Under the pieces are notes generated by a model, which was given only the letters and a program-made list of their open reading frames with translations, was not told the DNA's origin and did not search any database. From Mameliella sp. MMSF_3455 (GTDB taxonomy: Bacteria > Pseudomonadota > Alphaproteobacteria > Rhodobacterales > Rhodobacteraceae), in the NCBI RefSeq assembly GCF_030733205.1, contig NZ_JASHJL010000044.1, positions 1 through 43,535 of the forward strand: DNA of 43,535 bases, in the 5' to 3' direction. The position numbers and the translations under genes are program-made. Below are positions 1-43,535 of this stretch, piece by piece (the stretch's first letter is position 1; each line of letters opens with the position of its first letter).

Positions 1-2
1 TG

Positions 3-71
3 GCCGGGCGGGGCTGCTTCGCGTTGCAACTGGCCGAGACCAAGCGGTCGGGTGACCAGGATGATCGGTAA
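3..71 (+). CDS. Possible C-terminal end of a gene cut by the window edge
   Basis: An open frame enters from the left edge and ends at TAA 69-71. The 22 visible residues (ending ...ETKRSGDQDDR) are polar and have the look of a protein tail. Nothing in them identifies a family. It could equally be a chance open frame. Confidence 0.25.
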   Translation, partial: AGRGCFALQLAETKRSGDQDDR

Positions 72-560
72 TCGATTTGTGGTCATGACGGGCCCCTGCC
101 GGCGGTTGCACCGCCGTCACCGCGCTCGCAGGTTCCGGCCGTGCCGCACGTTGTCGGCGACCAATCCCGGTCAGCAACCCTGCTGGCTGACCCGCAGCGT
201 CATCACCGCCCCGGATCGCGAGACCGGCAATGCGCTCGAGGCTGAAGAACGCGGGCGGGCCCACCGGGCGCGAGCGAACCATTTCTCCCCCACGTTGGAT
301 GAGGGCGATCCGGACCTCTCCATATCTCGTATACTCGACAGGACTGGTGGCGGCTGAGGAGCAAGTTGTACATCCGGGTCTCTCCTCTTTGCTATGCATG
401 TGGATCGCACGGGGTCGGGCCGTCCGTCCCCTCCGCTGGCGCTCCGGCAAACACAAATACGGTTTCCACGCCCACCGGGCGCGGACCCTCCGCATTTGCG
501 TTTGCGCCCGTCCCTTGTCCCCCGTGCCCATCGATCCCCATCGCAAAAAGGATAGACCCA
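72..560. other. Non-coding stretch with hairpins
   Basis: I see no convincing gene here. Short open frames on both strands lack ribosome sites and family-like sequence. Two perfect 7-bp stems are present: 100-106 pairs with 110-116, and 169-175 pairs with 186-192. The segment leads into the small gene at 562 and may carry its promoter and leader. Confidence 0.4.
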
Positions 561-561
561 A

Positions 562-768
562 ATGACCAACCACTACGTCGCCACCGTTCCCGTCAAGTTC
601 ACCGACAACGACGGCCAGGAACGCACTCGCTTCCAGCGCGTCGGCGCGATGTTCCGCAACACTCGCAACGGGGACGGCTCGGAGTTCTTCAGCCTCAAGC
701 TCGACTTCCCCGTCGCGGTCCAGGAGCTGGTGATGTTCCCGCCGAGCTCGAAGGAACCGCAGGAATAA
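562..768 (+). CDS. Small plasmid-type protein of unknown function
   Basis: A 68-residue soluble, acidic protein (MTNHYVATVPVKF...). The start is supported by AAGGA about 9 bases before the ATG, and the gene is closed by a good hairpin terminator at 784-803. It alternates short beta-type segments (VPVKFTD, FFSLKLDFPV) and ends in a Pro/Ser-rich tail. From general knowledge, small proteins of this sort sit beside mobilization genes on alphaproteobacterial plasmids, but I cannot assign a function. It is monocistronic: the mob operon begins 560 bases downstream with its own promoter. Confidence 0.7.
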   Translation: MTNHYVATVPVKFTDNDGQERTRFQRVGAMFRNTRNGDGSEFFSLKLDFPVAVQELVMFPPSSKEPQE

Positions 769-783
769 TCCTCTGACGAGGAT

Positions 784-803
784 GGGTCGCCCACGGGCGG
801 CCC
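784..803 (+). terminator. Rho-independent-type terminator after the small gene
   Basis: GGGTCGCCC (784-792) pairs with GGGCGGCCC (795-803) through nine pairs including one G-U, with a very short loop, and is followed by TTT. It lies 15 bases after the stop codon of the gene at 562-768. Confidence 0.6.
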
Positions 804-834
804 TTTCCCTGTTCCAGGGAGTGCTGCGCCAGGT

Positions 835-867
835 CCTGGGACCCGGGCCTTCGGCCGGTGTCCCAGG
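835..867. repeat. Inverted repeat in the mob upstream region
   Basis: CCTGGGAC (835-842) and GTCCCAGG (860-867) form a perfect 8-bp stem around a 17-base loop. It is one of four symmetric elements clustered between the small gene and the mob operon. Confidence 0.6.
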
Positions 868-873
868 GAAGGT

Positions 874-895
874 GTCAGGACCGCGCGGTCCTGAC
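874..895. repeat. Perfect 22-bp palindrome
   Basis: Positions 874-895 read identically on both strands, with 11-bp half-sites starting GTCAGGACCGC. Such a site could bind a dimeric protein or extrude as a cruciform. It lies about 430 bases before the mobC-like gene, which is a reasonable place for an oriT or operator element. Confidence 0.65.
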
Positions 896-992
896 GGGGA
901 CATCAGAGATCGCCTGGAACAGGTCTGCCGGCCAGCCTCAAGGGGGCCATCCGGAATAACAGCCGGGCTGCGCCCGCCGGTTTTTCCGGCAG

Positions 993-1012
993 AGATTTGG
1001 GCACCCAAATCT
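993..1012. repeat. Inverted repeat, 9-bp arms
   Basis: AGATTTGGG (993-1001) and CCCAAATCT (1004-1012) are perfect inverted repeats around CA. The arms are AT-richer than the surroundings. Possible oriT or regulator-binding element. Confidence 0.6.
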
Positions 1013-1077
1013 GGCCGCCCTTGACCCTGTCCGTCAGCCCCGTTGGGGGGGGATTATGCACCGCCCCTCGCTTCCGT

Positions 1078-1097
1078 CCGAACACATGCGTGTTCGG
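1078..1097. repeat. Inverted repeat, 8-bp arms
   Basis: CCGAACAC (1078-1085) and GTGTTCGG (1090-1097) form a perfect stem around ATGC. It is the last of the symmetric elements before the mob promoter. Confidence 0.6.
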
Positions 1098-1252
1098 CCC
1101 GAAACTCGGGCGCGGGCATGACAGAAGGGCGATCGGTGGGCAGGTGGAGAGTGTCGGTTTTCCTGGGCCCTTCTGGCCGGGCCTCGCACCTGCGGTGCTC
1201 GGCCTGAAACGGAATTCAAGGTCGCCTGCGGGCAATCTACGATAATATTCCA

Positions 1253-1280
1253 TTGACCGTTATATATAGTTTCGTATGAT
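1253..1280 (+). promoter_or_regulatory. Sigma70-type promoter of the mob operon
   Basis: TTGACC (1253-1258), a 16-base AT-rich spacer and TATGAT (1275-1280) are close to both consensus hexamers and stand out in GC-rich DNA. The predicted start near 1287 gives a roughly 43-base leader to the ATG at 1330. The spacer contains ATATAGTTT, a word also found ahead of the virB operon. Confidence 0.6.
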
Positions 1281-1329
1281 GAGGGCGGCCTTGAATGAAG
1301 GTGGCAGGAAATAGGGAGGCTTTCTTCGC

Positions 1330-1923
1330 ATGAGCCGGACCAAGAGACTGACACAGACGGAGCGGGCGGAGATTGTCCGTGAGGCCGGAGAAGGAGTGGG
1401 GACTTCCGTGCTCGCGGAGCGGTTCGGGGTCACGCCGCGGGCCATCCAGTACACGTTGAAGGCGGACGAAGAACGCCAGAAGGATGCGGCCGTGGCGACC
1501 GCCGCCGTGACGGTGAAGCTGACCCCTGAAGAGCTTGAAGCGCTCGATGAGGTGCTGGCCGCGGCGGGGATCGAGACCCGCACGGAGGGGGTCCGGCGGT
1601 TGATCCAGGCGGCGGGGGGAACCTTCGTTCCGGATGCGCAGCTGGCGGCTGAGATGGCGCGCTACCGGGCCTCCCTGCACGAGGTCGGCAACGGCGTCGT
1701 GCAGATCGCCAAGCAGATGGCCAAGGCCAACCAAATGGGGCAGGGGAGTGAAGGCGATGCAAGCGAAGAGTTGTCCGAATTGCGCCTCGCGCAGATGCGT
1801 GGGCTGGCGCGGTTCATCCTTGATTCCGCTGACGAGATCGACCTGCTACTGCGCCGTCGTCGGGATGCCATGCAGCTATCCGCGACCGCCGCGCTGAGGG
1901 AGTTTGCCCATGCGGCTGAATGA
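1330..1923 (+). CDS. MobC-like mobilization accessory protein
   Basis: A 197-residue DNA-binding protein, probably the relaxosome partner of the relaxase encoded next. Residues about 10-46 form a helix-turn-helix (LAERFGVTPRAIQYTLK). Residues about 60-95 (KLTPEELEALDEVL...GVRRLI) resemble the ribbon-helix-helix part of MobC/VirD1-type proteins, and a long helical region follows. GGGAGG lies about 10 bases before the ATG. The 3' end overlaps the relaxase start by 14 bases, indicating translational coupling. In known systems such proteins bind oriT and help the relaxase reach the nick site. The family is inferred from layout and motifs, not from a database match. Confidence 0.75.
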   Translation: MSRTKRLTQTERAEIVREAGEGVGTSVLAERFGVTPRAIQYTLKADEERQKDAAVATAAVTVKLTPEELEALDEVLAAAGIETRTEGVRRLIQAAGGTFVPDAQLAAEMARYRASLHEVGNGVVQIAKQMAKANQMGQGSEGDASEELSELRLAQMRGLARFILDSADEIDLLLRRRRDAMQLSATAALREFAHAAE

Positions 1924-4237
1924 TGCCGTCCATGACGTCACCGGAGAGATCTTTCGGGATGGTTGGAGCCGCATCCGGGGCTCGATGCAGGGGCTGCAGG
2001 CGTCCCGGCAGAGGCAGCTCGTGCGGACGGCGGCGGGGCATCGTGCGGCGGTCTTCAAGGCGATCCGGGGCGGGGGCACGCATACCAAATCGCAGCTGAT
2101 GAACCAGCTCGATTACCTCACCACGAAGTCCTCCCATATTGTGGATTCCAGCGGCTTCCTGGACGGGAAGACGAAGCTCGAGGGAACGGAGATCAAGGAC
2201 CTGACGGAGCGGTTCGCCAAGCGCTGGAGTGCGGAGTTCAAGCCCAAGCTCGGGCAGACGACGCATATGCTCATGTCCTATCCGATCGGCACTCGGGGCG
2301 AGGACGTGCGCGACATCACCGCCAATGTCGCGGAGCGGTTCTTTCAGTCCGACGAGGGGCATTTCGATTACATCATCGCGGTGCATGAGGACCGGGATCA
2401 CCCGCACGCGCATATAGTTTTGAACCGTCGATCTCAGGAGGGTGAGTTCTTCTTCCTGGGCCGGGATCACCGGTTCAACTACGACGACTTCCGCCTCGCC
2501 ATGGTGGAAGAGGCCGAGAGGTTTGGCGTGCGCCTCGAAGCCACGCGGCGGCTGGATCGGGGCGTTGTGCACTACCCGCCGCGCACCCGCGAGGTCTATG
2601 CGGCCAAGGTTGAGGGGCGGGCCGCGGAACTGCGGCCACGGGTCGGGGCCGATCTGGATCGCGCCCTCGAAGAGATCGCCAATACACGGATCATCTATCA
2701 CTCGCTCGCCGCCGAGGCCTCGGCGGACAATCGTGAGGACATCGCCCAGGCACTGCTCCGCGCCGGGGAGCTTCTCGCGAAGGGCGGCAGACTCGATCTG
2801 GAAGGAGGGGTCTACATGGCCGAGGATCAATCATTCGAGGATCTGCGCACCCGCTATGCCGATCAGGTCGCGCGCGTCCAAGGCATGATCGATGCGAAGC
2901 CGGAGGCCGAACGGCCGAGGCTCGAGCGCAGCCTCAATGAGATCCAGTCCAGGCTGGCCCATATGCAACCCTTGGGGCTGCGCTCCATGACATTGACCGA
3001 GAAGCCCTCGGAGGGCGGGGTCTATTCCGAGACCAATATCGATGCGGCCCGGCTCGACCGCTTGCGGGACCCCGAGGTGCGGGCGCAGGTCGACACCGCG
3101 CTGCGCGGGACCGGGATCAGTTCGTCCGTGGTGATCTCCCGGATGGAGACCGGCGCTCAGAATGCCGCGCTGGAGCGGCAGTGGATCGCGGACGATCTGG
3201 CGCGGGTTGCCGAGAGGGACGGTTTCAACCTCGAGCGTCGCGCCGATCTGGAGACGGCGCGCGAGACCCTCAACCGGGCCCATGTGCAGCTCGGCGTCGC
3301 ACTGGAGCGGGCAGGGGTCCTGCGCGAAGACGGTGTCGTCGAAGATCGCACCGTGACGGAGCGGGTCCATTATCACCGGGAAACCACTGATGCCATGGAG
3401 CGCGCGATCCGCCAGGACATGCGTGCGGAAGGCCTGACCGATCAGCAGATCGAGGCGCGGGAATGGGAGATCGTCTCCAGCGCGGGGCGGTGTATCGAGG
3501 CAGAGCAGCGGAGTTACCTGGATGCGCATCCAGAACTCCTCGCGCGTCCGGGCGACGTGATCGACCGGTCCGAACCCTACAGGGAGCGTATCACCGACGA
3601 GGCCCGGGCCCGTGAGATCACGCGCGAGGTCGACCGGATCATGGACGGGCGAGATACGAGGACGCCCGTTGCGGAGGCGGTCGCGGAGGAGTTCCGAGAT
3701 CGCTATCCCGATATGCCGTCGCATCTCGCCCGCGGGCTTGGTGCGACCTATGCTTCCGTCACCGAGCTGCGCGACTCCGAGGCCATCGACCAGGTCCGCC
3801 GCGAAACCGAGCTCCGAGAGACATGGTTCGACCTGCGCGAGGAACAGCTTTCGGGCGAGCGCGAGGGGGAAGCTGTCGAGGGCGCGCCGATTGCCGATCC
3901 GGACATCCGGCGGGTCGTCGACCATGAACGGGCCGGCAATCTGCATTCGCCGTTCCAGGATGACGGTCAACGTCTGGACTACCGCGACGCGGTCGAGCGC
4001 GAGCTGGACGCGGCGCAAATCGACCGGTTGCAGGACGGGGATGTCGACGTTCTGAAACCCCGGATCGAAGACCGCCTCGACCGGCTCTACGCCGCGAAGA
4101 CCTATCTGCAATCCGACGCGGCGACCGCTAACAGCGAGGCGACCCGCGCCGTGGTCGAGGAGATCGCCGACCGCGAGTTCGAGCTCCACCGCGCCGATCT
4201 GGTGGATGGCGAGAGCGAGCGCGGGGAGACGCACTGA
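1910..4237 (+). CDS. virD2: VirD2-type relaxase (MOBP-like)
   Basis: Conjugative relaxase that would nick oriT, stay bound to the 5' end and be exported with the strand. I chose ATG 1910, with GAGGG about 9 bases upstream, over an in-frame TTG at 1904. The N-terminal 250 residues hold the relaxase domain: the probable catalytic tyrosine in NQLDYLTTK (Tyr69) and the metal-binding histidine motif HEDRDHPHAH (159-168). The remaining 500 residues are charged, helical and probably include the export signal. The gene overlaps mobC by 14 bases and shares a TGATG junction with virD4, so the three genes form one operon. The length of about 775 residues is longer than Agrobacterium VirD2 but usual for large plasmid relaxases. 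Confidence 0.9.
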   Translation: MRLNDAVHDVTGEIFRDGWSRIRGSMQGLQASRQRQLVRTAAGHRAAVFKAIRGGGTHTKSQLMNQLDYLTTKSSHIVDSSGFLDGKTKLEGTEIKDLTERFAKRWSAEFKPKLGQTTHMLMSYPIGTRGEDVRDITANVAERFFQSDEGHFDYIIAVHEDRDHPHAHIVLNRRSQEGEFFFLGRDHRFNYDDFRLAMVEEAERFGVRLEATRRLDRGVVHYPPRTREVYAAKVEGRAAELRPRVGADLDRALEEIANTRIIYHSLAAEASADNREDIAQALLRAGELLAKGGRLDLEGGVYMAEDQSFEDLRTRYADQVARVQGMIDAKPEAERPRLERSLNEIQSRLAHMQPLGLRSMTLTEKPSEGGVYSETNIDAARLDRLRDPEVRAQVDTALRGTGISSSVVISRMETGAQNAALERQWIADDLARVAERDGFNLERRADLETARETLNRAHVQLGVALERAGVLREDGVVEDRTVTERVHYHRETTDAMERAIRQDMRAEGLTDQQIEAREWEIVSSAGRCIEAEQRSYLDAHPELLARPGDVIDRSEPYRERITDEARAREITREVDRIMDGRDTRTPVAEAVAEEFRDRYPDMPSHLARGLGATYASVTELRDSEAIDQVRRETELRETWFDLREEQLSGEREGEAVEGAPIADPDIRRVVDHERAGNLHSPFQDDGQRLDYRDAVERELDAAQIDRLQDGDVDVLKPRIEDRLDRLYAAKTYLQSDAATANSEATRAVVEEIADREFELHRADLVDGESERGETH

Positions 4238-6261
4238 TGGGAGGAGTGGGGACAGGCCGTCTGGCCATCGGTGTGGTGCTGGTCACGCTTGTCGCCGTCG
4301 CGATCGGCTATGTCATCGCCTCGGCGGTGATCACCTTCCGCAATCTGGGATTCCGGGCCGAGATCGATTTCTTCTACATCGCGCAGAACTACCGGGCGAT
4401 CGGGGCCGCCCGTCCCGACGATTTCCGCCTGATTAACCTGATCATGGGCGGCGCAGGGGTGGCGGGCCTCATGATGAGCCTGGCGATGTCCGGTTCGGCC
4501 CTCACCCGGTTCGGCTATACGCATTGGCAGACCCGCCGCGAGATGAAACGGAATGGCTTCTTCGGCGCGCCGGGCACGGGCTTTGTCATCGGCAAGCTGG
4601 GAAAACCCGGATCGCGGGCGCCGTTCCTCTGCTCCCGGACCTTTCCGCATGCGCTGATCGTGGCCCCGACCGGGCGCGGCAAGACCACCGGGTTTGTCAT
4701 CCCAAACCTGCTGACCTGGCAGGGCGCGGCGGTTGTGCTCGACGTGAAGGGCGAATGCTTCGAGGCCTCCGCGCGCCACCGAGCGGCGCAGGGCGACGCG
4801 GTGTTCCGGTTCGCCCCGACCGATTGGGATGACAAGCGCACGCATCGCTACAATCCGCTGTTGAGGATCTTCGAGCTCAAGGACCCGGCGCGCCAGCAGA
4901 TGGAACTGCAGCTCCTGGCCACGCTCTTCCTGCAGAATGACAATGACCGCGTGCAGGGCCTCCTGAAGGGCGGGATCGATCTCTTCGTCGCCGCCGGCCT
5001 CCTGGCCTTCCAGCGCCGCCGACCGACGCTCGGAGAGATTTACCGCATCGCCGCTTCGGGCGGGCAGAAGCAGAAGGAATATCTCGCGCGCGCCCATGAG
5101 GTCCAGAACGCCGCGGCGCGGCTGATCTTCACGCGGCTGGCCTCCACCAACAACGACACGCTGACGTCCTATGTCTCGCTCCTGATGACCTCGGGTCTCG
5201 ACCAGTGGCAGAACCCGGCGATCGACGATGCCACGGCGGTGTCGGATTTCGACTTCCGGACGATCCGCAAGACACCCTTCAGCGTTTATCTCGTCGTCCA
5301 GCCGCTGATGGTGAAACCCCTGGCGCCGCTGATCCGGCTCTTCTTCTCCGATCTCCTCTCCGCGCTCCAGGACAAGGAGCCGGGTCCGGATGAACCTTGG
5401 CCGGTCATGATCATGCTCGACGAGTTCAATCGGCTCGGAAAGATGCCGATCGTGGCCGAGAGCATCGAAGTGCTGCGCGCCTATCGCGGGCATCTGGCGG
5501 TGGTCACCCAGACCATCCCGGCCATCGACGAGATCTACGGCGAGAACACGCGGCGCGCCTTGCAGGGCAACGCCGGGATCAAGCTCTACCTGACGCCTTC
5601 GGACGAGAAGACGGTCGAGGAGCTGAGCAAGGCTGTGGGCAAGACCACGAAGACCGTGGTCACACGCTCCCGCGCGGTCGGCAAGAACCCGTTCGAAGGT
5701 CGCAGCCAGTCTGAGCGGACGGAAGAAGTCGCGCTCCTGCCGGAAGACGAGGCGCGACGTCTGCCGCTTGATGAGATCGTGGTGGTCGTGGACGCGCAGA
5801 TGCCGGTCCGGGCGAAGCGGGTCGTTTACTACGAGGATCCGTTTTTCAAAGGCATCCACGCCGCGCAGGAGGGGGATCTGCCGTTTCCGAAAGGCCCAGT
5901 TCCTCCGATGGGGGAGTTGCCCCTGAGTGTCCGGGCGATGCCTTCGGCTCCGCGTGGGTCAGGTCTCACGGAACGCGATTTTGAGGCCAGGATGGGTCTT
6001 ACGGAAGCTGGTGAAAACTTGGCCGTCAATGACGCACCTGCTGCAGCGTCCCGGCCTCTCCGCGCTGCTATCCTCGCGGACGAACAGCGGCAGATGGAGA
6101 TGGATTTCGGAAGGCAGGAGGCACTCAAGCTCGATGATCCGAACGAGCGGGACAAGGAACAGATTGAGCGGGCACTCAGCGATCTAGAGCGATTGGAAGG
6201 GGAAATGAAGAGTTCGGCGAAACCTGTTGGAGAGGCTCGCGAGAAACTCGAGGCCGGTTAA
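4237..6261 (+). CDS. virD4: VirD4/TraG-type coupling protein
   Basis: Inner-membrane ATPase that docks the relaxase-DNA complex onto the VirB channel. Two N-terminal membrane segments (about 8-32 and 65-88) precede the nucleotide-binding domain. Walker A is VAPTGRGKT (142-150) and Walker B is MIMLDEF (391-397). The middle of the protein, with an all-alpha-type insertion, matches TraG/VirD4 organisation. The C-terminal 100 residues are charged and probably form a helical, substrate-recognising tail. It starts one base inside the relaxase stop codon (TGATG), so the two are translationally coupled. At 674 residues it is normal for the family. Its presence with virD2 and a full virB operon indicates a self-transmissible element. 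Confidence 0.93.
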   Translation: MGGVGTGRLAIGVVLVTLVAVAIGYVIASAVITFRNLGFRAEIDFFYIAQNYRAIGAARPDDFRLINLIMGGAGVAGLMMSLAMSGSALTRFGYTHWQTRREMKRNGFFGAPGTGFVIGKLGKPGSRAPFLCSRTFPHALIVAPTGRGKTTGFVIPNLLTWQGAAVVLDVKGECFEASARHRAAQGDAVFRFAPTDWDDKRTHRYNPLLRIFELKDPARQQMELQLLATLFLQNDNDRVQGLLKGGIDLFVAAGLLAFQRRRPTLGEIYRIAASGGQKQKEYLARAHEVQNAAARLIFTRLASTNNDTLTSYVSLLMTSGLDQWQNPAIDDATAVSDFDFRTIRKTPFSVYLVVQPLMVKPLAPLIRLFFSDLLSALQDKEPGPDEPWPVMIMLDEFNRLGKMPIVAESIEVLRAYRGHLAVVTQTIPAIDEIYGENTRRALQGNAGIKLYLTPSDEKTVEELSKAVGKTTKTVVTRSRAVGKNPFEGRSQSERTEEVALLPEDEARRLPLDEIVVVVDAQMPVRAKRVVYYEDPFFKGIHAAQEGDLPFPKGPVPPMGELPLSVRAMPSAPRGSGLTERDFEARMGLTEAGENLAVNDAPAAASRPLRAAILADEQRQMEMDFGRQEALKLDDPNERDKEQIERALSDLERLEGEMKSSAKPVGEAREKLEAG

Positions 6262-6343
6262 GCCAATAATCGACTTGAGTGTAGAGAAAGGCAGAGGCAA
6301 GCTCAAACTGACCCAGACGTACAGAGGCAATTTTGCACCTGCA

Positions 6344-6366
6344 GCGAGCGAAACACAGTCGCTCGC
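6344..6366. repeat. Hairpin downstream of virD4
   Basis: GCGAGCG (6344-6350) and CGCTCGC (6360-6366) form a perfect 7-bp stem with a 9-base loop, about 80 bases after the virD4 stop. No T-run follows, so it may stabilise the mRNA end rather than terminate transcription. Confidence 0.35.
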
Positions 6367-6502
6367 GGCCCTTGGACGAAGCCGCTCCGCGGCATTGGCG
6401 CGGGTTGCTGGTTTTCAGCGATGACCTGACACTGGTGCATTTGGGAAACGGCATTTCTGCCTGACGATTGAGGCCTTCTCAATCGAAAGACAGCAGGTTC
6501 CC

Positions 6503-6820
6503 GTGACAGGGGAGAGGTCGACCCCGCTTCGAAAGCGGATGATCGAGGACATGCGCATCCGCGGGCTGGGCGACAAGGCGCAGAACGCGCCTATCCGGGC
6601 AATCAAGGATTTTGGCATTTTCCTCGGGCACCCGCCGGATACCGCCACACCGGAGGAACTCCGCGCCTATCAAATGCACATGACTGATACGGGGGTAACG
6701 CCGGGGACTTTCAATGCCCGGGTCGTGGCGCTCAGGTTCTTCTTCGGCATGACCTGCGGCCGCGAGGAGATGAAACGCTACATGCAGTTCCGCACCCAGC
6801 CTAGGTGGAATCGCAGATAA
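6503..6820 (+). pseudogene. Tyrosine recombinase, N-terminal stump only
   Basis: About 105 residues from a GTG start match the SAM-like core-binding domain of a tyrosine recombinase of the IS91-associated or XerD-like kind (KRMIEDMRIRGLGDK..., then FNARVVALRFFFG, CGREEMKRYMQF). The frame stops at 6818-6820, just after the QFRTQPR stretch where the catalytic domain should begin. The R-H-R-Y catalytic residues are therefore absent and the protein cannot recombine DNA. The break lies within about 25 bases of a tRNA 3' fragment (6829-6878), so the truncation and the tRNA piece probably mark the same old junction. Confidence 0.75.
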
Positions 6821-6828
6821 ATGTGAAA

Positions 6829-6878
6829 TGGTGCACCCGATAGGACTCGAACCTATGACCTCTGCCTTCGGAGGGCTG
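6829..6878 (-). tRNA. tRNA-Arg(CCG) 3' half, partial (likely att remnant)
   Basis: Read on the minus strand, this is the 3' half of a tRNA. It contains an anticodon arm (6862-6878) with loop CTCCGAA and anticodon CCG, a variable loop, a perfect T arm (6840-6856, TTCGAGT loop), acceptor 3' strand CGGGTGC (6833-6839), discriminator A and an encoded CCA (6829-6831). The anticodon stem has one mismatch. The D arm and acceptor 5' strand are missing, so it is not a functional gene. Exactly this portion, anticodon loop to CCA, is what tRNA-targeting integrases duplicate, so it is probably an attachment-site copy. Confidence 0.8.
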
Positions 6879-6946
6879 GATGTCGATTTTGAACAGAGAA
6901 CAATCAAACAGCGGCCAGGTAAATCGGGAGGACAGTTCGGTCGAAC

Positions 6947-7654
6947 CTACCCAATTCGGGGGCGCTCCGGGTTCGTCTGGACTTTGGGGAGGCTGAAGAG
7001 CGCGATGAAGTCTCGGCACTGAGCAGCATCGCCGAAGACTTCCACGCCTGCAGCCTCTGGTGCCACATCCCCGTAGAAGACAGCCGCCAGGGGCGGTGCG
7101 GCAGGGGCATCGAAACGCAGGTCTGGCAACTCCGCCGCGCCGCGTTCCACCGGCATCGCGCCGTCATTCAGTCGTGCGGTGAATTGCGCCCTCCCGATCG
7201 TGAAGACCGCGACTGCGAAAATCCCGCGTGCGGCCTCCGTATCCAGCATCGTGCGCAAAGACAGCATGAAGGAGACCGGGGAAAGTGGCAACGTGGGGTC
7301 GTGCAATGGAGAAGCGGCGGCCCAGCGACCAATTGCCTCGAGAATCGGCTCAGCGGAGTATCCCCAGTCCGTCAGGCCATAGAGCTGCGCTGGAGCCGGT
7401 TCCGGCGCCTCGGAGCGAAGAACGACACCATTCGCCTCCAGCCCAGAGAGCCGCTCGGTCAGGACCTTGGCGCTGATACCCGGCAGGCTCGCCCGTATGT
7501 CGCTGAACCGGCGCGGCCCGAACATGAGCTCTCGGACGATCAGCATCGCCCAGCGTTCCCCCAGAAGTTCCAGGCCGAAGGCCGTGCCGCAGGCATCCGC
7601 GTACCAACGCCCATGGGGGGATTCCGCCGATGAGGTTACTTTTTGTTTTCTCAT
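6947..7654 (-). CDS. HxlR-family transcriptional regulator
   Basis: A 235-residue regulator with an N-terminal winged-helix HxlR domain (about 15-115: CGTAFGLELLGERWAMLIVRE, then RRFSDIRASLPGISAKVLTERL) and a C-terminal half that resembles the SCP2-like extension found in many actinobacterial and proteobacterial members. Cys22 sits at the usual HxlR redox-sensitive position. I chose ATG 7654 because the upstream frame overlaps a direct repeat that looks like an operator. It is divergent from the VOC/GST operon starting at 7716 with about 60 bases between, so it probably controls that operon and itself. The effector is unknown; in this family it is often an electrophile or quinone. Confidence 0.85.
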   Translation of the reverse strand: MRKQKVTSSAESPHGRWYADACGTAFGLELLGERWAMLIVRELMFGPRRFSDIRASLPGISAKVLTERLSGLEANGVVLRSEAPEPAPAQLYGLTDWGYSAEPILEAIGRWAAASPLHDPTLPLSPVSFMLSLRTMLDTEAARGIFAVAVFTIGRAQFTARLNDGAMPVERGAAELPDLRFDAPAAPPLAAVFYGDVAPEAAGVEVFGDAAQCRDFIALFSLPKVQTNPERPRIG

Positions 7655-7667
7655 GGTTGCTTTTTGT
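7634..7667. promoter_or_regulatory. Direct repeat, probable HxlR operator
   Basis: GGTTACTTTTTGT (7634-7646) is repeated as GGTTGCTTTTTGT (7655-7667), with one difference in 13 and a 21-bp period (two helix turns). It covers the start codon of the regulator and the divergent promoter region, which fits negative autoregulation plus control of the rightward operon. Confidence 0.5.
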
Positions 7668-7715
7668 AACTCTATGCTCTTACGGTGTCCATAATTACGA
7701 TACGGCAAGGGAGGG

Positions 7716-8156
7716 ATGGCAATGCCCCAAATGATCTTCGTGAACCTACCGGTGGCCGACCTCGAACGGTCGACCGCATTTTACGAAGCCATCGGCTTCA
7801 CCAGGGATGCCAGGTTCAGCAATAACCTTGCAGCGTCCATGGTCCTGTCCGACGCGATATGCGTCATGCTGCTGACGCATGATTTCTGGGCGACCTTCAC
7901 GGATCGCCGTCGTGTCGACCCGGCGCGGGAGGCGCAGGTGCTTCTTTGCATTAGCCGCGAGGACAAGGCTGCCGTTGATGCCATTACTGAGGCTGCGGTC
8001 GCTGCCGGTGGTATGGCCGACCCTTGCCCGGTGCAGGACCACGGCTTCATGTATGGACGTAGTTTTGCGGATCCCGATGGCCATATCTGGGAACCCATGT
8101 GGATGAGTGCCGAGGCCGCCGAGAAGGGCCCGGCGGAGGTGTCCGATGCCGGTTGA
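7716..8156 (+). CDS. VOC-family (glyoxalase-like) protein
   Basis: A 146-residue protein of the vicinal-oxygen-chelate fold with two beta-alpha-beta-beta-beta halves: IFVNLPVADLERSTAFYEAIGF at the N-terminus and DPDGHIWEPMWM at the C-terminus, where Glu of WEPMW is a likely metal ligand. GGGAGG precedes the ATG; a second in-frame ATG lies at 7722. Relatives are annotated as glyoxalase or lactoylglutathione lyase-like, but the substrate cannot be read from sequence. It is first in a tightly packed operon with two glutathione transferase genes, which points to glutathione-linked conversion of a reactive compound. It overlaps the next gene by 11 bases. Confidence 0.85.
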   Translation: MAMPQMIFVNLPVADLERSTAFYEAIGFTRDARFSNNLAASMVLSDAICVMLLTHDFWATFTDRRRVDPAREAQVLLCISREDKAAVDAITEAAVAAGGMADPCPVQDHGFMYGRSFADPDGHIWEPMWMSAEAAEKGPAEVSDAG

Positions 8157-8865
8157 TCCCGATGCCGCCATCACCATTACCGCCTACGACTGGGTGCCGG
8201 ACTTTGCCCAAGGGCAGGTCCGCGATCTGCGAGTACGCTGGGTACTTGAGGAAACGGGCCAGAACTACGCCGTGCGATATCTCTCGCAAGGGCAACAGAA
8301 GGAAGCGGCGCACTGCGCGCTGCAACCGTTCGGCCAGGTTCCGACCTACGAGGAGGGTGACCTCACGCTGTTCGAAAGCGGGGCGATCGTCTGGCATATC
8401 GCAGAGCGGTTCCCCGGTCTGCGGCCGACAGAGCCAGCGGGGCAGAGCTTGTCGCTGGAATGGCTGTTTGCCGCGCTGAACACTTTGGAGCCACCGATCA
8501 TGGACCGGGCACAGATGACGATCTTCGAAGTGGCCGAGCCCTGGGCCAAGCTGCGACTTCCCGGCATTGACGAGCGGATTAACGAACGCCTGCAGGAGGC
8601 GTCTGATCGCCTCGGCACCGCGGAGACGTTCGGCGGCAGTTTCTCCGCCGGCGACCTGATGATGGTCAGCGTTCTGCGGATCATCGAGGGCGAGGGTCTC
8701 GTCGAAGCCTTCCCCAACCTCGCCGACTATGTCGCGCGGGCCACCGAACGGCCGGCCTTCCAGCGGGCCCTGTCCGATCAGCTTGCCGGCTTCACGGGCA
8801 ATCCGCCGCCCGGTTTCGACGAATGGATGGCGGAGCTTAAAGCGAAACAAGGAGAACTCGCATGA
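8146..8865 (+). CDS. Glutathione S-transferase family protein (copy 1)
   Basis: A 239-residue cytosolic GST. The thioredoxin-like N-domain (about 8-90) includes the cis-proline in QVPTY and the glutathione-binding LFESGAI motif; an all-helical C-domain follows. ATG 8146 is preferred over GTG 8107 because the upstream extension is arginine-rich and overlaps the VOC gene. It overlaps the previous gene by 11 bases and the next by 4 (ATGA). It is clearly paralogous to the GST at 9220: both start ...FDWVP/YDWVP and share RDLRxRW, QPFGQVP and LFESGA. The two probably arose by duplication with a DUF1428 gene between them. Confidence 0.88.
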   Translation: MPVDPDAAITITAYDWVPDFAQGQVRDLRVRWVLEETGQNYAVRYLSQGQQKEAAHCALQPFGQVPTYEEGDLTLFESGAIVWHIAERFPGLRPTEPAGQSLSLEWLFAALNTLEPPIMDRAQMTIFEVAEPWAKLRLPGIDERINERLQEASDRLGTAETFGGSFSAGDLMMVSVLRIIEGEGLVEAFPNLADYVARATERPAFQRALSDQLAGFTGNPPPGFDEWMAELKAKQGELA

Positions 8866-9215
8866 CCTACGTTGCTGGATTTCTGACCCCAGTGCCGAAC
8901 GGGAACAAGCAGGCCTACATCGAAAGTGCCCGCAAGGCTTGGCCGCTCTTCAAGGAATATGGGGCCCTGCAAATCATGGAGGCCTGGGGCGACCAAGTTC
9001 CCGCGGGCGAGCACACCGATTTCAGGCGGGCCGTCGCGTTGGAAGACGGCGAGACGGTTTGTTTCTCGTGGATGATCTGGCCCGACAAGGAAAGCCACGA
9101 CAGGTGTGGCGCCAGCATGGCAACCGATCCGCGCTGGCAGGAGATGGACATGCCCTTCGATGGCAAGCGCATGATGTGGGGCAGCTTCACGCCGATCTTC
9201 GAAGACAAGGCTTGA
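8862..9215 (+). CDS. DUF1428-family protein
   Basis: A 117-residue protein matching the DUF1428 pattern throughout: YVAGFLTPVPNGNKQAY near the start, then KEYGALQIMEAWGDQVP, DFRRAV, FSWMIWPDKE, and MPFDGKRMMWGSF at the end. This is an alpha/beta-barrel-dimer-like fold of unknown activity. Start and stop overlap or abut its neighbours (ATGA with the upstream GST; 4 bases to the downstream GST), so it is co-translated with them. The context suggests a role in the same detoxification or catabolic step. Confidence 0.88.
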   Translation: MTYVAGFLTPVPNGNKQAYIESARKAWPLFKEYGALQIMEAWGDQVPAGEHTDFRRAVALEDGETVCFSWMIWPDKESHDRCGASMATDPRWQEMDMPFDGKRMMWGSFTPIFEDKA

Positions 9216-9219
9216 CGCC

Positions 9220-9873
9220 ATGAACCAGACGGCACCAGAGCAGCTGACGATCTGGACCTTCGACTGGGTGCCGGAGGGGCCGCGGGGCTATGTGCGTGAC
9301 CTGCGGCTTCGCTGGGCCTGTGAAGAGGCCGGGCTGAGCTATCGCGTCGGCTCCGTGCCCTTCGAGGAACGCGGGGCCGAGCATCTTGCCATGCAGCCCT
9401 TCGGGCAGGTGCCTTACCTGACGGATGGGGATGTCAGCCTGTTCGAAAGCGGCGCCTGCCTGCTGCACCTCTCGGAGAAGAGCGTAGCGCTCATGCCGCG
9501 GGAGAGGGCACTGCGGGCGGAAACCTTGTCCTGGGTCCTCGCGGCCCTGAACTCGGTCGAGATGGTCAGCGTGCCCTGGTGGTTCGTCGGACTGTCGTCC
9601 CCGCCGGAGAACCCCTTGGAGGGCTGGCTGCGGGCCCGTCTTGCTGTGCTGGAAGACGTCCTGACAGCGCGCGACTGGCTGGTGGATGGTCGCTTTACCG
9701 CGGCGGATCTGATCCTGGCCGACGTGTTGCGTCCGCCCTGGATACGGGGGATCGGCCACTATCCCGCAACCGATGCCTACATTGATCGGATTTGCGCGCG
9801 GCCGGCCTTTGCCAAGGCACATGCGGACCAGATCGCGCATTTCTCCAGGGCCGACGAGACCCGCGAGGCATGA
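9220..9873 (+). CDS. Glutathione S-transferase family protein (copy 2)
   Basis: A 217-residue GST with an N-terminal thioredoxin-like domain (QPFGQVPYL cis-proline loop, LFESGACLLH glutathione site) and a helical C-domain (FTAADLILADVL). It is paralogous to the GST at 8146 but diverged in the substrate-binding C-domain (WWFVGL insertion), so the two probably act on different substrates or as a heterodimer. It is in the same operon, 4 bases after the DUF1428 gene. Confidence 0.88.
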   Translation: MNQTAPEQLTIWTFDWVPEGPRGYVRDLRLRWACEEAGLSYRVGSVPFEERGAEHLAMQPFGQVPYLTDGDVSLFESGACLLHLSEKSVALMPRERALRAETLSWVLAALNSVEMVSVPWWFVGLSSPPENPLEGWLRARLAVLEDVLTARDWLVDGRFTAADLILADVLRPPWIRGIGHYPATDAYIDRICARPAFAKAHADQIAHFSRADETREA

Positions 9874-9956
9874 CCGGCGGCTTGCCGTTCCCAGGGAAAG
9901 ACCACAACGCATGGGAGGAAGAAATGATGACACCGACTTCGACTTCACGGTCCTGA

Positions 9957-10811
9957 ATGGGGGCCCTGCAGGCCTCGGTCCTTGTCGGAGCGATGGCTAC
10001 GCCCGCGCTGGCGCAGGACACCGAGGGCCGGGCCATGTCCGGGGACCTCGGGATCTATTATCAGGTACACGGCGATCTCGGCTCCGGCATGGTGCCATTT
10101 CTCGTGCTCCATGGGGGCATGGGCACCATCGAAGGGGATTTCGGTGCCCTCTTGCCGGGCCTCGCCGCAAGGCGCCCGGTGATCGGGGTGGAACAGCAGG
10201 GCCATGGGCGCACGGGCGGACGTGATATGCCGGTCACCCTCGCAGCAATGCGGACCGACACCCTGGCCGTGCTGGACGCGCTCGACATCGAGCGGGTTCA
10301 CGCGGTGGGCTTTTCCATGGGCGGCATGCTGGCACTGGACCTGGCATTGGCCGCGCCCGAGCGGCTGGCCACGCTCACTGCGATCTCGGTCAGCCAGAAC
10401 CTGGACGGGATGCATCCGGCCATCGCGGACATGAACCGGAACCCACAGGCCACGCCTTCACCGGAGGCGCTGGAGCTGGTGCCGAGCGAAGAGGACTTTG
10501 CCCGCATGCAGGCGGGTTTCGCCCACAACCCGGATGGCCCGGAGCAGTTCCAGCGCACCTTTGCGCAGCTGCAGGCCTTCATGGTCACCGATTGGGGCTG
10601 GAGCGACGAGGAGCTTGCCACGCTCGCGGTGCCGACCCTGCTCGCCCTCGGCGACAGTGACTTCACGCCGGTCGGCCATGGTGCACGCATGGCGACCCTT
10701 TCGGGGGCCCAGCTGGCGGTTTTGCCGGACACCACGCACTTTTCGATCATGAGCCGCCCCGAATGGCTGCTGCCCCTGATCGAGCACCGTATCACCACGG
10801 CCGAAGATTGA
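9957..10811 (+). CDS. Exported alpha/beta hydrolase; in-frame TGA ahead of its start
   Basis: A 284-residue hydrolase. An N-terminal signal sequence ends ATPALAQ, so the enzyme should be periplasmic. The fold carries an oxyanion HGGMG motif, the nucleophile elbow GFSMGG, an acid in LGDSDF and the catalytic His in DTTHFS. The start at 9957 has no ribosome site. A well-placed GGAGGAAG precedes ATG 9924, which is in the same frame but meets TGA at 9954-9956 directly before ATG 9957. The gene thus looks as if it originally began at 9924 and acquired a stop. Re-initiation at the adjacent ATG could still give an exported enzyme. The substrate is unknown. Confidence 0.8.
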   Translation: MGALQASVLVGAMATPALAQDTEGRAMSGDLGIYYQVHGDLGSGMVPFLVLHGGMGTIEGDFGALLPGLAARRPVIGVEQQGHGRTGGRDMPVTLAAMRTDTLAVLDALDIERVHAVGFSMGGMLALDLALAAPERLATLTAISVSQNLDGMHPAIADMNRNPQATPSPEALELVPSEEDFARMQAGFAHNPDGPEQFQRTFAQLQAFMVTDWGWSDEELATLAVPTLLALGDSDFTPVGHGARMATLSGAQLAVLPDTTHFSIMSRPEWLLPLIEHRITTAED

Positions 10812-10843
10812 GAGCGCGGCCTCAATCGCAAAGGAGACATACG

Positions 10844-11338
10844 ATGACAAAGCGAAAAGCTGCGGTATTTCTCTGGTTCGACACCGAGGCCGAAGCGGCG
10901 GCCGAGTTCTATGCCGCAACCTTTCCAGGCAGCCATGTGGACCAGGTGATCCGGTTTCCCGGCGATACGCCAAGCGGGCCCGCCGGCAGCGTTCAAGTCG
11001 TGGAGATGACACTGATGGGGCTGCCCTACGCGTTGCTCAATGCCGGCCCGCATGTACAACCCAACGATGCCTACTCGCTCCAAGTCTACACCGAGGATCA
11101 AGCGGAGACAGACAGGCTATGGGATGCGATCGTCGGAAATGGCGGCGAAGAAATCATGTGCGGCTGGAGCAAGGACCGCTGGGGCTTTCGTTGGCAGATC
11201 ACGCCACGAGTCCTGATGGACGCACTGTCGCACCCCGACGCCGCCGCCTCGACCCGCGCACAGACTGCCATGATGGAAATGCGGAAGATCGACATTGCGG
11301 TGATAGAGGCCGCCTTGCGCGGCGAGCCGCAAACGTGA
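10844..11338 (+). CDS. VOC-family PhnB-like protein
   Basis: A 164-residue protein of the PhnB / '3-demethylubiquinone methyltransferase-like' VOC type. It has AAVFLWFDTEAEAAAEFYAATF at the start, GLPYALLNAGP in the middle, and CGWSKDRWGFRWQITP, the usual signature, near the end. AAGGAG precedes ATG 10844. It is last in the six-gene cluster and separated by 32 bases from the hydrolase. These proteins are often annotated as methyltransferases, but VOC folds more often do lyase, isomerase or resistance roles; no substrate can be assigned. Confidence 0.87.
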   Translation: MTKRKAAVFLWFDTEAEAAAEFYAATFPGSHVDQVIRFPGDTPSGPAGSVQVVEMTLMGLPYALLNAGPHVQPNDAYSLQVYTEDQAETDRLWDAIVGNGGEEIMCGWSKDRWGFRWQITPRVLMDALSHPDAAASTRAQTAMMEMRKIDIAVIEAALRGEPQT

Positions 11339-11520
11339 CTGTGGACCCGACGGAGATCATCGGGAGAGCATGTGCCGGGAGATTGGATCATCCGTCTTCA
11401 ATTGCCAACTGGGCCTCGGAGATGCAGCGGGACTATGATCCGGGCGCTGATGCGCTCTGGGGCACATGGACGGATTGAGTGCGATCAGCGATCGCGGCGG
11501 ACTATACCGAAATCGTTGCC

Positions 11521-11691
11521 TTATTTGGGCAAGCCGGAGTTTGGATCGCATGGCGGGCCGACTTCATTGTCGATCAGCTTTTCAGCCTCCTTCAAGGCTT
11601 CCACACTAGCGGGATAAAAGTTGTATTCTGCGAAGGCGCGCAGATCATGCAGAACCTCGATCATCCAGGTCGGATCGGGCGTGTCGCTCAT
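11521..11691 (-). CDS. Small hypothetical protein (56 aa)
   Basis: A minus-strand frame from ATG 11691 to TAA 11521-11523 encodes MSDTPDPTWMIEVLHDLRAF... and ends GLPK. It has an amphipathic helical core (EALKEAEKLIDNEV) and balanced, GC-rich codon use. The ribosome site is weak. I do not recognise the family. It lies in a decayed stretch between the VOC operon and the cyclo-ligase gene, so it could be a surviving small gene or a fragment. Confidence 0.4.
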   Translation of the reverse strand: MSDTPDPTWMIEVLHDLRAFAEYNFYPASVEALKEAEKLIDNEVGPPCDPNSGLPK

Positions 11692-11801
11692 CGTCAGGTT
11701 TCTCAGAGGGATTGCAGTTAAGAAAAGATAGTGTCAGACCAATCTTATAGCCAGAAGGTTGACTGATGGCGCCTCGGCATAAAGACGCCGGAATCCGTTT
11801 C

Positions 11802-11918
11802 CTAAACATAACGGTGGACCAGTTCAGAAAGGGCATTCCAGGCCCGCCAGGTGTGATGTCCGACGCCGCGTTCATTGCGGCAGGCATTGACGAAGGCGGT
11901 GTGGTCGAGATGGCGCAT
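11802..11918 (-). CDS. Tiny hypothetical ORF (38 aa)
   Basis: The minus-strand ATG at 11918 opens a frame (MRHLDHTAFVNACRNERGV...), rich in His, Arg and Trp, ending in TAG 11802-11804. The composition looks protein-like, but there is no ribosome site and no family match. It may be the end of a larger decayed gene. Confidence 0.25.
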   Translation of the reverse strand: MRHLDHTAFVNACRNERGVGHHTWRAWNALSELVHRYV

Positions 11919-11979
11919 GCTGAGTTCCTGGAATGGTATTCCGCCAGTTTAGCATGGGTCTTTTAGCCTTTCGAAATTG

Positions 11980-12145
11980 CACGCGCGAGCGGTCATGATA
12001 ACGGCCCGCCTTATCGCGACCGGCGCAGACGAAAAACTTCCGCCGATGATGGCCAAACGGGCATACGAATGCTGTTCAGGTGCTCGAATACGGCAAGATC
12101 GTCGGAATTGTTAACCGGTCCGACCTGGGAGCGATGCGTGCAGGA
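11980..12145 (+). pseudogene. Decayed CBS-domain fragment, frameshifted
   Basis: One frame reads HARAVMITARLIATGADEKL and the next frame continues VQVLEYGKIVGIVNRSDL. Joined, they give the typical opening and closing segments of a CBS domain (V-M-T...L-I...D-E-x-L, then V-x-E-x-G-K-I-V-G-I-V-x-R-S-D-L). A frameshift around 12050-12070 and the missing middle show it is a remnant. The assignment rests on pattern memory only. Confidence 0.35.
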
Positions 12146-12173
12146 AGCGGCTGTCCGGGTTGCCGGTTGCGGC

Positions 12174-12881
12174 TCAGGCCACCTCTCTGTCGGCTTGGAT
12201 CCCGTTCTCGGTCACGATGAGATCGAGCGGGATGTCATGTGCCTGCGGATAGATGGTGGAGAGCCATGCCTCTTGCAAACCGATACCGATGACAAAGGGC
12301 TTCGGGGTCAACGCCGCTAAGGTGCGGTCGAAGTATCCTCCGCCGTAGCCGAGGCGATACCCTTCCGCCGTCCAGCCGACAAGGGGAGCCAGTGCAATGC
12401 CGGGGGTGACCTTGGCTGCGCGCGCTGGCGGGACCGGAATGTTCCAGTCGCCGCGCACCATGCGGGTTTCGGGTGTCCAGCGACGGAATGTGAGGGGAGC
12501 CGCTTTGGTTTCGACCAGAGGTAGGGCGACGGTCACGCCCGCCCCGTGAAGCTCGACCATCAGCGGGCGCAGGTCTGGCTCTCCCTTGATCGGCCAATAG
12601 CCGGAAAAGACTATGCCTCGCGTCCCGCCGAAACGGTCTTCCAACACCTGCCGCAGATGCACGGCCAGCGCCTCGCCGATCTTCTTGCGTTCGGTAACCG
12701 ACAGACTCAGACGCGCGGCACGCAGGCGGCTGCGTTGAGCCTGGCGCCAGCGGGCCACATCGCGTTCTTGATCGGGGTCGACCGCCAGCGGGTCAAAATA
12801 ATCCGGTGCAATCTCGGCCGCATAGCAGGGCGGTGAGGAAAACCCACTTTGACAGCGGAAGCTCTTGAACTCGTCGCTCAT
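12174..12881 (-). CDS. 5-formyltetrahydrofolate cyclo-ligase
   Basis: A 235-residue cytosolic enzyme converting 5-formyl-THF plus ATP to 5,10-methenyl-THF. Diagnostic motifs are the substrate/ATP-binding basic stretch near the N-terminus, YWPIKGEPDLRPL, and GYRLGYGGGYFDRTL, the family signature, with LxxTxxG-type residues before the C-terminus. The N-terminal 45 residues (cysteine-containing, MSDEFKSFRC...) are an extension ahead of the usual RWRQAQR start. It is normally a single core gene, so this copy inside conjugative cargo may be an extra one. It stands alone, with no operon partner. Confidence 0.9.
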   Translation of the reverse strand: MSDEFKSFRCQSGFSSPPCYAAEIAPDYFDPLAVDPDQERDVARWRQAQRSRLRAARLSLSVTERKKIGEALAVHLRQVLEDRFGGTRGIVFSGYWPIKGEPDLRPLMVELHGAGVTVALPLVETKAAPLTFRRWTPETRMVRGDWNIPVPPARAAKVTPGIALAPLVGWTAEGYRLGYGGGYFDRTLAALTPKPFVIGIGLQEAWLSTIYPQAHDIPLDLIVTENGIQADREVA

Positions 12882-13381
12882 GACCGTGCCTTGGCGTCGT
12901 TTCGAACCGAGCCCTGCAGGCTATGTGCCGGGCTTGCGTGATCATAGCGTTGAAATGCACCGCGGCGCACGGGGTATCTTCGAGCGCCCCCGCGTCCCGA
13001 CCGGCATAGAGTGCCATTGCTTCCTGGTTTCCGTTCGCGGGGCGCGTCCTTGCTGAAGAGCCCATTCAAGACATCAGTGCTGGCGCGGCAAAGCAGTTCT
13101 CGGATCAAAGTCTTGCTATTTCTTGCCTTGAGCGTTCTCGAGAGGACGGCGAAGTCGTGCGAAAAGGGAGAGAACGGCGTTGATGATGAACTTTGATTGC
13201 TGGCGACGACCGAATGCGCAATCCGACTCGATCTGGCGTAGGTCAGGCTGTTGACAGTGTGAGGCCGACATCTGCTTGCTCCTTCGAAGATAGGGATATC
13301 GTGCCTTTGCCGGTGGGCCATTGCTTGAAGAGCGCAGCCAGATTTTCTTGAGAAATTTTTGACTTTCTCGGATGGCCCGCC
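12882..13381. other. Non-coding or decayed stretch
   Basis: I see no intact gene in these 500 bases. Minus-strand frames around 12900-13030 and 13060-13250 have protein-like patches broken by stops, suggesting relics. The last 40 bases are AT-rich and include an inverted repeat (13350-13355 with 13364-13369). Confidence 0.4.
13350..13369. promoter_or_regulatory. Inverted repeat before the winged-helix/hydrolase gene
   Basis: GAGAAA (13350-13355) and TTTCTC (13364-13369), separated by 8 bases in an AT-rich patch 13 bases before the ATG. A possible autoregulatory site for the winged-helix protein; no direct evidence. Confidence 0.3.
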
Positions 13382-14578
13382 ATGAGTCATGCTTTGCCCA
13401 TGAAGTTCACGTTCGGAGATTGCGCCGTCGACACGGGTCGGCAGATGTTTTGGAAGTTGGGCAAGCCTGTCCGGCTTGAGCCGCAGGTCTTCGATGTGTT
13501 GGCATACTTCCTGCAGCATCAAGGAACGGTGATCTCACGCGACGATCTTATCGCTGCCGTCTGGGACGGCAGGGCTGTCTCGGATTCGACGGTTTCAACC
13601 AGGATCAATGCGGTCAGGCGCGCCATTGGCGACAACGACCGCGCCAACCGCATGCTCGAAACGCTGAGCAAGCGGGGCTATCGGTTATCTGTCGAAGTCT
13701 CTGGCGACACGGGGACAAAACCGGACCCACAAAGCTCTGTGGGCCAAGCCATCAATGTTGCCCGATCTGCGGATGGCACTGTTATCGCCCACGCCACCAG
13801 CGGCGAAGGTCCACCCTTGCTGAGAGCCGGGCAATTCCTGACGCATCTGAACATGGATTGGGAAAGTGAAGTGAGACGTCCGACGCTTGATCGGCTCGGC
13901 TCGCATTTCTCGCTGACGCGATATGATCAGCGGGGCACGGGACTGTCGGGAGGCCCCGCGACGGATTTCTCGCTCGACCGACTGGTGGAAGACATGCTTG
14001 CTGTTGCCGACGATGCCGAACTCGACTGCTTTGGCATCTGGGCGACCTCGCAAGGCGTGCCAGTATCTCTGGCATTCGCGGCGGCCCATCCCGAACGGGT
14101 CAACCGCATGGTTCTGTACGGTGGTTTTGTTCAAGGACGCGCCGTCCGTGAACCAGAACCGGACTCGGTTCAGGCGGATACCTTCCTCGAACTGATCGCC
14201 GAAGGTTGGGGCAAGCCCGGCGGTGCTTTTGGCAAGGCATATGCGACACTCTTCATGCCCGACGCATCAGCTGCGCAAATTGACGACATGTGCAAAATGC
14301 AACTGTCATCTGCGACACCGGATATTGCGATCGCTCTGAGACGTTCAATAGACACATTTGACGTATCTGGCATCCTCGACCAGGTACGAGCGCCGGTCCT
14401 CGTGGTTCACTCGGTTGAAGACTCCGTCAACCCGCTGAGCCAATCCCGCCTGATGGCCTCGCTGCTGCCAGATGCGCAGTTGAGCATCGTTGACGGCAGA
14501 AATCACGTGCCGCTGCCGGGTACAGACGCATGGGAAACGATTATGCGCGTTTCGGTCGATTTCCTAAAGTCGGATTAG
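13382..14578 (+). CDS. Winged-helix regulator fused to an alpha/beta hydrolase
   Basis: A 398-residue fusion. Residues 8-106 are an OmpR/PhoB- or CadC-type winged helix (LEPQVFDVLAYFLQHQGTVISRDDLIAAVW, DSTVSTRINAVRRAIGD, RGYRL). After a short linker, residues about 125-395 are an alpha/beta hydrolase with RYDQRGTGLS, a nucleophile elbow ATSQG (Ser223; the first Gly of the usual GxSxG is Ala), an acid in HSVEDSVNP and a late His in GRNHVPLPG. There is no membrane segment between the domains, so it is a cytosolic regulator. The hydrolase part may sense or cleave a small ester or lactone and change DNA binding. An in-frame ATG at 13400 is an alternative start. Confidence 0.85.
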   Translation: MSHALPMKFTFGDCAVDTGRQMFWKLGKPVRLEPQVFDVLAYFLQHQGTVISRDDLIAAVWDGRAVSDSTVSTRINAVRRAIGDNDRANRMLETLSKRGYRLSVEVSGDTGTKPDPQSSVGQAINVARSADGTVIAHATSGEGPPLLRAGQFLTHLNMDWESEVRRPTLDRLGSHFSLTRYDQRGTGLSGGPATDFSLDRLVEDMLAVADDAELDCFGIWATSQGVPVSLAFAAAHPERVNRMVLYGGFVQGRAVREPEPDSVQADTFLELIAEGWGKPGGAFGKAYATLFMPDASAAQIDDMCKMQLSSATPDIAIALRRSIDTFDVSGILDQVRAPVLVVHSVEDSVNPLSQSRLMASLLPDAQLSIVDGRNHVPLPGTDAWETIMRVSVDFLKSD

Positions 14579-14678
14579 TCCCGCATTGCCGCCGCTCGAA
14601 CCCTTGCTCCAGCAACGCAAGACGCACCACGCGCCGGATGGGTACCGTGTGTCGGGGGCGGAACACAAGAGTCAGGAT

Positions 14679-14888
14679 TCATAACCAATAGATGACGAGA
14701 GCCGTGAGCGCGATGGCAGAGAGGAACTCCTTGGGGCGGCGGTCATAATGGGTCGCGACGCGCCTCGAGTCCTTGAGGCTGCTGACCATGATCTCGATGC
14801 GGTTGGGCCGATTGTTTCTGCGCTTGTCGAATTTGACCGGGGTTTTGCACTACATTCGGCCTGGGGTACGGGCGCGTATCCCCTTGTC
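14679..14888 (-). pseudogene. IS5-family transposase, C-terminal remnant
   Basis: The minus strand reads DKGIRARTPGRM, an in-frame TAG, then a 54-residue stretch with NRIEIMVSSLKDSRRVATHYDRRPKEFLSAIAL and ending VIYWL. This is the highly typical C-terminus of IS5-group transposases, including the catalytic Glu of the DDE triad in NRIEIM. The N-terminal three quarters are missing, so only a scar of the element remains. Confidence 0.8.
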
Positions 14889-14996
14889 CTGCAATGCTCC
14901 TCGTCACTCAGCACAACCTCTTCCGCAATCCGGCCCACCTTCGCATCACCTCCAGGGACTGCTCTGGAAAATGATATGGATTACAGTTCCGGGCGA

Positions 14997-15695
14997 TTAG
15001 GTTGAGATCGCGTAGACCGATCCGTCGCCCAGGTCCTTGAACATGTCGATCTTCGCGCCGTCCCAATGATAGGTGATGTGACGTCCTTGCACAGGGGCGG
15101 AGACAACATCCGGATGAAAAGCAGCGAAACAAATGCCGCCAGGATTGCGGACGGACGGATAGACGATACCGTTCGCGCCATCGGCTCGCCGCTCTCGAGC
15201 AAAGGTCTGTGAGCGCCCGTAATCGAGTGGGTCGAGCAGGTCGTCAAACCCTGTACTGACATCGGTGAGGACGGCGTCGAGCTTGCCGATCAGCTCGCGC
15301 TTGTCCGCGATCCATCCCGGAGCTTCTTCGGTCGCGGCACAAAACAGCTGGGTGTGATGGACGGTCTCGAAGAGCGCCGTTTCGAAACCGTCCGCCCCAT
15401 AGAATGCGCCAAAGGTGCCGTCGTGGAACCGCCCTTGATGATCTGGGGTCACATGTACGAATGGTGCCATCAGATAGGACGCCCCCGGTCCTCCGACGCG
15501 GCGCTCTTCCGGGACGAGATCCAGATTTCCAATCGTTTGCGCAAGTCTGGGGTTGGTCTTGCTTTCCCCCGAGCCGAGGAGCAACCAGTCCGCCGGGTCC
15601 GCGATGTCTTCGAATAGATCGATTGGTGGGTGGGCAGAGTTTATCAGGCGATAGTACCTGTCCCAGGTGACCCTGATCTCGGGCGCTGTCACCAT
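14997..15695 (-). CDS. RES-domain toxin (NAD-degrading type)
   Basis: A 232-residue protein with the RES fold: WDRYYRLINSAHPPIDLFEDIADPADW at the start, GRFHDGTFGAFYGADGFETALFETVHH in the middle (conserved Arg/Tyr/Glu of the RES name), and YPSVRNPGGICFAAF near the end. Characterised RES toxins of Xre-RES modules deplete NAD by phosphorolysis or hydrolysis and arrest growth. It starts 7 bases inside the antitoxin gene (overlap 15689-15695), so the pair is translationally coupled with the antitoxin first, the normal order for this family. Role here: stabilising the mobile element or phage defence (inference). Confidence 0.9.
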   Translation of the reverse strand: MVTAPEIRVTWDRYYRLINSAHPPIDLFEDIADPADWLLLGSGESKTNPRLAQTIGNLDLVPEERRVGGPGASYLMAPFVHVTPDHQGRFHDGTFGAFYGADGFETALFETVHHTQLFCAATEEAPGWIADKRELIGKLDAVLTDVSTGFDDLLDPLDYGRSQTFARERRADGANGIVYPSVRNPGGICFAAFHPDVVSAPVQGRHITYHWDGAKIDMFKDLGDGSVYAIST

Positions 15696-16102
15696 GGCCC
15701 CCGCATTGCGTCGAGGTAACGCCTGACCCGCATGATGTCGGTGATCTGACCGCCGAGCATGACGTCCAGAGCCGTCGCGCCACCGAATGCAGTATTGGGC
15801 CGCTTGATCCAGCCATAGCCTCGTGCCAGATCCTTGAAGAGCAGCCGAAGCGCCTTGTGGATCCCCATGATGTTCGACAGACGCGCGGCCGTATCGATCC
15901 CGGCCCGGCCAAGCTCACCGGCTTTCCAGCGTCGGAACGTCCGCATGGAAATGTCGCCCATCAGAACGGCAGCCTGCTCGTCGGTCAGCCCCCAAAGCTC
16001 GGCGAGCCTGATGAACGCGCGCTGCATGGCCTGAACCTCCTCGTCGGAGAAACGAGGTGCGGGCGCGGCGGCGTGCGGTTCGATCCGTCTGAGTTCAGGC
16101 AT
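15689..16102 (-). CDS. Xre/MbcA/ParS-family antitoxin
   Basis: A 137-residue antitoxin with an N-terminal Xre-like helix-turn-helix (DEEVQAMQRAFIRLAELWGLTDEQAAVLMGDISMRTFRRWK) and a C-terminal toxin-binding DUF2384-type domain (LLFKDLARGYGWIKRPNTAFGGATALDVML). I chose ATG 16102 because GGAGG lies 5 bases upstream; the GTG at 16114 has no such site. The C-terminal Trp tail enters the RES active site in known complexes; here the protein ends GPW. The promoter at 16130-16157 should be repressed by the complex. Confidence 0.9.
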   Translation of the reverse strand: MPELRRIEPHAAAPAPRFSDEEVQAMQRAFIRLAELWGLTDEQAAVLMGDISMRTFRRWKAGELGRAGIDTAARLSNIMGIHKALRLLFKDLARGYGWIKRPNTAFGGATALDVMLGGQITDIMRVRRYLDAMRGPW

Positions 16103-16129
16103 TTTCGCCTCCACCTGGCATTTGGCATC

Positions 16130-16157
16130 GATATAAGATTTTGCTGCCGTTTGTCAA
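16130..16157 (-). promoter_or_regulatory. Promoter of the Xre-RES operon
   Basis: On the minus strand TTGACA (16152-16157), a perfect -35, a 16-base spacer, and TATATC (16130-16135). Two direct TGGCAT words (16116-16121 and 16123-16128) lie just downstream and could be part of the antitoxin operator. Confidence 0.6.
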
Positions 16158-16320
16158 TGTGGGGGCCGACGATCCCCCCGCACGATGGAAGGCACAAAGT
16201 AAGGTGAAACTTGCCCTGGTTTGACCTGAAACCGGCTTGGGGCACCTGAGCGCGCCCTGTGACTGTGCAATCCGGCGGGATACGGGAGATGGACGTGCGG
16301 AGTTGTCAGACTGTTCATGG

Positions 16321-17400
16321 TTATCGCCTTCCCAACCTGTTCAGACGGGCCAACTGCGCCATCAATTTTGCGCCTGTATCGGACGGGCCTGATCCAGGAG
16401 AAACAGGTGTGTTTCGGCTGACACCTGGTCTCTGTGGCATCGTCTGCACTCCGAAGAACTGCCGTGCGCGAAGCGCTGCGTACTCCACCCCACTCGCTCC
16501 ACCAATAAGGTACCGGTTGTAGGCCTGCTGGCTACCGCCAAGCGCTCTGCCAAAACCGTAGGCACTACCCATCCCTGCCGAGAGCGCAGGCATCATGATG
16601 TTTCCTGAAATGGCTCTCACGATGAAGGGCGTCGCGATGATGAACCCCTTGGCCATGAGTACCATCATGAAGAACGGGATGAGGGCCCCGATGTTGGACG
16701 AGCCCTCAGGATCTCCAAGCTCTCCGATCAGTGCGGAACTGACGCCTGTGATCGTCGCGAAAACACCCGCAACGACGATCGGATAGAGCGCGAAGGAGAC
16801 CAGCGCCGAGAGCCAGCGCGCGAAGTAGTCCTTGGTCACCTCAAAAAGGGTGAGGAAAATCATCACCGGCGCGATGCCGATCAGGAGTGCGATCATCAGC
16901 CGGGATGCTACGAGAATGAAGGCAGCAAGCCCACCCAATATCGAAAGCAGCAGAACGCCCAGAACGTCAAGCAACGCCCCGGCCATCCAGTTCAGTTCCG
17001 AGCCGGCCGCGTTCAGGTATTCGCCAAGCTCGGCGATCAGCCGGTCGAATTCCTCGGCGAAGGTGCCACTAGGTCCCGGCGTTCCGCCGCCGACTGACGC
17101 GACCAGCGACCCTGCGATGCTGTCGATGCCGTTCAGGACAGCGGAGGAGAAGGTGTTAAACTGCACCCAATTTGTTGCGAACACCCCTATGAGTCCGACT
17201 TTCACCGCGAGCCAGAAGGCGGTTCGGCCATCCATGGCGCGGTACTGGTAGATCATGTTGAGGCAGACCAGAATGACCACAAGCGTCGTTCCGAGAACCA
17301 GCATAGTGCCGACTGTCGCCGCTACCGCGCCGAACTGTGTCTCTGCGGCAGAATCCAGGTAGCCCTGGGAGGTCTCGACGAAGTAGGTGACGACGCTCAT
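16321..17400 (-). CDS. virB6: VirB6/TrbL-type inner-membrane channel protein
   Basis: A 359-residue polytopic protein. Hydrophobic segments lie near residues 25-55, 65-80, 145-165, 170-195, 200-225 and 240-270, with a periplasmic loop around 85-140 as in VirB6. The C-terminal tail (about 300-359) is polar and Pro/Gly-rich. VirB6 is part of the inner-membrane stalk and arches through which DNA passes. It lies at the far downstream end of the virB operon, after virB11, rather than between virB5 and virB8 as in Agrobacterium; an 11-codon-rich gap of only 6 bases separates it from the upstream small gene. Confidence 0.88.
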   Translation of the reverse strand: MSVVTYFVETSQGYLDSAAETQFGAVAATVGTMLVLGTTLVVILVCLNMIYQYRAMDGRTAFWLAVKVGLIGVFATNWVQFNTFSSAVLNGIDSIAGSLVASVGGGTPGPSGTFAEEFDRLIAELGEYLNAAGSELNWMAGALLDVLGVLLLSILGGLAAFILVASRLMIALLIGIAPVMIFLTLFEVTKDYFARWLSALVSFALYPIVVAGVFATITGVSSALIGELGDPEGSSNIGALIPFFMMVLMAKGFIIATPFIVRAISGNIMMPALSAGMGSAYGFGRALGGSQQAYNRYLIGGASGVEYAALRARQFFGVQTMPQRPGVSRNTPVSPGSGPSDTGAKLMAQLARLNRLGRR

Positions 17401-17406
17401 GAGCCG

Positions 17407-17805
17407 TTACCAGTTGCCCTCAGCATTGCAGATCGCGATTGCGTCCGGCCTCAACGCGTTGGCGCGCCGGTTGTAGGTGTCCGAGGCCTCCAGCATTTCC
17501 CATCGTTCGGCTGAGTCGAAGCGCTCCCGAAACTCCATTTCCGCCGCCTCCCAGGCCGGGAAGCGTGTGTCGCAGGAGCAGGATCCGGTTTCGACGATCC
17601 GTTCAAGGTTCTGAGCACGGTAGATGTCCTGTACCAGGACACGTTTATAGGCCTCTCGCACGGCGATGTTTCGCATCCACTCAGGCTCCGCAGGCCGTTC
17701 GACGCAGACATACGACGCGCTGTCGAGAGAGGGGACGAGGTCGCGTTCGGCAGCAGCCGGAAACGCCGCAGCGGCTATCGAGATGACAAGCAAGGTGGTT
17801 CTCAT
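17407..17805 (-). CDS. Small exported cysteine-containing protein of the virB operon
   Basis: A 132-residue protein with a signal peptide (cleavage after AFPAAA). The mature part contains four cysteines in SYVCVERP, GSCSCDTRF and AICNAEGNW, spaced so that two disulfides could form in the periplasm, and is otherwise helical and charged. It overlaps the upstream small gene by 4 bases (ATGA), so it is transcribed with the T4SS. I do not recognise a named family; the context suggests a periplasmic accessory factor for the channel or pilus. Confidence 0.75.
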   Translation of the reverse strand: MRTTLLVISIAAAAFPAAAERDLVPSLDSASYVCVERPAEPEWMRNIAVREAYKRVLVQDIYRAQNLERIVETGSCSCDTRFPAWEAAEMEFRERFDSAERWEMLEASDTYNRRANALRPDAIAICNAEGNW

Positions 17806-17996
17806 GTTGCTCCAACTCCCTCGGAAACTTCACGCTTGAGAAACGCGGTGTGGCCAACATGCGCGAACTCGGACATGCTGACGGATACGATCTCCCATCC
17901 ATCCCGACCGCGGGCGTTCAGGTCGTCTTGCATCGCGATCAGGCTGGTCTTCTTGTCCATCGGATAGGAGATGATCTGGTACTCAAACTGCTTCAT
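17802..17996 (-). CDS. DUF4177-like small protein
   Basis: A 64-residue protein (FEYQIISYPM..., then LNARGRDGWEIVSVSMS...HTAFLKR) with the short beta-beta-alpha-beta pattern of DUF4177-type proteins, where GRDGWEIV is the hallmark turn. It overlaps virB11 by 4 bases and the downstream gene by 4, so it is firmly embedded in the operon. Function unknown. It has no signal peptide, so it would be cytoplasmic. Confidence 0.7.
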   Translation of the reverse strand: MKQFEYQIISYPMDKKTSLIAMQDDLNARGRDGWEIVSVSMSEFAHVGHTAFLKREVSEGVGAT

Positions 17997-18982
17997 GGGT
18001 CATGCCTTTCCTGCAACCCGGTTCCGGGGAGATAGAATTCGGTGATGCCGCGAGCGCCGTCCTCGCGGCCCGCCTGGATGATCACGTCGATCGAGCTCTC
18101 GATGTACTGGACCATGTCCTGGTAGGTCATGGGGATCTCGGTCTTGAGCGCGGCGATGGCGAGCCGCTGGACGGCGAGTTGGGGGGTCTCGGCGTGGAGC
18201 GTTGTCATCGAGCCGCCATGACCGGTGTTGATCGCTTCGAGGAAGGTCATGGCCTCCTTGCCGCGGACCTCGCCGAGGATGATGCGGTCGGGCCGTAGGC
18301 GCAGCGTCGCGGTCAGGAGCACGTCGGCAGACTGGAACTCCGCGTCCCGGTTGGCGATCAGTGTGACGGCATTGGGTTGGGCGGGCAGCAGTTCCGCCGC
18401 CTCTTCGATGGTGACGATACGTTCTTCGTCGGGAACGTAGGAGAGGATCTTGCGCGCCGCGACGGTCTTGCCGGTCGAGGTGCCGCCGGAGACGATCATG
18501 TTGAGCTTGTTCTCGACGCAGAAGCGGATAGCCGCGTAGATGTCACCGGCGGCCACGACCTCGCGCAGCGCGCGGTTCTTCTCCTGGCGCAGCTCTTCGA
18601 GCCTGCGCTCCTCGCCGTAGAGGAAGCGGAGTTCGATCAGGTCGAGCGGAAGGTTCGAGAAGAACCGCAGCGAGATCGACATGCCCGCGAGGACGGCGGG
18701 CGGGGTCACGACCTGGGCGCGGATAGGGCGGTTGCGATAGGTGATCGAGACCGAGACGATGGGCTTGTCCCTGCTCATTGTCGTATTTGCGGAGGAGGCG
18801 ATCTGGTTCCCGAGATCACGCAGCTCGGTGACACTCAGGCGCTGGTCCAGCGCCTGCATGAAGTGATCGCCCTGGAACTCGCCCCAGCAGGTGCCGTCCG
18901 GGTTGATGCAGATTTCGATCGCGTCGTCACGGGCGGCGTCCGGGAGCTTGTCGAGCGAGGCCTGGAGATAGGAGAGGGTCAT
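17993..18982 (-). CDS. virB11: VirB11-type traffic ATPase
   Basis: A 329-residue hexameric ATPase on the cytoplasmic face of the T4SS. The N-domain is followed by Walker A GGTSTGKT (166-173), the Asp box in IVTIEEAAEL, the Walker B region RIILGEVRG and the His box GHGGSMTTLHA. I chose ATG 18982 (one base from the virB10 stop) over a GTG-type start at 19042, since residues begin MTLSYLQ and the extension would overlap virB10. It is coupled to the DUF4177-like gene by a 4-base overlap. Confidence 0.93.
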   Translation of the reverse strand: MTLSYLQASLDKLPDAARDDAIEICINPDGTCWGEFQGDHFMQALDQRLSVTELRDLGNQIASSANTTMSRDKPIVSVSITYRNRPIRAQVVTPPAVLAGMSISLRFFSNLPLDLIELRFLYGEERRLEELRQEKNRALREVVAAGDIYAAIRFCVENKLNMIVSGGTSTGKTVAARKILSYVPDEERIVTIEEAAELLPAQPNAVTLIANRDAEFQSADVLLTATLRLRPDRIILGEVRGKEAMTFLEAINTGHGGSMTTLHAETPQLAVQRLAIAALKTEIPMTYQDMVQYIESSIDVIIQAGREDGARGITEFYLPGTGLQERHDP

Positions 18983-18983
18983 T

Positions 18984-20378
18984 TCAAAAGATCTCCAGAT
19001 CGCGATCGACCATGACCGTGACCCGCGCGCCCTGGTCGACATAGAGGACCGGACCGATGGAGAGGTAATCGTCGATCACGGAATCGGTGGCATCCGCCAG
19101 GTCGTCGCCCACATCCTTGAGAACGTCTCCGGTCGTCTTGTCGTCGACTTGCGCTGATGCCGCGCCAGGCGCGGCCGAGATGATGGATATCAGCGCGGCG
19201 GAACCGAAACGTTCGTCGAAACGGGTATCGACGAAGCCAGTGACCCCGGAACGCCCGAGCGCGTCACCCCCGAACGAGCTGATCTGGACAGTCTGGCTAT
19301 CCGGCAGGATTATCCGGTCCCAGGCAATGGTCGCCCGGCGCTGCGCGATCTCGATGCCGGAGCGATAACGGCCAATGAGGCGTGACCCGCGCGGGATCAG
19401 GAGACGCGAACCATCATAGCTGAAGACGTCCTCGGAGACGATGGCACGGGTCTGGCCGGGGAGCGAGCTGTCGAGGGCGGTCTCCATCACGGCCTGGATC
19501 ATCGTGCCCTGGATGACGGTGTTCGAGGGGTTGGCGATCACCTCGGCCTGGGTGACTGTGCTCGGCAGCGCGCCGTTCAGAACGAAATCCGTCACCTCGC
19601 CCAATCTACGTTTCGTGAGGTCTGTGCCACCTGCGATGGCACCGCCCGAGCTACCGAAAGCGATCACTGGTGAAGCGATCCGACGTTCCTGGAACGCACG
19701 TTCCTCTTCGGCCCGGCGTTTGAGCTCCGCCAGTCGCCGCTCTTCTTCCTCAATTCGGCGCCGTTCCTCTTCGCGGAAGCGAAGTTCTTCCTCGGTCGGT
19801 CCGAGCGGGGCGGGCGACGGTTTGTTGACTTCGAGCAGCGCAAGGTCCAGGTCCATCCGCAGTTCCTGGAGTTCGCGATCCCGCTCGGCAAGTTCCTCTT
19901 GAAACAGCTTCTGGGCCTTGTCGGACGCCTCCCTCAGTGCTGCGATCTGCGCTGTCAAACCTTCGATCGCCTTGGCGGCGGCATCGCCACCCGCGACCAC
20001 CGGCTCCGGCGCGGTTTTCAATTCATCGATCTGCGCCTGCAACGCCTCTATTTGTGCGAGGAGTTCTGCATTGGGCTCGGTGAGTTCGGGTTCAACGAAA
20101 ACGACGTCGGGTTCGGGGGCAGGGGGCGGGACGAAGGGATCAATGCCGCCGAAACCGTCGCCCTCGAGCTGGAATTCGTCGGGCGTCGCCGTCGGCAGCG
20201 CAGGCTCTTTTTCCGGAGGCGTGAACAGATAGAGCGCCAGGCCGCCGGCAGGGATGAGGCCCAACATCAGAACGACGAGAAGTCGGGAGCGCCGTATCGC
20301 GGGTGCGCCCCGGAGCTTGCGGCCCTGTTCGAGGGCGGCAAGACGTCTTTCGAGATCTGGGTTCGGGTTGTCGCTCAT
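18984..20378 (-). CDS. virB10: VirB10-type core-complex protein
   Basis: A 464-residue protein spanning both membranes in the T4SS core. It has a cytoplasmic N-terminus, one membrane segment (about 32-52), a Pro-rich linker, a long coiled coil (about 95-230, Glu/Arg/Leu-rich), and a C-terminal beta-barrel domain from about residue 250 (RAIVSEDVFSYDGSRLLIPRGSRLIGRY, then ATIAWDRIILPDSQTVQI), the VirB10/TrbI signature. The start at 20378 overlaps virB9 by 4 bases (ATGA). The coiled coil is longer than in Agrobacterium VirB10. Confidence 0.93.
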   Translation of the reverse strand: MSDNPNPDLERRLAALEQGRKLRGAPAIRRSRLLVVLMLGLIPAGGLALYLFTPPEKEPALPTATPDEFQLEGDGFGGIDPFVPPPAPEPDVVFVEPELTEPNAELLAQIEALQAQIDELKTAPEPVVAGGDAAAKAIEGLTAQIAALREASDKAQKLFQEELAERDRELQELRMDLDLALLEVNKPSPAPLGPTEEELRFREEERRRIEEEERRLAELKRRAEEERAFQERRIASPVIAFGSSGGAIAGGTDLTKRRLGEVTDFVLNGALPSTVTQAEVIANPSNTVIQGTMIQAVMETALDSSLPGQTRAIVSEDVFSYDGSRLLIPRGSRLIGRYRSGIEIAQRRATIAWDRIILPDSQTVQISSFGGDALGRSGVTGFVDTRFDERFGSAALISIISAAPGAASAQVDDKTTGDVLKDVGDDLADATDSVIDDYLSIGPVLYVDQGARVTVMVDRDLEIF

Positions 20379-21070
20379 GAGGGGCTTCCCCCGGGCGGCG
20401 TCGCCTCGATGCAGACGATCTCCTCGCCCAGTCGCAGCACCCATTGACTATTGACGCCCGAGACGCGGATCACACCCCCCTCGATCGCACCGGTGTTCAC
20501 TGTGCGCTCTCGCCCTTTCGCATAGCGAAAAATTGCCGGGACCGGCGCGTTTCGCGGGAAGGCGAAATAGGTGAAGGTGCCATCATCCCAGACTCTTGTT
20601 GGGGTGAACTCGGTCCGCGCGCTGGCGCCGTAATTGGTGTTCGGTGCCGCGCGTGCGATGGCGTTTGCCGGACGTCGGTTGTCCTGCGGGTAACGGAACT
20701 GGACCACGTAGAAGGTCGGGTTCGAGACCTCGCTGACGTCGAAGTAATAGCTCCGTCGATTGGTGTAGACGGTGACATTGGTACGGAGGTCGCCAGCGAG
20801 GGGTTTGATCGCGAAGGCGCGGCCGCCCGGCACGCCGTCGATCTCGAACCCTTCCGTGTCACCGGCGATGATCGACCGGATGCTCTCGCCCTCGCCAAAC
20901 TCGATGGTCGTGACATGGGTGAGCGAAATGCTGAGGCGGTAGACCTGGCCCTCCTGGTAAGTGGCGATCCGGACGCGGCTGTCGTTCGGGCCGCCACGCG
21001 GGATCGCCTCGGCAGACGCGAGGGTGGGCGCCAAGGCAAGACACACATAGATGAAGGACAAGACGCGCAA
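20375..21070 (-). CDS. virB9: VirB9-type outer-membrane core protein
   Basis: A 231-residue exported protein with a signal peptide (cleavage after LASA). It has an N-domain of beta strands (RVRIATYQEGQVYRLSISLTHVTTIEF) and a C-domain (RVWDDGTFTYFAFPRNAPVPAIF, then SQWVLRLGEEIVCI), both typical of VirB9/TrbG. With VirB7 and VirB10 it forms the outer ring of the channel. It lies 2 bases downstream of the virB8 stop. Confidence 0.93.
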   Translation of the reverse strand: MRVLSFIYVCLALAPTLASAEAIPRGGPNDSRVRIATYQEGQVYRLSISLTHVTTIEFGEGESIRSIIAGDTEGFEIDGVPGGRAFAIKPLAGDLRTNVTVYTNRRSYYFDVSEVSNPTFYVVQFRYPQDNRRPANAIARAAPNTNYGASARTEFTPTRVWDDGTFTYFAFPRNAPVPAIFRYAKGRERTVNTGAIEGGVIRVSGVNSQWVLRLGEEIVCIEATPPGGSPS

Positions 21071-21072
21071 AC

Positions 21073-21729
21073 CTAATTCTCCAATCTGTCGGAGCGGATC
21101 GAATATTCGACTACCGTGAAGCCGAACGGGTTGGTCCAGACCTCGTCGATGGACCGCCTCTCCTCGGGGCGGAATTCGAAGAGGAGCGTCGCGGTGAACA
21201 GCCCCGCCTGAACGCCCTGGATCGAGGTCAGGCGCTTGCGCAGTCGCACGGTTGCCCGGTTTGCCCCGATCCGGTTGATGCTGAGGATTTCGACATCGAG
21301 CCGGGCATTCGGTCCGTAGACCGCCGGTGGATAGTCGGCGTTTGCCGAGTTCCAGATCTGGCGGAGCGAGGCTTGGGCCGCTCCGTCGGAGCGGCGCAAG
21401 ACGCTGCGAATACGCAGGTCGTTGTCGATTTGGTTATAGATCTCGCGGTCGGTCACGTATCGGAAGACCTCCGCTTCGATAATCGCTCGGTTCTCGGTGA
21501 CGGTGGTGGCGCCGACCGAGGCTTCGGGCAGGGCGAAGCCGGTCTCGGGATCGTAAGGGACAACGACGGGCGGGGGATCGACATCGAGGATGGCCACGGC
21601 CGCCGCGCTCATACTGCCCAGGATGCCGAAAATCAGGCCAAGGAGCCCCAGGCGCTGCCAGAGCCGTTCCCGTCTCAGTGCGCCGTAGACCAGTTCCTCC
21701 TCGATGATGGCCATTTCTTCGTCCAACAA
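21073..21729 (-). CDS. virB8: VirB8-type inner-membrane assembly protein
   Basis: A protein of 213-218 residues with a short cytoplasmic N-terminus, one membrane segment (about 27-47) and a periplasmic NTF2-like domain (residues 60-218; ENRAIIEAEVFRYVTDREIYN, then NPFGFTVVEYSI) as in VirB8. The start is unclear. TTG codons at 21729 and 21726 have GAGGA 4-7 bases upstream supplied by the heptamer repeat, while ATG 21714 has no such site. VirB8 nucleates channel assembly together with VirB9 and VirB10, whose genes follow directly. Confidence 0.9.
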   Translation of the reverse strand: MLDEEMAIIEEELVYGALRRERLWQRLGLLGLIFGILGSMSAAAVAILDVDPPPVVVPYDPETGFALPEASVGATTVTENRAIIEAEVFRYVTDREIYNQIDNDLRIRSVLRRSDGAAQASLRQIWNSANADYPPAVYGPNARLDVEILSINRIGANRATVRLRKRLTSIQGVQAGLFTATLLFEFRPEERRSIDEVWTNPFGFTVVEYSIRSDRLEN

Positions 21730-21730
21730 T

Positions 21731-21757
21731 CAGTCCTCAGTCCTCAGTCCTCAGTCC
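21731..21757. repeat. Tandem heptamer (CAGTCCT, nearly four copies)
   Basis: Three perfect CAGTCCT units (21731-21751) and a fourth with a last-base change (21752-21758) lie at the virB5-like/virB8 junction. The array overlaps the stop codon of the upstream gene (21751-21753). On the coding strand each unit reads AGGACTG, so the array carries several GAGGA words that may act as the virB8 ribosome site. Confidence 0.85.
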
Positions 21758-22581
21758 GCATTCAGTTCCGGGAGAGTGAACTCCATGAATCGCTGCTCCT
21801 CGGCGATGGTCGCGGCATTGATGACGCCACGGGTGCCGTCACCCACGGTCTGGATCGCTTCGAGCTGCCACATGGCAACAAGCGCGATGGCAAGCTCGGC
21901 TGTGACCCGGGTATTGAGGTCGACGCTCTCTTTCAGCTCGTCCATATCGTCGATGAGTCCGACCAGCCGGTCGATGCGCTTGAGGGATTGCCCGGCATCG
22001 TCGTAGCTGTTCTGGGCCGCGGCAGAGACGAGGGCGCCTGTCGCGGCCCGGGTTGCTGTCCGCGCGGCGCCGAGATTGCCGCTGCGGGCCATTTCGGCGA
22101 GCGTGTCCTCGTCAAACCCGAGGTCGGCCAGAACCCGGTCCATCTGGGTTTCGATTGCCTCGGCGCCGGATCCGGTGAGGCCGGAGAAATCCCCGGTCTT
22201 GATCGCCTCGATGGTTGCCAGGATGTCGCCGAATTCCTGGTCGAGGAGGCCGTTCAGTTCGTCCTCCATCTGGGTTTGGATGATTTCCGGGAGTTCGGCG
22301 AGGCGCGTCAGCGCCTCATAGGTTCGCTGCAGCTCCGCGAGCTGGTCCGTGAGTAGGCCAAGTTGTTCGCGCAGTTGGGTGAGCTGTTTGTTCTGCAGGA
22401 TCTCGTCCTCGATCATCTGCCGGAGTTGCTGGATGTTCTGGGCGATGTTCCGGGCGTCGATGACCGGTACACCCTGGGCCTTTGCCTGGGTGAGGGTCAG
22501 GATTGGCAGGCTGAGTGCCAGGGCGCTGGCAAGGGCCAGTGTGCGGAGCGGTGTTGCAATGACAAATCTGCCGGACATCAT
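21751..22581 (-). CDS. virB5: VirB5-like pilus-associated protein
   Basis: A 276-residue exported, helical protein with a signal peptide ending QAKAQ. The mature part is almost entirely coiled-coil helices (NIQQLRQMIEDEILQNKQLTQLREQL...) with a Gly/Ala-rich middle, matching VirB5/TraC, the minor pilin at the pilus tip. The C-terminus RFMEFTLPEL and the mature N-terminus AQGVPV are shared with the transglycosylase encoded just upstream. GGAGGATCTGAA precedes ATG 22581, and the gene overlaps the upstream stop by 4 bases. A virB5 assignment is by fold, length and place. Confidence 0.8.
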   Translation of the reverse strand: MMSGRFVIATPLRTLALASALALSLPILTLTQAKAQGVPVIDARNIAQNIQQLRQMIEDEILQNKQLTQLREQLGLLTDQLAELQRTYEALTRLAELPEIIQTQMEDELNGLLDQEFGDILATIEAIKTGDFSGLTGSGAEAIETQMDRVLADLGFDEDTLAEMARSGNLGAARTATRAATGALVSAAAQNSYDDAGQSLKRIDRLVGLIDDMDELKESVDLNTRVTAELAIALVAMWQLEAIQTVGDGTRGVINAATIAEEQRFMEFTLPELNAD

Positions 22582-23732
22582 TTCAGATCCTCCGAAGTGA
22601 ACTCCATGAACTCGTTCTCGGCCAGGCGCGCTGCCGCCTGGGCCAGTTGACCGGCGCTCAGTGGCTGGGTCCGTGCGGCTTTGAGGCGAATGCGCGCGGC
22701 CATCAGGCGGACCAGTTCGGCCCGGGCATAGGTGTTGAGCGCCATGCTCTCCTGGATGTCCCGGGTCGCGCCAATCCGGATGACAATGTCCTGGATGCGG
22801 AGTGCCGCCTGCCGGATCGCGGCAGGGGAGTTGTTGCCGTAGAACGCTGCGTCGTGCCCCATCAGCGAGAGCTGGGCATTGGCGAAGAGCGTGGGATCGA
22901 TCGTGCCGAGGGCTTCAATTCCGCCGATCCGGGCGAGGTAGAGATTGTAACGTTCGGGGATGACCGTGACGTAGTGCCGGGTCTCCTTGAAAGGCGGCAC
23001 GCCGCCATATTCGAATACCCGGCCCGGACCCGCATTATAAGCCGCGAGCGCGTTGATGATATTGCCATCGAAGGTGTCGAGCTGCGCCGCGAGATAGCGC
23101 GCCCCACCTGTCACCTGCAGATAGGGGCTGTCATAGTATTCTGGATTGATGCCGAGGTCGCTGGCGGTGCCCGGCATGATCTGGGTAAGACCGAAGGCCC
23201 CGACGGGAGATCGTGCCCCGATGGAAAACCGGCTTTCCTGCCAGATCAACGCCTGCAGGAGGGCCCGCCATTGCACGACCGACAGGCCCGCGCGGCCGAC
23301 GCCTGCGAGGCCCGCGGTCTCCTGGGCAACCCGGATGATCAATTGCTCGATGGTCTCCGCCGCGTCACCGAACATCTGGGTGCTGCCTGGATTGGGATCG
23401 AAATCGCCCAAGCCGTAGACCGCCGTGACGGACCGGTCCGGATCGCCGCCACCCCTCTCGAGATCGTCGACCATATCCGGCAGGTCCGCTCCGTCGAAAC
23501 TTGTCTGCGCGTGGAGGATGTCGCGCAACACCGCGAGCTGTTTCCGCTCGATCTCGGCCAGAAGTTCACGGGTGGTGAGTTTGTCGCGCTGCAAGGCGAG
23601 GTCGGCATCCCGGTCGCCTGTCTCGACGATATCGCGTGCCGTCAACCCGGAATCGTTGACGGGCACGCCCTGCGCCAGGGCGGTTGTGGGCAGAAGGGCT
23701 GCCAGGAGGATATGAGCGGGCCTAGTTATCAA
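22578..23732 (-). CDS. Lytic transglycosylase with VirB5-like ends
   Basis: A 384-residue exported protein. I chose TTG 23732 because GGAGG lies 6 bases upstream and the result starts directly with a signal peptide (cleavage ALA/QGVPV). Residues 25-90 are helical. Residues about 150-290 form an SLT domain with the catalytic Glu166 in WQESRFS, then GLTQIMPGTASDLGI and ALAAYNAGPGRV. The last 90 residues are helical again and end EFMEFTSEDLK. The shared ends with the VirB5-like protein next door suggest a VirB5-type scaffold carrying an inserted wall-cutting domain. It would open peptidoglycan for the channel and is additional to virB1. Confidence 0.87.
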   Translation of the reverse strand: MITRPAHILLAALLPTTALAQGVPVNDSGLTARDIVETGDRDADLALQRDKLTTRELLAEIERKQLAVLRDILHAQTSFDGADLPDMVDDLERGGGDPDRSVTAVYGLGDFDPNPGSTQMFGDAAETIEQLIIRVAQETAGLAGVGRAGLSVVQWRALLQALIWQESRFSIGARSPVGAFGLTQIMPGTASDLGINPEYYDSPYLQVTGGARYLAAQLDTFDGNIINALAAYNAGPGRVFEYGGVPPFKETRHYVTVIPERYNLYLARIGGIEALGTIDPTLFANAQLSLMGHDAAFYGNNSPAAIRQAALRIQDIVIRIGATRDIQESMALNTYARAELVRLMAARIRLKAARTQPLSAGQLAQAAARLAENEFMEFTSEDLK

Positions 23733-23889
23733 CGCCGTCCTCCGGGGCTTGGAGGGGTGTGAAGATGCATTCCGGCTCGGTCTGGCCGTGGGAGGCGCGG
23801 AAGGCGAAGCAGTTGGCTTCCGGTTCCCGATACTGCGCGCAAGACGCCAGGGCACAGAGCATTGCGAAGAGAAGAGCGATGCGGATCAT
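23722..23889 (-). CDS. Small lipoprotein, VirB7 candidate
   Basis: A 55-residue protein from ATG 23889 to TAG 23722-23724. MIRIALLFAMLCALASC is a lipoprotein signal with the lipobox LASC and Cys17 as the lipid-modified residue; two further cysteines (27 and 41) are in the mature part. It overlaps virB4 by 4 bases (ATGA) and the transglycosylase start by 11 bases, so it is fully embedded in the operon. VirB7 proteins are short lipoproteins with a disulfide link to VirB9, but this one lies after virB4 instead of before virB8. The function is inferred from size, lipobox and context only. Confidence 0.75.
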   Translation of the reverse strand: MIRIALLFAMLCALASCAQYREPEANCFAFRASHGQTEPECIFTPLQAPEDGVDN

Positions 23890-26261
23890 GAAACCCTCCA
23901 GAAATCCAAGCGGCCGCGGTAATCTTCCCCGACGAGGGCCTCGCCCTTCTCCATGCCGCCGAGGACGGTGAGACAGGCGCCGAGCGCCGAGAGGTCGACA
24001 TCGACCACCACCGAGCCGCTGTCGTCGCGGATGAGCGCGAGACGGCTGTCGCTGCCGGTGTTCAGGAGCACGTCGAGCTCCTTCTCGTAGAGGTTCAGCA
24101 TCGCGTAGTCGGACGCATGGGCGCGGATGTTCGGGAGCAGGATCTGCGTCGGCACCGCCTCGACGATGGTCTTGCCGGTCCGCGTGCGCTCGAGCTGGCT
24201 CGCGTACTGCGTCATCATCACCGCGACCGTGTTCTGTTTCCGGGCGGTCACAAGCCAGTTTGACAGCCGTTCTGCGAAATATGGGTTGTCGAGCGCCTTC
24301 CAGGCCTCGTCGATGACGATGATCGTCGGCCGCCGATCCTCGATCTCACGCTCGATCCGGCGGAAGAGATAGGAGAGGACCGCCATGCGTTCCCTCTCGC
24401 TCTCGCTGTCGAGAATGCCGGTCAGGTCGAAACCCACGACGTCGCCCTCGAGCGAGAAGGTGTCCTCAAGGCTCTGGCCGAAAATCCAGCCGTAGCGGCC
24501 GTCCTCCGTCCATTCGAGGAGGCGCTGGTGCAGGTCGCCATTGTCATCGGTGGAGACGAAGAGCGACGCGAAATCCCGCCAGTTCCGCAAGGCCGGATCC
24601 GTCGCGGTGGCGTTCTGGCGGACCACCTCCTGGATGCGATTGCTCTGGGTGGGGGTCAGTGGCTTGTCGGCGCGGTGGAGGAGCGAGCCCAGCCAATCCG
24701 AGAGCCAGGCCGTTCCGCGGGCGTCGATCTCGGTCCAGAGCGGGTTGAGGCCCGTCGCCTGGCCGGCCTTGATCGAGGTGTAACGACCGCCATTGGCGCG
24801 CACGGCCATCTCCATGCCGAGCCGGTAGTCGAAGACGAAGACGCGCGCCCCGACCCGGCGGGCCTGCGTCATCAGGAAGGCGGAGAGGACCGATTTGCCC
24901 GAGCCGGGACGCCCGAGAATGAGGGTGTGCCCGCTGGTGGGCTCTTTCTCGGGGCTGCCCTGCTCGTGGTAGGAGAACCGGTAGGCGCTCTGCTCCGGCG
25001 TCGGGAAGAGCGTGATCTCCTGGCCCCAGGGCAGCTGGTGTTTCTCTTTCCCGAGCGGTGTGCGATGCAGCGCCGCGAAATCCGCGAAGTTGCGGTTGGT
25101 GACGGCACTGGCGCGGACGCGCTTCGGCTGATTGCCCGGGTGCTGGCTGAAATAATGCGACTTCGCCGCCATCCGCTCGCCGATCATCTTCACGCCCTCG
25201 GCCGCGGCGGCATTCACGATCTCGGCGCCGAGGGTCTGCAGCTCGTCGAGACTGCCCGAGAAGACGGTCACGACCATGTGGTGCTCGCCGAAGCTTTGGC
25301 GTTTGGCCTCGAGATCGTCATGGGCGATGTCGAGCGCCTCGAGGAGCGAGAGCGCGGCATCCTGGGAGGCCTGCATCTGGCGCTTCTGGCGTTTGATCCG
25401 GCCCGCCATCAGGTTCGAATTGATCGGCGTGAAGGAATGCGTGACGATCATGTCGACCGGCAGGTTCAGCATGTCGAACATGGTGCAGGTGGTAGCCTCA
25501 GAGTATTCAGCGATGGTGAAGCTCTTGCCGAAGCGGTGACCGACCACGCCGTCTGAGAGCTCGAAATGGTCTTCGCGAAAGGTCACGCGGGTGTTGGCGA
25601 CGTTGGCGGCGAGAAAGCCGTAACGGTTTGCCGGGTAGAGCGGCAGTTCGCGGCCCGTGTTAAGCGCGCCCAGGAAGCCGACGAGTTCGCCTGAGGCGGC
25701 AGAGAGCAGACGGGGATTGAGTTCGGCGAAACCGGAGGTGAAAACTCTGACCGCGTCCTTGAGGCACCGGACCCTCTTGGCCGTCTCTTCCTTGAACCGC
25801 TCCGGCGCGCTTCGGTTCACGAAGCCGAGGAAACTCTTCGGCGGCGGGCGGTGAATGATGGTGAGCGTCAGGGTCTTGTCGCGAAGACCGGCCGATCCCA
25901 GCCTCAGACGCCAAGCCTCATCCACTGCCGCTGCAAAACCGTCCCCCCGGACCGGGAGCAGATCCGGCGTGATCGACTTCGAGACCTTGTGCACATAGTA
26001 GCTGAACTCGGGGCCCAGCTGCGCGATGATCCGGGCGAAAAGCGCGGTCACCTTGTCGAGATAGGCATCGTCCGTGGTGTAGCTGTTCACGCCGCCGAGG
26101 CGGACACACTGGAAGAGCTCGTTGACCCGTGTCCGGACCGTATGGTCATCGACGAGGCTGACATAGGGCAGCATATGTGCGAGGCGTTTTTCGCGGGCGT
26201 ACCAGTCTGGCAGAAGGGTGCGCTCATCATAGGTCTCGTCCAGGGCTTGATTATGGCGCAT
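23886..26261 (-). CDS. virB4: VirB4-type ATPase
   Basis: A 791-residue T4SS ATPase, the largest energising subunit. The N-terminal CagE/VirB4 domain (about 1-400) is followed by the ATPase domain: Walker A GRPGSGKS (450-457), Walker B IIVIDEAW, and an arginine-containing C-terminal motif region (TQYASQLERT). It overlaps virB3 by 11 bases and the small lipoprotein by 4. It is slightly shorter at the N-terminus than some VirB3-VirB4 fusions; here virB3 is a separate gene. Confidence 0.95.
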   Translation of the reverse strand: MRHNQALDETYDERTLLPDWYAREKRLAHMLPYVSLVDDHTVRTRVNELFQCVRLGGVNSYTTDDAYLDKVTALFARIIAQLGPEFSYYVHKVSKSITPDLLPVRGDGFAAAVDEAWRLRLGSAGLRDKTLTLTIIHRPPPKSFLGFVNRSAPERFKEETAKRVRCLKDAVRVFTSGFAELNPRLLSAASGELVGFLGALNTGRELPLYPANRYGFLAANVANTRVTFREDHFELSDGVVGHRFGKSFTIAEYSEATTCTMFDMLNLPVDMIVTHSFTPINSNLMAGRIKRQKRQMQASQDAALSLLEALDIAHDDLEAKRQSFGEHHMVVTVFSGSLDELQTLGAEIVNAAAAEGVKMIGERMAAKSHYFSQHPGNQPKRVRASAVTNRNFADFAALHRTPLGKEKHQLPWGQEITLFPTPEQSAYRFSYHEQGSPEKEPTSGHTLILGRPGSGKSVLSAFLMTQARRVGARVFVFDYRLGMEMAVRANGGRYTSIKAGQATGLNPLWTEIDARGTAWLSDWLGSLLHRADKPLTPTQSNRIQEVVRQNATATDPALRNWRDFASLFVSTDDNGDLHQRLLEWTEDGRYGWIFGQSLEDTFSLEGDVVGFDLTGILDSESERERMAVLSYLFRRIEREIEDRRPTIIVIDEAWKALDNPYFAERLSNWLVTARKQNTVAVMMTQYASQLERTRTGKTIVEAVPTQILLPNIRAHASDYAMLNLYEKELDVLLNTGSDSRLALIRDDSGSVVVDVDLSALGACLTVLGGMEKGEALVGEDYRGRLDFWRVS

Positions 26262-26529
26262 AGCTGTCGCCCCCGTGGATGGCGCGGTTCCGCGTCGGCG
26301 GGGTTTCCTGGAGCGCCGTCATCATCACGTCGATGAAACGCGGATCCCAGTCCGCCGCTTTCCAAAGCACGGGATAAAGCACTGTCGCCACGCCCAGCAC
26401 CACCATGTGCTGCACCCAGACGAAGAGCAGCACCGAGCCGAAGAGCCAGACCATGGCGTACATGATCGGCAGCCCAAGGAGCTTCGGCGGACGGACAAGT
26501 CCCAGGAAGAGGGGGGATTGCTCTGCCAC
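26251..26529 (-). CDS. virB3: VirB3-type membrane protein
   Basis: A 92-residue protein with a short N-terminus, then one long or two adjacent hydrophobic segments (about 19-57, IMYAMVWLFGSVLLFVWVQHMVVLGV), then DPRFIDVMM, all typical of VirB3/TrbD. The start is GTG 26529 with GGAG 9 bases upstream. VirB3 associates with VirB4 at the inner membrane; the genes overlap by 11 bases. Confidence 0.9.
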   Translation of the reverse strand: MAEQSPLFLGLVRPPKLLGLPIMYAMVWLFGSVLLFVWVQHMVVLGVATVLYPVLWKAADWDPRFIDVMMTALQETPPTRNRAIHGGDSYAP

Positions 26530-26541
26530 GTTGTCGACTCC

Positions 26542-26841
26542 TTACGGTGAACCACCACCAAACACAGCGGCAACGATCGTCGGTGCTGCGGCCACGCCTG
26601 CGATGCCCACCAGCACCCAGAGTGCCTGGCGCAGATCGATGATGTTCATGAACCAGCTGATGAAGACCCCGAGGACGGCAAGGGTGGCGAGAACGACGCC
26701 CAGTGGACCGGTCAGGGCATCCACGATCCCCTGCAGGAGGCTCTGGATCGGGGAGAGGTCGATGCTTTGCGCGAGTGCCGGCTCGGCGATGGCCACGATA
26801 AACGTGGCGGACAGAGCAATGGTTGCGACAGGGTTTTTCAT
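26542..26841 (-). CDS. virB2: VirB2-type major pilin
   Basis: A 99-residue prepilin with a signal peptide ending PALAQ, then two hydrophobic helices (about 45-65 and 72-94) joined by a short polar loop (NIIDLRQ), as in VirB2/TrbC. Processing would leave a mature pilin of about 74 residues. GGAGAG precedes the ATG, which overlaps the virB1 stop (ATGA). Confidence 0.9.
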   Translation of the reverse strand: MKNPVATIALSATFIVAIAEPALAQSIDLSPIQSLLQGIVDALTGPLGVVLATLAVLGVFISWFMNIIDLRQALWVLVGIAGVAAAPTIVAAVFGGGSP

Positions 26842-27581
26842 GAAGTCTCTCCTTCCAGCCGATTGAATACGGCCAGCACCCGCTGGATGTGGGAATGGGT
26901 TTCTTGAAAGCGGGGAATGCCGCGATGTTCGCGCACGGCGTCGGGACCGGCATTGTAGGCGGCGAGCGCGAGGCGCACGTCACCGAACTCCGCCAGCATC
27001 TGGGCGAGGTACCGAGCCGATCCGTCGAGGTTCTGCCGCCAGTCATGGGGATCGACCCCGAGCGCGCGGGCGGTGCCCGGCATGAGCTGCCCGAGCCCGA
27101 TCGCCCCGGCATGGGAGACGGCGTTCGGGTCATATGCGCTCTCGATCTCGATATTGGCCCGATAGAGATTCAGCCAGTCCGTGACGGTGATGTCCGCCGC
27201 GCGAAGACCAGAGTGGCTGGCATAGCGCAGACCGGTGTCCTGGATCGCCGCGAGGATGTCCGGGCGAGGCGCGGGGGTATTCGGCGCGATTGCCGCGATC
27301 CGCAACTCATCGTTCTCGGCAGCATCCTTGTCCTTACCAAAGATGCGCAGCCCGTCTGAAGCAGATCCTTGCCCGATGCCGTCATTGTAGTTGCGGGCAA
27401 AACTGGATTGCGCGCGTGACGGGGAGAGCGATCCGTCGCGCCCCATCACCAGTACCATTTCAGCCGAAGCCGGAACGCTCAGGATGGCGAGAAGAAGGAC
27501 GCTAACCCCGGCTGGCGGCGATCTCCTCGCCGGACAGCTTCTGGACCGTCCGCTTGCCTTCCTCGAGAGGGATGTCGGCAT
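26838..27581 (-). CDS. virB1: VirB1-type lytic transglycosylase; start uncertain
   Basis: A wall-opening enzyme with an SLT domain: NIEIESAYDPNAVSHAGAIGLGQLMPGTARALG with the catalytic Glu in IES, and ALAAYNAGPDAV. A clean signal peptide (SVLLLAILSVPASAE) begins around 27503, but the codon at its expected start (27504-27506) is GTT, not a standard start. The nearest in-frame ATG upstream is 27581, which gives an unusually long, Arg-rich n-region and overlaps the previous gene by 80 bases. ATG 27458 would lose the signal peptide. I list the 27581 start with low trust in that end. It precedes virB2 with a 4-base overlap. Confidence 0.82.
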   Translation of the reverse strand: MPTSLSRKASGRSRSCPARRSPPAGVSVLLLAILSVPASAEMVLVMGRDGSLSPSRAQSSFARNYNDGIGQGSASDGLRIFGKDKDAAENDELRIAAIAPNTPAPRPDILAAIQDTGLRYASHSGLRAADITVTDWLNLYRANIEIESAYDPNAVSHAGAIGLGQLMPGTARALGVDPHDWRQNLDGSARYLAQMLAEFGDVRLALAAYNAGPDAVREHRGIPRFQETHSHIQRVLAVFNRLEGETS

Positions 27582-27858
27582 GGGAGAAGCCGATGCCCTG
27601 CAGGAAGGAGATGACGCCGGTGACGGTCCTGATCTCGCGGATCTTGATGTCGTTGCGCGAGGTCCGGGTCCGGGCGGTGACCAGGAGTTTTTCGACACCT
27701 TCGTCGCTGACAGCCCGCAGAATCCAGACCCCGTGCCAGTTGGGGCCCTTCTTGAAGGCGTCCTCCTTGCAGACAACTTCGACGCGATAGCCGCTGGCGA
27801 CCAGATCGCGGAATCTGGGTTCGGTGACCACATTTGGCGCTTCTTTTTCTAGATCCAT
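27502..27858 (-). CDS. Hypothetical protein at the head of the virB operon
   Basis: A 118-residue soluble, basic and acidic mixed protein (MDLEKEAPNVVTEPRFRDLVASGYRVEVV..., ending GEEIAASRG) with alternating beta and alpha segments and no signal peptide. I do not recognise a family. The frame continues upstream to ATG 27981, but that part is AT-rich, lacks good codon use and probably is promoter DNA, so I favour ATG 27858 (a GTG is adjacent). As first gene of the virB operon it may be a cytoplasmic regulator or accessory factor. Confidence 0.65.
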   Translation of the reverse strand: MDLEKEAPNVVTEPRFRDLVASGYRVEVVCKEDAFKKGPNWHGVWILRAVSDEGVEKLLVTARTRTSRNDIKIREIRTVTGVISFLQGIGFSHADIPLEEGKRTVQKLSGEEIAASRG

Positions 27859-28001
27859 CACCCGGGCTTGGTCTCCAATAAGGCGAGTGCCCGGGCATCT
27901 CAAGTTGCCACCCAGACATACGATGATATAGTTTTGAGGCGCAAGATGTAATATCGTGCCGCCAAGCGGATTATCGCTCATGAAACGGATAGACCGGAGA
28001 C
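27859..28001. promoter_or_regulatory. Divergent promoter region of the virB operon and the small exported gene
   Basis: An AT-rich, roughly 140-base region between divergent genes. On the minus strand TTGCGC, an 18-base spacer and TATGTC could form the virB promoter. The word ATATAGTTTTGA (27926-27937) also occurs in the relaxase gene (2412-2423), and its first nine bases lie within the mob promoter (1264-1272). Confidence 0.4.
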
Positions 28002-28322
28002 ATGATGTCGATCAAGGGATTTAAGCGTTTACGGCGCCAATGGTTGCGCCGCGTCCATGGTACGGTTGTTATAGCTTTGCTTATGGTATCCGTAGGCGGC
28101 GCCGTCGCCGAATCCTGTGTTACGCCGCAGCGGCCTTTCGTCCCGAGCGACCCGAAGGCCAGGCGGGACTACGCTGACATTATCCGTCGGGACTTTGAAC
28201 TCTACATCAGGGATATCCAGAACTACTTCCGCTGCCTCGACGAGGAGCGCGCCCGGGCGTTTGAGGAAGCGCAAGAGGTCAGCGCGGAATATGGAAGGTT
28301 CCTCGGCTTGGTCGGGAATTAG
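28002..28322 (+). CDS. Small exported hypothetical protein next to virB
   Basis: A 106-residue protein with a basic N-terminus (KRLRRQWLRR), a hydrophobic segment (VVIALLMVSVGGAVA) and likely signal cleavage, then a mature helical domain with two cysteines (ESCVTPQRPF and YFRCLDEERARAFEEA). GGAGAC precedes ATG 28002. I recall similar proteins beside T4SS loci in this bacterial group, but no function is known. It is divergent from the virB operon, so it may be co-regulated with it. Confidence 0.7.
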   Translation: MMSIKGFKRLRRQWLRRVHGTVVIALLMVSVGGAVAESCVTPQRPFVPSDPKARRDYADIIRRDFELYIRDIQNYFRCLDEERARAFEEAQEVSAEYGRFLGLVGN

Positions 28323-28824
28323 CTCGGGTCTGCATTCGCGCTGCTGAATTGGCAACGCAGCTCGAACCCTGGACGCCTCGAATGGCGGGGTAGCAGCGGC
28401 AGGGTGCTCAGTCAACTTTCGCCTCCCTTGGCAACGTCACTGTTACATCCTCTGTCCTGCCTCGGGTGCGCTTGGTCGATGACGTAGTTCGATCAAGTTC
28501 ACGCCATCAGTTTGCAGCAGGGAGAAAATTTCTTACACCTTTTCATTGCGTTAAGGCCGTTCCTTTCGTTCTGTTTCGCCATGTTTCGTTTTTTGCCGTG
28601 ATTTAGCTCTGATGCGGTGCGCAACTATGAGGAGAGTAAATCGACGGGGTCAGTACGCAGGCGCGTTTCCGTCGGCCAACGTGAGAAGGAGCTAAATCTT
28701 TGGAGCAACAAGACTGTACCGGTCTTCTGGGAACCGACTCAGCTGCGCGGAGGAAATTCCAAAATGCTTGGCCAAGGACGCCTGTGCGGACTGATCGCGG
28801 TGCCCCCAGATCATCGGGTCCGTT
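28323..28824. other. Intergenic stretch, no clear gene
   Basis: No convincing gene. A T-rich tract at about 28555-28595 holds three or four TTTCG words. A possible short frame from TTG 28701 (42 codons), with AAGGAG upstream, has weak coding character. Probably regulatory DNA or decayed sequence. Confidence 0.35.
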
Positions 28825-29127
28825 GTGAAAAATCGCGGGAACCTGAGGGCAGAAGCAGTGGCCATCGCGCGGCTACTCGGAGAAGATAAAATCTGCAACA
28901 TTGGTTTGGTCTACCTCTGGAACACGGCCGAGCTGACGTTTCTCTGGAATGGCGCGCGTGACGCCGTCAAATTCATCGATCCCCCGTTAAGCCGAGCCGC
29001 TCTGGCGAAAGCCAAGTCTGTGACGCCTGTCGAAGTGATCGCATTCCTGGAGTCGCTGCCTGCCGTCGCGGGGAAGAGCCAAGATGAACGCGCACTGCTG
29101 TGCCCATCACGACCTTCAATCACATAG
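28825..29127 (+). CDS. Hypothetical protein (about 100 aa)
   Basis: A GTG-started frame giving a soluble protein (NRGNLRAEAVAIARLLGED..., NTAELTFLWNG, ALAKAKSVTPVEVIAFLESL). Codon use is GC-rich at third positions and the helices look real. There is no strong ribosome site and I recognise no family. It overlaps nothing and sits ahead of an exported protein gene. Confidence 0.4.
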   Translation: MKNRGNLRAEAVAIARLLGEDKICNIGLVYLWNTAELTFLWNGARDAVKFIDPPLSRAALAKAKSVTPVEVIAFLESLPAVAGKSQDERALLCPSRPSIT

Positions 29128-29195
29128 CAATGGTGACTGACATGTACATATGCTGTAAATTCAAGCGACGTGCGAATTCCTTTGGCCGTCCGACG

Positions 29196-29945
29196 ATGCA
29201 CCACTCCGCATCGCGTCTCGCTGCATGTGTTGCCTTGGCATTCGTGTCAATATTCGGCATGTCGGATCGGACGCAGGCCCAGACCTATCCGATCGACTGC
29301 GCGATCCTCCTGTGTCTTTCCGGTGGTTGGCCGGCGTCCGAGCCATGCGCGCGAGCTCGGGCCGAGTTTATACGCCGGATCACACCCCGTCCGGTTGAGC
29401 CGCCGCTTCAAATCTGGCGCTGCCCGATGGGCGCGTCCGACCGGGTGGATGACGGCGGAAACATGACGGAACGCCTATTTGACATCGTGTTCGACACTGG
29501 TCGCTCATTGCCGCAGTCGATTGAGGCAGGGGCGCCTTATCAACAGGACATGCGCGTATTTGCCTCGCTTCGAGGACATCGTGCTGCGGTACCGCCGTTG
29601 CTGGCGGCGCTCACCCTGCAACTGATCCGGAATCGAGCCGACATCGACATCAGTGGGCCCGAGTTCAATTTCGTGCGGTCCATACGCATCTTCGATGTGC
29701 GCTACGCTTGGCAACGCGAGTCCGACCGCAGCGGGGACTGCAGACGCCGTGCGTTCGTCATGCTCGGGACCTACGGAACACAAGGCGACTTTTCATGGCA
29801 GCCCTCGACGGTTGATGCCCTACCGGTTGCCCATGTTGGCCTCGAGCGATGGGGGGAGCATTGTCCGGACATCCACCATCGCTCGGTCTTCGTGGAATGG
29901 CGCGACTACGCAGGCCACTATGGCTTCGAGCAAGTGAACTACTGA
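29196..29945 (+). CDS. Exported hypothetical protein of conjugative loci
   Basis: A 249-residue protein with a signal peptide (cleavage near DRTQAQ). The mature part starts TYPIDCAILLCLSGGWPAS with several cysteines, then RRITPRPVEPPLQIWRCPMG, and a beta-rich C-terminal half. I recall this type of N-terminus from conserved hypothetical proteins near T4SS genes in Rhodobacteraceae, but without a known role. I chose ATG 29196 because it begins right at the signal peptide; the longer frame from 29100 would put a hydrophilic extension before it. It is likely periplasmic. Confidence 0.7.
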   Translation: MHHSASRLAACVALAFVSIFGMSDRTQAQTYPIDCAILLCLSGGWPASEPCARARAEFIRRITPRPVEPPLQIWRCPMGASDRVDDGGNMTERLFDIVFDTGRSLPQSIEAGAPYQQDMRVFASLRGHRAAVPPLLAALTLQLIRNRADIDISGPEFNFVRSIRIFDVRYAWQRESDRSGDCRRRAFVMLGTYGTQGDFSWQPSTVDALPVAHVGLERWGEHCPDIHHRSVFVEWRDYAGHYGFEQVNY

Positions 29946-30389
29946 GCTGCATGCGGCGAATGGCCGACGCCTGGGTGGCCGCCATTGATCTGGAAGACCC
30001 CGGTGACGACACTTCGATGTGCAACTTCAAAAGACCTGATCCTTGTCGTGTACTCTGTTGTGCATCACGACAGGCGATGCGATTCCACACCGGACGGCTT
30101 GAGGTTGTGGGACCGCAAACTTGTGCTCGCTTTCGCCTGCTGGTCGTGGGCCGAACCGTCGAGCGACTTCGAGTTCATCTCGAGGACACTCCGGGAAGAA
30201 GATGAGCGGAAACGCCGTGGCGATAGGTCTTCGCAATGCGCTTTTGCTCGGCTGATGCGCCGAGGTCGAGAGACAGTCACGAGTAATCCGAGTTCCGTTT
30301 GCTCGATACGTGAAGATGGAGACATACTCCTTATGGTTGTGTTATGCTGGTGGGCACCCGGCGCGGCGAAGATTCCTGTGGCAGGAAGC
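29946..30389. other. Intergenic region before the membrane-protein/hydrolase pair
   Basis: No gene supported. The frame reading through it belongs to the downstream gene but lacks coding character before 30390. The segment should hold the promoter of the two-gene unit; TTGCTC (about 30300) and CATACT 18 bases later are weak hexamer candidates. Confidence 0.35.
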
Positions 30390-32045
30390 TTGATAAAAAA
30401 CGGAAAATATTATCTCCCTCCGAATGGGGGAGGAGGCGACTTCAAGGCGCTGTTCAACCGTCTGGCGTCTGCCGGTGCCGGCCGTCGTGTTGACGAGAAT
30501 GGTTTTCCGCAAGGTCCCTGGACCCCCGATCTTCTTGCGGATGCCATTTCAAGGATCGAAGCCAACGGGTCCGGGATCGAGCTTCGGACCGTTCAGCTCT
30601 GGTTTCAGGACAACGACAAGGGCATCAGTTCGGACAATATCCGGTGGCTGGCAAGGATTTTCGGATGCGACGATCCGGATGCCGCGAGCGCGTGGCAGAT
30701 AGAACTGATCGCGGCAAACAAGCGGCTGGCAGCGAAGAGAAGAGGTCTCCAATCCGCCGAGACGTATGGCGCGGGAGCATCCGTATTTGTTTCTCGAGGA
30801 CCTCGAGCAGCGGAACCCGCAACTCCGGCGCAAGAAACGACGGCGAAGGCGCCGACAAGTGGCTTCAATTTGGCCAGACGGACAGAGGCCATGTTCGACG
30901 GGCGGAACACGCTGAATCTGCCGATCGTCATATGGGCAGGCAGCGCCTTGCTTGCCATCCTGGCTTATGCCGTAGGTACTCACAGCATCACCTTTAGCCC
31001 GGTCCCGGGCTTGGACAAGCAAGTCGGGCTCCTGTGGGCGCCAAGCTGGACCGTAGACAGAATCGTGTTCGTCGCGCTGTTTCTGTTCATCGTGTCAGAG
31101 ACGCTGCATTCCTGGAAGACCGAGTGGCGGGCCAAGTTTTCCGACGACGGTGGAGAGCAAAGCCGGGATGCCTCTTGGCTTCGAAGAATGGACGATGCCG
31201 CTCCGATGTGCTGGCTCATTCTCGGAGCCTGCCTGCTGGTGGTCTTCCTGGGGCAGTGGCTGGGCGTCTATTGGCTCGTTTTGGCAAAAGGCGTCACCGG
31301 AAACGCAATGATTGACTGGATTCTTGTGGCGATCGAACGGCCGGACGTCGTTACGGTGTCAGAGGCCGTTATCGTATCGGGTTTGGCTAACCTGTATTCT
31401 TGCTTTGTCTATTGGGCCTTCTTCTCGGGGCTTGTCTTGCTACACGCCATGGCGGGAGCTTTTCAGTATGCTGCCGGCTCTTGCGACGCTGACCGCGCGG
31501 CCCTGCAAGTCACGAACATGTTCGATATTGGAGGAAAATTGATGGGAGCGATCTTCTGTTGCACGGTCTTTGGGATTTTGTCCGCATCCAGCATCAAGCT
31601 GAACGCGGTCTACCTGATATCCGATGGCGAGAACATTCTTGCCTGGTTGCTGGGCGATGCATTGGCGGCCCTGGGCGCAACCCATAACGAATGGGGGTGG
31701 CTTGAGAGGACCGCCTGGCCTTACGTGACAAGTTTCTTTGTGATCTTCGTAACCTGCTTTGTCTTTTTCGCCTGTCAGGCCCGGATCCGTTCGGGCTTGA
31801 AGAAGGTCAATTCACTGGCGGGCAATATCGAACCAGGCGAAAGATCAAGGGCTGAAGGCCTGATGAAGCAAGCGCAGGTTTCCTGGCAAAAGATGAGCGG
31901 GGTCGTTGGGCTGCTCACTGTCAATTTTGCCTTGCTGGGAACGTTCACAGGGTTTTCGATGCTTCTGCTTCTCAGCATCTCGGTGGGAGTCGCCAGCTGC
32001 ATCTGGTGGGCTGGCAGTGCTGAAACCAGAGTGGGTGAGATCTGA
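30390..32045 (+). CDS. Polytopic membrane protein with HTH-like N-terminus (RcgA-like)
   Basis: A 551-residue protein. I chose TTG 30390 because GCAGGAAGC lies just upstream. The N-terminal 160 residues are soluble; residues about 45-95 (LADAISRIEANG...LRTVQLWFQDNDKGISSDNIRWLARIFG) look like an Xre-type helix-turn-helix. From about residue 174 there are seven or eight membrane segments (near 174, 221, 274, 328, 384, 445, 504, 525). It shares a TGATG junction with the hydrolase gene that follows. I recall the label 'RcgA family putative transporter' for such proteins; this is memory, not a search. A membrane protein with a DNA-binding-like head could be a one-component sensor or a transporter. 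Confidence 0.75.
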   Translation: MIKNGKYYLPPNGGGGDFKALFNRLASAGAGRRVDENGFPQGPWTPDLLADAISRIEANGSGIELRTVQLWFQDNDKGISSDNIRWLARIFGCDDPDAASAWQIELIAANKRLAAKRRGLQSAETYGAGASVFVSRGPRAAEPATPAQETTAKAPTSGFNLARRTEAMFDGRNTLNLPIVIWAGSALLAILAYAVGTHSITFSPVPGLDKQVGLLWAPSWTVDRIVFVALFLFIVSETLHSWKTEWRAKFSDDGGEQSRDASWLRRMDDAAPMCWLILGACLLVVFLGQWLGVYWLVLAKGVTGNAMIDWILVAIERPDVVTVSEAVIVSGLANLYSCFVYWAFFSGLVLLHAMAGAFQYAAGSCDADRAALQVTNMFDIGGKLMGAIFCCTVFGILSASSIKLNAVYLISDGENILAWLLGDALAALGATHNEWGWLERTAWPYVTSFFVIFVTCFVFFACQARIRSGLKKVNSLAGNIEPGERSRAEGLMKQAQVSWQKMSGVVGLLTVNFALLGTFTGFSMLLLLSISVGVASCIWWAGSAETRVGEI

Positions 32046-32986
32046 TGGAGCGAGCGCCACTTCATACTGAACTGGCAAGGGTTCCGGACGGAGGGGCCGC
32101 ATATTGGGTTTGCGCCGAAGATGGGGTGCGTCTTCGCGTCGGGGTTTGGGGCGGAGGACCTGAATGTACAGGGACCGTCTTCCTCTTTCCTGGGCGCACG
32201 CAGTACATGGAACTTCACGGCCCGACGATTGAGAGCTTGCGTCGCTTTGGGTACGGAACCCTTGTGCTGGATTGGCGCGGTCATGGGCTTTCCGACAGGG
32301 TCACCGTAGACAGCAACACAATACATGTGGGTCGCTTCTCCGATTATCAGCAGGACGTCGCCGCCCTAGTCAGGATGGCAAAGACCCTAGAGGTGCCCAG
32401 ACCATGGTTCCTGGTCGGGACTTCAATGGGCGGCTGCGTCGGCTTGCGTGCCTTGGCCGAGGGTCTTTCAGTGGCTGCGTGCGCTTTCACCGGTCCGATG
32501 TGGGGCATCAAGCTGAAGCATGTCGAACGGATTGCGGCCTGGGCGCTTTCCTGCGGCGCTCAGGCGAGCGGTAGAGGTCACGTCTATTGTCCGGGCCACG
32601 ACGGCAAGAATTATGCCCTCGCCAACCCGTTTGCTGGTAATAGGATTACCAACGACGCGGACATGTATCAGTTCTGGCGAGATCAGGCTCAAGCGCATCC
32701 GGAGCTACAGATGGGGGGATCCAGCATGGGGTGGCTCTATCAGGGACTGCTCGAGTGCCGGCGCCTCTCAAAAATTCCCGCTCCCGATACACCCTGCATC
32801 ACCTTTTGTGGCGACGAGGATACTATGGTCGACCTAGGGGCGATTCAGCACCGTATGGAGCGCTGGCCAAACGGTCAGTTTGAGCTGATTCAAAACGCCA
32901 AACACGAACTGCTTCTGGAGGCTCCAAGAATCCGCCAGCGCTTACTGACCAAGATTTCTGCTGTTTTTGCGCGGTCTGGCTTCTGA
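32045..32986 (+). CDS. Alpha/beta hydrolase, lysophospholipase/lactonase-like (RcgR-like)
   Basis: A 313-residue cytosolic hydrolase: FLFPGRTQYMELHGPTIESLRRFGYGTLVLDWRGHGLSDR, nucleophile elbow GTSMGG, acid in CGDEDTMV and catalytic His in NAKHELLLE. The layout is that of PldB-like lysophospholipases. It is translationally coupled to the membrane protein upstream (one-base overlap), so the two work together. I recall 'RcgR family putative quorum lactone hydrolase' as the name of the partner of RcgA; if right, the pair may take up and cleave an acyl-homoserine lactone or related signal. The substrate is not provable from sequence. Confidence 0.8.
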   Translation: MERAPLHTELARVPDGGAAYWVCAEDGVRLRVGVWGGGPECTGTVFLFPGRTQYMELHGPTIESLRRFGYGTLVLDWRGHGLSDRVTVDSNTIHVGRFSDYQQDVAALVRMAKTLEVPRPWFLVGTSMGGCVGLRALAEGLSVAACAFTGPMWGIKLKHVERIAAWALSCGAQASGRGHVYCPGHDGKNYALANPFAGNRITNDADMYQFWRDQAQAHPELQMGGSSMGWLYQGLLECRRLSKIPAPDTPCITFCGDEDTMVDLGAIQHRMERWPNGQFELIQNAKHELLLEAPRIRQRLLTKISAVFARSGF

Positions 32987-33691
32987 GATATTGCACCTTG
33001 GTGGGCGACAGCCATCTTGAGCAGCGCCGTCAGGCACGTTGGCGGCGGCGCGGTTCCTTTCACGGAGGATTGCGGCATGGCGATGCGATTACAACCTCCA
33101 CCGCCCCACACGAGCCTCGACGGGTTCACACTACGGGAGTATCGCCAACGGCCAGAAGAGGACCAAACCCAGATCAGAGCTAACCAATACACGCGTTCTC
33201 CAAGGGGAGCGGGTCATCCTTTATCGGCTTGCGGTCGGTTCAGTGGTTAAGTTCTGACAAGGTGAGGCAAGGGATTGGCGTGGCGAGGAATTGTCGGGCG
33301 CTGATCTCGTGCCTGTTTCATGCCCGGCCAGTAGGCAAGGAAACCCGGTCGACAGCGTCGATCTCAAGTTCCACAAGGGCATAGGTCCATCGGCATTTCT
33401 CTTGTGTGGCGGTCATGTCCCGAGAGGTGGTGTAGCTCACCGTGGGTCTCACGCTTTCAAGCGATTCGTCGCATGATTTTGATGTCGGACGATCGGTCTA
33501 CCAACCGGCTCGGCCCCGGGAGACGTCGGCTCGCTTGTCTTCCGGCCAAGCCGCGGATGATTGCCGCTGCGGCTGGTTGTCGGGCCAATGGGCAACATAA
33601 TCTAGATTATACGCCTTACCTGACTCGCTGGGGTCTATTCGAAACTGGGTTGCGACAGGTCCTCTGTCGTGCTGCAAGGCAGGGATCCAAG
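32987..33691. other. IS-scarred intergenic region
   Basis: A 705-base gap that marks the change from conjugation-linked genes to the NO-respiration block. It contains an IS3-family transposase tail (33066-33207). The rest shows no supported gene on either strand; long frames here are shadows of nnrS. Confidence 0.5.
33066..33207 (+). pseudogene. IS3-family transposase C-terminal remnant
   Basis: One frame reads RIAAWRCDYNLHRP and the next HTSLDGFTLREYRQRPEEDQTQIRAN. Joined, they give the standard IS3-type integrase ending (Y-N-x-H-R-P-H-T-S-L-x-G-L-T-P...). A single missing base near 33110 separates the frames. Everything upstream, including the DDE core, is gone. Confidence 0.75.
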
Positions 33692-34891
33692 TTACCTGGA
33701 AGCCGCACGCCGTGGCGCCTTGCGCCCGGCCTTGGGCCGGACGAGCCAAGGGCCGATCCGCACAACCAGCAGCGCGAAGGCGCCGGTCCAGAGCAAGGCA
33801 GCCAGGTCTATGCCGTCGAATGCCCCGCACTGCACAGCCTGGCCCGCGACGCGCGCCGCCGTCGCCGCGACGATCAGGACGAAAGCCGCGGACAGCAGCC
33901 GGCCGGCCATCAGCGGACGGCCCGTATGCCCCATCGTCGCGCGCATCATGACCGCCACGGTCATGCCGCCGACGGCCCCGATGCCCAGCACGTGCGACCC
34001 GCTTGCCGGCGCGGCGAGGCCGAGAGCGGCCAGAGCCACGGCAGCGAACCCCAGCGGCACCATCAGGTAGGCGACATGCAGCATCAGCAGCAGCGGCGAA
34101 CGCCAGGTCGCCGCGCCGCGCCAGCGGGCCAGGCGGACGAGTTGCACGAGGGCGGCGGCGAGGCCGAGCACGGCACAGATCACGGTGTCGGGGGCGACCA
34201 CCCAGGCGGCCAGGGCCGCCGCGCCCACGGCCAGCGACAGCGCATCGACGCGGGTGAAACCCGCGGGCAAGCGCGTCTCGCCACGCTGGACCAGCCAGTT
34301 GCGGGTAAAGCTCGGGACGATTCGCCCGCCGATCAGCATGACGAGGAAGATCAGCAGCGCGATGCCCAACCGGCGGCCGTGATCCGCCGTTCCCTGTGCC
34401 GCCGCCTCGGCGTGGAACAGGATGTTCGCCAGCCAGAGCAGCGTCACAGGGACCAGCACCTTGAGGTTGCGCCAGTTCCGGCCGGCGACGATTTCCCGCG
34501 CGATCATCGCGGCCACGGCCAGAAGGAACAGCTGGTCGATCAGCGCCACCGCGACGGGCCCCAGACCCGTCAGCCCCGCCACGGCCACGCGTCCCGCCAA
34601 CCAGAAACAGAGCAGAAACGCCAGCGGCGCCCCCCGTGTCGGCAGGCGGCCGGTCCAGTTCGGCACCGCGGTAAAGAGAAACCCCGCCACGACGGCGGCG
34701 CCATAGCCGAAGATCATCTCGTGAATGTGCCAGTCCGTCGGGGTGAAAGGGCCGGCCAGCGCCAGATCGCCGCGCCAGATCAGCCACCAAGGGGGAATGG
34801 CCAGCATCGCGAAGAGCGCAGCCGACAGGAAGAACGGTCTGAAGCCGTAGGAAAAGAGCGCCGAGCCCTTGTATGTCTCGCGGGGGGTCAT
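33692..34891 (-). CDS. nnrS: NnrS-family membrane protein
   Basis: A 399-residue polytopic protein with about twelve membrane segments and conserved histidines (SYGFRPFFLSAALFA, DWHIHEMIFGYGAAVVAGFLFTAVPNWTGR, and GRIVPSFTRNW, AVMMRATMGHTGR). NnrS is a haem- and copper-containing membrane protein associated with protection from NO stress and with denitrification. It lies 79 bases downstream of the pseudoazurin gene on the same strand, with a hairpin between them, so the two may be co-transcribed with partial read-through. Confidence 0.93.
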   Translation of the reverse strand: MTPRETYKGSALFSYGFRPFFLSAALFAMLAIPPWWLIWRGDLALAGPFTPTDWHIHEMIFGYGAAVVAGFLFTAVPNWTGRLPTRGAPLAFLLCFWLAGRVAVAGLTGLGPVAVALIDQLFLLAVAAMIAREIVAGRNWRNLKVLVPVTLLWLANILFHAEAAAQGTADHGRRLGIALLIFLVMLIGGRIVPSFTRNWLVQRGETRLPAGFTRVDALSLAVGAAALAAWVVAPDTVICAVLGLAAALVQLVRLARWRGAATWRSPLLLMLHVAYLMVPLGFAAVALAALGLAAPASGSHVLGIGAVGGMTVAVMMRATMGHTGRPLMAGRLLSAAFVLIVAATAARVAGQAVQCGAFDGIDLAALLWTGAFALLVVRIGPWLVRPKAGRKAPRRAASR

Positions 34892-34917
34892 CGTGAACTC
34901 CGGTCCGGAGGGCAGTC

Positions 34918-34940
34918 GGGCGGCGCCTTCGGCACCGCCC
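34918..34940 (-). terminator. Hairpin between pseudoazurin and nnrS
   Basis: GGGCGG/CCGCCC, one mismatch, then GCC/GGC close a TTC loop. It lies between the two genes but lacks a T-run, so it is more likely an attenuator or mRNA stabiliser than a full terminator. Confidence 0.45.
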
Positions 34941-34970
34941 GGGTCAATCGCATGACGAATTGTCGGGGCG

Positions 34971-35408
34971 TCACTCGACCTGCTCGATCAGGTCGGCCAT
35001 GCGGCTCGTGGCCTTGCCCTTGTGCTTGACTGCGGCCGCCTCGTCGAGGTTCACCGGGTCGCCCACGTCGATCACGGCCACCATGCCCATGGCATAGTGC
35101 GGGGTGCATTTGACGCCATAGACGCCTTCCGCCTCGACGGTCAGCTCGAACGGCTCGTTGAAGCCGGTCTTGAAGGCCGAAACCCCCTCGGGCAGCATGC
35201 CGGCGATACTTTCGACGTTGTGGCCCTTGTCGGTCGGCAGGAACCGGATCACGTCGCCGGGCTCGGCCTCGACGTAGGCGGGTTCGAACACCATTACGCC
35301 GGCCTCGCCCTTGTTGAGCATTTTGACCTCGTGCACTGCGCCTTCGCTGGCGAACGCCGCACCGGCGGCAAGGGCGACGGCGGCAGACATCATCATCGTC
35401 TTGAACAT
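34971..35408 (-). CDS. Pseudoazurin
   Basis: A 145-residue periplasmic blue copper protein that carries electrons to nitrite or NO reductases. Signal peptide [20 protein letters not shown]. Type-1 copper ligands His63 (KGHNVES), Cys101, His104 and Met109 (CTPHYAMGM) have the correct C-x2-H-x4-M spacing. I chose ATG 35408, which directly starts the signal peptide. A Dnr/Fnr-like box at 35479-35492 lies 71 bases upstream. It is divergent from the Crp/Fnr regulator gene. Confidence 0.93.
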
Positions 35409-35478
35409 CGGAACTTCCTTTCTTCGTATCCGGTTGTTTCGTCTGCCCCCGATGTGCAGTAATTGGGCGATCCGAACG

Positions 35479-35492
35479 TTGCTCTGAAACAA
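35479..35492. promoter_or_regulatory. Imperfect Dnr/NnrR-type box
   Basis: TTGCTCTGAAACAA has the TTG-N8-CAA frame of Crp/Fnr-family NO-responsive sites. Read towards pseudoazurin, the distance to a plausible -10 (TACTGC region) fits an activator at about -41.5. It is too near the start of the rightward gene to activate that. Confidence 0.45.
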
Positions 35493-35509
35493 ACTCCCGG
35501 TCCGAAGCC

Positions 35510-36199
35510 TTGCCCAAGCTCGACGAAAGCCTGCTGACCGGCCTGCCGCCGTTTTCCCAGCTGAACCGCGCCCAAATCCGCGAAATCCTCGATCAGGCCG
35601 GGTCGCGCCGATACGAGGAAGGCACCGCGATTTTCCGCGAGGGTCATGACGCCGAAAGCTTCTTCCTGCTGCTGGACGGCTACCTGCGGGTAGTCCGCAC
35701 GACTCCGGGCGGCGACCAGATCATCGTCCTGCACATCTCTCCGGGGCAGCTCTTCGGCATCGCGCCGGCGCTGCAGCGCGACACCTACCCCGCTACCGCC
35801 ATCGCGGCCGCGGAATCGATCGCCCTGTCCTGGTCCGCACGTGTCTGGTCCGATTTCACGGCGCGTTATCCCGGCTTTGCCACCGAGAGTTACAAGACCC
35901 TCGGCCAGCGGCTGGGCCAGATCCAGGAGACCCTGACCGAAATGGCGACGCAGGCCGTGGAAAAGAGGGTCGCCTGCGCGGTCCTGCGCATGGCCAACCA
36001 GAGCGGCCGCAAGACACCGAACGGCATCGAGATCGCCTTTCCGGTCACGCGGCAGAACGTCTCGGACATGACAGGCACGACGCTGCACACTGTAAGCCGC
36101 CTGCTGTCGGCCTGGCAAAGGGACGGGATCGTGGAATCGACGCGCAAGCACATCGTCGTCACCGATCCGCATGCCCTCGTCCTGCTGAGCGAGCAGTAG
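35510..36199 (+). CDS. Crp/Fnr-family regulator, Dnr/NnrR type
   Basis: A 229-residue regulator with a cyclic-nucleotide-binding-like sensor domain (about 10-125), a long dimerisation helix (about 125-160) and a helix-turn-helix ([23 protein letters not shown]). It has no N-terminal cysteine cluster, so it is not an Fnr-type oxygen sensor; members such as Dnr and NnrR sense NO through haem. It starts at TTG 35510 without a clear ribosome site. Between pseudoazurin and norC, it is the obvious activator for the NnrR-type boxes in this block. Confidence 0.87.
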
Positions 36200-36416
36200 C
36201 GGTCTCCCTGCCCTCCATCCTGCGCTTCACCTCCGCGCGGAACGCATCCTCGTCCAGGCCGTATTCGAGGCAGGCGTCGGTGATGGCGTGAAACGGGGCG
36301 ATGGGGCAGCCCGGGCACAGCATCCTGCGATCCAGAAACGCGCCCGCGGCCTCGGGCCACTCGGCAAAGAGATCTGACAGGGGCAGATCCGGGTCATCGA
36401 AATCGGGGCGTCGCAT
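36159..36416 (-). CDS. DUF1858 protein (redox-disulfide type)
   Basis: An 85-residue protein with MLCPGCPIAPFHAITDACLEYGLD, the CxxC-containing core of the DUF1858 / 'hybrid-cluster-associated disulfide' family often found in denitrification clusters. AAAGGAA precedes ATG 36416, which I prefer over ATG 36431. Its 3' end runs 41 bases into the end of the convergent regulator gene. The NnrR box at 36466-36479 lies 50 bases upstream, so it is probably induced together with norC. Confidence 0.85.
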   Translation of the reverse strand: MRRPDFDDPDLPLSDLFAEWPEAAGAFLDRRMLCPGCPIAPFHAITDACLEYGLDEDAFRAEVKRRMEGRETATARSAGRGHADR

Positions 36417-36465
36417 GGGCGTTCCTTTCATAGCCGCATGCTGCACTCATGTTTCGCCGCCTTCT

Positions 36466-36479
36466 TTGCGTTTCCGCAA
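36466..36479. promoter_or_regulatory. Perfect NnrR-type box upstream of norC
   Basis: TTGCG TTTC CGCAA is an exact inverted repeat with the known NnrR consensus TTGCG-N4-CGCAA. A -10-like TAGACA lies at 36502-36507, so the box centre is about 41.5 bases before the predicted start (near 36514), a class II activator position. It can also serve the divergent DUF1858 gene. Confidence 0.8.
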
Positions 36480-36541
36480 CAAGAGCCGCGGAGGCACCCG
36501 GTAGACAACGGTCATCCGAAACAAATCGTCGGGACCGCGAC

Positions 36542-36994
36542 ATGTCAGAACTACTTACAAAATCGCGGGCCAGGAACGTGTTCTACGGAGGATCCCTGTT
36601 CTTCGTCGTCGTGTTCGTGGCCCTGACCGCAGACAGTCACCGCCAGATCGTCAAGACCGCCACCGCGGGAATGCCGCTGACCGAGGAAGTTGTCCTCGGC
36701 AAGCACGTCTGGGAACGCAACTCCTGCATCAACTGCCACACGCTGCACGGCGAAGGCGCCTATTTCGCCCCCGAGGTCGGCAACGTCATGACCCGCTGGG
36801 GCGTTCAGGACGATCCCGAGCTCGCCTACGAGATGCTGAACGGCTGGATGCAGGCGCAGCCCTCGGGAATCGAGGGCCGCCGCCAGATGCCGCATTTCGA
36901 GATCACCGAGGAAGAGATGCGGGCGCTGTCCGAATTCCTCCGCTGGGCGGATCAGACCGACACCCAGAACTGGCCGCCGAACGACGCGGGATAA
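36542..36994 (+). CDS. norC: Nitric oxide reductase cytochrome c subunit
   Basis: A 150-residue membrane-anchored cytochrome c: an N-terminal helix (about 13-30) and the periplasmic haem site CINCH (62-66), with Met116 in RRQMPHF as likely axial ligand. It receives electrons from pseudoazurin or cytochrome c and passes them to NorB. The gene is 12 bases ahead of norB and under the NnrR-type box. Normal length for NorC. Confidence 0.96.
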   Translation: MSELLTKSRARNVFYGGSLFFVVVFVALTADSHRQIVKTATAGMPLTEEVVLGKHVWERNSCINCHTLHGEGAYFAPEVGNVMTRWGVQDDPELAYEMLNGWMQAQPSGIEGRRQMPHFEITEEEMRALSEFLRWADQTDTQNWPPNDAG

Positions 36995-37006
36995 GGGAGA
37001 AAACAG

Positions 37007-38353
37007 ATGAAATACCAATCTCAACAGGTGGCCTACGCCTATTTCATTGCGGCGATGGCGCTGTTCGGCATCCAGGTACTGGGCGGGCTGTTGCTGGGCT
37101 GGATCTACGTCTCGCCCAACACTCTCAGCGAAGTGCTGCCCTTCAACATCGTGCGCATGATCCACACCAACGCGCTGATCGTCTGGCTGCTGCTGGGGTT
37201 CTTCGGGGCGGCCTACTACCTGGTGCCCGAGGAATCCGAACGCGAGATCTTCTCGGTCAGGCTTGCCTATATCCAACTCGCGATCCTCGTGGTCGGAACG
37301 CTGGGTGCGGTCGGGTCCTACCTCGTGGGCATCCACGGCGGGCGCGAGTTCCTCGAACAACCCCTGTGGGTCAAGTTCGGCATCCTCGTCGCGGCGGTGA
37401 TCTTCCTCGTGAACATCTCGCTGACCTTCCTCGCGGGGCGCAAGACGGCGATCACCAACATCCTGCTGATGGGCCTGTGGCTGCTCTGCCTGCTGTGGGT
37501 CTTTGCCTTCATCAACCCCGACAACCTCAGCCTGGACAAAATGTACTGGTGGATGGTCGTGCACCTCTGGGTCGAGGCGACCTGGGAGCTGGTCATGGCC
37601 GCGATCCTGGGCTTCCTGATGCTAAAACTGACCGGCGTCGACCGCGAGGTGATCGAGAAATGGCTCTATGTCATCGTCGCCACCGCGCTGTTCTCGGGCA
37701 TCCTCGGGACCGGGCACCACTTCTACTGGATCGGCACGCCGGGCTACTGGCAGTGGATCGGCTCGATCTTCTCGACCTTCGAGGTGGTCCCCTTCTTCGC
37801 GATGATGAGCTTTGCCTTCGTCATGGTCTGGAAGGGCCGCAAGAACCACCCGAACAAGGCCGCGCTGCTGTGGTCGCTGGGGTCCTCCACCGTCGCCTTC
37901 TTCGGCGCGGGCGTCTGGGGTTTCCTGCACACGCTGCACGGGGTGAACTTCTACACCCACGGCACGCAGATCACCGCCGCGCACGGGCACCTCGCCTTCT
38001 ACGGCGCCTATGTCGCGCTGAACCTGGCGATGTTCACCTATGCGATGCCGATCCTGCGCAACCGGGAACCCTACAACCAGGTGCTTAACATGGCGTCCTT
38101 CTGGCTGATGACCGGCGGCATGGCCTTCATGACCTTCACGCTGACCTTTGCCGGCACCATCCAGACGCACATGCAGCGCATCGTGGGCGACTACTACATG
38201 GACGTGCAGGATCAGTTGGGCCTGTTCTACCTGATGCGCTTCGGCTCGGGCGTGGCCGTGGTCTTGGGAGCCCTGCTCTTCATCTACACCATGCTCGTGG
38301 TGCGCCGCCGCGAAGTTGTCAAACCCGGCCCCGTGGCCGTACCGGGAGAGTGA
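37007..38353 (+). CDS. norB: Nitric oxide reductase catalytic subunit
   Basis: A 448-residue, twelve-helix haem-copper-family protein reducing 2 NO to N2O. Conserved histidines include His in MIHTNALIVWLLLGFFGAAYYLVPEE, GTGHHFYWIG and THGTQITAAHGHLAFYGAYVALNLAMF. GGAGAAAACAG precedes the ATG. It is coupled with norC upstream and norQ downstream (3 bases between). Length and motifs match cNOR from Paracoccus and Rhodobacter. Confidence 0.97.
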   Translation: MKYQSQQVAYAYFIAAMALFGIQVLGGLLLGWIYVSPNTLSEVLPFNIVRMIHTNALIVWLLLGFFGAAYYLVPEESEREIFSVRLAYIQLAILVVGTLGAVGSYLVGIHGGREFLEQPLWVKFGILVAAVIFLVNISLTFLAGRKTAITNILLMGLWLLCLLWVFAFINPDNLSLDKMYWWMVVHLWVEATWELVMAAILGFLMLKLTGVDREVIEKWLYVIVATALFSGILGTGHHFYWIGTPGYWQWIGSIFSTFEVVPFFAMMSFAFVMVWKGRKNHPNKAALLWSLGSSTVAFFGAGVWGFLHTLHGVNFYTHGTQITAAHGHLAFYGAYVALNLAMFTYAMPILRNREPYNQVLNMASFWLMTGGMAFMTFTLTFAGTIQTHMQRIVGDYYMDVQDQLGLFYLMRFGSGVAVVLGALLFIYTMLVVRRREVVKPGPVAVPGE

Positions 38354-38356
38354 GCC

Positions 38357-39151
38357 ATGAAAGATCTGCAAACCTCCGACCTGCCGTTCTACCGGCCCGT
38401 CGCCGACGAATGCGACGTGTTCGAGACGGCCCATGCCAACGGTCTGCCCCTTCTTCTGAAGGGGCCCACCGGCTGCGGCAAGACGCGCTTTGTCGAGCAC
38501 ATGGCGGCCCGGCTCGGTCTGCCGCTCCACACCGTCGCCTGCCATGACGACCTCAGCGCCGCCGACCTGATCGGGCGCTACCTGCTGAAGGGCGGCGAAA
38601 CCGTCTGGGTCGACGGGCCGCTGACCCGCGCGGTGCGCGAGGGCGGCATCTGCTACCTCGACGAGGTGGTCGAGGCCCGCAAGGACGTCACTGTCGTGCT
38701 GCACCCGCTGACCGACGACCGCCGCCGGCTGGTCATGGACCGCACGGGCGAGGAACTGGAGGCGCCAAAGCCCTTCATGCTGGTGGCCAGCTACAACCCC
38801 GGCTACCAGAACATCCTGAAAAAGCTCAAACCGTCCACCCGGCAGCGTTTCATCTCCATCGGGTTCGACTTTCCGGCGCCGGAGGTCGAAACCCCCGTCG
38901 TCATGCGCGAAAGCGGCCTGGACGAGGCGCGCGCCACGGCGCTGGTGCGGCTGGCGGGCAAGATCCGCGCGCTGTCCGGCATGGACCTCGAAGAAGGCGT
39001 CTCGACCCGCCTGCTGATCTACGCCGCGACGATGATCGCGCGCGGCATGGCGGTGGATCGTGCCATCGAGGCCGCGATCATCGAACCGCTGAGCGACGAA
39101 CCGGACGTGCAGCAGGCGCTGCGCGACCTCGCCGCCGTGATCTACGGGTGA
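38357..39151 (+). CDS. norQ: NorQ, MoxR-type AAA+ ATPase for NOR activation
   Basis: A 264-residue AAA+ protein. Walker A GPTGCGKT (36-43), Walker B in [16 protein letters not shown], and sensor 1 in [12 protein letters not shown]. With NorD it forms a chaperone complex needed to insert the non-haem iron into NorB. It overlaps the next gene at the stop codon. Confidence 0.95.
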
Positions 39152-41034
39152 TGCCGATGCTGCATGTCCTTGACCTGATGGAGCCCGAGGAAACCGTCGG
39201 CAACCTCTGGCACGACATGGCCTCGCGCTGGGGCGTGGTCGATGCGGACGCGGCGCGGGCCGTCACGTTCGGGGAGATGCGGCCCTCGGTGGCGGCGCTC
39301 TTCCGGGCGTTCGGCGGCGCGGCGGGGGTGGAGATCGCCCCCGCCCCGCTCACCACCTCGGATCACCGGCCCGACCGGATCCGCCGCATCGGCACGCCGC
39401 GGGAAAAGCTGCACCTGGCGGATTTCGACGGCGACCGCCTGCGCCTGCCGCCGCAGATCGACGTCTTTCCGACGCGCGAGATGAACCGCGCCTGTTATCT
39501 CTGGCTGACCGCGCTGGCCGCCTTTGTCGAGATCCCGCCCGCCGAGGCCGATCCGCTGGCCGCCGACCGCGCCGAGATCGCGGCGCTGGCCCTGGCCTCG
39601 GACCGCGCCTATGCCGCCTGCCCGGGCCTGCGGGCGGCCCATGCGCACTTCTGCGCCCATATCGTCACCAACCGCCACCGCACCGGCCTGCCACGCTGCG
39701 AGGCCGGCGTGGAACGGCTGCTGCTGGATCAGCTCTGCGGCCATGATCCGCACGAGGAATGCCTGTTCTGCCCCGCGCCGCGCGGCTATCGCAGCTTTGC
39801 CCCCCTGTCGATCTGGCCGCGCCTGCGGTCCGGCAGGACCGGCAGGACCGCCGCGGCGGAAGAGGCCGAGGCCCCTGCCCCGGCGATGGCCCTGCCGAAC
39901 CGCAAGGACGCCCGGCGCGAGGAGCGCGACCAGGCCAACCGCCGCGACAGTTTCATCGTGCACCGGTTCGAGTCGATCATGTCCTGGGCCGAGAGCCTGA
40001 ACATCAACCGCATGGTGGACGACGACGACCAGGACAACGCCGCCAAGGCCGCCGAGGACCAGGACCACCTGACCCTGTCGCAGAACGTGAAACGCGCCGC
40101 CACGCGCCTGCGGCTGTCGCTGGACCTGTCGCCGCAGGACGCCGACCACGAACGCCTGGCCGGCATCCATACCTATCCCGAGTGGAACCGCCGCGCGGGC
40201 GACTACATGCCCGGCCACACCCGCGTGCTGGAGGCCGAGGCGACGCCGCGTGCCGACTATGCGCCCGATCCGCGCCTTGTCGCGCGGGTGCGGCGGCAGT
40301 TCGCCCCGCTGCATCCGCGCCGCGTGATCCTGCCCCGCCAGATCGACGGCGAGGACCTGGATCTTGACGCCGTCGTAACCTCGCGCACCGACATCGCCTG
40401 CGGCCACGAGGGCAGCGACCGCGTCTGGCAATCGGGCCGCCCGATGGCCCGCGACCTGAGCGTCGCCATACTGATGGACTGTTCCCGCTCGACCGAGGCC
40501 GCGCTTGGCGAGACCTCGGTCATCGAGGTCGCCCGCGAGGCGCTGGCCGCGCTGGCCGAGGGCATCGATACGGCGGGCGACCGGCTGGGCATCTGGGGGT
40601 TTTCCTCGCTGCGCCGCGACCGCGTCTTTCTGCACCGCGCCAAGACCTTCGCCGAACCAATGAGCCGCACGGTCACGACTCGCATCGGCGGCTTCCGTCC
40701 GGGCCACTACACGCGGCTCGGCGCCGCCATCCGCCACACCTCGGCGCAACTGGCCGAGGAAGGCGCGACACGCCGGCTGATGCTGGTGCTGACCGACGGC
40801 AAGCCCAACGACCTCGACCATTACGAGGGACAACACGGGATCGAGGACAGCCGCATGGCCGTCCGCGAGGCCCGCGCACTGGGACAGGCGGTGCACGGCG
40901 TCATCGTGGACGCCGACGGGCAGGACTGGTTCGCCCGGATCTTCGGGCGCGCCGGGTTCACCCTGCTGCCCGATGCCGCCCGCCTGCCGCGCGCCCTGCC
41001 CGAGATCTACCAGACACTGACCATGGAGAGCTGA
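39151..41034 (+). CDS. norD: NorD, VWA-domain activator of NO reductase
   Basis: A 627-residue cytosolic protein with a C-terminal von Willebrand A domain: MIDAS motif DCSRS at about residue 443 in VAILMDCSRSTEA, and LTDGKPND near residue 550. The N-terminal half is family-specific. ATG 39151 overlaps the norQ stop (TGATG); GTG 39148 is an alternative. The middle is acidic and Asp-rich (about 290-310). Confidence 0.95.
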   Translation: MPMLHVLDLMEPEETVGNLWHDMASRWGVVDADAARAVTFGEMRPSVAALFRAFGGAAGVEIAPAPLTTSDHRPDRIRRIGTPREKLHLADFDGDRLRLPPQIDVFPTREMNRACYLWLTALAAFVEIPPAEADPLAADRAEIAALALASDRAYAACPGLRAAHAHFCAHIVTNRHRTGLPRCEAGVERLLLDQLCGHDPHEECLFCPAPRGYRSFAPLSIWPRLRSGRTGRTAAAEEAEAPAPAMALPNRKDARREERDQANRRDSFIVHRFESIMSWAESLNINRMVDDDDQDNAAKAAEDQDHLTLSQNVKRAATRLRLSLDLSPQDADHERLAGIHTYPEWNRRAGDYMPGHTRVLEAEATPRADYAPDPRLVARVRRQFAPLHPRRVILPRQIDGEDLDLDAVVTSRTDIACGHEGSDRVWQSGRPMARDLSVAILMDCSRSTEAALGETSVIEVAREALAALAEGIDTAGDRLGIWGFSSLRRDRVFLHRAKTFAEPMSRTVTTRIGGFRPGHYTRLGAAIRHTSAQLAEEGATRRLMLVLTDGKPNDLDHYEGQHGIEDSRMAVREARALGQAVHGVIVDADGQDWFARIFGRAGFTLLPDAARLPRALPEIYQTLTMES

Positions 41035-41035
41035 C

Positions 41036-41209
41036 ATGAAACGCCTTCTGACAATCGCCCTCACCGCCCCTGCCCCGGCCTTCGCCGCCGGCTTCGACCG
41101 GCCCGTGCCGCAGCCGCAGACCGATGTCGCCGAGTTCTGGTTCCTCGTGGGCTCCATCGCGCTGATACTGGCCCTCGCGGCGGTGCAATGGCTGGTCGCA
41201 CGTCGATGA
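41036..41209 (+). CDS. Small membrane protein between norD and nnrU
   Basis: A 57-residue protein: MKRLLTIALTAPAPAFAAG looks like a signal sequence, then a short Pro/Gln-rich periplasmic stretch and a C-terminal membrane helix (FWFLVGSIALILALAAVQWLV). It starts 1 base after the norD stop and overlaps the next gene by 4 bases. Rhodobacter sphaeroides has a norCBQD-nnrTU arrangement; this gene or the next could be the NnrT counterpart. Function unknown. Confidence 0.75.
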   Translation: MKRLLTIALTAPAPAFAAGFDRPVPQPQTDVAEFWFLVGSIALILALAAVQWLVARR

Positions 41210-41424
41210 AACCCAGTTGGAAGCTGCTGGTCGGGCTCTACCCGTTCGGCGCGGGCGCGATGGGGGTCAACCTGTTCTTCGCCTCGCTGATCGGCTCGTG
41301 GCTGGGCTGGCCCGTGCTGACGCCCTGGCAATCCGCCGCCGGCGGGCTGGTGATCGGGCTGCCGGCGACCTATGCCTTTGCCTGCCACATCGTGCGACTG
41401 ATGAAACAGGCGGAGGACCCATGA
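41206..41424 (+). CDS. Small two-helix membrane protein (NnrT/NorF-like position)
   Basis: A 72-residue protein with two membrane helices (about 7-32 and 42-66). It overlaps both neighbours by 4 bases (ATGA), so it is tightly co-translated. Its place just before nnrU corresponds to nnrT in the R. sphaeroides cluster; small two-helix NorF proteins occupy similar positions in Paracoccus. I cannot decide between these from sequence. Confidence 0.75.
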   Translation: MKPSWKLLVGLYPFGAGAMGVNLFFASLIGSWLGWPVLTPWQSAAGGLVIGLPATYAFACHIVRLMKQAEDP

Positions 41425-42107
41425 CTGGCTGGACGGAATACGCGCTGGCGCTGGCCCTGTTCGTGGCCAGCCACTTCGTGCCCCGCCTCGGCGGGTTGCG
41501 CGAGACGCTGATCGGCGCCGTCGGCCGGCGGGCGTATTTCAGCCTCTACGGGCTGCTCTCGCTCGCCCTGCTGGCCTGGATGATCCTGGCCGCCGGACGC
41601 GCGCCTTACGTCGAGCTCTGGCCGCAGCTGCCCTGGACACGCTGGGTGCCGAACCTGGCCATGCCGCTCGCCATGGTCCTGCTGACCTGCGGCACCGGTC
41701 TGCGACAGCCCTTCACCCTCGGCGGACGCAAGGCATTCGACCCGGCCCGACCCGGTTTCGCCGCCGTCTCGCGCCACCCGCTGTTCCTTGCGCTGGCCCT
41801 CTGGGCCGGGGCGCACCTGGCGCCCAACGGCGACCTGGCCCACGTGATCCTCTTCGGCAGCTTCACGGTCATGGCGCTGGTGGCGATCCCCGCCTTTGAC
41901 GCGAGAGCCCGCCGGGTGCTCGGCCCCGAGGCGGCGGCGTTTTTCCGCACCACCCGCGTTCTGTCGCTCGCGCCGCTGTCTGACCCTGCGTGGCGGCGCG
42001 CGAACGCCGCCGGGCTGGTCCTGCGCTGTGCCATCGGGCTGCTGCTGTGGCTCGCGCTTTTGTACCTGCACACACTCGTCATCGGTGTTGCGCCCTTTCC
42101 GGCCTGA
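41421..42107 (+). CDS. nnrU: NnrU-family membrane protein
   Basis: A 228-residue polytopic protein of the NnrU/isoprenylcysteine-methyltransferase-like kind: FVASHFVPRLGGLRETLIGAVGRRAYFSLYGLLSLALLAW at the start and SRHPLFLALALWAGAHLAPNGD in the middle, with about six membrane segments. NnrU is needed for expression or activity of NO-linked enzymes in Rhodobacter. It starts with a 4-base overlap and is the last gene of the nor operon proper. Confidence 0.92.
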   Translation: MTGWTEYALALALFVASHFVPRLGGLRETLIGAVGRRAYFSLYGLLSLALLAWMILAAGRAPYVELWPQLPWTRWVPNLAMPLAMVLLTCGTGLRQPFTLGGRKAFDPARPGFAAVSRHPLFLALALWAGAHLAPNGDLAHVILFGSFTVMALVAIPAFDARARRVLGPEAAAFFRTTRVLSLAPLSDPAWRRANAAGLVLRCAIGLLLWLALLYLHTLVIGVAPFPA

Positions 42108-42110
42108 AGC

Positions 42111-42124
42111 TTGATCCCGCACAA
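42111..42124 (+). promoter_or_regulatory. Fnr/Dnr-type box before hemN
   Basis: TTGATCCCGCACAA matches the Fnr/Dnr pattern TTGAT-N4-ATCAA at 8 of 10 positions. A -10-like CATATC lies at 42147-42152. With the box at -41.5 the transcript would start at about 42159, which is the hemN ATG itself. Confidence 0.5.
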
Positions 42125-42158
42125 AGTCGGCGCGCCGCGAAAGGCGCATATCGGGGGC

Positions 42159-43514
42159 ATGAAACAGATCGACCGCCTCAGATCCTTCGGCCTCTTCGAC
42201 GCCAGGGTGCCCCTCTACACCTCATACCCCACCGCGCTAGTCTTCTCGCCGGAGGCGGGCGCCACCGACTAGGCCCGTGCGCTCGCCGCTCTGGACCCCG
42301 GTGAACCCGTCTCGGTCTACCTGCACATCCCGTTCTGCGAACGCCTGTGCTGGTTCTGCGCCTGCCGCAAGCAGGGCACCAAGACCCTGTCGCCGGTCGA
42401 GAGCTATCTCGGCACGCTGGAATGGGAACTCGCCCTGCTAAAGGACGTGCTGCCAGAGGGTCTGCGCATGGGCCGCATGCACTGGGGCGGCGGCACACCG
42501 ACAATCCTCGCCCCCGCGATGATCCACTGCCTCGCGCAGGCGGTGAAGGCAGTGTTTCCGCCCACCGATGACTGGGAGTTCTCGGTCGAGATCGACCCGA
42601 CGATGGTGGACCGCGCCAAGATCGACGCGCTGGCCGCCGAGGGCATTAATCGCTCCAGCATCGGCATCCAGGATTTCGACCCGCTGGTGCAGAAATCCAT
42701 CGGGCGACTGCAACCCTTCGACATCACCCGCGCCTGCGTCGACGACCTGCGCGCGGCGGGAGTCCGCTCGCTGAACACGGAACTTGTCTACGGCCTGCCG
42801 CATCAGACCGCCGCGCGCCTGCAGGACACGGTCGACAGGGTGCTGGACCTCGACCCGGACCGGGTGGCGCTGTTCGGCTATGCTCACGTGCCCTGGGTGT
42901 CGAAACGGCAAAAGCTGATCCCCGAGGAGGCCCTGCCCGCCGAAGAGGCCCGTCACGACCTTGCCACGCTTGCCGCCGCGCGGTTCACCGCGGCGGGTCT
43001 GACCCCCATCGGCATCGACCATTTCGCCCGTTCGAGCGACGGGCTGGAACGCGCCGCCGCCACCGGGCACCTGCGCCGCAACTTCCAGGGCTATGTCGAT
43101 GACAGCTGTGCCACGCTGATCGGGCTGGGCGCCTCGTCGATCTCGCGCCTGCCGACCGGCTATGTCCAGAACGCCCCCGCCACCGCGGCCTATGTCCAGC
43201 GGATCAAGGCCGGGCAGCTGGCCGGCGCGCGCGGGCACATGATGACCGAGGACGACCTGCTGCGCGCCCGCGCCATCGAGATGCTGATGTGCGACTTCCG
43301 CCTAGACCGGGCCGGGTTGTGCGACAGGTTCGGTCCGCTGGCTGGTCAACTGGACGCCGAGATCGCGCTGGTGGCGGACCGCTTCGGCAATTTCGTGACC
43401 GTGACCGATGAGGCGCTGGAGATCGCCCCCGCGGGCCGTCCCCTGACCCGCATCATCGCCAGCGCCTTCGATGCGCATGTCCCCGACGGCATGCGCTACA
43501 GCCAGGCCTCGTAG
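42159..43514 (+). pseudogene. hemN: Oxygen-independent coproporphyrinogen III oxidase, in-frame amber stop
   Basis: A radical-SAM enzyme of anaerobic haem synthesis. From ATG 42159 the frame gives 37 residues typical of HemN (FDARVPLYTSYPTA), then TAG at 42270-42272, then continues open for 413 codons: HIPFCERLCWFCACR (the 4Fe-4S CxxxCxxC), MHWGGGTPTIL, SIGIQDFDPLVQKSIGR, GLPHQT, and LIGLGASSIS. No in-frame ATG or GTG lies between the stop and the cluster motif, so a downstream restart would lose the cluster. A single base change (for example CAG to TAG) or a sequencing error explains this. Otherwise full length, ending near the window edge. Confidence 0.88.
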
Positions 43515-43535
43515 GACCGTGGGGGGGGATCACTC

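Follow-up and report, generated by a model that had tools for sequence, protein, structure and literature searches.

A tRNA-Arg(CCG) 3' half on a Mameliella plasmid: a probable attachment-site scar beside an unrelated IS91 remnant

The window, i.e., the whole stretch of DNA that was analysed, is the entire contig C51 of 43,535 bases; the host genome comprises 5.71 Mb in 111 contigs. Between the plasmid transfer genes traG and virB6 it carries the 3' half of a tRNA gene, a recombinase stump on one side and a gene cluster with glutathione S-transferase (GST) and VOC genes, here called the cargo, on the other:
4237..6261, plus strand: TraG/VirD4 coupling protein, bordering the variable spot on the left (plasmid comparison)
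6374..6805, plus strand: IS91-family element, left end, broken off within the accessory tyrosine-recombinase gene (homology)
6806..6828, no strand: 23-base spacer from the IS91 break to the half, putative deletion junction in this plasmid lineage
6819..6828, minus strand: 10 bases 3' of CCA, like the 3' flank of roseobacter tRNA-Arg genes (shuffle test)
6829..6876, minus strand: tRNA-Arg(CCG) 3' half, 48 bases from tRNA nt 30 to CCA, probably a displaced, att-type fragment
6877..6970, no strand: 94 bases from the half to the edge of the cargo homology (plasmid search)
6971..11369, no strand: extent of the cargo homology (plasmid and genome comparison)
6947-7708, minus strand: HxlR-type regulator (cargo)
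7716-8156, plus strand: VOC (cargo)
8107-8865, plus strand: first GST (cargo)
8862-9215, plus strand: DUF1428 (cargo)
9220-9873, plus strand: second GST (cargo)
9957-10811, plus strand: alpha/beta hydrolase (cargo)
10763-11338, plus strand: PF06983/VOC (cargo)
14997..16114, minus strand: RES/Xre toxin-antitoxin pair, on the virB6 side also in pKUB257 and pTPRO5
16321..17400, minus strand: VirB6-type protein of a type IV secretion system (T4SS), right border of the variable spot (plasmid comparison)

A first-pass annotation had placed a tRNA-Arg(CCG) 3' half at 6829..6878, which holds for 6829-6876; the final two bases, 6877-6878, lie outside the half. The half spans the anticodon loop CTCCGAA, the variable region, the T arm and the acceptor 3' strand with CCA. 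Its identity was confirmed by alignment to the intact tRNA-Arg(CCG) of the host on contig C68, a gene also called by ARAGORN (88 % over 58 bases, 10 of them in the 3' flank; E 3.7e-14). The absence of a D arm was likewise confirmed: the 29 bases 5' of the half match a tRNA 5' half at 2 of 29 positions, and ARAGORN called no tRNA in the 43.5-kb contig. With up to 3 mismatches, the 22-base T-arm piece was matched in none of 100 shuffles and the 17-base anticodon-arm piece, an exact match in the real sequence, in 20 of 100, so that this piece alone proves nothing. Folding of the half alone was no better than that of shuffles (z 0.36). Rfam returned no family at the gathering threshold; two families obtained at an E-value threshold (E 0.03) lay far below their cut-offs and were rejected.

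The first-pass annotation had proposed a search for the intact host gene and for a second, identical block. The intact gene on C68 is the only other match in the host genome and is not identical, sharing 43 of the 48 bases; no identical block was present elsewhere in the host genome or in genome_contigs, the latter thus holding no exact donor of the 48 bases. Neither an exact donor of the 3' part of the half with its flank (database search) nor a degenerate version of the block (viral_contigs) was found. The T stem of the half, ATAGG/CCTAT, is fully paired, while the host gene has AAAGG/CCTTT, one pair being altered on both sides. Because of this compensated change the half was not copied from the present host gene, and it derives from the tRNA of another lineage. 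As expected of a tRNA, the block was matched in 354 of 394 genomes in a family-wide search; the best of the fetched family loci shared 46 of 48 bases with the half. Phage records gave four matches (E 2e-11 to 5e-6); two carry a tRNA-Arg annotation, and none extends past the edge of the half.

The truncated recombinase had been tied to the half in the first reading, at a distance of about 8 bases. This distance applies to the gap between the stop of the stump ORF and the half (6821-6828); the recombinase homology ends already at 6805, about 23 bases away. The stump ORF 6503-6820 contains only the N-terminal integrase domain PF13495, and its last codons are non-homologous. From about 6368 to 6808 the window has about 91 % DNA identity to an element in plasmids of Leisingera sp. 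M527 (the end is 6808 by the longest blastn match and 6805 by comparison with the sister plasmid pKUB257). The Leisingera unit, about 2.57 kb long, encodes an intact recombinase (PF13495 and PF00589) and, behind it, an IS91-family transposase (PF04986, PF14319); it is found at three sites with common ends. The left start, at about 6368-6374, is common to the three Leisingera copies, pKUB257 and the window. Of the features of IS91, the window copy has the conserved left terminus and the accessory tyrosine-recombinase gene, of which the first 101 residues are kept (88 % amino acid identity to Leisingera). Unlike the Leisingera element it lacks the catalytic domain of the recombinase, the Y2_Tnp (HUH) transposase and the right end; the latter two are largely kept in pKUB257. 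Host contig C80 carries a copy at 76 %. Judged by homology, the recombinase stump is an IS91 left end and unrelated to the half, and the proposed tie between them was not upheld; in pKUB257 the IS copy lies 3.3 kb from the half. Using six candidates from the halves or intact tRNAs of relatives, tblastn detected no tRNA-type integrase in the window (best E 0.28) and no remnant of the half's integrase right of 6877; the stump (6503-6805) was matched by the IS91 recombinase alone. IS91 one-ended transfer takes along DNA on its other side. With this directionality in mind, one-ended transposition was considered as the carrier of the cargo and set aside.

The plasmid pKUB257 of Mameliella alba KU6B (NZ_AP022338.1) shares the transfer genes, the half, the cargo and the IS91 left junction with the window. 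It matches window positions 136-6445 at 88 %, lacks about 180 bases and matches 6626-6805 again at 97 %. Further IS91 pieces follow (to about 16723 of L058), then about 3.3 kb in which a SEL1 gene and a fragment resembling a transposase were read from the sequence, and then the half. Half and cargo (6830-13060) match at 95.5 %, and 14871-22871 at 94.8 % to the end of the fetched stretch. In contrast to the window, pKUB257 keeps most of the IS91 element, lacking about 180 bases and portions of the element's right half, and its shared cargo is 8.3 kb from the RES/Xre side instead of 1.8 kb. Since half and cargo are colinear in both plasmids, they were joined before the two parted. The contact between stump and half would result from a later deletion in the lineage of the window. 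ORF 13382-14578, with a Trans_reg_C domain (response-regulator-type DNA-binding) and an alpha/beta hydrolase domain, falls in a stretch without counterpart in pKUB257.

Five related plasmids (Salipiger profundus pTPRO5, Sagittula P11, Sagittula MA-2, Marinovum pMaD1 and Marinibacterium pLA6_004) agree with the window on the relaxase-TraG side and on the VirB6 side, with different or scant content in between. A comparison with relatives free of the cargo had been suggested; in the fetched stretches of these five neither half nor cargo is present at the spot. These alignments mark the interval from traG to virB6 as a variable spot in the plasmid family. It starts inside traG, since the homology ends at 6116-6118 in four of the five plasmids (at 6206 in one); the last 145 bases or so of the gene (6118-6261) differ from most sister plasmids. 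Farther along the window, 36449-42107 holds a cluster of the nitric-oxide reductase type with genes for a cytochrome c (NorC-like), a COX1 family protein (NorB-like), CbbQ/NorQ, a VWA protein (NorD-like) and NnrU, the Nor names being our own reading.

The cargo is not confined to these plasmids. In G002, a genome of another genus, 6971-11369 has a counterpart of 88 % identity on a 621-kb contig, located between FliF-like and GyrB/RecF-like ORFs (by eye from translations); because of these neighbours the copy is read as chromosomal. No tRNA was present in the 18 kb fetched from G002, where the best match to the half was 25/48. A 77 % version of the cargo occurs in pieces in G282. In the window 94 bases separate the half from the edge of the cargo, and 70 from the stop of the HxlR gene. 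The first-pass view of the cargo as a tRNA-borne island is in agreement with the colinearity of half and cargo in the two plasmids, while the G002 cargo has neither tRNA nor half in the stretch fetched; an arrival in this manner is possible.

Among relatives, tRNA-Arg(CCG) is a repeated island target in this family. In G271 an intact tRNA-Arg adjoins a PF00589 integrase gene, and a half of 48 bases identical to the 3' part of that intact gene lies about 14.8 kb away. Two genomes belong to the genus of the window. In G394 about 22 kb separate the intact tRNA from the half, which has a PF00589 integrase at a distance of 71 bases. In G383 such an integrase is 92 bases away from the half, and a different contig bears the intact tRNA, which contains the same 48 bases. 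In G151 the half has a PF00589 integrase at 163 bases and an intact tRNA at 45 kb; half and intact tRNA differ in sequence and thus may not be the two ends of one island. G061 has a shortened integrase ORF without catalytic domain 127 bases from the half. In G311 half and intact tRNA, with the same 48 bases, are on separate contigs; no integrase was recognised near the half in the ORF list, and the ORF beside the intact tRNA has no Pfam match. In four family genomes the distance from the half to the start of the integrase ORF is 71-163 bases, and an integrase lies just 5' of the half in 4/6 family halves; the window has the HxlR gene there instead, and the cargo may have replaced an integrase beside the half. 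From the orientation of the tRNA the element had been expected to the right of the half, and this is the arrangement of the real islands: in five family cases where integrase or island shows the direction, the element lies 5' of the half. Two further observations were made at these loci. An ORF of G151 (L067:9702-11339), which by eye resembles a serine recombinase, overlaps the tRNA-Arg half at 9752-9799 on the opposite strand to the tRNA. In G394 the intact tRNA-Arg (L090:1854-1930) has the stem ATAGG/CCTAT and the displaced half (L091:7822-7869) the hybrid ATAGG/CCTTT, which possibly marks the place of a strand exchange or repair.

Halves also recur on plasmids. A plasmid search matched 35 records, pKUB257 among them; eight others were fetched, of which four hold halves and four complete tRNA-Arg(CCG) genes. 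The four halves (L076, L077, L079, L082) come from other alphaproteobacterial genera, Mesorhizobium, Bradyrhizobium, Sphingomonas and Phyllobacterium, and have nearly the same edge. No integrase was found among the genes annotated within 2.5 kb of them, and four genes without annotated function near these halves have no integrase domain. The half in the window begins at tRNA nt 30 in the anticodon stem, as does the copy in pKUB257, and the ten other halves (six from the family genomes G311, G061, G151, G271, G394 and G383, four from the plasmids) begin at nt 24-32. Under random truncation an edge inside this 9-nt band of the 77-nt tRNA has a chance of about 0.12. An integrase gene is adjacent or within the island in 5 of the 10 other halves. 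The ATAGG T stem (5' side) occurs in four of the six family halves, in three of them fully paired.

The sequences bordering the half were compared as well. The 10 bases 3' of CCA match the flanks of 30 intact places at a mean of 5.6/10, a value reached by 2 of 5000 shuffles, although most of these places were chosen by a score that included the flank (a biased set) and G221 was counted twice. The following 13 bases have no likeness, 2553 of 5000 shuffles reaching the observed value. The tRNA end with the exact flank occurs in two of 294 other genomes, behind tRNA-Arg(CCG) in G221 and tRNA-Arg(ACG) in G206; the permuted flank was found in none of 295 genomes. In pKUB257 the homology with the window stops at the CC of CCA, and the left flank is different. 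The flank would weakly favour a chromosome-side junction over an attP core. On the other side of the half, the searched part of the 94-base stretch (to 6950) matched only pKUB257 among plasmids; 6877..6970 is possibly a remnant of the att arm of the element.

We consider it probable that the half is an att-type scar of a tyrosine-integrase element, that the scar was subsequently carried onto a plasmid and that the integrase gene was lost. This reading draws on the half and its edge, the foreign T stem, the colinearity of half and cargo, the absence from five relatives and the identity of the IS91 stump. The target would have been the tRNA-Arg(CCG) gene of a different roseobacter, used by an element of the tyrosine-integrase kind. 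Through strand exchange at the anticodon stem-loop the 3' fragment would have been displaced, giving a junction in the chromosome and not an attP core. A piece spanning the scar may then have reached a conjugative plasmid, where it entered the variable spot bounded by traG and virB6. The integrase gene of the element would then have been lost, and a later deletion would have brought the IS91 stump next to the half. The scar is probably inactive now. Against this reading stand an incomplete island signature, the chance of about 0.12 for such an edge, a flank match of only 10 bases, the occurrence of one of the two exact flanks behind tRNA-Arg(ACG), the failure of the searches to yield an identical donor, the HxlR gene in the place where four of six family halves have an integrase, and the differing sequences of half and intact tRNA in G151.

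The kind of fragment is already known. For tRNA-integrated genomic islands the Islander database lists 3' fragments in 3760 of 3919 islands and anticodon-centred sites in 2083 (PMC4383910), and the half belongs to the anticodon-centred class. It shares with these displaced tDNA fragments the 3' end of the gene, an edge in the anticodon region at an att subsite and an element side located 5' (PMC4383910). It differs from them in its location on a plasmid and in not matching the host's own tRNA exactly; in addition, ARAGORN detected no intact cognate tRNA within the 43.5-kb contig, and tblastn of the window with the six candidates no tyrosine integrase. The IntA/attA system of R. etli was examined as a precedent and rejected, its 23-base att site (PMC4928290) having no resemblance by eye.

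Alternatively, the plasmid may have carried an attP core, i.e., the tRNA 3' half of a plasmid or element attachment site, instead of a displaced chromosomal fragment. The nearly identical edge on the four plasmids would fit, and in G394 the hybrid half could have arisen through remodelling of the tRNA by an ATAGG half borne on the element. However, variation of the T stem is found within the genus in any case, no integrase was found in the window and the 3' flank looks chromosomal over its 10 bases, which makes an attP core unlikely. A plasmid-borne tRNA-Arg(CCG) gene that lost its 5' half by cargo insertion or deletion is very improbable: complete genes do occur on four of the eight fetched records filed as plasmids, but the edge falls in the att band, and the fetched stretches of the five sister plasmids contain no match to the block. 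Hardly credible is a stump that is the half's own integrase, the pair being the fossil attachment site of an island that brought the GST/VOC cargo; the stump adjoins the half and matches the phage-integrase N-terminal domain, and the cargo lies on the element side, colinear in pKUB257, yet the own-integrase part is already contradicted by the intact relative of the stump in Leisingera (90.7 % DNA identity), which precedes an IS91 transposase in a unit that recurs at three sites with shared ends, and by the IS copy of pKUB257 ending 3.3 kb from the half, while the cargo exists in another genus without half or tRNA nearby.

A wider idea, that the tRNA-Arg(CCG) halves on alphaproteobacterial plasmids form a recurring class of live attachment cores, serving as landing or launching sites, is quite improbable. 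If it were true, chromosomal tRNA-Arg integrases acting in trans would move cargo between chromosomal islands and conjugative plasmids, and the traG-virB6 spot would be one such port. For the preferred reading, a scar carried onto the plasmid, the locus cautions against trusting adjacency: the tRNA scar lies 8 bases from the recombinase stump, and the two have separate origins, which only the sister plasmid reveals. The tRNA-Arg(CCG) halves on plasmids may trace a traffic from chromosome to plasmid.
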